Origin: Peronospora farinosa
Taxonomy: Eukaryota > Oomycota > Peronosporomycetes > Peronosporales > Peronosporaceae
Direction: 5' to 3'
DNA: 64,000 nt
Assembly (NCBI GenBank): GCA_947646735.1
Contig: CANTFK010000343.1
Location: 248,001 to 312,000, forward strand
Made by a program: the position numbers and the translations under genes. Below, piece after piece: positions 1 to 64,000 of the stretch (position 1 is its first letter; the number at the start of each line of letters is the position of its first letter). Below the pieces are notes generated by a model that did not search any database, had not been told where the DNA came from, and saw only the letters and a list, made by a program, of their open reading frames with translations.

Positions 1-122
1 ACACAAGGTGAGACCCAAGGCCAATACGACACGGTATTGGGGTACCCCCTCCGTAAGTCGGCAGTCCGGCGCTGTGTGTGTTTGTGGATCTCCTACGTTG
101 TTTGAGAATCCACTCCACCACA
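1..122 (+). repeat. 3' end of the G1 5' LTR
   Basis: This is 121/122 identical to 10340-10461 and ends CA at 121-122, directly before a primer-binding-like sequence. The start of the LTR lies left of the window. Confidence 0.85.
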
Positions 123-1958
123 ATGGTGCGCGTGCCCGGATCTTCGGGAGACGCGGGATTTCACCGTGAGTCCCACGAAGAAGAAAAGATAACGGTCAAG
201 ACAGACCAAGGGACGACCAAGACACTGGAAACCGGATCGCCAGTGATCAAGAAGGAAGAAGGATCGGAGGACCTGCAGAGCCCGGGGAGGAGCTCTACTA
301 TTGAGGTCAAGGTGGAATATGAAGAAAAACCACAAAATCCTCCCCCTTATGTCTTCGTGGAAGAAGACAATATGGGCCATAATAAATATTATGGTCCAGG
401 GGTCCCAAGTTTGACAGCGAAAGCTAAAAAACAAGGGACCCCGAAGCAAGTCTCCCAACCTACCACTCAAGAGCCAAAGGTGCCCAAGAACAAGCAAAAG
501 AAGCAGAAGCATACCAAGTTGAAGGCACCGAGAGGCGGAGACACGACGGACGAGTCGGGAGAGAGCCAAGGCGTGGCTAGTAAGGACTGGACAGAAGAAG
601 ATTTGGAAGAAGCCTACCATCGGAATAAATTGAAGAAGTTTCTCCGAAAGGACCCGGTGATGAAGGCGCTCAAGGTCAAGCTTATGGACCAGGTCCACGG
701 TCCGATAACGGCTCTTCCCACCACGACCACAGACCTGGAGGTCCTCAAGGCCGTAATGAATCTGCTACATGAAGCTGGGATGGATGCTGGGAACTTTACC
801 GCTGAGACCCTCTTTGATTTCGGGTTCGAGACCTTGAAGAAGACCTTAGTGACCCTGCATGGTCACCTCAAGACGTTAGTGGGGGAGTTCCCCCCGAAGG
901 AAGTACCCCGTCAAGATGGAGGAGTAGTGGATCCTGGTGTGGGCTCTCCTGCTGCGTCACTCGGTGAATCGTCACCAAGGTCTCAATATGAATCGGCCAC
1001 CTCATCTATGATGTCGGCCCTGATGGATACGGTGGACCGAATGCAACTGGGTCCAGCTGGTGCAGCGTTGTTAGAAGCACGAATTCGCGAAGCTGGCCAT
1101 GTGGACACAGCAACCCCATGGGTCCAGCGCCAAGCACAGGAGGAGACGGAAGCCCGGTGCAAAGTGGAGCCAAGGTTGATGGGGACAAAGACGGATCAGG
1201 AAGCAAAGACCGAGTCAGTTTCCCCTAGCGCACTCCAGTCGTACTTTGATAAGGCGATGACCAAGTTCCTTGAAGAGCAAGGCTCCACAAAAGTTGCAGT
1301 GGACAGGGGACACACCATGAAGGGTTAAGGACCAGTTCATCCCAGGTCCTCCCAGCGAGTTGAGCGCCTAGGACCACTAGGCGATATCCCTGATGTGGAC
1401 ATGGAATCTGTGGGGTCAACCCATGATGAATACGACCCAGATGACTTGGCGTTCACGATGACCTCAGCGCGAGCGACTGTGGCCGCGGCTACGGCAGGAG
1501 GACCCCCTACTGTTGTTCCACACATTAGGGTATCGGCCTCGTCGGATCTGAAGGAATTTGGCGGAAGGGACCACGATGAAGATCGTGCCAGAAGCTGGAG
1601 CACTAAGGTAAAGACGGCTTTCCTCCGAGACCAGGCACCAGACAGCGAGAAGTGTCTCATTTTTGGGTCCCTGCTCACGGGTCCAGCTCAGAATTGGTAT
1701 CGACAGCTAGGTCGAACGGTACGCGTCGATTGGAAGCTGCTTCTGCGAGAGTTCCAAGCACAATTTTGCGGCTTGGGGGTGTCGGTGGCCCGACAATATT
1801 ATCACGCCAGAAAGAGAGCCGATGAGTCACCCTTAGAATATTTGTACCGTTTGAACGTTGCAGGGCTCAGGGCCAAGCTAGATATTAAGGGTGGGCCCCC
1901 CAGTGTAAAGCGTAACACGTGGATCATTACGTGGAGACCTTGGATGATCGAGAATTAG
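123..1958 (+). pseudogene. G1 Gag, N-terminal and capsid part, interrupted
   Basis: One frame runs from the ATG at 123-125 (the frame is also open from 78 inside the LTR) to 1958, broken by a TAA at 1326-1328. The first part is a Lys/Glu-rich tail followed by a helical region around 600-900. After the stop, in the same frame, comes a retrotransposon Gag domain (about 1540-1905) with the usual pattern of an aromatic NWY after a short loop, a Trp-rich helix and an RQYYHARK-like helix. Around 1910 the frame shifts: the continuing Gag helix is read from 1919 in another frame. Either decay or assembly error could explain the breaks. Confidence 0.75.
124..140 (+). promoter_or_regulatory. Putative tRNA primer-binding site of G1
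   Basis: One base after the LTR end lies TGGTGCGCGTGCCCGGA. It begins TGG, as expected for pairing with a tRNA 3' CCA end. The tRNA species was not identified. The ATG at 123-125, in frame with the Gag-like ORF, overlaps it. Confidence 0.6.
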
Positions 1959-3781
1959 CGGACCAGCTTACATTGCTCAGACTTTCTGATGCAGATGACC
2001 TGGAGGAAGTCCTGCTGGCTCGTCAGAGAGCGAAGACGCGTCAAGGAAGGGTCTTGTTCGGGTCCAGCAAGTTTCGCCAGAAGGCCCCAACCACTCCAGA
2101 CCACACCAAGAGTCAGCTGAGGAGACCCGTCCAAGTCATCCGAGCCACTTCTGAAAGTGAAAATGACCAAGGGTCCAGCTCCAGTGGGTCTGAGGGAGAA
2201 GGTGACCTCAGAAGAATTTATGCGGCGGCGAGTAAGTCCTACACTGGCAGGGCGAGGAACGGAGATGACCCCCGGGATCATCAGGACCCAGACCCAGACC
2301 GAAGTCGACGCACGGCAGAGGGACCTGGACAAAAGGTGGTTCCAGGGGCACCCGCGACAAAGTGTGCCCATTGTGGGTCTAGGAAGCATGGGGATCTGGA
2401 CTGTTGGAAGCGGATCGTTTGAGAGTGCTGTGGAAGGAAGGGTCACCCAGCCGACCACTGCCTGTTTGTGTGTCGCGGTTGTGGCAAGGTTCATGACGTC
2501 GGCAAGTGCCCGATGGAAGAGTTCTACAATCTGATTCGACAGTGGTACAACCCGACCAAGCAAGCACGCAGGGCAGCTGCCCGAGGCGGCGGAGAAGATG
2601 TTAAATTAGAACGCTCGCCAGGTTTGAATCTGGTACGAGCCGAGCGTTCTAATTGTTGCATTTATGCATTTGTGGAGAAACACCCCGTGGAGAAGGTCAA
2701 TAAGTTGGATGAATTGATTGGAAATACATCGGGCTTTTGCATTAATTCTGTTGCTGCTGTGGCCAATGCATGTATACCTCACGTTTATTCCCGAGGGGAG
2801 ACTATGATGACATTGGATTTATTGCCGGGAGAGTCAAGAGGATACTGGAAACACCATGCCCCAGGAAAGTGGTTTAAGCAAGCCAAGGCCTCTGGGAAAG
2901 TTAACAATATTCGTGCGAATCTACTGTTTGATTCTGGTGCCGAGATATCTATTTTAGATATCGCCTTTGCTCGTAAGGCAGGCTGCCAGATTAACACAAG
3001 CGAAAAACAAGAGTGTGTGGGCATTGAAGAAGCAGTTTACACCACGGAAGGGAGAACGAAGATCAAGTTAACGTTGAATGGTGTCTTAGTATACTTTTTC
3101 GATGTGTGGGCCGGGTCCATGGCCGGCCAGGATGTGCTACTAGGAATGGACTTTAAGGTGCCAGCTGGAATTCGTTTGGACATGGCGGATGGAACTATTT
3201 GCTTGCCAGACGAAGTTCGAATCCAGCTGACAGGTCGCAAGACCTTGTATAGTGGCCATATTTCTGAGGTAAAATTGGGCCAGTACGTGAATTTACCTGC
3301 GACAAAATATGTCGAGGTTCCGCTGAAGAGGGTTACGTCGGACCAGTGGAGATTATGGATGACCCGTGGAGACAGATGGGTAACTACGATGACCCAAGGA
3401 CATGGACATCGCCAATTCTTGAGGGTCACCAATGTGAGTGACAAGGACCTGATCCTACACGAGGATACCAAGCTGGGCATTTGGCTGGCTGAGGACCGGG
3501 TTCCCCGGGCCCAAGGATTCGTGTCAGTTGGTTCTAGGAGGTACGCTGAATGGAAAAATCTAGCCTACCAAGCAACCACCGACGAGGAGGATGCAGAAAC
3601 CACTCAAGAAGAAGTGTACCAAGTTCCGATGGTCGAGAAACCTAAGTACACGACTCCACAGAAAATGTTGCTACGGACGGGGACCCAAGTGCCAGTGGTT
3701 AACGTGGTGCACGAGTCTGTTATGAGGGACCCTGAGTCATTACCCATCAGATCAGGATTCTGGAGGGGAGGCCCTCGATAG
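1919..3781 (+). pseudogene. G1 Gag zinc knuckles and aspartic protease, interrupted
   Basis: One frame from 1919 to 3781, broken by a TGA at 2420-2422. Before the stop is a CCHC knuckle (CAHCGSRKHGDLDC). The stop falls exactly where the first Cys of a second CX2CX4HX4C knuckle should be, and a third Cys-rich motif (CRGCGKVHDVGKC) follows. The aspartic protease active site is LLFDSGAEISILD at about 2922-2960, with the flanking strands of a retroviral-type protease. The frame closes at 3781; the downstream protease-to-RT linker is read in another frame from about 3745, implying an indel there. The knuckles bind the RNA genome and the protease processes the polyprotein in intact relatives. Confidence 0.75.
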
Positions 3782-3803
3782 AGGTCAACCAGCTGGAGCT
3801 AGC

Positions 3804-4280
3804 GTGGGCACGGAAGTCTCATCTAAGGATACGACCGATATGGAGAGGGTCCACCTAGATGGGGGTCCACCGGTTATCAAGGCTGAAGTAGGTACTTCCG
3901 ATGACCAGGTCTGTGTTCACGAGAGTGGAAACTTATGTGCCGAGGATATCGACAAAAATTGGTCTGTTATCCCTGAGGTCACCCCATCCACGAACGAAGT
4001 TATGTTGGAAGACATCCAGATCCCAGACCCCGGTGATACCCCAAAGGAGGAGGTAGACCGCCTCCGTCAGATTATATGGAGAAAACGACATTTGCTAATG
4101 GGAAAAGGTAACGCGTTACCACCAGCAGCCCGAGGAGCGGTGTGCGACATCGATGTGGGAAATGCACGGCCTATCGCCCAACGTGTACGGAAAGTGGCCC
4201 CTCAGTTCAGGGAGAAGCTGTCGGACCTAATCAAGGGCCTACTATCGTCTAAGATTATCCAGCATTCTACCTCACCATGA
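3804..4280 (+). pseudogene. G1 protease-RT linker and RT N-terminus
   Basis: This frame is open from about 3745 and covers the acidic linker and the start of the RT domain (the helix before the first RT strands). It ends at a TGA (4278-4280). The reading frame is the same as the downstream pol ORF, and translation through the stop gives the conserved SP-x-ASPIVIIVKKNG segment of gypsy RTs, in which the interrupted position is normally Trp. A single nonsense change therefore separates this piece from the rest of pol. Confidence 0.75.
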
Positions 4281-4292
4281 GCCAGCCCAATT

Positions 4293-6644
4293 GTGATCAT
4301 CGTCAAAAAGAATGGAGTGGATATAAGGTTGTGTATCGATTACCGGATGGTAAACGAGCTGAAACGCCTCATGGTGTACCCTATGCCTCTCGTAAACGAA
4401 TTGCTGGAATATTTGGACAAAGCCCTATGGTATTGCTCGCTGGACATGGCCAGTGGTTTTTGGGTATTCGGTATGACTGAGAGGGCTCGTTTGATTTCGG
4501 CATTTGTGACTCCGTTTGGATTGTTCAAGTGGAGAAGAATGTCGTTTGGACTAAAGAATGCGCCGCAGATCTATCAGCGGCTGTTGGATAATGCTTTATA
4601 TGGATTTCTTACGATTTCCTCAGAGCCGGGCTCTGACAAACCAGAGGATCTGTTCGAGGTAGGCCATCCAGAGGGAGACCTCAAGAAGTCTATATTAGGA
4701 CGTAGGTCCTATATCGACGACATTTTGGTGACCTCGGAGTCATGGGATGACTTATGCGTGAAAGTGGAACGACTTTTGGAGGTGTGTGACAAGTGGAACT
4801 TATCGATCAGCGCAGTTAAGAGCTCATGGGGCTGTCAAAAGGTAGATTACCTTGACCACCAAATGTCAGCGGAAGGGCTGGAGGCCCACCCTAAATACCT
4901 TCAGTCCTTGGTGGACTTACCGTTACCCACTACCCTGAAAGCTATGCAGTCGTTTCTCGGGAGTCTCAACTATTACAGTCGGTTCCTGGAGGAATATGCC
5001 ATTTATGCGTCCATCCTGTACGAACTGAGGGAAGTAGATTATCACGTATTACGAAACCGGATAAGCAGGACTGGGAACATACGGGGAGATGACCAGGAGG
5101 AGGACCGACGGGCCCGGGTGAAGGTGGCATTAACGTGTGGAAAGATTGAGATGAACTACGCTTTGGATGATGACGATCTTCTTCTGTACTGCCCTTACCA
5201 GGGAACAGTAGACGAGGACCGTGATGGGTTGATTCGGCTAGTTATACCCGAAAGTCTACAACAAGACTTTCTACACCACTACCATACGAGTCTAGAAGGG
5301 GGACACCAGGGAATTGGCCGTACATACCAACGGATCCGGAAACATTTCTATTGGAAAGGCTTATTCCGGAGTGTTCAGCGCTATGTTGGCACTTGCGTAG
5401 ACTGCGAGACTGGCAAAGGTGGCCCCACCTTACGAGGGAGAAGTCCAGGGAACATTCAAGCTACCCACCCGTTCCAAGTTATCGCGATGGACCATATCCC
5501 ATCTTTGCCCAAGTCGTTCAAGGGTAATACCGAGCTGTTGATTTGGGTGGACCTGTTTACGGGATATGTGATTGCCAAGGCTAGTTCGTCGAGGTCGGCC
5601 CAAACCGTGGCAGAAGGTTACGAAGAGTGCGTATTCCGTCGGTTTGGGTCCAGTGAGGCGATCCGTCACGACAGAGAACCCAGTTTCATGTCAGATTTCT
5701 TTCGTGCTTTCAACCGCATAATTGGGCAGAAACAGCGGGCGACTATGGCGTATCGACCACAGGCCAATGGCACAGCAGAGAGAATGGTACAGACCATTAC
5801 ACGGTCCATCAAAATGTATGTGTCCGAGGTAGATCAGAAGGACTGGGATGCCTATGCAGAAAGGCTCACTTTCGCGTTGAATACGGCCCAGGACCGGATC
5901 CGAAAGGAAACGCCATTTTTCTTGGTACATGGCTGGGATGCCCGAAGTACTCTAGAAGCCACCATACCGTTAGGCAGCACGAAGCGGCATGAATGTGAGC
6001 CCCGTCGATGGCGATATAGCGTACAACGTCAGTATCGCAGATCGAGGGAACAAGCCAACGAATTATTACGATCTGCGATGGAAAGTCGGGCCCAGGCCCA
6101 CAATGAGGAGGTGGTTGATGGTCATATTGAGGTAGAGTCCCAAGTCTGGTTATACTTGGACCGGGTCAAGGAGGGGTATGCTCGAAAGCTGGCACATCTA
6201 TGGCACGGGCCGTTCCGAGTGAGAGAATTGGTAGGTGACTATGCCGCTCGTTTAGATATCAGTGGAACAGACTACCGTATATACCCGTTGGTACACGTGT
6301 CAAAATTGAGGCTGGTCCGGCAATACCCGGATAGACCAGATACGGTGTTGGTGGTAGACGAAGCGAACCGGGTGGATTTTGATGAAGCTCTATTGCCAGA
6401 AGACAGTTGGGTCGCGGAACTGGAAGATGACGAATACGAAGTGGAGAAGATTCTAGACAGACTTATGGGAAGGAAAACTCGGTACGGACGGATCCAGTGT
6501 GAATACCTGGTACAATGGAAAGGATATCCTGACCCTTCATGGGTGGATGAGGTGGACCTCAACTGCGGGGGATTGCTTAGGGACTATGAGCGCAGGCAGG
6601 CTACTCGGAACCGATTCAAGGCAATGCAGAGTCATGAAGAGTAG
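4293..6644 (+). CDS. G1 Pol: RT, integrase and chromodomain, RNase H missing
   Basis: A 783-codon open frame. RT motifs are visible: LDMASGF, FGLKNAPQIYQ and the catalytic YIDD (about residue 139). The integrase follows with an HHCC zinc region (HHYHT...CVDCETG) and a D,D,E core (MDHIPSLPK, RHDREPSF, NGTAERM), then a GPF/Y-like stretch and a C-terminal chromodomain (EYLVQWKGYP, about 6508-6540) of the kind that targets chromovirus integration. The RNase H domain expected between RT and integrase (about 120 residues) is absent: the RT thumb runs straight into a short charged linker and the integrase zinc region. As drawn it starts after a stop codon, so it is a fragment of a dead polyprotein. 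Confidence 0.85.
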   Translation: MIIVKKNGVDIRLCIDYRMVNELKRLMVYPMPLVNELLEYLDKALWYCSLDMASGFWVFGMTERARLISAFVTPFGLFKWRRMSFGLKNAPQIYQRLLDNALYGFLTISSEPGSDKPEDLFEVGHPEGDLKKSILGRRSYIDDILVTSESWDDLCVKVERLLEVCDKWNLSISAVKSSWGCQKVDYLDHQMSAEGLEAHPKYLQSLVDLPLPTTLKAMQSFLGSLNYYSRFLEEYAIYASILYELREVDYHVLRNRISRTGNIRGDDQEEDRRARVKVALTCGKIEMNYALDDDDLLLYCPYQGTVDEDRDGLIRLVIPESLQQDFLHHYHTSLEGGHQGIGRTYQRIRKHFYWKGLFRSVQRYVGTCVDCETGKGGPTLRGRSPGNIQATHPFQVIAMDHIPSLPKSFKGNTELLIWVDLFTGYVIAKASSSRSAQTVAEGYEECVFRRFGSSEAIRHDREPSFMSDFFRAFNRIIGQKQRATMAYRPQANGTAERMVQTITRSIKMYVSEVDQKDWDAYAERLTFALNTAQDRIRKETPFFLVHGWDARSTLEATIPLGSTKRHECEPRRWRYSVQRQYRRSREQANELLRSAMESRAQAHNEEVVDGHIEVESQVWLYLDRVKEGYARKLAHLWHGPFRVRELVGDYAARLDISGTDYRIYPLVHVSKLRLVRQYPDRPDTVLVVDEANRVDFDEALLPEDSWVAELEDDEYEVEKILDRLMGRKTRYGRIQCEYLVQWKGYPDPSWVDEVDLNCGGLLRDYERRQATRNRFKAMQSHEE

Positions 6645-6783
6645 TGGGGAGAGTTCATCTTGGGAAGGCCAAGATGATGCAAGAAGGAGGCGGTATTTGT
6701 CATACATTTACAAGGGGGTCAAGTTATTATATTCGAGAGTGCGACAGCACAAAAGAGATTGCGAAGTATTGTAAAAGGCCCAG

Positions 6784-6834
6784 CGTATTAGGGCACCGGG
6801 GTACCGGGGCCCAGGGGCCCGGAGGTACAGGCCA
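6784..6834. repeat. Short GGGGCCC/GGTACC-rich repeat patch
   Basis: This is a small run of the same CCCAGGGG/GGTACAGG words that make up the larger minisatellite at about 9440-9735. The two patches bracket the opposite-strand ORF. Confidence 0.6.
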
Positions 6835-6895
6835 AAGAAAAGGAACGTGAAGTTAGGTAAAAGCGTTGGGGCAGAAAGCTAGCTGACTAAACATT

Positions 6896-9142
6896 TTATG
6901 CATCGGTGGCCGGGCAAAATTTGCCGGAGAGACGAGGGACCTGGAAGGCGGGGTGTTCCTTAATGTTCTTGCGATAGAACACGCGCCAGGGGTCAGTTTC
7001 GTCTGCGGTATGCAAAGCCCTCAACAAGTCCAACTGAGGATCCTCCGTGGTGACGATTGGGTACCAGACGGTCAGCTGACGGGTCGGGATCATGGGCTGG
7101 AAATAGGGGTCAAGAAGAATGTCGAGGTCACAGTGACCGGCCTTCATCCCTTCCAGGACCTTCTCAAGTATGTCCATCCAAGCCCTCACCGCCTTGGCCC
7201 GCCGTTTCTTCCTCGCATTGGACAGCCGAGAGGCGTATTGGCTCTTTGTACGGAGCTCGGAGAAAAGAGGAAGTCGGTGTCGGTCTTCCCATAGACTCTG
7301 GCGTGACGCATCGACGTACCATACATGGAGCTTCACGAGGTCACTGAACCAGCCGGACACTGGAAAAGAAATAGGGGTTACGGTCACGACCCCCTGGGCC
7401 CAAGGACAGGAGTCCATTAGAAGCTGAAGTTGAGAGTCCTTCATGAGTCCTTCGCTCCAGATTGGAGGACTTTGGGGCTTCTGGTTTTCAGAAGCACCCA
7501 CCCAAGATAGTGGAAGCGATACCTTGGACCAAAGATCCTCTGGCGTCAGCTGGGTGATAACGAGGGCCCCTACCTGGGAAATCGACCAGGGGGAAACATC
7601 TTCCGCGGCGAACGTGCTGGGTGTCGCATAACCAGGAAGGGAAGAGCCGTGGATGTTACGGTCGGGGAAAGCATCGTGAGTGGGACCCTGGCTGGCAGGA
7701 CCCTCAGGTGTTGGTACCAGACCCTTGCGGCTGGAACCCTTGGAGGATGGTGCTGGACCCTTGCCGCTGGAACCCTTGGATGGTGGTGCAGAACTCTTGC
7801 CACTGGAACCCTTGGGTGGTACTGGACCCTTGCCGCTGGAACCCTTGGAGGATGGTGCTGGACCTTTGCCGCTGGAACCCTTGGATGGTGGTGCAGAACT
7901 CTTGCCGCTGGAACCCTTGGGTGGTACTGGACCCTTGCCGCTGGAACCCTTGGGCGGTACTGGACCCTTGCCGGCGGGGCCCTTGCGGCGGGAACTTTTG
8001 GCTGGTGGCTTACGCTTAGCATGGCTAGACTCGTCACTCTCAGTTTCAGAGTCTGGTCCAAACATCTCCAAGAACTCGTCGGAGTACGTCGTTCGAGCTT
8101 TCTTGTTTTTGACGCCCGAGGGTGCGTGGGAAGTGCGAGGGGATGGGGGCCTTGAAGGTGGATTGGGAACTTTGGACTTGGCCTTAGTCGATAGGTCTAT
8201 GACCTCGGGGCCGACCTCTGACGTAGAGGGTACAGGGCCGGAGCGACGACTGGAATCCCGCGACCTGGCCATGGCGGCGAACATCGAGTCGTCGCTACTG
8301 CTATCCTCGGCCTCAGATGACCCCGGGGCACGATTGGTTTTTCGCTTCTTCGGCTTAAGGGGCGACCGAGCCTTGGATGAAGGCGAACGTGACCTTTTCG
8401 TCGTTCTGGAACTTCGGGCTTTGGTCGTGGCTGGGGTCGATTTTGCCGCCATGCCTCGAGCAACCGTTAGCTGCTTCTGCAGCTGGTCACGTTCCCGGAG
8501 GAGGGTCTTCACGCGGCTCTTGTAGTAGGCAACCTCCTTCTGGAGTACCAACACTTGCTTGGACAGTTCTTGAGGACTGCGAAGTGCGTCCAACTTGGAC
8601 TCTAGCGACCGAATTTCAGCCGAAGAATTTGCGACAGCCTCGTTGTACTGGTCCTTCCAGTACTTGATCTGGGATCGGGATTCTTCCACTTCCCGAGAAT
8701 TGTCCACCCGTTGGGCGAGTGCATCCCGGTACTCGGCGATGGCCAGCTGGTCCGCTTCATGCTCGTGGACCAGATTCCGGACCCAAGACTGTATACGGGG
8801 CGCATGGGTCACCTCGAATTCCGTGAGGTCATCTACGCGACGCTGTAATTCCGCGGTCCGGCGATGTTCCATCTGGTAGGCCCGTTGGAGGACTCTGTGT
8901 TCCTCAGCGAGGGTCTCCATAGCCTGGGCCCGCTCCACCGCGCCACGTATAACTTCCCAAGCTTGAGAGACCTCCAGATAATTGGGGGGATCCCCAATAA
9001 GGTCCACGGTCGGGGCGACCTCGTCAGGGTCAGGTCCAGGAGGTGCTGAAAAAGACCAACGGTCAGGTGCTTGAGACCCGGTGGAAAGATTACAAGAAGT
9101 TACTAACGGATACAAGACGTGTGAGTTGGTGAACGCAACCAC
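6896..9142 (-). CDS. Antisense ORF of G1: coiled-coil, Ser/Lys/Pro-repeat protein
   Basis: A continuous 748-codon frame on the strand opposite gag-pol, convergent with pol and 252 bp from its end. Residues about 50-235 form a long coiled coil. Then comes a basic SR/KPKK-rich stretch (about 236-275), an acidic Ser patch, a Pro/Ser region, and a degenerate repeat of 11-13 residues built on KGSSGKGPVPP and KGSSGKSSAPPS (about 390-490; DNA 7700-7990). The C-terminal 230 residues look globular, with many Trp and Tyr, an ARKKRR basic patch and a helix-rich end. I recognise no known family. It has no stop in 2.2 kb, while gag-pol on the other strand has several. Additional antisense ORFs in LTR elements are known from plants; a role in this element is inference. 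Upstream exons are possible. Confidence 0.6.
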   Translation of the reverse strand: MVAFTNSHVLYPLVTSCNLSTGSQAPDRWSFSAPPGPDPDEVAPTVDLIGDPPNYLEVSQAWEVIRGAVERAQAMETLAEEHRVLQRAYQMEHRRTAELQRRVDDLTEFEVTHAPRIQSWVRNLVHEHEADQLAIAEYRDALAQRVDNSREVEESRSQIKYWKDQYNEAVANSSAEIRSLESKLDALRSPQELSKQVLVLQKEVAYYKSRVKTLLRERDQLQKQLTVARGMAAKSTPATTKARSSRTTKRSRSPSSKARSPLKPKKRKTNRAPGSSEAEDSSSDDSMFAAMARSRDSSRRSGPVPSTSEVGPEVIDLSTKAKSKVPNPPSRPPSPRTSHAPSGVKNKKARTTYSDEFLEMFGPDSETESDESSHAKRKPPAKSSRRKGPAGKGPVPPKGSSGKGPVPPKGSSGKSSAPPSKGSSGKGPAPSSKGSSGKGPVPPKGSSGKSSAPPSKGSSGKGPAPSSKGSSRKGLVPTPEGPASQGPTHDAFPDRNIHGSSLPGYATPSTFAAEDVSPWSISQVGALVITQLTPEDLWSKVSLPLSWVGASENQKPQSPPIWSEGLMKDSQLQLLMDSCPWAQGVVTVTPISFPVSGWFSDLVKLHVWYVDASRQSLWEDRHRLPLFSELRTKSQYASRLSNARKKRRAKAVRAWMDILEKVLEGMKAGHCDLDILLDPYFQPMIPTRQLTVWYPIVTTEDPQLDLLRALHTADETDPWRVFYRKNIKEHPAFQVPRLSGKFCPATDA

Positions 9143-9428
9143 CCAAGCGACGTAGGATCACTTACTGTTAATTCGAGGAGTTTGGACAAGGGTGCACGTG
9201 GTCTTACCGCAGTTCGAAAGACCAGCGCGCACGGGACAGCTGTGGTGAAGTGCCAGGGAAAGTTGTAGTTTAAGGGAGATGGAACGAGAGCAAGAGAACT
9301 TCTGGTCACTTCCCCGAGGGAGTGACCACGACCCGGCCTCGCGGATTTACAACCACACACCAGGCTTCGCAGTATTAAGAATATAAGGGCCCATACGTGC
9401 GGAGTCAGCACAGGCCCCAGGTCCCGGA

Positions 9429-9737
9429 AACAGGTTCCGGGGACCCAGGAGCCCAGGGGCCCAGAGGTACAGGGGCCCAGGGGCCGGGGGCCCAGGGGTA
9501 TAGGTACCAGAGGCCCAGGGGCCCAGGGGCACAGGGACCCAGGGGCCCGAAGGCCCAGGGGTACAGGGACCCAGGGGCCCAGGGGTACAGGGGCCCAGGG
9601 GTACAGAGGCCCAGGGGCCCAGGGGTACAGAGGCCCAGGGGTACAGAGGCCCAGGGGACCAGGGGTACAGGGGCTCAGGGGTACAGAGGCCCAGGGGCCC
9701 AGGGGTACAGGGGCCCAAGGACCCAGGGCCCAAGGGC
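9429..9737. repeat. GC-rich minisatellite of GGGGCCCA / GGGGTACAG units
   Basis: About 300 bp of tandem 12-bp-like words (CCAGGGGCCCAGG, CCAGGGGTACAGAGG) in variable order. It is open in several frames on both strands, giving spurious collagen-like or Pro-Leu-Gly ORFs. It lies between the start of the antisense ORF and the 3' LTR. Confidence 0.85.
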
Positions 9738-10008
9738 CTAATGTCCGAGGGTGCAGAATCGGTACACAGAATATCGTAGATTACAGAAAGTACAGGTACC
9801 AAGAAGCCAGTTCTTCCTCCAAGAGTCGACACGTGGCACTATCCAGATCAAAGGGTTAGGGTTAGACAAGAAAAGCATACAAAGTATAAGGTAAATAAAC
9901 ACACTCAAATTTGCTTTACACGTGGCAGCTCCGAACGCCTCCTCTTAGCTTCTACGTCGCTGCACCTCTTCCGGGCGGGATATCTTTTGGCCCCCCGACG
10001 TCAGCAGG

Positions 10009-10461
10009 TGTTAGACGGCTTAAGCTACGCAAGTTGAACCTCAGGATAGTTGGCCTGAGGTGTCAAGCATAAGTGTCAAAACACCCAACACCCGCTACAG
10101 GAAGCGGTTTCCCTACGGGGAACAAGAGAAAGGGGTCCAAGGACCAAGAAAGAGTTAGACACCGAAAGGGGTACGTAGTACCAGGTGTATCGCTCTCGAC
10201 TAAGTCGATTGAGCTCAAGAAACCCGGTCCCAAGTGAAGTATATCAACTCGGGGACCACCAAGTCCAAGTCCTATACAAAGACCAAGTCTTTGAGTCTTC
10301 TGCGTCAACCGAGGAGCAAGACCAGCCAAGCCGACGGGTACACAAGGTGAGACCCAAGGCCAATACGACACGGTATTGGGGTACCCCCTCCGTAAGTCGG
10401 CAGTCCGGCGCTGTGTGTGTTTGTGGATCTCCTACGTTGTTTGAAAATCCACTCCACCACA
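10009..10461 (+). repeat. G1 3' LTR (start uncertain)
   Basis: The last 122 bp (10340-10461) match the 5' LTR end. A possible start is TGTTAG at 10009, which would give 453 bp with TG...CA ends, but no convincing polypurine tract precedes it, so only the 10340-10461 part is firm. Confidence 0.6.
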
Positions 10462-11498
10462 CCAGTGCTATTGACGATGACACTATAGTGTTGTCAACAG
10501 CGTCGACCCATGAACGACCTCTTGGAGGCGTCATAGGCGAGCTGGATGCTAAAAGCGTGCGCGGAGCTCAGCGCTTTGTGGATGAGCGATTAGCCATCAC
10601 ACGTAAAGTCCGTGACGCGATGGCAAGCGCACAGGACAAGCAAAAACAATATGCAGACCAGCATGGTCGCAAAAACAATGAACACTTTAATTTGGGGACA
10701 AAGTGCTATCAAGTACTGCTACCCTACCTAAACATGCAATTTCTGTACTATCTGGTGGTACTACTAAGCTATTGCCCCGATTCATTGGGCCCCTTACAGT
10801 GGTTGAAGAAGTTGGAGACCTAAATTATAGGCTCACTCTCCCACCGTATATGAAGACGCACCCCGTATTTTACGTGGGTCGTCTGAAACGGTATGTTGAC
10901 CAGAAGAGATCACATATCCACATCGGTCTAACGAGACCGATGGTGACGTCGACTGTGAGTCGAGCGTCGCGGCCGATCAGGCGAAGAGGAAGCCGAAAGG
11001 CTCCCCGTATACGAACGAGGAGATAGAGGACTCGGCGATCGAGGAGGACTCCGCACTTGACGCGGGTCTCTCATCACCAGTCGCTCTAAGATGTCCAAAC
11101 GGGTCTTCAGGCGGTCATACCCCTGACGGTCCCTCGTCCTCACATCGCGCAGATCCGAGTTCAGTCGCGAGACTTGACTCTCGAGATCTGTCACCTGCCT
11201 CTTCAGCGCAGCGGACTCAGCCTGCGACTGAACATCAGCAGGGTAGGCAGCCGCGAGAAGGTGGGCGTAATCGCCACTCCTATCGGGAGCCACCTGTGTT
11301 GGTGGACACGGAAGGGAATACGCGCTTCATTGTTGGAAGGCTGTTGGCCCACCGGTTTGTGAAGCCCAAATCCTTGTCCAGTGGAAGGGTTACCCAACGA
11401 GCTTTGACTCGTGGGAGCCTGTGGACGCTTTGCGCGTCGACGTGCCTGGGATGGTGGCTGCTTATGTGAAGCAGCACCAGCTGTCTTCTTTCTGCTAG
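10462..11498 (+). pseudogene. G2 integrase C-terminus and chromodomain
   Basis: Coding remains: an integrase tail with the SKxQYADxHGRKNNEHF motif (10540-10690), then in another frame a GPF/Y segment (RFIGPLTVVEEVGDLNYRL, about 10780-10840) and HPVFYVGRLKRYV (10862-10900). A Ser/Pro-rich linker leads to a chromodomain read with VQWKGYP and SFDSWEP (about 11380-11425), ending at TAG 11496-11498. At least one frame change near 10700-10780 shows it is not intact. The near-identical stretch at 63630-63962 supports the reading. Confidence 0.75.
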
Positions 11499-11499
11499 T

Positions 11500-12388
11500 T
11501 CCTGATGGACTAGCAGAAGACGAAGCGTGGCGAGAATTAATTGGGGGTCGCTTACCACCCAAAATTTCATGCGCACGCTTCATGGCGAAGCTGATTCGCT
11601 GCGACCGTTGTTTCGTTGCATCTATATGCAACGTTATACGGCGCCGAAGTTCAGCTTTCATAGTCGTCGGCTGTTTCGTTAGAACGCAGCACGACTGGAA
11701 TTGGGAAAGCACGACCAAGTGCTTTGCCCTGCTTTTTCCACAAAGGAAAGACGCTATAAAAATTATGAGCGTCTATAGTTGCACGCTGCAAAAGCGCTGC
11801 ACTAGACCCATCCGAGTTCATCCACTCAAATGGAGGTGGCATTGGTGGCAAGCCACCACTCACGTATCCTCCCTCGCAACGGCGGCCTAGTGAGGCCGAC
11901 GGTGTACTTGGTGGAGCTTTAAGCTCACACTCACCTGAGTCTGACTATCCATTATGGATTGTCAAGACATCAGCATGAGGAGTCACATCTGACTGAGTCG
12001 AGACTACTCCTTTCGAAGTAGCGTGCTCAGTCTTAGTCGCTGCGCTCGCAGGCGCAGGCGACGAGGCTTTACCTTCGCTTGCAGGAAGCATAGACGCTCC
12101 CTCAAGGACGGGTGCCTCATATGATGGGGACATATGTCCCATCAATGCGCTTTTCTCATCGCCACTTTGGGGTGATGGCAATGGCGTAGTCTCATTGTAG
12201 TCTACAATGAGAGATGGATCTTCATCCACATTATAGTGAGATGGAAGATTCACCTCAGTGCCTGAGGCACTTTGCGACGGCTGCGATAAATCGCGGCGCG
12301 TGCGCTTAGTGCTGGACTGCATGGACTGCATGGACTGCATGGGTCCCTTTGCAGGCAACCCATCAGCCTTACCACGTTTCGGTGACAT
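11500..12388 (-). pseudogene. Antisense coding relic in the G2 pol-LTR spacer
   Basis: After the chromodomain stop the plus strand has no ORF, but the minus strand reads as protein-like sequence: 12388-11945 (147 codons, starting MSPKRGKADG, with an SMQ triplet repeat, acidic and Ser/Thr/Pro-rich), then 11863-11651 and, in a shifted frame, about 11670-11500 (a basic helix with ELRRRITLHIDATKQRSQR, then a Ser-rich tail). Read together this would be one product of roughly 290 residues broken by a stop and a frameshift. Its ATG lies about 105 bp from the LTR. Not recognised. The position mirrors the antisense ORF of G1. Confidence 0.4.
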
Positions 12389-12479
12389 GAGTACTGAGCA
12401 GACTAAAGCGGCGCGTTTATAACGGCTCGCCAGTCTCTCTGTCTCTTAGGCGATGTCTTACAAAATGTAAAAATCGTCC

Positions 12480-12494
12480 GAAAACGGGGGATGG
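12480..12494 (+). promoter_or_regulatory. Polypurine tract of G2
   Basis: GAAAACGGGGGATGG sits directly before the TGTAAC start of the LTR, as a plus-strand priming site would. Confidence 0.6.
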
Positions 12495-13106
12495 TGTAAC
12501 AGGGCATCTAGTTACACGTAAACATTGAGTAATATACTTAATGTTTGGTCTAAAAGTATCCATGATTACTTTTAACCTATCACTTGGGTGCGATACACAA
12601 ACGTGATCCACCCTCGTGAATGTGATATCCATTTATGGATTCACATGGGAAGGGATGACGCTAGTTGAAGCTAGGCATCGCAACGTCTCAGAAGGACGTC
12701 ATTCGCAAGTTTAAATCTAGATTTAAGTTCATGCGACAGGATACGCTTCTAAAGAGTCGCGTATCCGATCTATATATATATATATAATTAGCCAATCAGT
12801 AGTTAAGTTTATATTTAATTATAATTCATTAAATATAGCTCAGTCTTGAATTTGCTTAACACCGAAGCACCACGCACGAGAAGCTGAAAAAGCTTCTATG
12901 TGACGTCGGTGCCTTCTTGTCTTAGAAGTTTGTTGCACTCTCGCTTGAGCGAAAGGCAACTGGTGGTACGACTGCTTAAGCAGTCGACCAACCTCCTAAC
13001 CACCCTCGCACGCGAAGGTAAGACGGTCTAACCGCTTCCTCGCTTGTGCTGAAGGTGTGTGCTAGTAGCACGAGGCAACTTCGTAGAAGTGCCCGTCTAC
13101 ATAACA
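12495..13106 (+). repeat. G2 LTR, hairpin-rich (family B, copy 1)
   Basis: Begins TGTAAC and ends ATAACA (about 612 bp). It is homologous along its length to 49863-50466 and, inverted, to 50643-50854. It holds a series of stem-loops, e.g. 12520-12546 (12-bp stem), 12739-12766 and 12969-12986, plus a (TA)n run near 12772-12786. The right end is placed by TG...CA logic and is approximate. Confidence 0.7.
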
Positions 13107-13800
13107 AAAGGATCATAGTATTGATTATATTTTAAAGTTTGAAGGCTCAGAAAGTAGGGGCTTATTAATAATTTTGTAACAATGTCACTACTTCATGGTC
13201 TACAATTCTCACAGGAGTACAATCAAAAGATGGAGCGAAATCTACTGCATGGGGTGATAGGTTATGAAGATAAAGAGATGGTGGCTCTAAAGCCGGTGAA
13301 AGCTGTTGCAATCTCGCTTTTGTTGCAATCTTTCTAGCTTCCAGCTATGCTATCTTTCTAGCGTCCAGCTATGCTATCTTTCTAGCGTCCAGCTATGCTA
13401 ACTTGGGAACATATCACAACCCCAAAAGCTATTAGAGTCATGGCAGATCCAAGGGTGAAGAAAATGGCTTCACCCATTCGGATACGTACCACCACGAAAG
13501 GTGAGAAGGGACGCTTTCAATGATTTACCATTTCTTGCTCTGTAGATTATTCCTAGTGGATCAGATAACTGCCTCGCTATTGTTGCATGCGGGCGGGCGT
13601 TTCGAAGCGTACTCTATCACAAAGATCAAAGTACAAGATCTGGGCTTGTTCTCTGCTACAAATGGTCATTGTTCCGGAGGTGAGACTGAGGTGCATCGCG
13701 CACTAGGTACTGTACACTGCTTGCAGGTAAGCACGAGTAGTGAGATGATCACAATTCAAAGCAACGATGAATCAGCATCGAGTCCAATCTTTTTACTACT
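13107..13800. other. Intergenic stretch with a 24-bp tandem repeat
   Basis: Three copies of a 24-bp unit (TATCTTTCTAGCGTCCAGCTATGC type) lie at about 13328-13400. I see no supported gene. From about 13760 the sequence is homologous to the 3' flank of the CRN fragment near 49004. Confidence 0.6.
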
Positions 13801-14106
13801 TTAACATACCTTTAAATTCGTCATATGGCCGCTTTCCATGCATGGTAAAATGTATCGAATGGCAAAATATTAGTATCAACGTGTGATACGGGTGTAAGAG
13901 ATACAACAAACGAATCCAAAAGAGATATTAAACAGTTAAAAGCCGCTAAAATCTCTGTTTCGGACATTCGGGGAAAGCGATGAGTACAATCGACAAGCAA
14001 GTGACGTGACAAATGTTGACATGCAAGAAGAGGTGAACAGATTATGTTGTGCTTGCGACACAATAAAGAGATTCGCGAGGCGACGGACTGGCTCAATCAA
14101 GCTTTG

Positions 14107-16571
14107 CTACGGCACTCCTACCGATAAATTCCCCGTTTCCATAACGATGACTAGCTTCTTTCGTTTTTCTTCTGCGGGCTGGAAAACCCAATCGACACGA
14201 CCACTTCGGCAATCGATCTTGACGCAGCCGACTTCATCACGGTCCCACTTCTTTTCAAAGGTTGCTAGTTTCGCGCAGAAAACCAATGCGACTACCCACT
14301 TCTCCTTCCACACGGTCTCTAGCTCACCAATAATAGTACTCATCACACCAGAGTCCACACTTTTGTCCCAATACTTGCACTCGCACAGAAAAAGTGGCGG
14401 TTTGGAACGGTCTTCCATGTTGCATACAAAAACTTCACATCTGTGACCATTCCAGCACGAACGAGATGTCCGAAGTTACAGCCTTCAGCGCGAGTATCTA
14501 GGATACATTGCGGCCACTCAGCATTCGGTGGAGCTAAAAAGGGAATCTTCGAGCGAGACAAAGCCGCCAAATCAGCGTATGTGTTCAATAAATCGCTAGC
14601 AACAATCGTTTTCCCCGTATTACCATCAGTCATCGTCACTGGCCGTATCTCGTCTTGACATTCACTGAGCAATCCAGCGAAGAAGTCATCAAAAGGAATG
14701 CCTTGCACTCCATTCCGCCGCGAAGCACAGAAAAACATATTAGCGACCATGTTATCGAACGTCTTATAATCATTGCTCAACGCATTTGTGTTTACTCCTG
14801 TCGTGACCCCCTTTCCTTTCAAGCACGCTGAGAAGATGCCAAGTGTTGAGTGGTCGATAGACAGTTGACGATCATAGTAACCCGAGTAAGTCTTGCTACC
14901 CAATATCGCAAGATAAAGCAGCAAGTCCTCCTCGATTGCCGGAAAACAATACAACGGTTCCCACGGCATGCTATTAACCTTGAGGCTACCGATTATATCC
15001 ACTTCAGTTGCCTGATCAACCGCTAGGTTGGCGAAGTGTAAATCCATACAGAGAGCCCCCATTTTTTGTGCAACTTTCCTTTTCTCATATGGGGGCGGGG
15101 ACGTATCACCAGTACCAGCATTAATGTACGATATCGCCATCAGCTGCGCATCCTTTCCCTCCTGTTTCTCCATAAAAGAGTTGTTGCTTTGTGTCTCGGA
15201 GCTTACGCGATCAAATGCTACGTCCAGCAAATCGCAAAGCTTAATACCATTAGCAGAATTTTTCATCGCGTATTTCACCGCGCTGTCGACGAAATACCTA
15301 GCAAAACGCCCGCGAGAATTCACAACAATCCTGTTCAAGATGGGATACTGTGCTTGTAGGTAATTCCAAGCACTCTCTTTGTCTTTATCTGCATACGGAA
15401 TTGGTTGATATGGAGGAAAACGAGAAAAAATCGTCATCCATGCATGCCTTCCACAATAGCTTCCTAGCGGCGGCTTGCTAATCATTTTGGTGATCTTATC
15501 GTCTGACCCCATCAAAACCACAACCAGAGCACACACACGAAAAACATTGCGCTGGAATGCCGCCAGTTTCTTCCCTCCTCCATCGACGTGTGTGTTGAGC
15601 GTCATTTCGTCCAACACAAAGAAAGGCAAGACCTTTCCCTCAGCCTTCATCTTTTCGCGAAAAGCGACGACTTTCTCGCGATTGCACTTCTCCACGTGCA
15701 ATGTCGCTTCCTCTTGAAAGCGTATCATTTGTCCTTGCTGATTTTTCTCTTTACTGCAATACTTCAGCAATGCATAAATAAAACCAAAGGTCCACAAACT
15801 CTCAGTATTGTAAAATAGTGACGTGCGGTCCAAAATATCCTCCTCACACCGTTTCGTTGGGTCATCCTTGTTTGTCACTTCAAGAAACGCTTCTGAAATT
15901 GACGAGAAATTTCTATACAAGCGCTGAGAAAAGGGTCCAATGGCAACAGGCCAGTAAAAACACGGGCGGTTTCCTCCCAAAGCAAACGCCAGCTGAGACT
16001 TTCCCATGCCAGATGATCCTTCCATGCAAATGAACGGCAGCCCAAACCAGCCAGAGAGGGCATACAGTGCGTCAATTTTGCTTAAAATCTGCTGGCAGTA
16101 ATTTTCACAGTTGCGCTGTATCAGCTCCCCTCGTTGCCGGTAATGCAACAGCTCGTCCGTGTAATCGGCATTGTCGTCAACTTCTTTGACGCGTAAGAAG
16201 ACATAATCCTTTGGTACCACCACCATCACGTGGATTTGTTCTGTCGATGGCTGCAACATCTTGTTATCGTCAAACAGCCAACGCTTCAAGGTCCTCGTTG
16301 CATTCGCTTGCTTTCCATCAATCACCTGCTGGATATGTGGATGCGTCTTCCCTTCAGATAACGCTTGCGCAGCAGGATCGTTTTCTTTCAGCCACGCGCC
16401 GTCCGTCATCTTCGCCAGGAAGAGACGCAGCTTACGCGCGGGAATTTCAAGGTCTTTGTTCTGTGCCTTGATTGCGCCTATTAAGTCAGCTACCTGGTCG
16501 TCATCGTCTAGTCGCACCGAGAGCGCACTGCCACCCGCACCAACAATCGCGCACAACAGTTTTACCATCAT
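14107..16571 (-). CDS. Crinkler (CRN) effector, frameshifted near the C-terminus
   Basis: CRN proteins are oomycete intracellular effectors that act in host cells, usually in the nucleus. The N-terminus starts MVKLLCAIVG (ATG at 16568; another ATG one codon upstream), has the LFLAK translocation signature at residues 50-54 and closes the DWL-type domain with HVMVVVP at 114-120 (the classic motif is HVLVVVP). A P-loop GSSGMGKS (185-192) and a Walker B-like FFVLDE (317-322) mark a NTPase module. The main frame ends at 14343 after 742 codons. Its last 40 residues or so look like out-of-frame reading, because an overlapping frame (about 14455-14107) encodes a nuclease-like tail with an ECKYW motif typical of CRN REase-fold domains. 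A one-base indel near 14450-14460, or a sequence error, would explain this. A shorter fragment of the same gene is at 49.0-49.58 kb. Confidence 0.85.
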
Positions 16572-16582
16572 TTTGATCTAGC

Positions 16583-16813
16583 AGATTTTCGAATGAAGAG
16601 ACAAGAATTTTTGCTCGCAAATGAAAGTTCTTTGTTTTATATGCGACTATTCTGGGACGAAGATGGAAGGCCATTTTTCCTTTCAAATTGGCTGACTAGA
16701 TAGGTCGCTCCTTTCTAGTCAGCCAATTAGAAAGGAACAACGGCCTTCCATCTTGGCTCCAGTATTGTCGTATATGCGAACAGAAAATTCTTGTCTCTTC
16801 ATTTGAGAAATCT
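16583..16813. mobile_element. Fold-back (MITE-like) inverted repeat element
   Basis: The two halves are imperfect reverse complements over about 100 bp each. Outer arms share AATGAAGAGACAAGAATTTT, middle parts share AAGATGGAAGGCC, and inner arms share TTGGCTGACTAG around a short centre near 16700. No coding capacity. It begins 12 bp upstream of the CRN start codon. A target duplication could not be fixed. Confidence 0.75.
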
Positions 16814-16989
16814 TTTTAATTAGGGTCACAGCAGAACTTTCCATACGTTACTGTCTTAACTGATAACTGTGCTAGTGATTCTAGTGGTGCTGGACTTTGA
16901 ATTGATGATCTTAGACTATTTTGCTAGTATTGTTGTAATTGTAGTCAAGAGTATGGTTATACAAAAAGGAAAAATGATTTCACGTTGTT

Positions 16990-17680
16990 TCTTGGTGTTA
17001 AGACATTGCCAGGTTAGCGTGGCGCTGGCATTGACCATTAGGTGCTCGCTTTCTTTCTTGTTGCCTTGTGGTTTATTGAAAGAGTGTCTTCGTTGCAGTT
17101 TCTGAATCTTACTGTTCAATAGATGATCCAAGCTATATTTGACAAGGTGGAGGAAAGCTCGTGGGTCCATATATTCCCCGAAGGGAAGATCGTGCAACAT
17201 GTAGGTGATTTGAATGCAATACGCTTCGTTTATTGTTGGACATGCACTAAGCGTCGCAACTTTAGCGGTATTGCTTTTACAATTGATAGCACTCGGTGGC
17301 AGAACAAGCTGTCGTTGAGATGAAATTGGACGTCTCAAGTCTGGCGTGGGCAAGCAAATCGCGCGCGCGACCAAGCGGCCAATTGTGGTGCTCTTGTACA
17401 ATTACAACATGGAGCAGCTCCTGCCGTAGGACGAGAACAATTGCCTACTCAGCATCATGCTCCGAGCTAATCTCAACCTTCGCGTGATCGTCGCTGAGCC
17501 CCTGTCCTTTGACGGCCTGATTGAGCGGTATGCAGACGACAACGTAACTGGTGCGTCTCCCATGGAAGACGCAAGAGCGCGTAAAAGCTTTGTACTCGGT
17601 TATCACGCGGAGAATAGAAAACGCTTTTGATGCACTAATAGACTCGACGCCGAATAAAAATGTTGCATCACTTTCAATGT
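16990..17680 (+). pseudogene. Tafazzin-like acyltransferase pseudogene
   Basis: Pieces in different frames match tafazzin, the mitochondrial PlsC-type transacylase that remodels cardiolipin. Near 17002-17045 is a KTLP...RGAGID segment; at 17145-17190 the acyltransferase block WVHIFPEGKIVQ; at 17325-17540 GRLKSGVGKQIARATKRPIVV, a TAG after NYNMEQLLP, and LRVIVAEPLSFDGLIERY. Then, after a frameshift near 17565, a C-terminal helix (VKALYSVITRRIENAF). Stops inside the RGAGID segment and after MEQLLP plus the frameshift make it non-functional; some gaps may be former introns. The NHxxxxD block was not found. Confidence 0.7.
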
Positions 17681-19916
17681 TAGGTCGCAGGACGTCATGT
17701 ACCTCTGATACTTGTTATTATACCTTTAAACTTTCCTGAGCGCATGTTGCAAGCCAACCAAAAGGTCAACACATTTGCCAAATCAACTCTTTCAAAGGAG
17801 AAGGATTTTTGTAAAGGTCGTTTTGTCTCAATCATGAGCTAGTCGAGGGGGTATTTCGTACAGTAAATGCGTCACAACCATGGCTGCATATACGCAACAT
17901 CTCCAACTGTTAGAAATAGCACCTTACCCATGCGTCTTGGATCTCTTGAATGCTTGCATAAACTTTAAAGGATGGAGCCTGAGATATGTATCAATAAGAC
18001 AAGTGATCAGTTACGGCAGAACTACTTTGCAATCAAGAAAGTTTATCTGCTTGCTCTTCAACCGTAAATACTAACGTTACGTGTGGCAATGTGACAGCTA
18101 CACTCACTTTGACTTACTTACGATGGCTTGTTCCACAAAGCGTTCATGACATGCCAGTTGGTATGACAGATGATTGATGGACATGCCAGTTAGTATGACT
18201 GGACATGCCAGTTAGTATGACAGATGATATCTAGTTGACAGGTTATGACAGCACGTAGGACTTATGGTTGTTTAATTAATTCATTCTCTTTTCTACCTAC
18301 ATCTCCAGAAGCCTCTCCAGCAAGCTCTCGGAGCCGATTGCCCCTCTGCCAGCCAAGGGCGTGTCATTCATTCTGCAAGGACCGCAATCGCAAAGTGACC
18401 TCGTTTTCAGTCCTCATGGCGAATGAAATGGATATGCGAAGGACGCGTATAATATGTGCTGGCCTGAGTGAGTCGAGCCATTTTGATGAGAATAGTCACC
18501 CCACCCAGTCCAGTCATCCTCCGATTCGGCCATGCTTCAGCATACTTTAATCCTAAATAACTTCCGCTTACGCTTCGAGATGATGGCAAGGAGGGACCTA
18601 AAAATGTTGTCGAAAACATTTGTTGTGACCCAAGTCGTGTTGAACCTATTCCTGGAGGACAAAGGATCAAGTGACTCCTAAAATTGAGTATCAGCAATGT
18701 GACCTGCATCCCTTCTCTTGCCACATCGTGACAATTTACTAGTGTTTATCCAAGCAACTGCAACATTGAAAGGTCCATTGTCGGTACAACAACTCACCGA
18801 TGAAAGTTTGCGTCTCTCTCCTGAACTAGCTTATGTACTGCATGCAACATTGTCGCATTAAATACAGGTCGATAAGTAGATCGTAGATAGTGTTTGGCTA
18901 GCTACAAGAGGTGGCAGTTTAAAGTTGATATGTCAGCAGTTCGCAGTAAGTTGTAGTGATCATAAAGGCAAAGATAGACGAGTTTATTAAAGCTTTAGTG
19001 GCTGCAGGTATGTCGTATGGATCCTTAGCCTAGAAAACAACGTCGTTTCCTTTCTTCAAGTCCGGTGATTGTACGGAGCTGGTCACCTTCGGCGACGGCT
19101 CTCAGCGTTGTCGGGCTATTGCGCGCTGACATGCCATCAGACGGATTTATATAATTCTCGTCTCAGCTCGCCGACACTCGCTTCGCTACAGCTCGAAAAT
19201 GCATAATGCCAGTATCCCAAAAATTCTTTACACTGCCGTCGATATTCGCGTCCGCATCACTCGATTGCGTTCTGTCCACAAACTGGCGATGCAAATGCTG
19301 CATCGGATGTGCCAAGATTGCTTTAACACATCGTCGTATTCAGTCTCCTCGTCGGGTGGTCACGGGTTAGCTGTTCCTAGACCGCCTCTGCTTGCACTAT
19401 TTACTAAGAAGCCACGGAGACGTTCAGCTCCTTGCTCGCAATCGAGTCGGACACCCCGGTTCATGAAACCTCGTATATAAGCGGATGCGCATCGATTACG
19501 ATGCCCCTGCACTCTGGCTATTTTGGAACTTCTTGTCATGCGTTGTTCGCAGCAATCCACCCGTGTATTCCATTGCTTTCTTGCTCCAAAGCGATGATGC
19601 TATGCTCGCCTAGGTCTGAGGTCACCATGATGTCGCAAATGTAGCCTGTCGTGGTGAATTCTCAGGTGTAAGCACTTGTCAGTTGCGTGTAATAACGCGG
19701 AGTAGGTCCTTCTGTACGTGAAGCCGTCCACTGAATGCCAAGCTCGGCGTGCTCAGAAGAATCACTAGACCCCAGCGTCACAGCTTGGCTTGTTAATGCG
19801 CCGTCGCTATTGCCATCGGAAAATGACGAAAAAAGAGATTGTTCTGTCCCCAATCGTTGCAGTTCCGCTATCAATTAGGGCTGATTCTTGTCGTACTTCC
19901 GTAAATCTTTAACGTT
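17681..19916. other. Intergenic stretch without a supported gene
   Basis: About 2.2 kb of mixed composition. A short tandem repeat built on GACATGCCAGTTAGTATGAC lies at about 18147-18228. Open frames are below 110 codons and show no recognisable domain. Confidence 0.6.
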
Positions 19917-19921
19917 ATCCT

Positions 19922-20174
19922 TGTTCGCTTGCCATGATGCAAGCTGTAGAGAGGAAGTCGGCGGCACTGTGATAAAAGGATTCTGACATTGTTATTAGTG
20001 TTATCTTTTTCGTGCTAGCATGATGGACTAGTTGTTCTTGTTCTCCATCACTCTTGTCCAATCAATCACCCATCCACGCACCTGTCCAATCAATCGCTCA
20101 ACTGATCCTCGAACGCCTTCCTAAGTCGTCAGCCGTTTCCTCAACTGTAACTTCAACCGTGCCTTTTTCTAACA
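19922..20174 (-). repeat. Copia 3' LTR
   Basis: I see no difference from the copy at 24780-25032. On the minus strand it starts TGTTAGAAAAAGG and ends GCGAACA. Confidence 0.95.
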
Positions 20175-20184
20175 CTCCTCCTCG
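20175..20184 (-). promoter_or_regulatory. Copia polypurine tract
   Basis: On the minus strand GAGGAGGAG abuts the 3' LTR, where plus-strand DNA synthesis is primed in LTR elements. Confidence 0.8.
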
Positions 20185-20200
20185 GCTACGACTTACCGTC

Positions 20201-23200
20201 CTAACCTAGGCTGATCATCTCACACAGCGCCGCGAGCTTGACTGCATCTAGCGCCTTCGTCAAAAGATCCGCTAGTTGTTGCTCCGAGCGGACGTACTGC
20301 GACACGATGATCCCGCGTCGAGCGAAGTCGCACACGAACTTCGTGCGAACATCGATGTGCTTGGCCTTTAGAGATGACGCCTCGCCTGCCAGCTGCTTCA
20401 GTGCCGCCTGATTGTCGACGTGGAGTACCATCGGTAGCGCCGGCGGCTTACCGATCTCGGTTAGCATCTCCCTGATACCAAGAAGCTCGCGCGCCTGCTC
20501 CGATGCAGCGACGAACTCCGCTTCCATCGTCGAGAGCGAGACGCCGCCTTGCTTCTTCGACGTCCAGCTGACCGGCATGCCGTTCAGGCGGATGATGCCG
20601 CCAGTCAAGGACTTTCTGTCACTCTTTTCCGCCGCAAAATCGGCGTCCGAGTACGCCTCGAGCTGGATCTTGCCGTCGAGGTGCTTCGCTGGTTCCATCC
20701 GAAGCTTGTAGTCCCGCGTCCCCTTCAGGTACCGCGCGATGCGTTTGGCAAGCTTCATATCGTGGAGTCGCGGCTGATGAGTCTGACGCGTCGCCTTGTG
20801 CACGGCGAACGCAATGTCCGGCCGTGTGCAACGCGCGATCCACAGAAGACTGCCGACGAGGGACTGGAACGTCTTGATTGTTGGCGCCTTCTGCACCTTA
20901 GTCTCGGTGAGCAGCGCGCTGTCATCTGGTAGCACGTCGTAGCAGTCAGCCCCAATTGGTGCTTTCGTCGGGTTTGCATCCTCGAGCCCATGCTCACGCA
21001 GGAGCTCGCCGATCGCCTCGGCCTGGTCAAGCACGTAGCCGCCACTGTTATCAATCGTGACACGCATGCCGAGGAACTTGCTAACGGTGCCGAGGTCCTT
21101 GATCGACAAGCTGCCGAGCTTGACGAAGAATCGGTCGACGGCTGCAGCGTCCGTGCCGGTAGCAAGTAGATCGTCGACGTAGACGCCCACGATGACCAAC
21201 TGTCCACCCTCGACTTGGTAGTATAGACACATGTCGGAAATACATTGCCGGAAGCCGGCTTCGAGCAGTCGAGCGTGCAGGAGCTGGCTCCAGAGTCGGC
21301 CAGCCTGCTTGAGGCCGTACAGGCTCTTTCGTAGCTGCAGCACTACTTCCTTCTTTGTCGCTGCGCCTACCATCTTGAGCGCGTCTTGATCGATTGTCAT
21401 TGCCTGCGGCACCTGGAGTAGTATTTCCAAGTGCGCTTCCTTGTCAGCCTTGACATACGCGTTGGGGATGTCGCCATGCTTTGCTGGGACACCCCATATC
21501 GCCGCAAGCGCCAAGATCACTTTCACGGTCGACATGTCCATGACAGCCGCAAATGTAAGCTGGTAGTCGACCCCAAAAACTTGCTCGTTGCCGCAGGCGA
21601 CCAGTCGAGCCTTCAAGCGCTCTATCTCACCGTGCGCGTCGGTCTTGGTCTTGAAAACCCACTTCGTGTGCAGAGTGTTGCTGCCCGGAGGTCGCTTGAT
21701 CAAGCGCCACACGCCATTGTCTTCTAGGGCTTGGAGCTCTTCGCGCATGGCCTTTTCCCAGCCTTCACGCTTAGTGCTGCGTAGCGCTTCACCGTAGTTC
21801 TTGGGATCGCACTCATACACATGAGCCACCACGCTGTCGTCGCCAGCTGGCTCCTCCTGATGGGCGGCCGCATGTGCGCGTTTGGTAGCGCCGCGCGTCC
21901 GGTGAGCCGCGCGTGTCCACGACTTCGATTTCTTCTTGCCGCTGCGTATCGTCGGCGATGCGGCATCGTCAGCAGCCGGCAACTCTTTGCTTGTTGTTGC
22001 TGTTGCCGCTGGCTCCACGGCTTGATCTTCATACTCGAGCGCGCGCTGCAGCTGACCATTCTGCTCTGCGCTGAGCGTCTCGACGTTGCGCACATGCTGC
22101 GTGATCGTGACCTTGTTCTCCTTTTGGAGGAAGACGCGAAAGCCCTTAGTCTCGTCGCTCCGCCCAATGATCACGCCGACTTGTGCGCGCTGCGCGAGTG
22201 AGTTCTTGCCTGGGTCACGGTAGACCGAGCAGATAGAGCCAAAGGCGACGATGTCGCGCAGATCCGGCACTTGCTTCGTCAGTACCTCGATCGGCGACGC
22301 GCGCTTCGCATTCGCGCTCGTTGGGCTGCGGTTGAGGATGTACGCCGCGTACTCAACCGCATCGCCCCAAAACGTCAATGGCAGTCGGCTGGCAAAGATC
22401 ATGCTGCGCGCCATGTTCAGGATCGTCCTGTGCATGCGCTCGGCCTTGCCGTTTGACGCCTGATTCCTCGCCTCGCTGATCTGCCGCGCGACGCCCGTTC
22501 GCTTGCAGAAGAGGTCTACATTCGCGTATTCGCCGCCGCCATCAGTGCGTAGCACGTGGATCCGGCAGTCGAACTGGCGCTCAAAGAACGCGAGGAAGTG
22601 CTCAAACTTCTTGGCCGCCTTGTCCTTTGTAGGCGCCAGGAAGACGCGACAGTAGTTCGACTTATGATCGACAAAGTTGACAAGGTAACGATTGTGCAAT
22701 CGATCCTTCGGGGTCATCGGACCCTTGAGGTCTGAGCAGATCACCCCGCCAACTCTGTCGATCGGCGAGTTTGATCCAGTGTCCTTCTTCGACTGCACGT
22801 TCCTTGTTTGCTTGCCCTGTGCGCAAGAGATGCACGTCGGGCGCTTGCGAACCGTTAGCACGATGCCGGACGCGGGGTCTCTCGCCATGCGCTCGACGGT
22901 GTCGTACGCGAGATGCCCAAGCCTTTGGTGGAAGTGCAGCAGCGAGCCGCTTTGCGTGTCCGACTCGGGTTCTTCCGGAGCTGCCTGGCTCGTCAGGATC
23001 GCCATGAGCGCGTCTCTAGGCGCTCGTCGCTCGCGAGCCGCTGCAACTGTCTGGACGTAGAGCACATTGTGGTCCATCGCCACATCGAACGCGACTTGGC
23101 CATTGCTGCGTCGTGCCAACACGCGCGACTCGCCGTCGTAGACGAGCCCAAAACCCTTGATCTCGAGCTTACCGTAGGACATGATGTTGCGCGATAACTC

Positions 23201-24919
23201 GGGCGCCAGATACACGTCCGTCAGCGTCACATCTTGCTGCTGTCCTCTCGCGAGCACAGTCAGCACGACGCTTCCGACTTGCGTTAACTTGATGGTCTCC
23301 CCATCTGCCAAGTGGCACTCTTGATCGCAGTCCCTCGCGTCGCGCAGCAGGGTTGCGTCGTTCACAAGGTGGCGGCTGGAACCGCTATCGAGTATCCAGT
23401 CGTCATCTTCGTCATCGCTGTCGTCACCAATCGCCATCGCCAGGCTTTGACCGGTGGCGCGCGAGCCGTTGCGACCTCTTCCTTCACCAACAGCTAGCGT
23501 GATGCTGCCGCCGTCTTTTGGGCCTCTGCCCCTCTTCTTGTCGTCATTCTTCTTGCTGCGACAGTCCTTCTTTAGATGGCCGACCTTCCCACACCCGTGG
23601 CAAGTGCGTGTCTCCTTGCGCGACACGGACTCGTCCACGTGCGCGACGACCTCCTTCCCGAAGGATCTTCCTGATCTAGCTTCCATCTCGATTGCTTGCG
23701 CGAAGTGCGCGAGCTCTTCCGCGTGCACGAGGTAGTCGGTGCGGTGCGTCTGGTACTTCGCCATGAGTATTGTAGACAGCTCAGACGAGGCGTAGCGCAC
23801 GATGTTGTCCAGAACCTGCTGCTCAGCGCCGCCCGCAGCGTCGCTGACAGCGACCAGATACAAGTAGTGTTCTGGCCAGGATCTCTTGCTTTCTTTCTTC
23901 GCCGTGAAGAGTTTCATCGCTTGAGCGGCGGTTATCGTCGTCTTGAACGTGTCCAGCATGCGCTGCATCACGTACTGCAATGTAGGCAGCACGGCCCACC
24001 ACGTGTCGACCTGCTTGCTGAAATACCGCTCGGCAGTGCCAGTGAGGTACTGCCCGAGCACGTCAGTCTTCACATTCTCGCTCCACAGGAAACCGCAAGA
24101 CTCCTGTGCCATGTCGACCTGGCGCCAAAACGTCTTGCCCCAGTCGAAGAAGCCGGACCCGAGTCCAACGTACACCTCAGTGCCATCGAACTTGCGGATC
24201 GCCAGCTTGCGCTGCCTGGCATCCGGAGTGCGATACTGCATCGGCATTACTTGTTGCTGCTGCTGCTGTACTGGCTGCCCTGGAGCTGCCGGCATCGTCT
24301 GAGGCACTGGTGCCGGCTGGTATGGTGGCAATGGGGCAGGCGGCTGAGGCAACGGATCAGCACGCTGCTGCAGCTGCTCTCTCGCTCGCATCCGTAGGTC
24401 TTCGAGCCGCGCTGGTGCACGCCGCAATTGCTGCTGAGACTGCCGATCGTGCAAGTCCTCAAGCTCCATTGCGCCGCCGTGGAGTCGCCCTGCGAAGTCC
24501 GCCCCGAGCTCTGATCGGAACAGCTCGCTCTCGTGAGCGCCACGCATGCGCTCGTCTTCGTCCATGCGTGCTTGGGATGCTTCTATCTTCTGCATTCGCA
24601 AGTCCATGCCCGTGAGCATCTTGAGGACCCTCTCCAGTGCGTCAGGCTCCGGGCTCCTTGCGTGAGCGGTAGGAGAGACGACCGTAGCAGGCGCGGCCGC
24701 GGCCCTTTCGTGACCGGTTGCCGGCGGCGCCTGTGCCGCGTTGGTGTCGTCGTTTGCTTCCCGTCTTGGGCTCATAACCTGTTCGCTTGCCATGATGCAA
24801 GCTGTAGAGAGGAAGTCGGCGGCACTGTGATAAAAGGATTCTGACATTGTTATTAGTGTTATCTTTTTCGTGCTAGCATGATGGACTAGTTGTTCTTGTT
24901 CTCCATCACTCTTGTCCAA
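20201..24919 (-). CDS. Copia Gag-Pol polyprotein
   Basis: One frame of 1572 codons; the likely start is an ATG at 24793 (MASEQ, inside the LTR) or 24775 (MSPRR, in the primer site), so about 1524-1530 residues. In order: Gln-rich Gag; CCHC knuckle [14 protein letters not shown] (about 440); protease [11 protein letters not shown] (about 508); integrase with HHCC (HQRLGH...CISCAQGK) and DDE core ([24 protein letters not shown]) at about 660-830; RT (GDIPNAYV, then YVDDLL near 1250); RNase H ([28 protein letters not shown]) to the end. The PR-IN-RT-RH order defines Ty1/copia. It ends TAG at 20201-20203. All catalytic motifs I can read are intact. Confidence 0.95.
24768..24779 (-). promoter_or_regulatory. 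Copia primer-binding site matching initiator tRNA-Met anticodon arm
   Basis: Directly after the 5' LTR the minus strand reads GGTTATGAGCCC. Its complement GGGCTCATAACC is the anticodon stem-loop of eukaryotic initiator tRNA-Met (as in yeast), not a tRNA 3' end. Drosophila copia and yeast Ty5 prime from half-tRNA-iMet in this way. Confidence 0.75.
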
Positions 24920-25032
24920 TCAATCACCCATCCACGCACCTGTCCAATCAATCGCTCAACTGATCCTCGAACGCCTTCCTAAGTCGTCAGCCGTTTCCTC
25001 AACTGTAACTTCAACCGTGCCTTTTTCTAACA
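24780..25032 (-). repeat. Copia 5' LTR
   Basis: This is 253 bp, TG...CA, with no difference seen from 19922-20174. The Gag-Pol reading frame is open through the end of this LTR. Confidence 0.95.
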
Positions 25033-25182
25033 ATCCTGCTAATACATTCAAAAGATGAGCTTATAAATTCTAGCGCCATCATGGAAAATAGGCAAGTCAC
25101 GGATATATATGTATCTAAATAGTAAACACTAGTTTAGAAGGATTAAATAGTTGTCAGTAGTATAAATTATTCTACGTGTTTT

Positions 25183-28100
25183 CTATTCTACGTAATCGAA
25201 GTACAGCTTTTTGAGCTCGGAATCCGATCGAATACGAGTTTCCTGACCGCTTAACGATACACAAGACATTTGTCCGTCTGGAAAATAACGGATCTTTTTC
25301 TGGTTCAGCAGTGTCACCTCACGCAGACCACTTGACTGCTCCAATATGGTCGTTCCGTCTGGAAACACGGAAAATTCATCGCCATTCGGGCGAATTGTCT
25401 TCTTGATGCCGTCAGGAAACTCAATTTCAATTGTTCCGTCGGGCAAACTCGTCTCGATCTGCTGATTCGGAAATTCGTACACCTTTCGATTATCCGGGTA
25501 AGTCGTCAGCTTTGTCTGAGCTTCATAGTAGTAATATACTGTAATCCCTGTGTCCGGGAAGAACTGCATCAACAACATCGACATCAATATCCTGGTTAGT
25601 TACAACACCAATCACCTGCAATTCAACAAAAAGACCACCTTACCTCTTTATGATCACCGTTTGTAAATTTAATGACGGTGTGGCCGTTACCGTCAACATC
25701 CTTCTCGTTGCCGTCCGGAAAAATTATCTTTCTGCTTCCATCTATGTACAATATTTCCTTCTTCCCACCTGTATGCTCAATCTCTCGAGTCACCACTTTG
25801 CTCTCCGACAGAGATGAAGTTGACGCTGAGATTGTGCCATCCTCTTTGCAAGTGTTAGATTTCCGGTAACCAATATTGGCCGCAGCATCCTCAACTGCAG
25901 GGAGTGCCCGTTCGTACGTGGCGGCGGCATTACTTGCACGCACGTATTCAGTGTCGCTACCAATGTCCATGTCCTTTACACTTGGTCTATCTAATTCATT
26001 TTTACCCGTTAAGGTCCCGGACTCGCTCAAGGGGTGAAGGCTATCTCGGCCATAATTATACCGCTCCGGGTTGTAGCTGTCCGCTGCATTTGACAGCACG
26101 TGATCTTGGAAGGCGGATCTTGCCGTGGCGTCATTTTTAGCATGAGTATCAGGTAACCTCTTGCGAGGATAATTCCATTTCTGAAGGAGTTCGTCTGCCG
26201 TTTCTTTAATCGCGAAAACGGCATCCAGAATGCGCAGTTCATTCTTCTCGCTGAGTACAGACGGAACTATGGAAGTCACTCCAGATTGTGATGCCAGTCC
26301 TAAAGCCTCTTGTGTCTTCTTCAGAAGCCGCGCATATTGTTCCCACTGCTCTAAGCGCTCCTTCTCCAGAAACTTAATTTTATCAGCTAGGTCACGGTTT
26401 TTCTCCTCTAGCTCCTATATAGACATGCAACAAAGCCACGATGAAGTTCTTAGCACGTAGACCTTTCGAACTCCTTGATCAACTGCTTACCAAAACACGC
26501 TGACACACGTTGTCATTTTCAGCCTTCCATTTACTCGCCCTCGCTTTCTCATCAATCTGCATCTTCATGATCTGCGCCGTGAGCATTTCGGTTTCCCCGC
26601 CATCTTTTCGATCCTGGTGGGATATAGAAGCATTCATACGCAGCTTCCATTGCCGTTCCTGAAGTTTTGCCTCTTTCTTCATTTTAGTGCGCTCTCGTTC
26701 CCATTCCTTTTCGATTTGAAGCCGTTGCTCTTGCTGAAACCGCACAAACTCGTCCCGCTCGAGAGCAAGCTTCTTTACCTCTTGGTCGTAGTAGTCTTTC
26801 CGCTTTTGGAACTGCAGCGTCTCTGATTTGTAGAACATGACCTCTGCATCTAGCTCGTACAGCTTTTCCTCTATTACAGCAGGAAGCATCATTCCAGCAT
26901 TTGCTGGCTGCGCTAATTGATCTCGAGAAGGCGTCAGTGTATCATTGCTAAACTTTGTACCTGGAACACGTGAGGATGCTGCAATTTTTACTTTTACCTG
27001 TTTCGTTTGTTTGTCATCAGCTTTTGCTTTGCTCGTTGATGTTCTTGTGACGGGTGGCTGTTGTTGAATCCGCACCTTCTGCGTACAATTCGATGAAGAC
27101 CTGTCTTGAACAGGTGGCGGCGGCGGTACCGACAGATCCCTGCAAGCTGTGTTGATGCTGGTGCTATCATCACTAACTGAATATATATCATCTTCATAAT
27201 AGAGGCTGCCGCTATTGCTGTTTTCATCTTGCTCATATTTTCCAAACACGTGCCGCACCAAAAATGAAACAGAAGTATTGCCTTCTGATTTCAACTCTGG
27301 AGTGCCCGGCTTATTGTTTTCAAGTGCGTCAGCTCCGTCGCCATTGCACTCTGCAAAATACAGTTCACGTTTGCTTGTTTGCTGTCTAGCATCCTCACCA
27401 GTTAAACAATCATTCTTGTCAGGAGAAACGTTTAAGCCAGCCGCAGCAATGTTTGAAGATTGTGTATGCGCTACACTTTGCCGTGACTGCAATGATAATC
27501 CGTCATTCCATGCTACAGAATCATCGAAAAAGCTTGAACTCAGATTCGAACGTGAGTCGCCGCAGCAATTCCCGTAGTCGAAATGTTCTCGAAGTTGGCA
27601 GGTAGAACCGTCTTGTTCAGACACTTCATCATCTTTTGATAGAGCTGAGTAGTCGTCAAACACCAGTGCCGAGTCAATTTCGTCATCCCGACTGCCATCA
27701 AAAGACAAATTTCGTCTACCGGTCTGCCGCCTCAATTCTTCTTGTTCATTAAGGTCCGACACGAATGACGAATATGGCAATCCGCAGTAGTTAGCACCCG
27801 ACTGGTTGTCGCGATAAATTTGTTCTCGCTGTTCAATTGGCTTATTCTGCTGTTGTTGATGTTTTTCCATCAAAAACGCCTGTTTTTCTACCGCCAGATC
27901 GCGCTCAATCGCCTCAAACACTGCCATATCATTGGCTTCACGCTCTTGGTTTGCTTCATATGACTGTCTCACGTTCTGTATGCCCATAATGTCTGTGCTG
28001 GTCGTAGAACGGAGTGAAGCGTTTTTCCAAACTGAAAAATTATCATTCGACACCATATGCTGCTGCACCTCGTCTTTAAAACTGTAGTGTGTCCGTTGAT

Positions 28101-28615
28101 TCGGCGACATCAATGGTGATAGAGTCTGCAGATTGTTTCTTACAGTCTGCCCTTGTTCCGGTGACCAAGAAAGATGTTCAGACAATGGAGCTGACAGATA
28201 TCTTTCATCTCTGGGTCTTCTTTGCATCATTGATCTTGTCTTTATCTTATTTTCACTATTGGACGTGAGTTTGTGCTTGACTAGCTTTTTCTTAGCGTCT
28301 CGTTGTTGCATCCACCACCCACGTGCTCCTTTCTTCAGATACGACTTTTTACTCGTCTTTTTATCACTAATTCCAACCCCTTTTGACCCATTTTCATGGG
28401 ATTTACGCAATTCTCGAGCCAACAACTCTTCAAATGGCACTGCAAAGAGATAAAGGTTCGTTTAAAGCAGCTAATGAGGGTTTAAAGATGCAAAAAAAGC
28501 ACGTACTATTAGCACCAGAGACAGGAATCGTCTCACGAAACGTGATACTGTGGCGTCGATTGACCATGTCGTTCTCCTTGCGCCAAGCGCGCAGCTCCTG
28601 CTGACCTGATGCCAT
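25183..28615 (-). CDS. SAS-4/CPAP (CENPJ)-like centriole protein, 4 exons
   Basis: Reading phase and GT-AG sites give exons 28615-28507, 28439-26491, 26414-25644 and 25563-25183 (introns 67, 76 and 80 nt), 1069 residues. SAS-4/CPAP organises centriolar microtubules and procentriole growth; oomycetes build flagellated zoospores from centrioles. The evidence is the C-terminal G-box/TCP10 domain: repeated FPDG-type beta hairpins (IIFPDGNEKD, FPDTGITVYYYYEAQT, YPDNRKVYEFPN, LPDGTIEIEFPDG) from about residue 890 to the end, preceded by a long coiled coil (about 600-800) rich in Glu/Arg/Lys. The N-terminal half is low-complexity, Ser/Gln-rich and unassigned. The first intron splits the codon before PFEELLARELRK. 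A fragment of exon 3 recurs at 48.57-49.0 kb. Confidence 0.8.
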
Positions 28616-29662
28616 ATGTTGCCAATTTATACGTTCAAATTACATCATCATTGTGATTGGACAAAATTGGATTTGAGCCAAACGCCATCTTTTTTACGCT
28701 TGTAAAAAGGTATTTACGACATTGGTAATGGGTGGATGACAATTGGCGCTTAGCCGGCGCGATGTCATGTAGCTCAGTTGAGAACATGAAGGTTTGAGAA
28801 CAGAGGTTTAGAATCAATTGTTATAATGATAGAGGTAGTGTGTGGGTGTTGCCTTCAGACTGGGGAAAATGATGATTCCATTATCTCGATAGTTTCACGA
28901 CGGTCATCTGAGTAGGCCACAGGCTTGCAGTGGTGAGAATCGAGAAACAAAAAAGCTCTGATACTTCCAGCATCCATTAAATTTTGTATTTACATGTGGG
29001 GGCGATTCAATTTACGGCTCGGAAATGACGAAAAACGTTTAATCTGTCAATCCACTGAGTGACACGGTGAAGAACAACTAAAACTCTGCTTTTTAACTGC
29101 AAACGCGATCCGCAAGCCAACTATTATATGTATGTAATATAGCTTCACTATAGTAGGTGATACTAATGTATATATGATTATCTATTTACTAGAAGATTGT
29201 GTTGCTGCTTGTGGTATTTACAATGTAGTTTGTCCTGCTTCATTATATCTATAAACTTTGCCTCTATTTTTTAAGTTTGCAGACTGATGGCATAGAAAGA
29301 AACATGAAACTGCGCGGCAATGAAAGCTGAATCAATTTAAGCTATCACAAGTAGTTGAAGTGCGAGTTACTCGTTAATAACGTAGCAGCAAATGCCGTCG
29401 TTCCCAATGAACAACGTCGCTTTGCTCTAGGTCATAGAGACATGCTTTGTCGGACATAACCCCGTAATAAAGGTAAAGCCCTTGTAAGACCAGCCTAGTT
29501 TCTAAATGAAGTTTCTGAACGACTGGCAGGAAGTCGATCGAAACGTTTCTATCGAAACGCCCTCCAATTTTAGGCCATAGACGTGACCTCCCTTCCTACT
29601 TTACTGCATTTTAGTAAGTTACCCGATTGTGACCCTTATCCTCCCTTTGATATCCTGCCGAC
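28616..29662. other. Intergenic spacer, AT-rich
   Basis: About 1 kb between the divergent SAS-4-like and NDUFB10-like genes. No supported ORF, repeat or RNA gene was seen. Confidence 0.6.
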
Positions 29663-29989
29663 ATGTACGCTGCACAACTCCGTTCGAAAGACGAGATTCT
29701 GGCTATTCGCGCCGCCGAGCGCCAATATGCCAAGCGTGTGCTGCTCGCGCAGGAGACGCTAAAAATCGTTCGTGAAGAGCTAGCCACGTGCTACCGCGAG
29801 AACGGGGTAAACCACAAGACGGCCTGCAAAGGCGTCCGTGAAGAGTACGCCAAGCTCATTCAGGACCCCACGCACGGTGCTGGCTATCCGGTAACTATGG
29901 AGAATATGACGACGCTAAGCTACCAGCAATGCATGCAATGTTGGGCGGAATGTACTTACCATTTGCTGGTGTTGATTCTGTTTGTTTGA
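29663..29989 (+). CDS. NDUFB10 (PDSW)-like complex I subunit
   Basis: A 108-codon frame. The middle (VREELATCYRENGVNHKTACKG then EEYAKLI and a GxGYP end) matches the signature of the complex I subunit NDUFB10/PDSW as in plants: a helix, then CYR..GVNH...C and a Tyr-rich helix. This accessory subunit sits in the membrane arm of mitochondrial NADH dehydrogenase on the intermembrane-space side. The Cys pair is visible. The last 30 residues or so, after GYP, do not look like the family, and a GTAACT right after that codon could be a donor site, so the true C-terminus may be spliced or end near 29890. An N-terminal exon may also be missing. Confidence 0.65.
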   Translation: MYAAQLRSKDEILAIRAAERQYAKRVLLAQETLKIVREELATCYRENGVNHKTACKGVREEYAKLIQDPTHGAGYPVTMENMTTLSYQQCMQCWAECTYHLLVLILFV

Positions 29990-30225
29990 ATAGACACCAC
30001 CGGAGTTTTAGATGCTGTTTGATACGCAGAGAACAAGAATAACTGATATCGGATCGAGGTCTTGACCTAAGAAGGAGAATATGACAAAAAAACATGAAGA
30101 TATATGCGTACGCAACGAGCGTCTCATTGTGTGGTCGATGGCAATACTTTTTTTGTGGTGGCTGGTTGATCATGTCTTGTCCCCTTTAGGTGCACCTAGG
30201 TGTCACGGTGTTATCGGTGTTATCT

Positions 30226-31790
30226 TCAATAATTGCGTAAGCAGCTGCGACGTTTAGCGCGAAGGGCTTCGATCTGCTGGAGTGCCAAATGAAGGCTGGT
30301 ATCGTGCATTGGTGATTGATCGCTGGATCGCGCTGGTGATCTGGTGACTGAGGAAAAATCGTAGCGGCTTGAGTTTCTTTCAGCTACTTCGAAGTCGTAC
30401 AGGTTTGGTCTTCTCTTTTTGGTAGCCCTTTCAGCGCTTGAAAAAGCTTTAACGGGCGTGGTGTCTTGAGGGCAATTGCAAGATGATGCGACTACAGCTG
30501 ATAACAGTACCTCGTGTTTGGTGCCGATTACTTCAAGAACCTGTGCGACTTGACCACAACATGATTCCACACTGCCTTCAACTGAATCAACCCTGGCTTG
30601 GAGGCTTGTAAGAGCTGCCTTAACAGCCTCTGCCTCGGTGAAGACTGCTTTACGAGCTTCTTCACAAACCGCTTTGTTGCCACGGCTCTGTAGTTATAGA
30701 CAGAACGTGGTAAGTAGCATTCACAGGAGTTTATTCGATATAGAGCTACGTTATAAGAACCTGCTCACGGAGCTCCGAGACTGTGGTTGTCACGTTATTG
30801 ATGCCTTCTGCAAGCTCCCCGATGACTGCCCCTTGCTTTTGCTGATCTTGACCGCAAGTGACAAGCTTCGTGTTGATTTCCTCCATCGACTCCTTTATTG
30901 GAATGGTCAACTGCATCACTAGCTGTTCCTGTTGTTGCTTATGTTTCTTCGTTTGCTCGACCAGTGTCTTGGTCAGATTCTGTTCAAATTCTTGAAGTTT
31001 GTCACTCCCGTTGCAGCGAATAGGAGACAGAGACATTGAAGTTGGAGCTTGCTGAGCCTGGCATTGCTGAAGTCGATGCAGCTATAGTAACATAATTCAG
31101 TTTCGACTTCTTGAGTATTCTCTACATCTCACACAGTCGCTTAGCACGTCGTCACCTGATCATCTTGACTCGATCCCAGTAAATTTTGAGACTGCGTCTG
31201 ACAATACCCCGATGACTGTGACATCGACGTCATGGCACTCAGCTGCACGCTCTCAGCCTCGTACGCTGTGTGGCCATTGCAAACAGGTCAACACTTAGCT
31301 CTTGTAGCCATGAGGCATCATCCGATCTGCTTTTACCTTCTTGGGAGAGTCCAGAAAATTCACCATTGGTTTGGCTGCTCTCGGGCTGAGAAGTTGATGC
31401 ACGATTGGCATCCCGAACGCATTGAGTAAAGAGTGGTGAATGTCTTGAGCTCGCTGGTCTTTCTGTTAAAGGCGCCGAGTTGGTTGGTCGTCCTTCGATG
31501 CTTTTGTATCCAGAAGACAATCGTCTTGAAGTTTGTAGAGGTAAAGGTGGTGCATGTCCAGGTCCTCGACGTGGATTCCTGTGTGAAAGAAAATGAATCA
31601 TAAAGCACGCAGCACAGCAGCCACACACACAAAGAACAAACACTTTACGAGTTTTCATTACGACGCAGTAGCTGTGAAAGTGAGACCACCTCACGACGGA
31701 CCGACATGTCTCCTGCAGTGCGGAATCGAGAGTGAATGCTTGTGCCAAGTCCACTTCAACTTCAACTATCTCACCAATCACAATCATTCT
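30226..31790 (-). CDS. Unrecognised multi-exon coiled-coil protein
   Basis: Three exons join cleanly in phase: 31156 and upstream, 31081-30761 (107 codons) and 30687-30226 (154 codons), with introns of 74 and 73 nt at GT-AG sites. The upstream exon reaches at least about 31270; beyond it, a Pro/Ser/Arg-rich frame (31787-31239) is probably part of the gene, but the join near 31270-31300 is unresolved (stop or frame change). Visible: a Gln/Ser-rich N-terminal part, a coiled coil of about 150 residues spanning exons 2-3 (QEFEQNLTKTL...), a basic KKRRP patch and a C-terminal helix ending RAKRRSCLRNY. No family recognised. The start codon is not determined. Confidence 0.5.
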
Positions 31791-31965
31791 CCCTTTACAA
31801 GAACATCGATGGGTACAGCCTTAATGTGTCGTAATTCCAGAAGAGTGATAACGTCCAATTGAAGCATTCAGGACAAGTAATAAGGTTTAAGGTCCTTGTT
31901 ATCCTAAGAAACGCATTTGGAGACCCCTCTTTATTTCTAAGGTCTCCCACTCTACGAAGAAATCA

Positions 31966-34677
31966 CTACATCTGCATGTATCGGCTACCACCAGCTCCAC
32001 CTGTGGGTCCGTACATCTCCGAAGAAGAATTTCCAGCAGCGTATCCCGTTCCAGCTCCAGCTCGATAGGACGAAGATGCCGCCTCTGCGTAGCTAGAAGG
32101 CACCGATTTTTCACCTCGGTACACTGCCGATGAATTTAAGTCATTGGTATTGCCAGAGACTGAAAGCCTGGTCGACGAGTTGGAGAAAGCACTGCAGGCT
32201 GCACCTCCTAGTGCAGTAGCACGACCACCAGCAGCAGCACGTAGACTGCGCACCCACTCCTGCTTCACCTCGCGGGACTTGGCGTGAAGCTGCAATGGAT
32301 AGTACTTATCGTCATGGAAAGAGACGCTGAAAGCTTCCGGTACAGCATAATTGTCTTCGATGATCGCACCTGTAACATCCATGGGTGGATTGTCCGAGCG
32401 GCAACGCTCATAATCTTCTTTGGTGTCGTAGAAGCTCAGTTGCGGTCCTTGCAGGACAAAATACCGCTGTTGCCACTTAGCACGGGCTGACCCACCAGCA
32501 CCAGGAGCCATGTGTTGCTTAATAAGATACCCGCATAGGACTTGAGCAAAAGCTGATGATGCAAATTCTGTGGCACGGTACTGACCCTGCTGTGCTGTAT
32601 CCGCTAAGCGCTTCATAGTGGCGTTGTGATTCAATATGTGCTCCAGTTCATTGGTCTTAAACTCCAGCGTTGAGTGAAGTCCCGCGAGCTCGGCCGCACA
32701 ACGTTGTTCAGCCTCCTTTACTCCTAGCTTGCATTTCTGCTGTTGCTGAGTAGAAAGCTCTTGCATCGCACCTGCTTGTCCTTGCGCCACTGCAACCTTT
32801 ACACTCAAATCGTTCATCTTCTTTTCGAGTGCGCGAACCTCCGCCATATGCGCTGCATTGGTAATTTCCGTGCGCTGAATTGTCTGAGACAAAACATGTT
32901 GGCTGACGAACTCGCAGTACGCGGCATCAGCTGACGGGCCGACGGCACGGGCAACAAATTCTTTATGCACCCTCATCAGGTCGTCCTGCAAAAAAGTCTG
33001 CGTTTCACGGTAAAGCTCCATGGACGATTTCTGGTGTAATTGCTCAGAATGGGTCAGATAATCGATTCCTAGCTGACTTAAAACGCTCAACACTTGCCGG
33101 CAATATGACATTGATGCCGCAGCATTCTGCTGGCGATATAATTCGAATACGGCAGCTACCGCTACACGGAATTGAGCCATGTAGTCATCGCCTCCGCCAG
33201 CTGCAGCATCAGCGCCCATGTCTCCATCAACAATATCACGCAACTTCTTCTTGGCCAATTTCTTACACAAACGGTGTACATTTATAAGCCTCTCTTCAGG
33301 ACAGGGCAGTCGAGTGCGTTCCACACCTTGTGCAGCAGCCTCAGATTCTGCATCGTCGTCCTTTTCCGTAATTTCAATCATCTCGTTTTCCGTATCCGTC
33401 GGATTTTTCGATTCGTTGATCAGATTCTGTATTTCTGACTCTCGTCGCAATATTACGGTTCGTAGGTTTCCATGTTTGTCGAACATGGCGTTGCTTCCCT
33501 GGTCATTGTCTACTACTTCAATTTCTCCATTTGGGCCACCTTTTTCGTCGCCAATCACTTCAAAACAAGCATCTTCTTCAAACTGTTCAGCTGACACATA
33601 TTCGCGTACTCTCGCCTGCAGCTCCGCCTTGTAGCACTTGACAGCATCTTCAAGTGCATCATGACATTGCGCTTGCACGACTCGACTCCAGGCACTAGAG
33701 ATCACCGGTGCCTTGCCACTATTCAGCGCCTCGACATAAGATCCCGCCAAGTTGACAAACATGGCTCCATTCAATGCCTTGCCGAACATGGTCTTGGGTT
33801 TTGCTTTGCCAAACAGCCTCTTGCAGAGACTTTCAAAGCTAGTTCGAAACTCGTGTCTCAGCTCCTCGTACGGTACTTGAGGCAGGTTCCGTAGCTTCTG
33901 TTCGTCATCTACAGGTCGTACTAACGTAACACAATCTCGATGTCTGAAAAAATCGCTCAAGAGCGCTCGGATCTGATCTTTCTCGACTGCATCATCACTG
34001 TATCCTCCCGTAGGCTGAAGAGCGTTTTCTAAATATTGTTTGGATGAAATCGGTTTACCATTGTCCAGTAACTGGAGTGTGAAATCACGTACGACCCACA
34101 TAAAACTGGGGAAGAATTCATGTAGACGATCACCTCCATTATTTCCCGTTTCCTTGTTCGAAGAAGACGACGTTTGAATATGTTTTGATAAATTGATTAC
34201 AAGAGAAAGGTCTTCAATAGCATTCCCATCAATAACTCCACGACTATTGTAGACAAAATTAGACGCCAATAGTAAAGCCAAGGCAAAAATTCGAGTATCA
34301 TGTGTCTGTTCTCGATCGATACTACCAAGTCCTTCCGTGTCCAAGAACAAGACACTTGTGTCTTCATCCAATAGAATGGGTTCACCCCACATCCAAATAC
34401 CTTTTGTACAGGCATTTACAGTACCACCTACAGCAAAACCCGTCTCTTTCTCCTCTTGATTTGCTGTCATTGATCCAGAAACGACCTGCAATTGTTGTAC
34501 CAATAAATTCAATAGAAAACTTTTACCTGTACGATACAATCCTGCTACGGCTACGACTACGAGACGTGTCGTTACTTTCTCTAGTACAGCAACTGCATCA
34601 GGGTTTACGCAAAAGGTGCCGTCGTCATCCACTAGAACGAATGGCAATGGCTGTACCGTCGATATGGCCGCACTCAT
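31966..34677 (-). CDS. Guanylate-binding protein (GBP)-type GTPase with C-terminal PH domain
   Basis: 903 residues from the ATG at 34677 (MSAAIS); the frame is open further upstream, but that part looks non-coding. The large GTPase domain has P-loop GLYRTGKS (46-53), the switch II DTEGLGS and the RD motif VVRDFTL used by GBP/atlastin families in place of NKxD. A helical middle and C-terminal region follows, then a PH domain (GYLIKQHM... to ...WVRSLRAAA, about 770-870) that should bind membrane phosphoinositides, and a Gly/Tyr/Ser-rich tail. Animal GBPs reach membranes by prenylation; here no CaaX is present and a PH domain takes that place. It is divergent from the next gene with a 192-bp spacer. 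Confidence 0.9.
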   Translation of the reverse strand: MSAAISTVQPLPFVLVDDDGTFCVNPDAVAVLEKVTTRLVVVAVAGLYRTGKSFLLNLLVQQLQVVSGSMTANQEEKETGFAVGGTVNACTKGIWMWGEPILLDEDTSVLFLDTEGLGSIDREQTHDTRIFALALLLASNFVYNSRGVIDGNAIEDLSLVINLSKHIQTSSSSNKETGNNGGDRLHEFFPSFMWVVRDFTLQLLDNGKPISSKQYLENALQPTGGYSDDAVEKDQIRALLSDFFRHRDCVTLVRPVDDEQKLRNLPQVPYEELRHEFRTSFESLCKRLFGKAKPKTMFGKALNGAMFVNLAGSYVEALNSGKAPVISSAWSRVVQAQCHDALEDAVKCYKAELQARVREYVSAEQFEEDACFEVIGDEKGGPNGEIEVVDNDQGSNAMFDKHGNLRTVILRRESEIQNLINESKNPTDTENEMIEITEKDDDAESEAAAQGVERTRLPCPEERLINVHRLCKKLAKKKLRDIVDGDMGADAAAGGGDDYMAQFRVAVAAVFELYRQQNAAASMSYCRQVLSVLSQLGIDYLTHSEQLHQKSSMELYRETQTFLQDDLMRVHKEFVARAVGPSADAAYCEFVSQHVLSQTIQRTEITNAAHMAEVRALEKKMNDLSVKVAVAQGQAGAMQELSTQQQQKCKLGVKEAEQRCAAELAGLHSTLEFKTNELEHILNHNATMKRLADTAQQGQYRATEFASSAFAQVLCGYLIKQHMAPGAGGSARAKWQQRYFVLQGPQLSFYDTKEDYERCRSDNPPMDVTGAIIEDNYAVPEAFSVSFHDDKYYPLQLHAKSREVKQEWVRSLRAAAGGRATALGGAACSAFSNSSTRLSVSGNTNDLNSSAVYRGEKSVPSSYAEAASSSYRAGAGTGYAAGNSSSEMYGPTGGAGGSRYMQM

Positions 34678-34869
34678 AGGAATACAACTTGGTGTATTTG
34701 AATTAAATTGTACCAAGTGGGCAAAAAGTGAACTCACGACGTGGTAATTTAAAAAAAAACGGAATGGGTGCAGTTTTTTGTGACCTGTTATTGTATGTAT
34801 ACCTGCTGTATACACAGTACAGATACCGGTATTTTTACCTTGACTGGACCGGAGCAAAAGTATAGAGTG

Positions 34870-35879
34870 ATGGTGTATGGAGCATCCGCTCGTCAAGGCA
34901 AGCGCGGCGCTGTGGGAAAGGCTAAGCATGGACGTGGTACAACTGGTACAGGAACTCCTTTAAATCGACGTAAAAAGTCAAAGCTCGTGGTGACGTTTGA
35001 TCCGGAGAAGCGCAAGTATGTCGAGACGTCTACACTGAATAATAATTATGTGCCATTAAATGTATTATTTGTATGAATGGTAGGGAATATTTAACGGGAT
35101 TTCACAAGCGCAAGCAAGAACGACGTCGTTTTGGTTTGGATATGGAAGCGTATAAGGTTAAAAAACGTCAATTGGAGGCCAAGAAACAGCGACGAGAAGA
35201 ACAAAAGGAAAAAATGGCGGCCTTGAATTTACTGGACGACGAGAGGAAAAATAAAGGGGGGGAAGAAGAAGAAGAAGAAGAAGAAGAAGAAGAAGAAGAA
35301 GAAGAAGAAGAAGAAGAAGAAGAAGAAGAAGAAGAAGAAGAAGAAGAAATGAGTGATTTTGATACTTTTAAGAACAAGGTCACGCCTGTTATAAGTAAAG
35401 ACAAGGTCGTGACTAAGGTGATGACCTTTAACGACGACTTTACACAGGGAAAATTTGGTGACGTGGTGACAGTAACGACATCTGTGGGCGACCTCCAGAG
35501 TGACAGTGACGACAGTGACTTGGAAGTCTCTGAAAATGAGGAAATAGATGAAGATGTTGATGAGTTGACGCATTCTGCGTTCCGTCAGCTGAAGAAGAAA
35601 AAGGTTGACAAAGAGCAGCATTTGACGCTCTTTCAGCGGATACAACAGCAACGCAAGGGCAAGGCACTGCCGTCGAAACGCTCTAAACTCAAAGAAGCGC
35701 GTACGGCGCGAAAGGCCATGATGGGTAAGAAGGGGGACAGTGGTAACGCCGTTGTAGGAAAGAAGCGTGGCGCGGACGACGGTGACGGAGGAAGTTCTGT
35801 TGTTGTTGGTAAATTTAACAAGAAGTTCAAGACGAAGAGCAGTCAAGGCGGCGGAAACAAGCGTCAGAAAAAACGATAG
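34870..35879 (+). CDS. RRP17/Nol12-like nucleolar rRNA-processing protein, 2 exons
   Basis: Exon 34870-35015, intron 35016-35083 (68 nt, GTATGT...TAG), exon 35084-35879; 313 residues. The splice rebuilds the family signature FDPEKRK-EYLTGFHKRKQERR across the junction, typical of Nol12/RRP17, a 5'-3' exonuclease-linked factor needed for 27S pre-rRNA processing. Next comes a Lys/Arg/Glu helix. Exon 2 then carries a pure (GAA)n run at about 35263-35348 encoding some 28 Glu, an acidic middle, and a very basic C-terminus ending in KRQKKR, suited to nucleolar localisation. The poly-Glu tract is likely length-variable between strains. Confidence 0.85.
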
Positions 35880-36014
35880 CTGACCACTTTGTTCCATCGT
35901 AAGGATGTTGCATTTTCCAACGTCATCTTTATTCGTTCATACGCATTGGATTTTACTGATTCATTGACCTTCACTTACAATTGTCTTAGCTGATCACTTC
36001 AAATACGCACAAAA

Positions 36015-39000
36015 TTATTTCCACACCTTGATAAGCGCGTCCCGACCACTAGAGACGAGCATGGGGCTTGGATTCTGGCTGCTTCCTAGCTCAACAAGCG
36101 TCAAATCCAGGATGCAGTCCGTGTGTGCCGGGGACGGTGGTACAAGTCCTCTCCGTTCCATGCTGATAGCGGACTCCACACCACCACCACCTGATGCTGC
36201 TGCATGGCCTGCAGTCGAGTAGATGGACGAGTCTTGACAAACCGTAATCAGCGGTGGGTTTAATTTGCTCCAGGCCATCTCGGGCTTCGTGATGTTGTTT
36301 GTGGTCGCTGATAGTGTCTCATCAAAACGCCGCGAAGCAGAGTCATGCATGCGCCACCAGTCGAGAGGAGGTGCCTGGTTATCGTAAAACGACTTGGCTT
36401 CCCCATTGCCGCAAATTGTATACGATTGTTTACCATTGCGAATATCCCAATAGCGCAATTGTCGGTCTTCGCCGCCCGTGATCAAAGCATCTCCAATTCC
36501 ACGAAGGTGCAGTGACGGACACAACATTGCACGAACACTAGGCTCCTCGCTGAGGGATGAGGTAGAAATCTCATCGAAAGCCGTTGCAATGCCATAGATG
36601 CCCAGGAAGCTTCCCAACACACTTCGACTGCGATGTGGAATCGCCACGTGCAGAAGCGTTGGACACTTGCAAGCCTCAGCCTCAGATGCCTGTACCTCAA
36701 GCGTCCGAAACACTGCCCGACATGCACCAATACTAAGGTCGAACACAGCAACTTCTCCATCGCCTGCTGCCACAAATACCAGCGGTACGGACGTCTCATC
36801 TAGGGGCAACGTATTCGGCAGTCCCAAGCAGGGCTGAAGTCGATGAATGGCGCGGTGGGATGAATGGCGCCAGATACGGATAAGCACCAAAAAGCGCAGA
36901 TCCCATAAACACAAAAAGCCTCTACTAGTGCCAACCGCTAACCAGCTCACGTCAAGTGAGTGTGTTATGCACGTCACGTATCCAAGCTCGGGAGAAATGC
37001 TGAGAGTCCAGGCGTCCTGCCGCATACGCAGATCCCACGCGTGGATTTTGCCATCGCGAGTGGCATATAGCAGTAGAGCGTCTGTGACGTTATTCAGGTA
37101 GTCAATTGCCATGACAGCACTATTGTTCGCACGTAGCTCCTTGAGGCCAGTGATTTGAACATTGCCACCCACAGAATTCACCTTGTCTACACGGAAGACG
37201 TGAACTGTGCCGTCACTAGAGGCGGAAGCAACGGAGTGACTGTTGGTAAGCACCTTCATATCAGTAATTACTCCGCCTTGTCCGTCATACGTGCAGCGCG
37301 ATCCTTGATTCACGCTATGCTGCAATGACCGCACGGACCAAACTTTAACCGTTCCATCGTTTGAGGCGGATGCCAGAAAGCTGTAGTCTTGAGCAGCATT
37401 CACACGAGTTACAGCCCCCGAGTGCTCCGCCAGCTCCGCCACCAAAACGTTCTTGCGCGGGTGCCAGTTGCGGTACGACGAGCAAGGGTAGCCACCACCG
37501 CCGCTACTACCGTTTCCACTACTTAAGCTGCTTCCGGAGCCTGTACTACCGTTAGAACTCCCAAACGTACTGGGAACCACACCTCCGTTGATCGCTGCTG
37601 CAGCTGCCGCCGCAGCGTTAAATGACCCTACGCTAGGAGGATATGTGCCACTACCAACCTGATTCGGAGACGATGCGACATTTGAAACACTCATACCTCC
37701 TCTATCGCTTCCTGGGCCCCCATTACCTCCCGTGCTTTTGCTAATGCAAATTCCACCACTCATTAAGCAGTACGGACTTGAGGCATGACTGTAAATAGAG
37801 TATGGTGATCCATCAGACAGCCGCAGCGCACCCAGGTCAGGAGGCAACGGAGGAATACCCAATGCGTTCAACCGTGCCAGCAATTTACGAGGATTTCCAA
37901 GTGCGGGGTCCATCGCTGACTCCTTGAAAGCAAAATAGTGATGGTAGGTTGTGTGGGCCTTCTTATTCGTCCTTTGTCGAGGAGGTGATACAGGCGTTGC
38001 GTGAATTGAATGGTGGTGCGAGTCCAGCAAACTATTCATTCCGTCGCCGCCATACATATCACGCATGTTCATGTTGAGCATGCTCACCATAACTCCACCG
38101 CTGGTTGGTGCGAAGTGATTTGAGTCAATTTGGCCCAGTCCTGAATCGTCCATTGCCACTGATGTTGACCCAGGAGAAATTACAGATGAAGGACCTGTGA
38201 CGGTGATAGGTGATGCTGAAACGTGCGTGCTTGGCTCAACAAGACTATACATCTTGCCTATGTGCGACAAGGAGAGGCTCTCTAAAGAAGGAGATCCTGT
38301 CATCGACACACCATTCGACATTGCTGGAATTACTGATCCTCCTCCGCGAGGAGACGGCGAGCTGTTGGGGGCATTAAAACGAGACCTTGTCACCAGAGCA
38401 GTCGACGCCGACGTCGATGAACTGCTGGCTGTTGCAGAAGAGGATGATGAAATTCCAAAATTGTTTGACGTTAGAGGTTGTGCTGTCGAGAGCGCGAACC
38501 GCATATCCGGCACGAATAGCACACGAAGATGTGAGCGCGAAAGCTTGCGAGCGAACGGGTTGCTGCTGGTGCCAGCAGCACTACCACCGACAGCCGCAGA
38601 TGCACTATTCATCGCACCGTGTGGTGAACCATTTCTGCCGCTTTTCGAAGGCCTCTGCATTCGCGCGGCTTGCTCAGTCTTAGCCATTTCCAACTTGCTC
38701 CTCATCTGCATCGAAGCAATTGACACGTACTGCTGCATGAGCTTTAGCGACTGAATATCATTTTTGCGTTGATCGTAGATTGAAGACATGCCGTCCTCAA
38801 CATTGTTCGAAATTGTTGCTGCTGTTACCGCTGCGGAAGATGCAACCGCTGCACCAGACGATTGCTGGCGGGACGTACCAATTCTATCCAGGGGGTCCGC
38901 GCTCAGTAGAGCATCTCTGTTTCTTCGAGACTTTAACACATCGCTGATTGGATCTTCCAAAGATTCGCGAGACGTTGTCGTCATAGCTGAGAGAGGCATC

Positions 39001-42000
39001 GATGGCACCATCTCGTCGTCACTATCATCAAATGCTTGTGAAACCGATCTTTCCATTTCAGTGATAACTTCAGTAAGACCCGAAGAGGATGACGACACTA
39101 GTAGTGCACGATCAAAAGTCTCGCGGGATACATGACGCCGACAACAGTCACGAAGTCGCTTTGTAACAGCCGAAACCTCTTCATCGGGTAAAAACACCAT
39201 CGTTTTGCGCAAAAAGGGCCGAAGCAGTGGGCCCAAAAATACGTTAGCGTCTACACTGCGCAGTTTTAGCGCAATCTCACCCATCAGCTTCAAAACGGCA
39301 TCACGAATCCACCAGCTAGGATGCAGCAATAACGAGCACGTCATACGTGCCTTCTCCACGAGCGTGCTAATTTTCTTCTGAAAAAGTCCTAGCTGACACA
39401 GTCCAGTGAGACACTCTACAGCCTTTGTGATAACAATCTCCTGCACATCGAACAGCGCCTGCTCTATGCACGGTAACATGTTCTGTTCAACAGCCTCGGG
39501 GCCCACAAACGAGCACACGCCAACAATGTAGTCGAAAAAGGCTCCGCGCAACTCCCAATCCGGATCATTCAAAAACGTGATAAGCTGTGGCAATACCACG
39601 TCTAAGGTACGCTCTTGCCCAAAAAACACACACAGCCTTGTAATATCCACAAGCAATGCGCGCTTGACAAGAGATGATGAGGCCTTTTGATCAGGTGTTG
39701 TGAGCTGAATCACAAAGCGTGAAATCATTTTGTGCAGCACACTCAGCTCCTTATCAAAACTACTGGATGCCATGTACAACATGCTTGGAGTAGATGAATC
39801 ATAGCCCCGAGAAGACACCGCGGACATGGATGAAGTAGATGCCGATGACGTCAATATCTTTTGCTTCATAGCATGCGCGATTTCTAAAAAGCGACGACTT
39901 GTTTCCGCCAGCTGCGGCAAACACTCGGCGAATGTGATGCGCACCAGTTCGTCAGGGTCAGACTGGAAAGGGATCATAGCCGGTAGCACATACTGTGGGA
40001 ACACGGACGCGTCCGCAAGTGGAAATGATGCCACCAATGATAGCAAAAAAGTAATCGTGCGGAGAGCCAGGGCGCGCACGGCGGCACTTGGGTCGTCAAT
40101 AACCTCAAGAAGATACGGAATCAGACGCTGCAAGCGAGCCTCATCGCTTGTAAACTGACCCAACGAGCGAACCAAGTACAGTGAAGTGAGCTTCGACTCC
40201 GGTACTTGAACATGCCGTAGACTTGAGCAAATCAGCGACAATATAATGACGATGCCGTTACGATCATGCGGCCACGGTTCGCTGCAGGGATGTGCTGGTG
40301 GTTTCATTCGTCGCGTGCTGCTTGAGTGGGTTGGGGGCGTTGTTGTGTGTGACTTCAATAAAAAAGAACCAGTGATGTCCAAGCCGACTTCTTTTTTAGC
40401 TTCAGTATCATCCGTGCATGTTTCCTCATCCAAACAATCGGCCGATGGCTCCCGCGAGTAATCGAGCAATAACGATATCTCCTTTTTCTGTGTAAGCGCC
40501 TGAAATTGGTCATGAAGCTTTTCAATTTTCTTCTTTTGTAAACTTGCACTGAGACCGCGCATGTCATTCTCTTTTTCTTTCATCTTTTGCAACTTAGTGA
40601 GGACAGCGTTGCCCTGCTCGGCATTCTGCTTGTCGTGCTTTGTAGGAATTTTCTGATATAATTCCTCGAGTACACGCTGTGCTACATGCGTTTGCTGATC
40701 CCTTCCCGTTGCAGTTGCCAGCCGATCCGACCCGTAACCTTCTTTAAGACGCAGTTTGAAAAACTCTTCACCCTCAGGATCTTCAACGCCCGCTACTTCA
40801 CGCACCAAACGCCCGTAATACTTGCACACCAGTCGGATACGTGCATCAGGCACTTTTCCACCGCGACTCAGCACTAGCACCAAGAATCTGAACAAGAAAA
40901 TGTCAAAATATGTCGGAAACAATCCATTTAAGCCCGTGTACTTGGCCAAGTAGCCACTGGCCGATAGCCGTGCATTCGGGTCCAACTGCAACATATGCAG
41001 CAGCAGCTCTTCAAGACGTGGGTCGCCAACTTTCTTCAGCTGTTGGCGCAAAGCATCTGAATCTCCTGTGCGGTATTTCAGCAGCGACGGCAAGTCAAAA
41101 AGAGGTTTTCCACCCAAAAATAGTTCCGCAATAACACATCCAGCCGAGAAAATGTCCATAGACTCTAGTAAATTGCCTTCACGACGCGAACGCGAGTACG
41201 ACGATGAGACGCTGCAATTAGCCGATGCAGAAGGATGCGTTTGCACAAAGTTACCCGACATGGTTCCACAGGTCATGCCCATTGCCAGAATCTGCTTGTC
41301 CACTTCTTCCACCGTCACTTCACTATCTGCCAGCTTGGATAGCATCATAGCTACATCGGGTGTCTTCATCGAGTTTACCCCACATGTTGAACCCGTTGCT
41401 GTTGCATTCACTGTCACTGATCCTTTGCCGTAAAATCTCTCGGGTGCTACACTACATCCTCGTCGTGTAGCGTCAATAGCACAAAAGTAATAATTGTAAT
41501 CTGCAGGGTCATCTTCAGGGATATATGTAGGCTTAAAAGGTGCGAAATCTGTCAAAAAGACCCAATTCCAGCTTGTCACCATGACATTTTCCTGTTTAAT
41601 ATCTCCATGACAAATGCCTTTTGCATGACTTTGTTCAAGAGCTCTTAATATCTGAAAAGCAATCCATTTTTTCTCTATATTTGTCAAAAATGGTCTCGAG
41701 CAAATGCGATCGTACAAATTTGATGCAAAATATTGTCGGACCATAAAAGCGACATTGTACTTATTCGAGAGCTGGAAATCCGCATATGGAATCACATTCG
41801 GTTGTTGTTCAACCGAAAAAGCGAGTGCTAAACGACGGAGGGCGACTTCAGCACTCGTCAACGACTCTCGTTCGTCATATTTACGATAAATTTTCACAAC
41901 TAAATGTCCTTCGTCACATTTGCAGGAAATACTTTTTAAAAATTTGCCATCTCCGATTAAACTACCAAACATCATATCCATTGAACGTGGCGTATAATCC

Positions 42001-42074
42001 ATAAGAAAAGTACGATACTGTGATGCACTGTCCAGTACGCTCTGTGGCTGTGCACGTGGTGCAGCGTTACCCAT
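36015..42074 (-). CDS. VPS15: VPS15 (PIK3R4) regulatory kinase of the PI3-kinase VPS34
   Basis: 2019 residues from MGNAAP at 42074 (Gly2 fits N-myristoylation, as known for Vps15; an upstream in-frame Met is less likely). The pseudokinase-like domain has HGDIKQENVMVTSWNWVFLTDF and ...YIPEDDPADYNYYF, characteristic of this family. HEAT repeats follow (about 630-1000), then a long Ser/Asn/Gly-rich segment (about 1080-1560) and a C-terminal WD40 propeller (HSGAVTRVNAAQDYSFLASASNDGTVKVW onward, in part cited here). Vps15 anchors and regulates Vps34 in endosomal sorting and autophagy. No intron is evident. The protein is much longer than human PIK3R4 (about 1358) because of the low-complexity linker. 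Confidence 0.95.
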   Translation of the reverse strand: MGNAAPRAQPQSVLDSASQYRTFLMDYTPRSMDMMFGSLIGDGKFLKSISCKCDEGHLVVKIYRKYDERESLTSAEVALRRLALAFSVEQQPNVIPYADFQLSNKYNVAFMVRQYFASNLYDRICSRPFLTNIEKKWIAFQILRALEQSHAKGICHGDIKQENVMVTSWNWVFLTDFAPFKPTYIPEDDPADYNYYFCAIDATRRGCSVAPERFYGKGSVTVNATATGSTCGVNSMKTPDVAMMLSKLADSEVTVEEVDKQILAMGMTCGTMSGNFVQTHPSASANCSVSSSYSRSRREGNLLESMDIFSAGCVIAELFLGGKPLFDLPSLLKYRTGDSDALRQQLKKVGDPRLEELLLHMLQLDPNARLSASGYLAKYTGLNGLFPTYFDIFLFRFLVLVLSRGGKVPDARIRLVCKYYGRLVREVAGVEDPEGEEFFKLRLKEGYGSDRLATATGRDQQTHVAQRVLEELYQKIPTKHDKQNAEQGNAVLTKLQKMKEKENDMRGLSASLQKKKIEKLHDQFQALTQKKEISLLLDYSREPSADCLDEETCTDDTEAKKEVGLDITGSFLLKSHTTTPPTHSSSTRRMKPPAHPCSEPWPHDRNGIVIILSLICSSLRHVQVPESKLTSLYLVRSLGQFTSDEARLQRLIPYLLEVIDDPSAAVRALALRTITFLLSLVASFPLADASVFPQYVLPAMIPFQSDPDELVRITFAECLPQLAETSRRFLEIAHAMKQKILTSSASTSSMSAVSSRGYDSSTPSMLYMASSSFDKELSVLHKMISRFVIQLTTPDQKASSSLVKRALLVDITRLCVFFGQERTLDVVLPQLITFLNDPDWELRGAFFDYIVGVCSFVGPEAVEQNMLPCIEQALFDVQEIVITKAVECLTGLCQLGLFQKKISTLVEKARMTCSLLLHPSWWIRDAVLKLMGEIALKLRSVDANVFLGPLLRPFLRKTMVFLPDEEVSAVTKRLRDCCRRHVSRETFDRALLVSSSSSGLTEVITEMERSVSQAFDDSDDEMVPSMPLSAMTTTSRESLEDPISDVLKSRRNRDALLSADPLDRIGTSRQQSSGAAVASSAAVTAATISNNVEDGMSSIYDQRKNDIQSLKLMQQYVSIASMQMRSKLEMAKTEQAARMQRPSKSGRNGSPHGAMNSASAAVGGSAAGTSSNPFARKLSRSHLRVLFVPDMRFALSTAQPLTSNNFGISSSSSATASSSSTSASTALVTRSRFNAPNSSPSPRGGGSVIPAMSNGVSMTGSPSLESLSLSHIGKMYSLVEPSTHVSASPITVTGPSSVISPGSTSVAMDDSGLGQIDSNHFAPTSGGVMVSMLNMNMRDMYGGDGMNSLLDSHHHSIHATPVSPPRQRTNKKAHTTYHHYFAFKESAMDPALGNPRKLLARLNALGIPPLPPDLGALRLSDGSPYSIYSHASSPYCLMSGGICISKSTGGNGGPGSDRGGMSVSNVASSPNQVGSGTYPPSVGSFNAAAAAAAAINGGVVPSTFGSSNGSTGSGSSLSSGNGSSGGGGYPCSSYRNWHPRKNVLVAELAEHSGAVTRVNAAQDYSFLASASNDGTVKVWSVRSLQHSVNQGSRCTYDGQGGVITDMKVLTNSHSVASASSDGTVHVFRVDKVNSVGGNVQITGLKELRANNSAVMAIDYLNNVTDALLLYATRDGKIHAWDLRMRQDAWTLSISPELGYVTCITHSLDVSWLAVGTSRGFLCLWDLRFLVLIRIWRHSSHRAIHRLQPCLGLPNTLPLDETSVPLVFVAAGDGEVAVFDLSIGACRAVFRTLEVQASEAEACKCPTLLHVAIPHRSRSVLGSFLGIYGIATAFDEISTSSLSEEPSVRAMLCPSLHLRGIGDALITGGEDRQLRYWDIRNGKQSYTICGNGEAKSFYDNQAPPLDWWRMHDSASRRFDETLSATTNNITKPEMAWSKLNPPLITVCQDSSIYSTAGHAAASGGGGVESAISMERRGLVPPSPAHTDCILDLTLVELGSSQNPSPMLVSSGRDALIKVWK

Positions 42075-42456
42075 ATTACGAGAAGAGAGATGCAATAGAG
42101 ACAAGTAACAGGCGTAGACTTCTTCCTACGACGACTTCTTCCTACGACGACTTCTTCGACTTAACTACAGTTTTTCCCAATTGGGCACATGGACCTGGCT
42201 GTATTTGGGTATGTTATACGTTAAGTACGAAATAAAATAGTCCTTTTGAGTCTCTCTTAACTGTTATATTCCAAATCAAAAGAGTTCCTCCGGTATTTGC
42301 AATAATAGGCATGGCAATGGTGTATTAGAAAAAAAAGTCGTCTCTGCATCTGTACGCGCTCTCTTCAACTTCCTTACGCTGCTGTATTTAGCGGCTTTCT
42401 CCTAACTGCTTCGGTCGGTTCTTGTCGCTCACTTGCACTGTGCCACAACGTATTGC
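42075..42456. other. Intergenic spacer between VPS15 and CDC48
   Basis: 382 bp between two minus-strand genes, holding the VPS15 promoter and the CDC48 3' end. Short direct repeats of TTCTTCCTACGACGAC occur at 42119-42150. Confidence 0.6.
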
Positions 42457-45197
<2,741 letters not shown>

Positions 45198-46253
45198 TTA
45201 GTCCTGACGGCGCTGACGAGGTTTGTCACGTTTGTTTTTGTTGAGCAGCGCAATGAGAATACGCACAAAAATGGAAATCAAGTCTGCATATAGAAACATC
45301 ATACATGTACAGTGTTAGCACATTGTAAAACATTACTACAATAACACCACAACTCTCTTTTCAGAAAAAAATTCTTCTTACCCATAAACAAATCAAGCGT
45401 GTGCTTGAGCACATCCTTGTCTCCCAAACTGGCCTTCTCAATAATCATCTGCGTGTCGTAGACAACGTAGCCACAGAAGAGAAAGAGCCCGCCATACTAT
45501 CATAACCACCACCACAACAGTCAGATGCTTATGTCGTACCCTTCCTCAAATGCTGTGAAAAAAAAGTATTCATACCAGATTCAGATTGAACAGATATGAC
45601 GAATGGGAAAAGATGGACAACACGCTTGTTAGCACCATTAATGACAATGCCGAGCTCAAGATGCCACCCAAATACAAGTATGATCGACGAGTAGCTACAA
45701 ACATCAAGAATCAGAATCTCAGTTTCTCTCTCAGCTTTTCCTTACAAGCAGTAACAAAACTCTTGCTCCACTTACCAATTAAGGCACTTCCAGTGAAGCA
45801 CATAAAGACCAGCGTCGTTATCAGTCTGCATATACGCACATTAGAATAATCTACTTAACTGTATACCAACTACTAAATCACTATCACTCGGTCGTACAAG
45901 GCTGAGACAAGAATGCTGGGGTCCACTCGGATCGCTACAGCGACGAGTGTAGACACACTGAGGCCCATGGCCGCCGAGATTGTCATAAGAATACAAAATC
46001 GCTTGTTGTAGTTCTGCTCGGGCTCCTTACAGAGCCAGATTGAGCCCAATATGGACACAAGTGACGAGCCCATAAGGGACCAACGTTCCGGACCATATAA
46101 CACCATGCAGGCAGAGCTGAGCATTGCCGACAAGACACATGATGCTAACGTTGCATACACACGGACGAGATGTTGTTGTACGTCTTCTGTGATGCCGCTG
46201 GTCTTCATCATTGTCGCCATATTCCACTGCGAGGACGAACGAGTTCCAAACAT
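45198..46253 (-). CDS. Bax inhibitor-1 (TMBIM6-like), 5 exons
   Basis: Exons 46253-45898, 45825-45776, 45694-45576, 45496-45382 and 45283-45198, joined in phase at GT-AG introns of 72, 81, 79 and 98 nt, give 241 residues. BI-1 is a multi-pass ER membrane protein that modulates calcium leak and cell death. Visible family blocks: VQQHLVRVYATLA at the start, NYNKRFCILM, VDPSILVSALLITTLVF (across intron 1), RRSYLYLGGILSS, then YVVYDTQMIIEKASLGDKDVLKH with the conserved acidic gate Asp, and the C-terminal LISIFVRILIALL followed by a basic tail KNKRDKPRQRRQD. It is divergent from DUS2 with a 172-bp spacer. Confidence 0.95.
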
Positions 46254-46425
46254 ATTCAATAGTAATTTCTAGTATAATTAGAACGCTTTGTGAAGAAAAC
46301 GGGTAAGTTATACCGTGATACCGGTACAACTGGACTTTACTTCAGTGTATACTTATAAGAAGTCCACCACTCATTTAAATACGATACTTAATCAAGTACT
46401 TCTGAACATTGGACAATTCACCAAC

Positions 46426-48295
46426 ATGTCGGAGCTGTACGCGAATAAAGTGTGTCTATCGCCCATGGTCCGCGCAGTACGTTGCCTTTGTACAACTTGA
46501 CTATATTGATACGATGTATTCCTGTGATAGCAACGCAATTGTAATGAATACTAAATGTTACGTTTACCGTAGGGGACTCTGCCATTGCGTCTCGTGTCAT
46601 TGCGTTACGGTGCTGATCTCGTATACGGCGAAGAAATTGTTGATAAGCGCATTATTTCTGCTGTGCGTGTACCTAATGGTACAACTCAATGTGGTTTACT
46701 TTCGTAACGCGTAACTCTTTTTGCATTAAGAGTTATTGATGGAGGAATCTCGACTGAAGTCGCACTGTTATGTGCGCTGTATGTCAATGACCTTGCAGAG
46801 ACTCTTAATTCTGTGGACTTTATTAGTCGAAATGGTGACTCGGTCGTGTTTCGGACGTGTCCAGAAGAGACTGGAAAGGTCATTTTTCAAATTGGAACAG
46901 CAGATGCAGTGCTGGCACTCAAGGCGGCGGAGGCCGTGTGCGTCGTTAATGGAGTTTGTAACTCGATAAAAGTTGTGGTCTGATAGCTGTTTTTTTGCGA
47001 CGGAATCTTGCGTTTGTAGTGCACGCGACGTTGCGGCTGTGGATATCAACATGGGCTGCCCCAAGCACTTCTCCGTACAGGGTGGAATGGGTGCAGCCTT
47101 GTTGCGAAAACCAGAAATTGCTTGCGATGTAAGATTTTGTATCTTGTTAGTCGTGCTTTTGTACTGTCAACTAAAGGAACTTCTATCGATGGCTGTGAAG
47201 ATCATTAAAACGTTGCGCCGGAATTTGACGATTCCTGTGTCCTGCAAAATTCGTCTGCTTCCAAATATTCAAGACACGGTACAAGCTTTTTTCTTTCCTG
47301 ATGGCTAATCATGTCAGGAATTTTATTATCTTTTGGTTGAATAGATCGATACTGCAAAGCGCCTGGAAGATGCTGGGGCCCACGCAGTTGGTGTACACAT
47401 GCGGCAGATCGACGAGCGTCCTCGCGACAAGGCGAGTTGGGAAAAGCTAGCGCCGATTGTATCGGCGCTGTCAGTTCCTGTACTCGCGAACGGAGACGTT
47501 TTCATGCATGAGGATATCGACAAGTTGCGGGAGATTTCGGGTGTATCTTCTTTTCTCATTGCTCGCGGTGCCCTTACCAATCCATCCATTTTCCGAAAGG
47601 AAGGTCGCTTGCCTGTGGACCAAGTGGTGCGCGACTATCTGCTAGCTGCAGCGGAGGTTGACAACGTGTTTCAAAACACCAAGTACAATGTTATGCGTAT
47701 GATTCCGAGCTGTCTAGAGGATGCGTACGCGCGTGGCAATCATTATGGATATGCAAAAGACTCTCAAGTCGTTACTGTTCCTGAGCTAGCAGCAACAAAG
47801 AGTGGTTTGCAGATGTATTCGTTGTGGGGTCTGCACAACAACTATAACCAGTATCAAGACCAATTTCGGGCTAAGGCTGTAGCGCTGAAAAAGCATTCAT
47901 ATCCTGACGAACAGACTTTTGAGACACTGGTAGCAGTCCCTGGAGCGCATGCTTTGTACGCTGAAGCACTTCAGGCAGAGGGTAGGACGCCAAAAGCGTA
48001 CAACAATTGCATGGAGAAGCCAGAGCTTTTCTGCGAGGCGTGCAAGATTCAATTACTAAGCGAGCAGGATGTCAAGCTGCATTACAAAGGCCGGAAACAC
48101 AAGAACGTGTTGCGTCGACAGACCTCTGCCACTATCTCCAAGTTCGTGGCAAAAGCGCAACTGGAGCAACAACCTACAGCAAATGACACTGCCAACAATG
48201 CAGGTAGCAGACTTATCGAGAATGGCAAAAGTGCATCTGATCATCGAAAGTACGACGGAGAGGATGAGCGGGATACAAAACGCTTAAAAGCGTGA
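46426..48295 (+). CDS. DUS2-like tRNA-dihydrouridine synthase, 6 exons
   Basis: Exons 46426-46476, 46573-46678, 46799-46937, 47020-47128, 47177-47278 and 47345-48295 join in phase into 485 residues. DUS2 uses FMN and NADPH to reduce U20 in the tRNA D-loop. Blocks: NKVCLSPMVRA, LRYGADLVYGEEIVDKR, VIFQIGTADA, VDINMGCPKHFSVQGGMGAALL (catalytic-loop Cys), VSCKIRLLP, and PVLANGDVF with IARGALTNPSIF at the flavin phosphate site. The C-terminal extension carries a U1-like C2H2 finger (FCEACKIQLLSEQDVKLHYKGRKHK); animal DUS2 instead has a dsRBD here, so the finger may take the tRNA-binding role (inference). Confidence 0.92.
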
Positions 48296-48572
48296 GTGTG
48301 AGACTGTAGAACATCGATTGACTTGGATAAGCGGCTACAATTCGAGACACAAACGTTGGATCGCCGGCAGAGCCTTACAATTCTCTTGTCTGATTGTTAC
48401 GCAGTGGGATTGTTACTTTGGCAACTTATTTTGGTTTCCATACATACGACCAGTTTTCGCCAAAACAATAATGTAAAATGAACATGAACGCCGTTTCTGA
48501 GGTCATCACCTGGTCTTTTTACGAGAGTTCTTTGCACTCCTGCCACTTCTTCAATGACCGCCTTGCATTGTA
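48296..48572. other. Intergenic sequence
   Basis: Downstream of DUS2, before the duplicated gene fragments. Nothing supported. Confidence 0.5.
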
Positions 48573-49003
48573 ATCCCGTCTGTAGCAGCGAGAAAAATGA
48601 ACTGCGCATTTTAAGTGCCATTTCCGCGATCAAAAGAACGGCAAACGAACTCCTACAGAAATGGAACTATCCTCGCAAGAGGTTACCTGATACCCATGAT
48701 AGAAATGACGCCACGGCAAGCACCGCCTCCCAAGATCACGTCTGTCAAATACAGCGAACAGCTACAACCCGGAACGGTACAATTATGGCCGAGATAGCCT
48801 TCACCCTTTGAGCGAGTCCGGGACCTTAACGGGTAAAAATGAATTGAATGGACCAAGTGTCAAGGACATGGACATCGCTAGCGACGCTGAATACGCGCAT
48901 GCAAGTAATGCCGCCGCCACGTACGAATGGGCACGTCCTGCAATTGAGGATAATGAGACTCCGACAAATTATGGTAATTAGAAATCTAACAATTGCAAAG
49001 AGG
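48573..49003 (+). pseudogene. Fragment of the SAS-4-like gene (exon 3 part)
   Basis: Matches the SAS-4-like gene at about 25860-26270 in the opposite orientation: SEKNELRIL, LLQKWNYPRKRLPDTH, then, after a one-base deletion near 48745, SYNPERYNYGRDSLHPLSESGTLTG, KDMDIASDAEY and a stop. The G-box repeats are not included. Homology ends abruptly near 49003, where CRN-derived sequence begins. Confidence 0.85.
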
Positions 49004-49585
49004 CAACGAGTCCAAATTTTCTGCTACTTATTTACATACCTGTTAACGCGTCATATGGCCGCTTTCCATGCATGGAAAACATATCGAAGGGATAGGATCA
49101 ACATGTGCTAAGGTGTAAGAGTGAGGTACAATCCCAACCATCAAGCAAATGACGTGATACAAGTAGACGTGCAAGAAGAGGTGACCCGATTATGTTGTGC
49201 TTGCGACACAATGCAGAGATTCGCGAGGCGACGGACTGACTCAATCAAGCTTTGCTTCGCACTCCTACCGATAAAGGCCCCGTTTCCATAGCGATGACCA
49301 GCTTCTTTTGATTTTCTTTTGGCTGGCTGGAAAACTCGATCGAAACGGCCACTTCGGCAACTGACCTTGACGCAGCCAAATTCATTACGGTCCCACGCCT
49401 TGCACTCCATTCCGCCGCGACGCATAGAAATTCATATGAGCGACCATGTTCTCGAACGTCTTATAATGATTGCTAATCGCATCGGTGTTTTCATTTGTCG
49501 CTCGCTCCCTTCCTTGCAAGTACTCGGAAAAGATGCGTAATGTTGAGTGAGCCACACGCCTTCGATGATCATTGTGACGGGATAA
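49004..49585 (-). pseudogene. Fragment of a CRN gene, 3' end
   Basis: Homologous to about 13770-14290 (CRN 3' flank and nuclease-like tail, e.g. WDRxExGCVKxxCRSGR) and then, after skipping about 450 bp, to 14700-14880 (internal CRN coding). It keeps the plus-strand orientation of the 13.8-14.9 kb copy, so the remnant coding strand is minus. No start, no translocation domain. It ends at the family A repeat. Confidence 0.85.
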
Positions 49586-49594
49586 GTCCGTTAC

Positions 49595-50637
49595 ATAATA
49601 TTGACACTTATGTGAAGTGTCAATAACAATGTTAATATAACTAATATTGTTTGATAATATTATATTTTCTTATAATATTGTCCTCGCATTTCCTTATAAT
49701 TGGAGATGCCCTCTAATTGGTTGATATAGGCCATTGTATCAACCAAGGCGCTGACCAATGACTGATGGACGCGCGCAATGAATGGAGGGCACGAAGGTAG
49801 CACATATTTGTACTTTAATATAGTTAAGACAAGATTATTGCTATTTCAGTTCTATTTGATAGTGTAACGGGCTACAAGTTACATGGCTCGTTAAGTATCA
49901 AATACTTAACGGGCAGGCCTAAATGGGTACGAGATACTTTAGGCCTGCCACTTGGGTGAGGAACATCAATGTGACCCACCCTCGTGAATGTGATATCCAT
50001 GGATAGATTCACATTCAACAGGGACAACTTCCAGTTGGGACTAGGCGTCATGGTGACGTCACAGACGGACGTCACCAGCGAGCTTCAATATAATTTAGGC
50101 TCGCACGTAAGGATACGTTTCTAAAGAAACGCGTATCCAATCTTTGCATAATTAGCCAATCAGTAGTTAAACTTATATTTAGTTAAAATCTATTAAATAT
50201 AAGTCAGTTATGAATCTACTAAACATCACACACTGCGCACGAGAAGCTGTATAAGCTTCTGCGTGTCGTAAGTGTAGCTCTTGTCTTAGCCATTCGTTGC
50301 GCGGTTCGCTTCAAAGCGACCGGCAACGGTTGGTACAGCGCTTCTTAGCGCCGACCAACACCACCACTACCGCACGCGGAGGTAAGACGGTATAACCGCT
50401 TCCTCGCGCTGCTAAAGGTGTGACCGCGTAGTACGTGGCAGCTTCTTTACGAAGTCTTCGTCTTAAGATAGTCTAACTATATCAAATACAGCTCTCTTTT
50501 TCCCTACTTTTTTAAGAGTGTTGTTTCAAAGTAAGCTTCCTCAGCCTTTTTGTGTAAGATAGGTTTTGAGGCACCTGTTTTCACTGTAATCAGTGAAGGT
50601 AGACTATACTGTTATCAGTATAGTCGGAGGGTGCCCC
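49595..50637 (-). repeat. Family A repeat, copy 1, split by a solo LTR
   Basis: The outer parts (49595-49862 and 50467-50637) match the 380-bp copy at 58291-58670. Ends are flanked by GTTAC (49590-49594) and ATTAC (50638-50642). Hairpins are conspicuous, e.g. TTGACACTT/AAGTGTCAA near 49600-49625 and GACTATACTG/CAGTATAGTC near 50600-50626. Read on the minus strand it begins (TGTAA)TGGGGCACC, resembling the start of the G2 LTR, so it is probably another LTR family. Confidence 0.65.
49863..50466 (+). repeat. Solo G2-type LTR (family B, copy 2) with TSD GATAG
   Basis: Begins TGTAACGGGC; homologous to 12495-13106. GATAG at 49858-49862 is repeated at 50467-50471, and the family A copy at 58.3 kb lacks the insertion at the matching place (about 58525). 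This is the signature of insertion followed by LTR-LTR recombination. The 3' terminus TTAA is not the canonical CA, so the right boundary rests on the TSD. Confidence 0.75.
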
Positions 50638-50642
50638 ATTAC

Positions 50643-50854
50643 AGACTTCCGTCTGTAACGTCACCATGACGCCTAGATCCAACTGGGCGTCATCCCCGAT
50701 AAATGTGAATCCATCCATGAATATCGTATTCACGAGGCTGGGTCACATTGATGTGCCTCACCCAAGTGGAAGTCTAAGGTACCTCGTACCCTATTAGACC
50801 TGCCCGTTAAGTATCATATACTTAACGAACTCGGGTAACTATTCGCCCGTTACA
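50643..50854 (-). repeat. Inverted, truncated G2-type LTR (family B, copy 3)
   Basis: The reverse complement begins TGTAACGGGCGAATAGTTAC and aligns with the first 210 bp or so of copies 1 and 2, including the stem-loop series. It abuts family A copy 1. Confidence 0.75.
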
Positions 50855-53347
50855 AGTTAACAATGAAAACTTTACTGATGAGAAGCAATACGAAGTAACA
50901 GTGTAAAAGGCAATTAGAATGCACAGCTCCACTAATTGCAGAAGTCGGATAAAATATACTTATAAAAGGGCTTGATGAGGTAGACAATATAAGAATAAAT
51001 TCGCTTTTTTACTTACGACCGAGTTCACAACGCTTCCAACATGGGCATCGGTGAAAGTGCCATTGGGACAATGTTTTTTACAGTAGGAAAGTCACGGATG
51101 TTGCCACGATGAGTATGAAATTACAAATCTTATGACAAGTCGAGGAAGCGAATTGTCACGTATCATGAATTGTGTCCAAATACGCCTATGATCTATATCA
51201 ATTCCTGTTGGGATGGTGGAGTACCAAACGCACTATATTGGCCAGCAGCAAAAAGAATAATTTCAAGAGTATCACGTCGATGCAGTCTTCTTCGCACACA
51301 AAACGAAAGTAGGATGTGCTTTTGCATGTGCAACGAGCCATTCGAGCCTTCGTGAGAAAAACATACTAAATGATACGTAATAGCGTAAACGACAATGAAC
51401 AAAGTAAATATGGTAATGGTAATCTGTTCGCTAACGATCTCAATGAATCCATCTAGATGAAGTAGGCCAAACAAATAACACTTAAGTAGAAGAACATGGC
51501 CGCTATTTAATGGCCGAAATTTGACGCATTTTTCATCTTAGTAACTTGCGCAGATTAGAGTTCACAGTCAGTCAGGTCGCCTATCACAGGATTGTTCCGG
51601 ACGAGTTGATGAGACTAATATGTAAAGGCTTTTTGGTCCTTGCGGTGATCTTGAACCACCTTTGGACATTGCGTTGGTCGTACTACTCGTTGGCCATGTC
51701 CAAGACAACAGCTTCTTCTGTTAATGAGTTTGTGGAACTCTATTTGAAGACTTGGAGAAGGCGTTATGAAGCTCGACGAATCCACCAGCTTTTGTGTTGA
51801 TACTGGTATGGAAGCGACAAAGACGTTATGGAGTTTGTTCAAGCATTGATACGAGCAATATGATAAACACGCTTTGAATCACGGCAGCAATAACACCAGC
51901 TCATACTTTAATGTCATGCAGCAACTAAGTGAGCACAGATAACTTACTGTTTGGAATTGGATTACTTATAAAGTCGGCAGGTATTTGTATGTTCCTCGTC
52001 TGGAAAACGCTGCTCAATCAATTACCTTTTACGGGTCAAAGCACCTTTGTAGAAAGTAAACGTGGTGAATGAAAATCAAGCTCTAGCAAATCAATGTGGA
52101 CCTCGCCACCAACTGCAAAAGAGTGAGTATAATTGATTCAGCTGAAAGACTCGCTCATGTCGTCCAGTCGACACTAAATCTTAAGATGTACGAAGTCCGC
52201 CGGTTTATACCACCACAAGAGAGCGAGATGCCTCAAACCCACCTCGTTGGACTTACGGCACAAGACAACGTCGAGCATAAACTCACTGAAATTATTTACG
52301 TGCACACTGTCGCTAACTTTTTCAAATCGTTTGTTGCCGTGTGCGACATCGTATTGTCGATGGCATCACTACGACAAGCCTCGTGGTGCTGAGGCTTTCC
52401 ATTGCTCTAGCAAGGACAGATTGACGTAGGTCTTCTGCTTGCTCCTCCGTCCTCCTCTCATTCACAGAGATCCGTTCGTGAGCCGGTTCACTAAACCGAA
52501 TGTGGTGCATTGTCCAACCGCTAAATGATGGTGTCGCCACGTGCTTCCAAAGTGCCTGGTAATGTATGTTTCGGACATCGAATCTGCCATTCGACCGGCT
52601 ACATTTTCAGCTATAAAGCTCGACTCAACATCTCTCGCTCAACTTGACCCATTACCTCTGTCACCAAGCCTTGTCTATGATGTCCGGTCGAAGTCCGCCA
52701 TTCATTCGTCGTAATGTTGGCGGCAAGTCAGTAGCAGCCGGCGACCCGATTGCTAGTTAATGTCGACGACATGCTGGCCTCGACGACTGATCCGAAGGCA
52801 ACTGCGGACGCTATTAACTTTGGGAGCGAGCTGCAGCATGCCATCGATCAATAGTTTTCGTGGCAAAATAAACACCCGTCTCAAGTAATTCGTAGAGTGA
52901 GATTTGACCATCGCCACTCGTCGATGGGCTGAAAGAGTTTCTTATGTTGTAGTGACCCAGTTTCTGATTTACCGTTCATACTGCTGCAGCTCCGTCGTCC
53001 AGATGTTCCTTTTAGCTGTCAACGCCCCATGGACCAGGAGACATATGATTGAGGTCATAGGTCTCCCGGACGCTGAAATATGTCGAACGTCTTTTCAAAG
53101 GCCAGCATCTTCAGTTTTGAATCCTGTAAGAGAACCATAAAACAATGGGGACGATGTTAAGCTCCTCTCGATTTGCCGTCGCTCCCTTCCCATCATCTTA
53201 CGATGTAAGTACTTGGACAAAAAAGCGCATTCCACGGCGTGCCACGGCTGTGTGCTGTCGCCCTCATTCTCCTTCTTGTCGAACGAACCACAGAGGGGCT
53301 ATCATTGACGCCGATCATCGTGGCCTGCACCGAAATCTTAAGCGAGA
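50855..53347. other. Decayed intergenic stretch
   Basis: About 2.5 kb without a supported gene. A weak copia-RT-like scrap (VNVDDMLAST, about 52762-52790) followed by a stop suggests old retroelement debris. Other ORFs are below 100 codons with no recognisable domain. Confidence 0.5.
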
Positions 53348-55489
53348 ATGAACCACCAATTTCCACTTCAGGAAACGGTGTTCCCGCCGCTACAATTGTC
53401 AGATGCGAGCAAGGGCATCTTTGTCAACACGGCGTTGATGCAACTTACGAGGGCGTTGCGAGACTACGACAAGTATCAAAGATGGCAGGCTTCTCGACCG
53501 CCAAGTCTTCGGTATCAATTGCATCCGGCAATGTGGAAACCCATCAAGACATGCGAGCAACTTACAGTCTATCGTCGAGTACCAGCGGACGATGCAGTAG
53601 TCACAGCACCAGCAAGAGGATCAAGAAGACGAGCACGTAGTCGAACACTCGAAGCCATGAGATTAGCTACATGTTCCGACTCTGGGATGAAAAAGTCCGT
53701 TACCGATTCTTCGTGGCCACTTCCAGCTCGAGGATCAGCACACACAGCAAACAGTGAGTGGACGATGCCCACGCTTCTCCAAGTAGGGACGATCGAGGGG
53801 ACGTTGGACGACGTCATGTACGGCTCGTCTTCATACGACCCCATTAGTACGTTAATCGAGTCGTCCTACACGGGTAAAGAGGTCGTAGACGCAGACATAT
53901 TGTACGAATTCCAGGGTCCTAGTCCTGATGAACCGTTTCGGTTTCTCGGATTAAAATGGGTCGTCAAATCCACGTCGTCTACCGTCAAGGCCTTCGAGTG
54001 GCCACGAGACTTGACGTTTCTTGCAGCGACAGGTGTGCTGCATCGGCAAAGTGGTGAACGTGTGGGGTATCATTTGATGCACTCCGTTGACCTCGGCAGA
54101 AATTACGGTCCTCTCGAAGGAAAGCGAATTGTGCGTGGTCGAGTGTCGTCGTGTTATCTGTATCGCCAGACTTCGACAAATTCTGTCGACGTGTACATGA
54201 AAACGAATTTTGAACCAAATGGCTCCGTTCACGAAAGTGTGGCGCTGATGTCTGCAGCCGACAGGCTGACGTACTGCTCAAGGTCTTTGCTTTGTGCACA
54301 AAACAAAAAATTGTCGTGGCTTTTGGCTCATCCAAAGCCTGATGAGACAAAGGCGGGATCGGCACGGCCGAGCCCAAATCGCGTCAAAAAGCGCAACGAT
54401 TGTGGAGTATGTACGAGGCCGATTGGCACTTTTTCACGAGGACACAGCTGTCGTGTTTGCAGTGCTCGCACATGCTCCGCTTGCTGCGTGAAGAAAAAGT
54501 TGATTTTTCCAGGTCAAAAACACAAGACACTTGAGCAGCGCTCCATTGTCGTCTGTACACACTGCCTGACTCATGCGCGGAAGCTGGCCTCGGTGGAAAT
54601 TGCAAAGCAGGAAGTTGCAGAGCGCAAACATTTAAATCGGCGACGTGGCACTCTTCGAGGTTCTGAGGCATCTACACGCAACAATCGTTGTCGTAGCAAC
54701 AGCCACTTTGACATTAACAAGCTCCGACGTGGAATCGGAAGCAGACGGAGAGCAGAAGATGAGAAATTCGTTCTCACTGACCCTTGCATCACTTCGACGC
54801 TAGACCAAACAAACTCTCAGACAAAGCTAGCCTGGAATTATTACTCGGAGACGGAAGATAACGACGATGATGATGATGCAATGGTCAGTTTGAACGAATT
54901 TCAGCTACTATTAGACAGTCAGTCTTGCACGCCGAATACGAGGACACGAAGCGACAGTAAGAGAGTCATTGCCAAATCAACGAACGACGCACCGATTCCT
55001 ATTGCGGCTCAGCAAGATATTTGGGATGTCGACTCCGAAGCGCAAGGCGAATACGACTATGGCGGCTTTGTTATGAGCTCGCAGACGATGTCGCTGCATT
55101 CAGAGGTGCCGATCCTAGGCACTTCGCTGCCTGAAGCTGTGGTGCAATACGCGTGGGGAGAGGCAGTGCTGTCTCCGGTAAACCAAAAGACATTAGAGTC
55201 TTTAGCGGCGTTACCGTCACCGTCGTCGTCACCACTGCCGTCGATGACGTTATTGCCGAAAAATACAGAGGTGACGTGGCCATCAGCTAAAGGTGATCAA
55301 GCCACAATGCGGACGCTGCCTGTGCCAAAAGCTACAATTCCTCGTATCCACGCAGGAGCGTCAACCCAGGAAGTCTTGGCGCAGTTCGAAGAGCTTTGCA
55401 ATGCTGCCGAAAACGTGTACCAGGCGGCGAGGAAGCACACAACAGTGCAACCGGCCACTACTAGATTTGACATGAGTGCTGTCGATTAG
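53348..55489 (+). CDS. START-like domain plus variant FYVE zinc-finger protein
   Basis: 713 residues, single exon. The N-terminal 340 residues have the layout of the oomycete START/FYVE family: a helical start, VYRRVP, then GTIEGTLDDVMYGSS and a lipid-pocket-like beta region ending near LLCAQNKKLSWLL. A FYVE-type finger follows at about 355-410: CGVC, RGHSCRVCSARTCSACC, VCTHC. The canonical RKHHCR basic patch is replaced by RGHSCR, so PI3P binding may be altered. The rest is Arg/Ser-rich, acidic and low-complexity with a final helix. These proteins are expanded in oomycetes; the likely role is lipid-dependent membrane binding or transfer (inference). Confidence 0.85.
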   Translation: MNHQFPLQETVFPPLQLSDASKGIFVNTALMQLTRALRDYDKYQRWQASRPPSLRYQLHPAMWKPIKTCEQLTVYRRVPADDAVVTAPARGSRRRARSRTLEAMRLATCSDSGMKKSVTDSSWPLPARGSAHTANSEWTMPTLLQVGTIEGTLDDVMYGSSSYDPISTLIESSYTGKEVVDADILYEFQGPSPDEPFRFLGLKWVVKSTSSTVKAFEWPRDLTFLAATGVLHRQSGERVGYHLMHSVDLGRNYGPLEGKRIVRGRVSSCYLYRQTSTNSVDVYMKTNFEPNGSVHESVALMSAADRLTYCSRSLLCAQNKKLSWLLAHPKPDETKAGSARPSPNRVKKRNDCGVCTRPIGTFSRGHSCRVCSARTCSACCVKKKLIFPGQKHKTLEQRSIVVCTHCLTHARKLASVEIAKQEVAERKHLNRRRGTLRGSEASTRNNRCRSNSHFDINKLRRGIGSRRRAEDEKFVLTDPCITSTLDQTNSQTKLAWNYYSETEDNDDDDDAMVSLNEFQLLLDSQSCTPNTRTRSDSKRVIAKSTNDAPIPIAAQQDIWDVDSEAQGEYDYGGFVMSSQTMSLHSEVPILGTSLPEAVVQYAWGEAVLSPVNQKTLESLAALPSPSSSPLPSMTLLPKNTEVTWPSAKGDQATMRTLPVPKATIPRIHAGASTQEVLAQFEELCNAAENVYQAARKHTTVQPATTRFDMSAVD

Positions 55490-55723
55490 CCAATGACTAC
55501 GACAAGGACGATTAAGCTTATGGGAAGCAGTCAAGTGCCTATAACTTCAACATCGTTATTATATAGCCTATAACCCATTATGTAGCCATGTTTACGATAA
55601 CTCAATTGCTTTGTCATCTAAACCTAAAAAAAAGAATTGTGCGTTTTCGTCTTTACAGGAAATTTCTTCACACACACGCACTGCTTTTCTTTCTTTTCGT
55701 GTCCAAAAGAATGTGCCGTTTCC

Positions 55724-56314
55724 TTACACTTGGTAGGCTTGAAGCGTGGCGGGTGCACCGAAATGAACTTGGTCGCACTTGAGCTGAACAGCCATCTGGC
55801 GGATGGCACTGGCACCGCGCAAACAACCCGTGGTGCGATCATCTTTGGCAGAGCCAGAGATATCCAGACGTTCACGGATCAGCATACGCGCACGAGATAC
55901 GCGATACGCCACTCCCAGTAAACAAAGCACGAAAAGCAAGAGGGATATGGCAAAAGGCAATAAATAGCCCTTTATAAGGTACACCACCGTCAGCAGGAAG
56001 AGCAACAGACGACTGGTATACGCAATCAGATCAAGGAATACCCCTGATCCATATGAATTAAGACCTAGCCGCGTCTCCAGCTGCGCCAATGGGATACATG
56101 GACAGCAGCAAACCCACCAGTAATAGGCCGTACGCATATCCGCATCATGCAAATTTACAGTCCACATGTTCATGCGGAGTCCATTGGGATCAAAGTCCGT
56201 AGGCGACGTCAGTGCCTTGTTATCAGGAGTTAAAACCGTCACGTATTCGCCATTTTCACCTACAAAACCAGGCTCAGATGGTAGAGGAAGTTGGGCCTGT
56301 TTTTTGTCACTCAT
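55724..56314 (-). CDS. PLAC8-family cysteine-rich membrane protein
   Basis: 196 residues from MSDKKQ at 56314. The PLAC8 signature is present: WVCCCPCIPLAQLETRLG, two adjacent hydrophobic segments (about 115-155), and the closing CLRGASAIRQM with a downstream Cys. Family members include plant regulators of organ size and cadmium transporters and animal placenta-specific 8 proteins, usually at membranes. The N-terminus is soluble and Pro-rich. It converges with the START-FYVE gene (234-bp spacer). Confidence 0.85.
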   Translation of the reverse strand: MSDKKQAQLPLPSEPGFVGENGEYVTVLTPDNKALTSPTDFDPNGLRMNMWTVNLHDADMRTAYYWWVCCCPCIPLAQLETRLGLNSYGSGVFLDLIAYTSRLLLFLLTVVYLIKGYLLPFAISLLLFVLCLLGVAYRVSRARMLIRERLDISGSAKDDRTTGCLRGASAIRQMAVQLKCDQVHFGAPATLQAYQV

Positions 56315-58285
56315 TGCTCGCTGCCTTGTCGCTTTAGGTGTAAAACTGATTCTGCGTGTGCTTTGTTTGTGGATGAGGAAATGAAAGAATCTGGATGTGA
56401 CGGATTCACTTTCTGAAATGAGGGACATCTAAAATTGGGATGTAGAATATACTTGTGCAAGTCGATCGATCGATTGTGCAAGATAGATATGTTGTTGTAA
56501 AAAATAGACCTTTGATATAGAATGAGTGCCACGGAAAAAGATCCACAACCCATCTTCAATGACGTGGATGGCAGGACTTGCAGCTGCCCAGTGCCATGCC
56601 CGACACGACGATCGCACGTTGCTCACAGCTAGATTCAAAGAGGCTAATGGTTGATACAGCTGCTATAAATAGAAACTGCAGTAGATATTTGACCATCACG
56701 TTACGTGCTTTTTTTGTTTGATGGACAAGCATTAATATATCTGTTCTTACATAATATCATTTGTTAAAGGAGCAATTGTGGTTAAAATCATCAGAAATAT
56801 TTTTGTAACTTATTATTTTACAAAGGGACATTAAAGACAGACGACTGTGCGTCTCAAGTTTTAACGGCTGGCAAGAGATTCAACATCGTCCCATGAGCAC
56901 GCTCACTTAGTCGGCCCAGTCCCAGCGCCTGACGCAGCTTCGCAAATTGCTGACAAATGATTTCATCATTTTAATTTCCTGTTGCTACGATGGCGTCAGT
57001 GCCATTCGGAGTGACGTTTATGATGGGCTTTGATGTGTCACCAATTTCACGGCCTGCCGGATACACAGGTATACATACATACACACACACGTCTCACATG
57101 CTGATGGGATGTATACTGCCTCTTTTTTGTGTGGTTATATTTAGCTTTTGTCTTTCGGCGAAATAATTTGTAGTGCCGGAAATATTTGCGAACTGCTACG
57201 GAACATTCCGTGCATTGGCGATGAAGACAGTGGGTACGGTAATGCCATGAATGAAAAGAGGACCGTTGCAGCGTAGTGTTCGGGCGATCATGGCCGGTAT
57301 CATATTGGGAGACCAAGTGTGGGCCAAAGCGATGTGGACATACTGATTATGCTGATGTCGCGAAGTTGAGTAAGTCAAGGTCAAGAAAAGATAGTGCGAG
57401 CTTAAGTACCGGTACAATTAGCCTGGGCCTGGCAAGGCATGGTCTTTCCACGGAGCGACGGGACTGGACAGCAGGAGTGTCTCCGCGCCAAGAAAGAGGA
57501 CGACAGTTTTAAGGATCGCAGGACCTCTGGAAATACTATTCAGCAGCTGATTGAACCTTTGCTGTCATCGACATTACCGGACCCTGATGGTGGGCAGCAG
57601 CAGTACACAACGGAGCTTGAAAGCCTGGCATCAAAGACGATCAGCTGGACCGACAACGAAGGAATGGGTGGTGGAGCTCTCTCGGCCACTTCGTCACTCA
57701 CGCCGGGCAATGACACTATAGGAAGAAGCATTCAGGTCCGCGTACTCTTAAGCCAACAATTCATGGAGTGTGGACTAGCAGGGGAAAGATTCAAATCCAC
57801 GGAAGTATGACAAGATTTGGTTCTGCACTATAGCGAAACTGTAACTGCATCGGATTGGAGATCGTACGTACTCCTTCTTTATTACGACGGTAGGCGCAAC
57901 CACGCACCAACAAGCCAAGCTGCGACGTTGGGGGTAGCGATTTTGCTGATCGCACCGAGCGTAGCTGTGGGTGAAGGGCTTTAAGAACGAAAAGACATAC
58001 GTCTACGCCACTCCCCGTAGCGTGGTCGACACTTTCGCGAATAAACGCGCATTTTTGATAAACGGGCCGCTCGAGCAGACATAGACAACGGCACACGTCT
58101 GCTGGTATGCTGCATTATACAATCGAGCACCGGCGTTGCTAACCAGGCTTGATAATTAGACGTGTCATAATTCTTATGATTATCGAAGATATGTCTGTGA
58201 GGAATTTCCTCGATCTTCTGCCATCACTACGCCGAATACCTACTCATTGCTCAATCTTGACGGGCTTCTCGAGGGAGGCGAGCTC
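56315..58285. other. Intergenic stretch with uninterpreted ORFs
   Basis: Plus-strand frames at 57276-57512 and 57439-57810 (Ser/Thr/Gln-rich, up to 123 codons) and a possible small spliced frame starting at 56992 with a donor near 57070 and acceptor near 57170 look partly protein-like, but I recognise no domain and cannot assemble a gene. Confidence 0.35.
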
Positions 58286-58290
58286 GTTAC

Positions 58291-58670
58291 ATAATATTAA
58301 CACTTATACAGTATGAAGTGTCAGTAAAATATTATCAGAACTAATATACTCGACATTATTATCTTTTCTTATAATATTTTCCTGATATAATGGCCTATAT
58401 CAACCACTGCGTTGATTAGTGACAGATGGACGCGCGCAATAAAAATGGTGAACACGAAGGCAACATACATATTTGTAGTTTAATATAGTTAAAACAGGGT
58501 TATAACCGATTCAGCATATTATCTAGTTTACTATATTAAATACAGTTTGCATATTCTTCACAACTAAGCGTTTGTTTAGTTGCTTAGCATCCTCTGACTC
58601 TTTGTGTAAGCGGGACACCTTCTTACAGTAGGTAGACTATACTGTTATCTGTATAATTGGAGGGTGCCCC
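58291..58670 (-). repeat. Family A repeat, copy 2 (no LTR insertion)
   Basis: 380 bp flanked on both sides by GTTAC (58286-58290, 58671-58675). Homologous to the outer parts of 49595-50637. It serves as the empty site for the solo LTR in copy 1. Confidence 0.7.
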
Positions 58671-58675
58671 GTTAC

Positions 58676-59640
58676 ACCTGGTAGCACTTCGTGGTCCGTT
58701 CACGACCATCGATCCTATTGCTATGGAACCAGCGAATGAGGAACGGCATAACGCAACGCGTGATGGATTTGGCCTTTTGAGTGATATCGAATGGCAGGCG
58801 GTATAGCTATTGCTGAAACTCTCGGCGAAGCCGCCGTCGGTGCCATGCTGCTCTTTCAAAGTAAAGACAAGTGTGGTGAAGTAAGCTCTTATAACTGTGT
58901 GACGAGACCCCAAACCACTTCCTATACGTACTGTCGACTTTCAAAGGAGGTTCCCCGATGCCTCGTATGGACCTTCTCTCACATCTGCAGTCTTAGAAAA
59001 ACTTGGGTGCGGATGTAGATGTCTGCCTTGAAAGGGGTATTTTTGGGGGGTCTCGAGTGAGTATGCTTCACTCGGTGGGCCAGTAGGTGGCCACTCGATC
59101 GATCTAGTCGATAGTGCACTTAGTCGATAGTGTGCTAAATCTTCAAGGAACTTGTCACTAGCCTTTCCTTGGTAGTCGCAGGGGTGTTAATCTCCTGGAC
59201 TTTACTTTGCTCCCAAACCGTCAGGTGAGGGAGGCCGCTTCCGATTGCGGATCTTTGGAGGGTGCTACTCGAGATGAATCCACAGGCCAAATAAATTCTG
59301 GTGTTCTTTTTGCACTTGATTCTAGCCGCACTAAACGGGGACGAAATGTATCCCTTCCCCGGAACAGATGGGCTGATCGAAACAAGTTCCTTTAAGCGTG
59401 ACGAAGTCGTGCCACGTAGTTTGCAAATTAATTGATATTTAATTATGGGGCCTATCTTTTAACGCCTCTACTTTATTCTTGCCTATAGCCTTGATTTATT
59501 GTGCTTAATGGCCAGGAGTAGTTCGATCTCGAGGGATCGATATCTACCGATGAAGGACCCGGCGCACGGTGCTAGTCTCCATGGCTATGCATGTGTGCTT
59601 GAATCCGAGCTTGACTAGCCGCCCGTAGGTTCTAGCTCAG
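58676..59640. other. Intergenic sequence without a supported gene
   Basis: No recognisable coding. The sequence TAGTCGATAGTG is repeated around 59107-59140. It grades into gypsy debris to the right. Confidence 0.5.
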
Positions 59641-61210
59641 TTGTGTTCTTGCTCGCTGATAATGGCTCTGAGTGCGGCACCTCCATCTTCGTGACCCTGA
59701 CTCTCGGCGTCGACTATTCACTACCGGTAACGTAGCTTCAAGGGTGTATTTAGCATCCCAACCATAGGTTAAATAGAATGGTGTCTCCCCCCACCGCACT
59801 CTGTCTTACGTAGGGTTCATCGCGAACGTCAATCGTACCGCATTTTCGTCCCAAAAACGCTATCCTATGTCGGAGACATACATCTTGATCGATCTAGTCA
59901 GGGTCTGGTCCATCTAGTACCGTTTGCCTGAGGTCGGTAGGCCATGGTCACTTGCTGACATTGCCGTACCATGCGACTAGACACCCGAAAGAGAATTCCG
60001 ACATAAATTCCGGTTCTAGAACGTGACGGATCGCCTCACTGGCCCCAAAACGGCAAAAACACGCTCCAGATATCCCTCGGCTACCGTCTGGGCCGTTCGT
60101 GAAGCACTATCACATATTTGGTAAACTGATCGACCTAGATCAAAGCTCCGTACTTTCTTTGTGGACCTAGGAAGAGAGGGAATGTATTCCATTGCTATGA
60201 TTAAAAGGGGTGCGTCGCTTTGACATTCCCAGTAGTCTTCCCTTGTAAGGTAGGTCTATCCTTAACGGTCTCACAATCCATGCAAAGACCCACATAGCTC
60301 TAAACACTCCGAAATGGACCTATCCAATGATAATACCGCCGAGTACGATGGTAGGTACGTCCAATTCCTTGGTATGATTATGATGAAGAATTTTAGTTTG
60401 AAGACTTTCAGGTGTTACCAATCTGGCTGTCACATCTCTGTCGTCTCCCTCAATTCTCTGGCTGGGGCAATAAACTATTAGCCCTTCTTCACTTATCTCG
60501 TAGTCTTCGGACATCTTACTGCATGCCCAAGCAGATTCTACAGACAGGTCACCCCAGTCTTCCTTCAAATATGCCTTTCAACTGTGTACCCAGCTCTCTT
60601 CTTCTTGCGCTTCTCGAATTCGGTTCACCCAAGGTCGTTATATTACGTCTTATTGCATAAAATCTTCTAAAATCTAATAGGAGACCGTGTAGAGTCAACG
60701 TGGATAACTTGACAAATGATATCCGGTCTTTAGGCACTCGCACCTCTGGTAATCGATTAATCTCTTCTATACCTGGCCACTCGATCTTCGGAATCGACTT
60801 ATCCTTTTCTAAATTGGAATCTGTACTGTATAGCTGGTCCGCGCTCTAATTTTGTAAGATCGTTTCATATGTAATTATCCTTGGTAGGGACACGACTAGA
60901 GCTTACTTAAAGATTTTTCCCGTAATGGGAATAATCTTGAGGCCTTACACTCAATCTCTCCACGCATCTGCTGTACGACATAATTGGCATCTCCACAGAT
61001 GATCAGTCGTCGTTGCTCTAAAGGCTTCAACAGGTCAAAACCCAGTAACATGCCCTCATATTCAGCCTCATTCACTGAAGACGTAGCGAGATACTTTAAG
61101 GAAGCCTCCGCTGTATCCCATGTAGGAAGTCTACATAAAAAAGCGCTACATCCCCCCACTTCCTTGTAACGCACGAGCGGACCAATCAAACTAATCACAT
61201 ACAATTTTTT
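59640..61210 (-). pseudogene. Decayed minus-strand gypsy pol relic (RNase H and integrase)
   Basis: On the minus strand, 61204-60896 reads as an RNase H domain (SSVNEAEYEGMLLGFDLL, IICGDANYVVQQM), 60568-60320 as the integrase zinc region (LIVYCPSQRIEGDDRD, VTPESLQTKILHH, closely like G1), and further left broken integrase core (FGASEAIRH near 60030, MAYRPQANGT near 59940, GWDAKYTLEAT near 59750) with many stops. It is the same family as G1 but retains the RNase H that G1 lacks. Confidence 0.75.
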
Positions 61211-61539
61211 TCGGATGTCGTTGTGGGTGTAGGTAGATCGATCGTTCGCCTTGCCTGCTTCTTAGGAGCAACTAAAGACAAAATCGAGCTCACAGGTAAG
61301 TGGCCACCAACGTTCCCAACACTCGGTCTTCACCTTTCTTGCACTAAATTTTACTAGGACACGAGGGCTGCCCAATCCCAGAAGACCCAGAAGAAGAAAT
61401 GGTTAACCATGCCAATGTCCAATGTCCGATGTCGTCGTCAGGATAATGAGAGGTTAAGTGGTCACCGTGAAACAATTTTCCAATATCCGCAACAATGCCA
61501 ACACATCCTGCCCCAGTACTGTAGTTCAACTCATTCGTC

Positions 61540-64000
61540 TAGAGGGCCCGCCTTGTGAAAGTTACCGGCGTAAGTACGCCTTCGTGATTTTGCTCTTATG
61601 GGTTGAAAAATGCTCCAGCAACATTCAACCGAGTGGTGGCTCACTTGATGCGTCAGCACTGTGCCTATGCACCCCATTACTTTGACGATGTGTTCGTGCA
61701 TAGTAGGGCGGAGGACGGTTTGAGCGCAATAGACGTCATTTAGACGCTGTGTTGCAGATTCTGGGTGACGTCCAATTATACGCTAACTTGCAAAAGTGCG
61801 TATTAGGGGTCCCCGAGATATCTGTGTTGGGTTGCATCGTAGGTGCACACGGTGTACGAGCAGACACAGAAAAGGTAAAGGCTATAAAGGAATGGCCAGT
61901 CCCACGTAATGTGAAGGATCTGCGCCAATTCCTTGGGCTCGCTAATTATTGCATACGTACAGCAAGAATTATGCGGAGCAGACTAAGCCATTGTCTGGCC
62001 TTTTGAAAAAGGATACAGAACGGACTTGGTCAAAGGAACAAGAAGATGCGTTCACATCAGTGAAGAAATCTCTTGTAGAGGCACCGGTCTTGGCAATTCT
62101 AGACGCGGATAAGCCCTTTATCGTCGTCTGCGATGCAAGCAATTTCGCAATCGGCAGCGCGCTCATGCAGAAGAATGAAAACGGCATTGACCGTGTCATT
62201 TCGTATCAGTCTCGGCTTTTGAAAGCTGCATATCTGAATTACCCTGTGCATGACAAGGAGCTACTTTCAATAAAGTATGCGCTTGTTAAGTTTCGGGTGC
62301 ACCTCTTGAGCACCGAACCTTTTGTGGTTTATACGGATCACGCATCACTGTGGACCACTATAAATTCACCGCACCTCTCTCCAAGAATGGCGAGATGGCT
62401 AACACTATTCTCTGAATTTAATTTCAAAGTTAGATATAAGCCAGGTAATTCGAATGTCTTCGCTGACGCGTTATCGCGCAGACCAGACTTCGAGGCAAGA
62501 CACCAGGAAAGTGTGTCTCGTGCGAAAGAACAAGTTGAGTCGTCAACATTTGCAGCCATGAAGGCCTACCATGTGACGAGCTCAATGGCCTCCGATATAA
62601 AGGAGTGTTACAGTCAGGACAAACATTGTCGCCTGCTGCTGGATTAATTTGGTGGACAAAAGGTTACCATTCCGTCGCACCTCAAAGCGAAACTAAATCG
62701 CTTTAGTTACAGTGATGGCCTGTTATGGCACCAGCTGTCACCCTGTGGTCCCTTGAGAATCTATGTCCCTCATAACACAGATCTCAAGCTAATGATACTT
62801 CACGAATGCCATGATGCGCCATCTAGTGGGCATCTGGGCCGTGAAATACATTCTTACGAGTGTTAGATTTATTTTGGTGGCCCCACCTATATCGGTGGGC
62901 GGCCAACTATATTCGCTTTGAGAAGAGTGTCAGCACATCAAGCCTGCACCTTCTAGCAGTTCGCCACTGAAGCCACTGCCGATTCCAACTAAATGTTGGA
63001 TGTCGGTCAGTTTGGACTTCATGTTTGGCTTACCGGCTGACCATAAAGGCAGGACGGGGCTCGTCGTTTTTGTAGACAGACTGAGCAAGATGGTGCATTT
63101 GGCACCATGTAGCATCAAGATCTCAGGAAAAGAGGCTGCTCTCTTGTTTCTGGATCACGTGTATCGACTACACGTGATGCCCGAATCCATAGTATCGGAC
63201 CGGGATCCGCGTTTTACGTCGGTTTTTGGCGACATGTGTTTGAGCTGCTGGGAAGTAAGCTCCACATGTCAACCGCTGATCATCCCCAGACCGATGGCCA
63301 AACAGAACGGGCCAATCGAGTCGTGGCGGATGTGTTGCGTATTGTAGCGACTCCTAAAGAATGGAGCAAGCGATTGCCATTCGTGGAGTTCGCTATTAAT
63401 AACAGTGTTTACGCCACTACGGGTGAAACACCGTTTTACATTAACGGACTGCGTCATCCTCGAGCGCCAGTCTCGTTTGTGCGCAGCCCGAGTCTTAGTG
63501 GGGGAGGGCCCCTCACTTCGCTCGGTGCGAATGCTAAAGAGGGTCAAAAGTTTTCCAAGTGACACTGCTAATTTAGCAGTGGTCACGACACCTATAGGTG
63601 TCACCGAGGAGGAACGGCAAGAAATGCCAGTGCTCCTTGATGATGACACTATAGTGTTATCAACAGCGTCGACCCATAAACGACCTCTTGGAGGCGTCAT
63701 CGGCGAGCTGGAAGCTAAAAGAGTGCGCGAAGCTCAGCGCTTTGTGAATGAGCGATTAGCCATCACACGTCAAGTCCGTGACGCGATGGCAAGGGCACAG
63801 GAAAAGCAAAAACAATATGCAGACCAGCATGGTCGCAAAAACAATGAACACTTTAGTGTGGGGGACAAAGTGCTATTAAGTACCAGAAAAACGCAATTTC
63901 TGTACTACCTGTTGGTACTACTAAGATATTGCCCCGATTCATTGGACCATTTACGGTGGTAAAGTAGGTTGAAGACCTAAACTATAGACTCACTCCCTCA
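61540..64000 (+). pseudogene. G2-type gypsy pol, broken, runs off the window
   Basis: RT remains near 61590-61760 (GLKNAPATFNRV, YFDDVFVHS), then the RT thumb (61749-61950), a frame change near 61950, and RNase H (FIVVCDASNFAIGSALMQ, VHDKELLSIKYAL, YTDHASL) to the FADALSRRPD end of the domain and a stop at 62645-62647. The integrase follows in several frames: zinc region near 62790-62870, LDFMFGLPADHKGRTG, SDRDPRFTS, HPQTDGQTERANRV, then the C-terminal tail (63640-63860) matching 10462-10700. Several stops and frameshifts make it inactive. Order RT-RH-IN marks Ty3/gypsy. Confidence 0.85.

What the first reader, a model, noticed from the sequence alone, without database searches (positions are those of the whole stretch)
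6896..9142. Intact 748-codon antisense ORF inside a dead gypsy element
The strand opposite gag-pol, between pol and the 3' LTR, carries an uninterrupted ORF with clear protein architecture: coiled coil, basic SR/KPKK stretch, GSSGK repeats and a globular Trp-rich C-terminus. Gag-pol on the sense strand has three in-frame stops, two frameshifts and a lost RNase H, so an unbroken 2.2-kb frame suggests selection, late acquisition, or expression independent of transposition. Antisense extra ORFs are described in plant LTR elements; I recognise no relative of this one. It could act on chromatin, element RNA or Gag.
Basis: partly seen in the sequence, partly recalled or inferred. Interest (0 to 1): 0.78.

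Follow-up and report, generated by a model that had tools for sequence, protein, structure and literature searches.

The report
Antisense gene of an oomycete retrotransposon
A jumping-gene family in a downy-mildew-like organism carries, on its opposite strand, a real and old extra protein gene for which no relative was found elsewhere, echoing antisense genes that plant jumping genes also carry.

Summary
The open frame is real. Coding probably starts at the ATG at 8920, not the GTG at 9142: 674 codons (8920-6896, minus strand), between pol and a 3' LTR at 9241-10461. Relatives show the element is Chronos-like (Ty3/gypsy, dual RNase H, integrase, chromodomain); the window copy lost the RNase H stretch. 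The same antisense gene occurs in at least five diverged groups in this genome (32-59% identical pairwise in the C-terminal domain). 67 of 85 scored integrase-chromodomain hits have it, antisense, just downstream. Between groups A and B synonymous sites are saturated while dN/dS is 0.2-0.27, and the true frame alone has no stops, so the family was under purifying selection. The window copy itself shows none: an unbroken frame is expected in about 12% of such copies. The protein has no hydrophobic segment, a basic/Ser-Arg middle, group-specific repeats and a conserved, predicted helical C-terminal domain without a convincing match in the libraries searched. It belongs to the known class of antisense additional ORFs (plant Grande, RIRE2, Retand; fungal Boty) as a new protein family. 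Most likely a nuclear accessory factor: inferred. Some elements with long open pol frames have lost it. Expression is untested.

The parts
6896..8920 (-). antisense accessory gene (aORF), 674 codons from ATG to stop
   Evidence: open frame; searches place the start; purifying selection between groups A and B
8921..9142 (-). open but probably non-coding leader between GTG 9142 and the ATG
   Evidence: no codon periodicity over codons 2-47, pN/pS 0.73 with bootstrap interval 0.47-1.19, C-run length varies; codons 48-74 undecided
6899..7645 (-). conserved C-terminal domain (codons 500-748)
   Evidence: aligned in groups A-E with invariant SF, GW, LW, RKxRR and DLDIxLDPxF columns; helical model, core block means of pLDDT 69-92
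7676..7957 (-). group-specific GSSGK repeat array (33-36 base spacing)
   Evidence: groups B and D have other repeats in the middle of the protein
8342..8398 (-). basic nuclear-localisation-like stretch
   Evidence: motif scan; nuclear role not tested
8243..8308 (-). acidic/Ser stretch followed by AAM-SR-RR motif, present in groups A-D
   Evidence: pattern found in 4 of 4 full proteins scanned; the pattern was written after seeing these proteins
6645..6895 (.). gap between the two convergent genes (pol stop ends 6644, aORF stop 6896-6898); its first about 56 bases, with an inverted repeat, are alike in groups A and B
4293..6644 (+). pol piece: RT, then H2C2, integrase, chromodomain; dual RNase H deleted at about 5124-5131
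   Evidence: Pfam; deletion; junction shared with one further place on the same contig
78..4280 (+). broken gag-protease-RT frames
   Evidence: 95.9% alike to a group B element over 1-3874
1..122 (+). end of the 5' LTR (the rest lies before the window: L040 274-1301)
9241..10461 (+). 3' LTR (TG...CA), with a GC-rich tandem repeat at about 9452-9768; repeat CCAG at 10462-10465 as before the 5' LTR

Best explanation
The frame is an accessory protein gene of Chronos-like Ty3/gypsy retrotransposons of a downy-mildew-like oomycete, carried antisense between the chromodomain end of pol and the 3' LTR. Shown: it is old, shared by at least five groups, and was kept by purifying selection in the lineages that gave rise to the groups; the window copy is a decaying member. 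Inferred: a minus-strand transcript starts in or just before the 3' LTR (whose edge is 320 bases from the ATG) and makes a basic nuclear protein without membrane segment. A coiled coil would join it to itself, the basic/Ser-Arg middle would take it to the nucleus and to nucleic acid or chromatin, and the helical C-terminal domain would bind a conserved partner. The most likely job is a nuclear step next to the integrase-chromodomain (targeting, pre-integration complex) or regulation of the element's own RNA, and it can probably act in trans.
For: Groups A x B: dS saturated in both genes (medians 1.77 and 1.75 for the two aORF parts, 1.56 pol) with omega 0.27 (N-part), 0.205 (C-part), 0.049 (pol). 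Six-frame control: only the true frame has no stop, omega 0.19-0.20. Five groups share the C-terminal domain, 32-59% identical pairwise, with more than half of the four-fold sites changed in 10 of 10 pairs. 67 of 85 scored integrase-chromodomain hits have an antisense aORF hit within 3 kb downstream, median gap 278 bases (from tables). Dual RNase H, integrase and chromodomain in a relative. No hydrophobic stretch (0 windows at 1.6 or more in 4 of 4 proteins); KR-rich motifs and the AA-SR-RR motif in 4 of 4 (pattern written after seeing them). Integrase-chromodomain and aORF diverge together between A and B, whereas gag-RT and the outer LTR are nearly alike.
Against: No transcript, protein or localisation evidence. 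Of 18 integrase-chromodomain hits without a listed aORF, 6 were fetched; in 5 the C-terminal domain is gone (two keep an N-terminal part, two only the leader, one nothing), and two of those (L056, L059) sit beside pol frames open over more than 1,900 codons, so the gene is not needed in cis for every recent insertion. Within group A frame breaks are nearly as frequent as in pol, and single A pairs reach omega 1.8. One opposite-strand frame that shares third positions also has low omega (0.26-0.37) but 9-12 stops. The net charge is not basic in one of four proteins (group C, -4, open frame counted without a chosen start). The domain model is of medium quality (mean pLDDT 64) with no trusted fold match, so partner and activity are guesses.
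Confidence: 0.45

Rival explanations
1. Antisense RNA is the functional product: convergent transcription makes double-stranded RNA that limits or tunes the element, and the protein is incidental.
For: pol and aORF are convergent with stops 251 bases apart; such a role is proposed for plant antisense ORFs (PMC7264820, parts 1-2 of 3 read).
Against: Selection acts on codons: omega about 0.2 and no stops in the true frame between groups with saturated synonymous sites.
Confidence: 0.12
2. The protein acts against host silencing or limits its own element's copy number (suppressor or self-restriction factor) rather than helping integration.
For: Faster amino-acid change than pol (omega 0.2-0.27 against 0.05), group-specific repeats and loss from some elements with long open pol frames fit a factor in conflict or acting in trans.
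Against: No Pfam domain beyond weak matches; a strongly conserved DLDIxLDP core argues for a stable partner.
Confidence: 0.2
3. A structural or envelope-like protein of the particle.
For: Coiled coil and helical domain could assemble.
Against: Opposite strand to gag-pol; no hydrophobic segment in 4 of 4 proteins; no similarity to Gag or Env families in Pfam.
Confidence: 0.06
4. A host gene captured late and carried along without function, or a chance open frame.
For: The window copy shows no selection of its own (4 synonymous, 6 non-synonymous private changes); some elements have lost the gene.
Against: Present in five groups; 674 codons against 326 at most in 500 shuffles; omega 0.2. I did not look for a copy outside the element in a systematic way: the neighbourhood was read only for the fetched loci and for the 67 paired hits.
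Confidence: 0.03

Closest known systems
Chronos Ty3/gypsy elements of oomycetes (PMC5348765: section 5 read, other passages searched)
   Same: Host group; tandem Ty3/gypsy-type and archaeal-type RNase H domains, integrase, chromodomain at the end of pol in a relative.
   Different: The section and passages I saw describe no antisense gene ('antisense' occurs 0 times in the main text); the window copy has lost both RNase H domains.
Antisense additional ORFs (aORF-3R) of plant LTR elements: Grande gene23, RIRE2, Retand, PvRetro13 (PMC7264820, parts 1-2 of 3 read; PMC11963269, passages seen)
   Same: Position between pol and 3' LTR, opposite strand, present in most copies, tandem repeats near by in Retand, nuclear localisation reported for Grande and suspected here.
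   Different: No TRP28 domain or other Pfam family beyond weak matches; host is an oomycete; pol ends in a chromodomain, whereas Retand is a non-chromovirus lineage.
Boty of Botrytis cinerea (named in PMC7264820)
   Same: Antisense ORF between pol and 3' LTR outside plants.
   Different: Not compared here by sequence.
Antisense genes of deltaretroviruses such as HBZ (as described in PMC11963269 passages)
   Same: Antisense gene of a retroelement whose protein is nuclear; that HTLV has an antisense promoter in the 3' LTR is from PMC7264820 part 2.
   Different: No sequence relation tested; analogy only.

Membership tests
Chronos LTR retrotransposons | dual RNase H (Ty3/gypsy RNH followed by archaeal-type RNH) | tested here: met
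   Met in a group B relative: PF17917/PF17919 and PF13456 in L012 (that PF13456 stands for the archaeal type is my reading); the same stretch, partly broken, is seen by eye in L018, L019, L024 and L028. Not met in the window copy, where about 1.2 kb is deleted.
Chronos LTR retrotransposons | chromodomain after integrase at the end of pol | tested here: met
   PF00665 at 391-489 and PF00385 at 715-768 of the window pol piece.
Chronos LTR retrotransposons | RT branch of Chronos in a Ty3/gypsy tree | not tested
   No tree made; no Chronos reference sequence was compared.
Chronos LTR retrotransposons | host in Peronosporales/Pythiales | tested here: met
   By relatives only: a pol relative 98% identical over 60% of the query is from Peronospora effusa, and most named hits among the 120 listed of 429 are Phytophthora; Crinkler domain protein in the window. 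The genome itself is unnamed.
antisense additional ORF between pol and 3' LTR (aORF-3R) | antisense to gag-pol, between pol and 3' LTR | tested here: met
   aORF 6896-8920 minus; pol stop at 6644; 3' LTR from 9241.
antisense additional ORF between pol and 3' LTR (aORF-3R) | in most copies of the family, conserved as a protein | tested here: met
   67 of 85 scored hits; omega 0.2-0.27.
antisense additional ORF between pol and 3' LTR (aORF-3R) | transcribed from its own promoter | not testable with these tools
   No RNA data.
Retand TRP28 antisense ORF | TRP28 domain (PF04195) | tested here: not met
   Not among Pfam matches of the window protein, of three group B-D proteins or of 23 of 23 domain sequences at E 0.1. 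The genome search for PF04195 was uninformative, its controls being silent.
env-like additional ORF | same strand as pol, with a membrane-spanning segment | tested here: not met
   Opposite strand; no 19-residue window at 1.6 or more in 4 of 4 proteins.

The most novel reading that the evidence does not exclude
Oomycete Chronos elements and plant Tat elements have independently arrived at the same three-part design (a second, archaeal-type RNase H next to the old one, a long pol-to-3' LTR region, and an antisense nuclear protein), so the antisense protein serves a step that elements with this design need; in Chronos it would be an unknown chromatin or nucleic-acid binding fold that works with the integrase-chromodomain.
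Probability: 0.25. Interest if true: 0.78.

Novelty: new variant of a known kind. Interest (0 to 1): 0.58.

Why it matters
Antisense genes between pol and the 3' LTR are an unsolved feature of plant elements: conserved, of unknown function. A deep, selected example in oomycetes, in elements that share the dual RNase H with plant Tat elements (that Retand, Grande and RIRE2 belong to Tat is recalled), gives an independent case to compare, and a conserved domain small enough to solve. No relative was found among about 5.8 billion predicted proteins (only candidates sharing short words are scored), although the pol of the same element has 429; this suggests, without proof, that annotation of such genomes leaves the gene out.

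Tried and rejected

Dropped before counts: repeat codons 375-495 (A) and 330-500 (B) in the private/shared count and 375-495 in the A-A aORF omega; the B-B omega kept its repeats. Codons with stops were left out of omega. Omega and break counts rest on the window and the 20 loci only. Of the 18 integrase-chromodomain hits without a listed aORF, 6 were fetched and 12 not looked at. A first reading with C-terminal queries called L058 and L061 empty; a check with whole-protein queries found leader pieces there, an N-terminal D-type part of about 500 residues in L056 and 469 in L060, and nothing in L059.

Full report
What is there. The minus-strand frame 9142-6896 is open for 748 codons from a GTG. 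Three things put the likely coding start at the ATG at 8920. Between the window and a group B copy (L009) the differences in codons 2-47 are spread 15/14/15 over the three codon positions, while from codon 75 on they pile up on position 3 (for example 18/11/30). The pN/pS of that leader is 0.73 with a bootstrap interval of 0.47-1.19. A C-run upstream of the ATG has 6, 7 or 8 C among nine near-identical group B copies. Codons 48-74 stay undecided (7/7/14). From the ATG the frame has 674 codons; 500 shuffles gave at most 326.

The element. The 3' LTR spans 9241-10461 and the 5' LTR ends at window base 122; the pair is flanked by CCAG on both sides. The two LTRs differ by 42 mismatches in a 1226-column alignment that also holds gaps, so the insertion is not fresh. 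Pfam finds RT, H2C2, integrase and chromodomain in the pol piece 4293-6644. A group B relative carries two RNase H domains before the integrase, the Ty3/gypsy one and PF13456, which with the chromodomain is the build of Chronos elements (PMC5348765, section 5 read); that PF13456 stands for the archaeal type here is my reading. The window copy lacks about 1.2 kb holding both; of 40 matches to the 141-base junction query, only the window and one other place on the same contig match across it. I made no RT tree, so 'Chronos-like' is the safe word. The pol query from a group B copy is 98% identical over 60% of its length to a Peronospora effusa protein, and the window holds a Crinkler-domain protein, so the genome is from a downy-mildew-like oomycete.

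The gene is a family. An own-genome search with the window protein gave 89 matches in two groups (A, window-like; B, about half identical). A weak match inside a fetched locus led to group C, then D and a further E-type set. Counts are lower bounds, since only top candidates are scored. In the C-terminal domain five representatives are 32-59% identical pairwise, and 23 aligned sequences share invariant columns including SF, GW, LW, RKxRR and DLDIxLDPxF. Of 85 integrase-chromodomain hits scored, 67 have an aORF hit on the opposite strand within 3 kb downstream, median gap 278 bases. Of the other 18, six were fetched: one has an E-type aORF with a frame break, two keep only an N-terminal D-type part, two only a leader, one nothing; the other 12 were not looked at.

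Selection. Between groups A and B the synonymous sites are saturated in both genes (median dS 1.77 and 1.75 for the two aORF parts, 1.56 for pol) and omega is 0.27, 0.205 and 0.049. In a six-frame control the true frame alone has no stop codon and has omega 0.19-0.20; the one other low frame (0.26-0.37) is the opposite-strand frame that shares its third positions, and it has 9-12 stops. Within groups the signal is weaker, as expected for copies that decay after insertion: A-A median omega 0.47 (range 0.29-1.80) against 0.59 for pol, B-B 0.55 against 0.28. Private changes give 0.40 (A) and 0.55 (B), shared ones 0.31 and 0.33; for pol 0.49 and 0.41 private, 0.22 and 0.03 shared; the leader, as a rough neutral yardstick, gives 0.63 and 0.88 on few changes. 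The window copy has 4 synonymous and 6 non-synonymous private changes, so nothing shows selection on it since insertion. Breaks per kb: A aORF 1.03 (25 in 24.4 kb), A pol 1.36 (24 in 17.6 kb), B aORF 0.155 (3 in 19.4 kb), B pol 0.585 (8 in 13.7 kb) (9 of the 25 are stops in one copy, L027). Loci were picked by their aORF match, which favours the aORF.

Mosaic build. Window 1-3874 is 95.9% identical to a group B element, 5124-6700 only 80.4%. Per 60-base block against L009 the aORF is 37-77% identical, the first 160 or so bases of the LTR 53-73%, the repeat part 63-82%, and the rest of the LTR (9761-10420) 85-98%; L016 is alike, while the third B copy (L012) aligns poorly beyond about 10120, probably because its longer repeats push the LTR end out of the fetched stretch. 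Groups A and B thus share gag-RT and the outer LTR, while integrase-chromodomain, aORF and the LTR edge nearest to it stay diverged together, with alike dS in the two genes. This fits template switching and suggests, without proving, that these parts move as one cassette.

What it most likely does. Position, selection, lack of membrane segments and basic motifs point to a nuclear accessory protein made from a minus-strand transcript that starts near or in the 3' LTR. Its link to the integrase-chromodomain suggests help with chromatin targeting or nuclear steps; regulation of the element's RNA or of host silencing is the main rival. Elements with long open pol frames but a damaged or missing aORF (L056 beside a 1,937-codon and L059 beside a 1,906-codon open frame) show that it can be supplied in trans or is not always needed.

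Compared with what is known. [quoted passage not shown] In Retand 97% of clusters have an antisense ORF with a TRP28 domain (PMC11963269, passages). This gene fits the class by position and conservation but shows none of the described domains. Plant Tat elements and Chronos are described as having gained the second RNase H independently (PMC10508981, passages); an antisense gene in both would be a further parallel. The listings of my paper searches showed no earlier report of it in oomycetes.

Noticed in passing
window 5124-5131 and G000:C90:177338-177478: A precise loss of both RNase H domains at a short direct overlap is shared by two places on one contig, so an RNase H-less copy either spread or was duplicated.
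   Followed up: partly
window 1-5131, 9241-10461 against L041/L012, L009, L016: Groups A and B are mosaics: gag-RT and the outer LTR nearly alike, integrase-chromodomain-aORF diverged to synonymous saturation.
   Followed up: partly
window 6645-6700: A short stretch after the pol stop with an inverted repeat (CTTGG...CCAAG) is 90-93% alike in groups A and B while the next 60 bases are below 50%; the group C and D copies printed lack it by eye.
   Followed up: partly
L058 717-1748 plus: A 344-codon open frame antisense to pol with no match to the aORF queries, near a Chronos copy that has lost its aORF body.
   Followed up: no
window 20201-24847 minus: A Ty1/copia-like polyprotein in one open frame of 1548 codons (RVT_2, rve).
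   Followed up: no
window 14343-16571 minus: Protein with a Crinkler N-terminal domain (PF20147), described only.
   Followed up: no
window 59569-60541 minus: A second, about 31-43% identical integrase-type remnant of a gypsy element.
   Followed up: no
window 31966-34929 minus: Guanylate-binding-protein-like GTPase with a PH domain.
   Followed up: no
G000 contig C6, 404089-439672: Three group B antisense genes lie within 36 kb, suggesting nested or tandem insertions.
   Followed up: no
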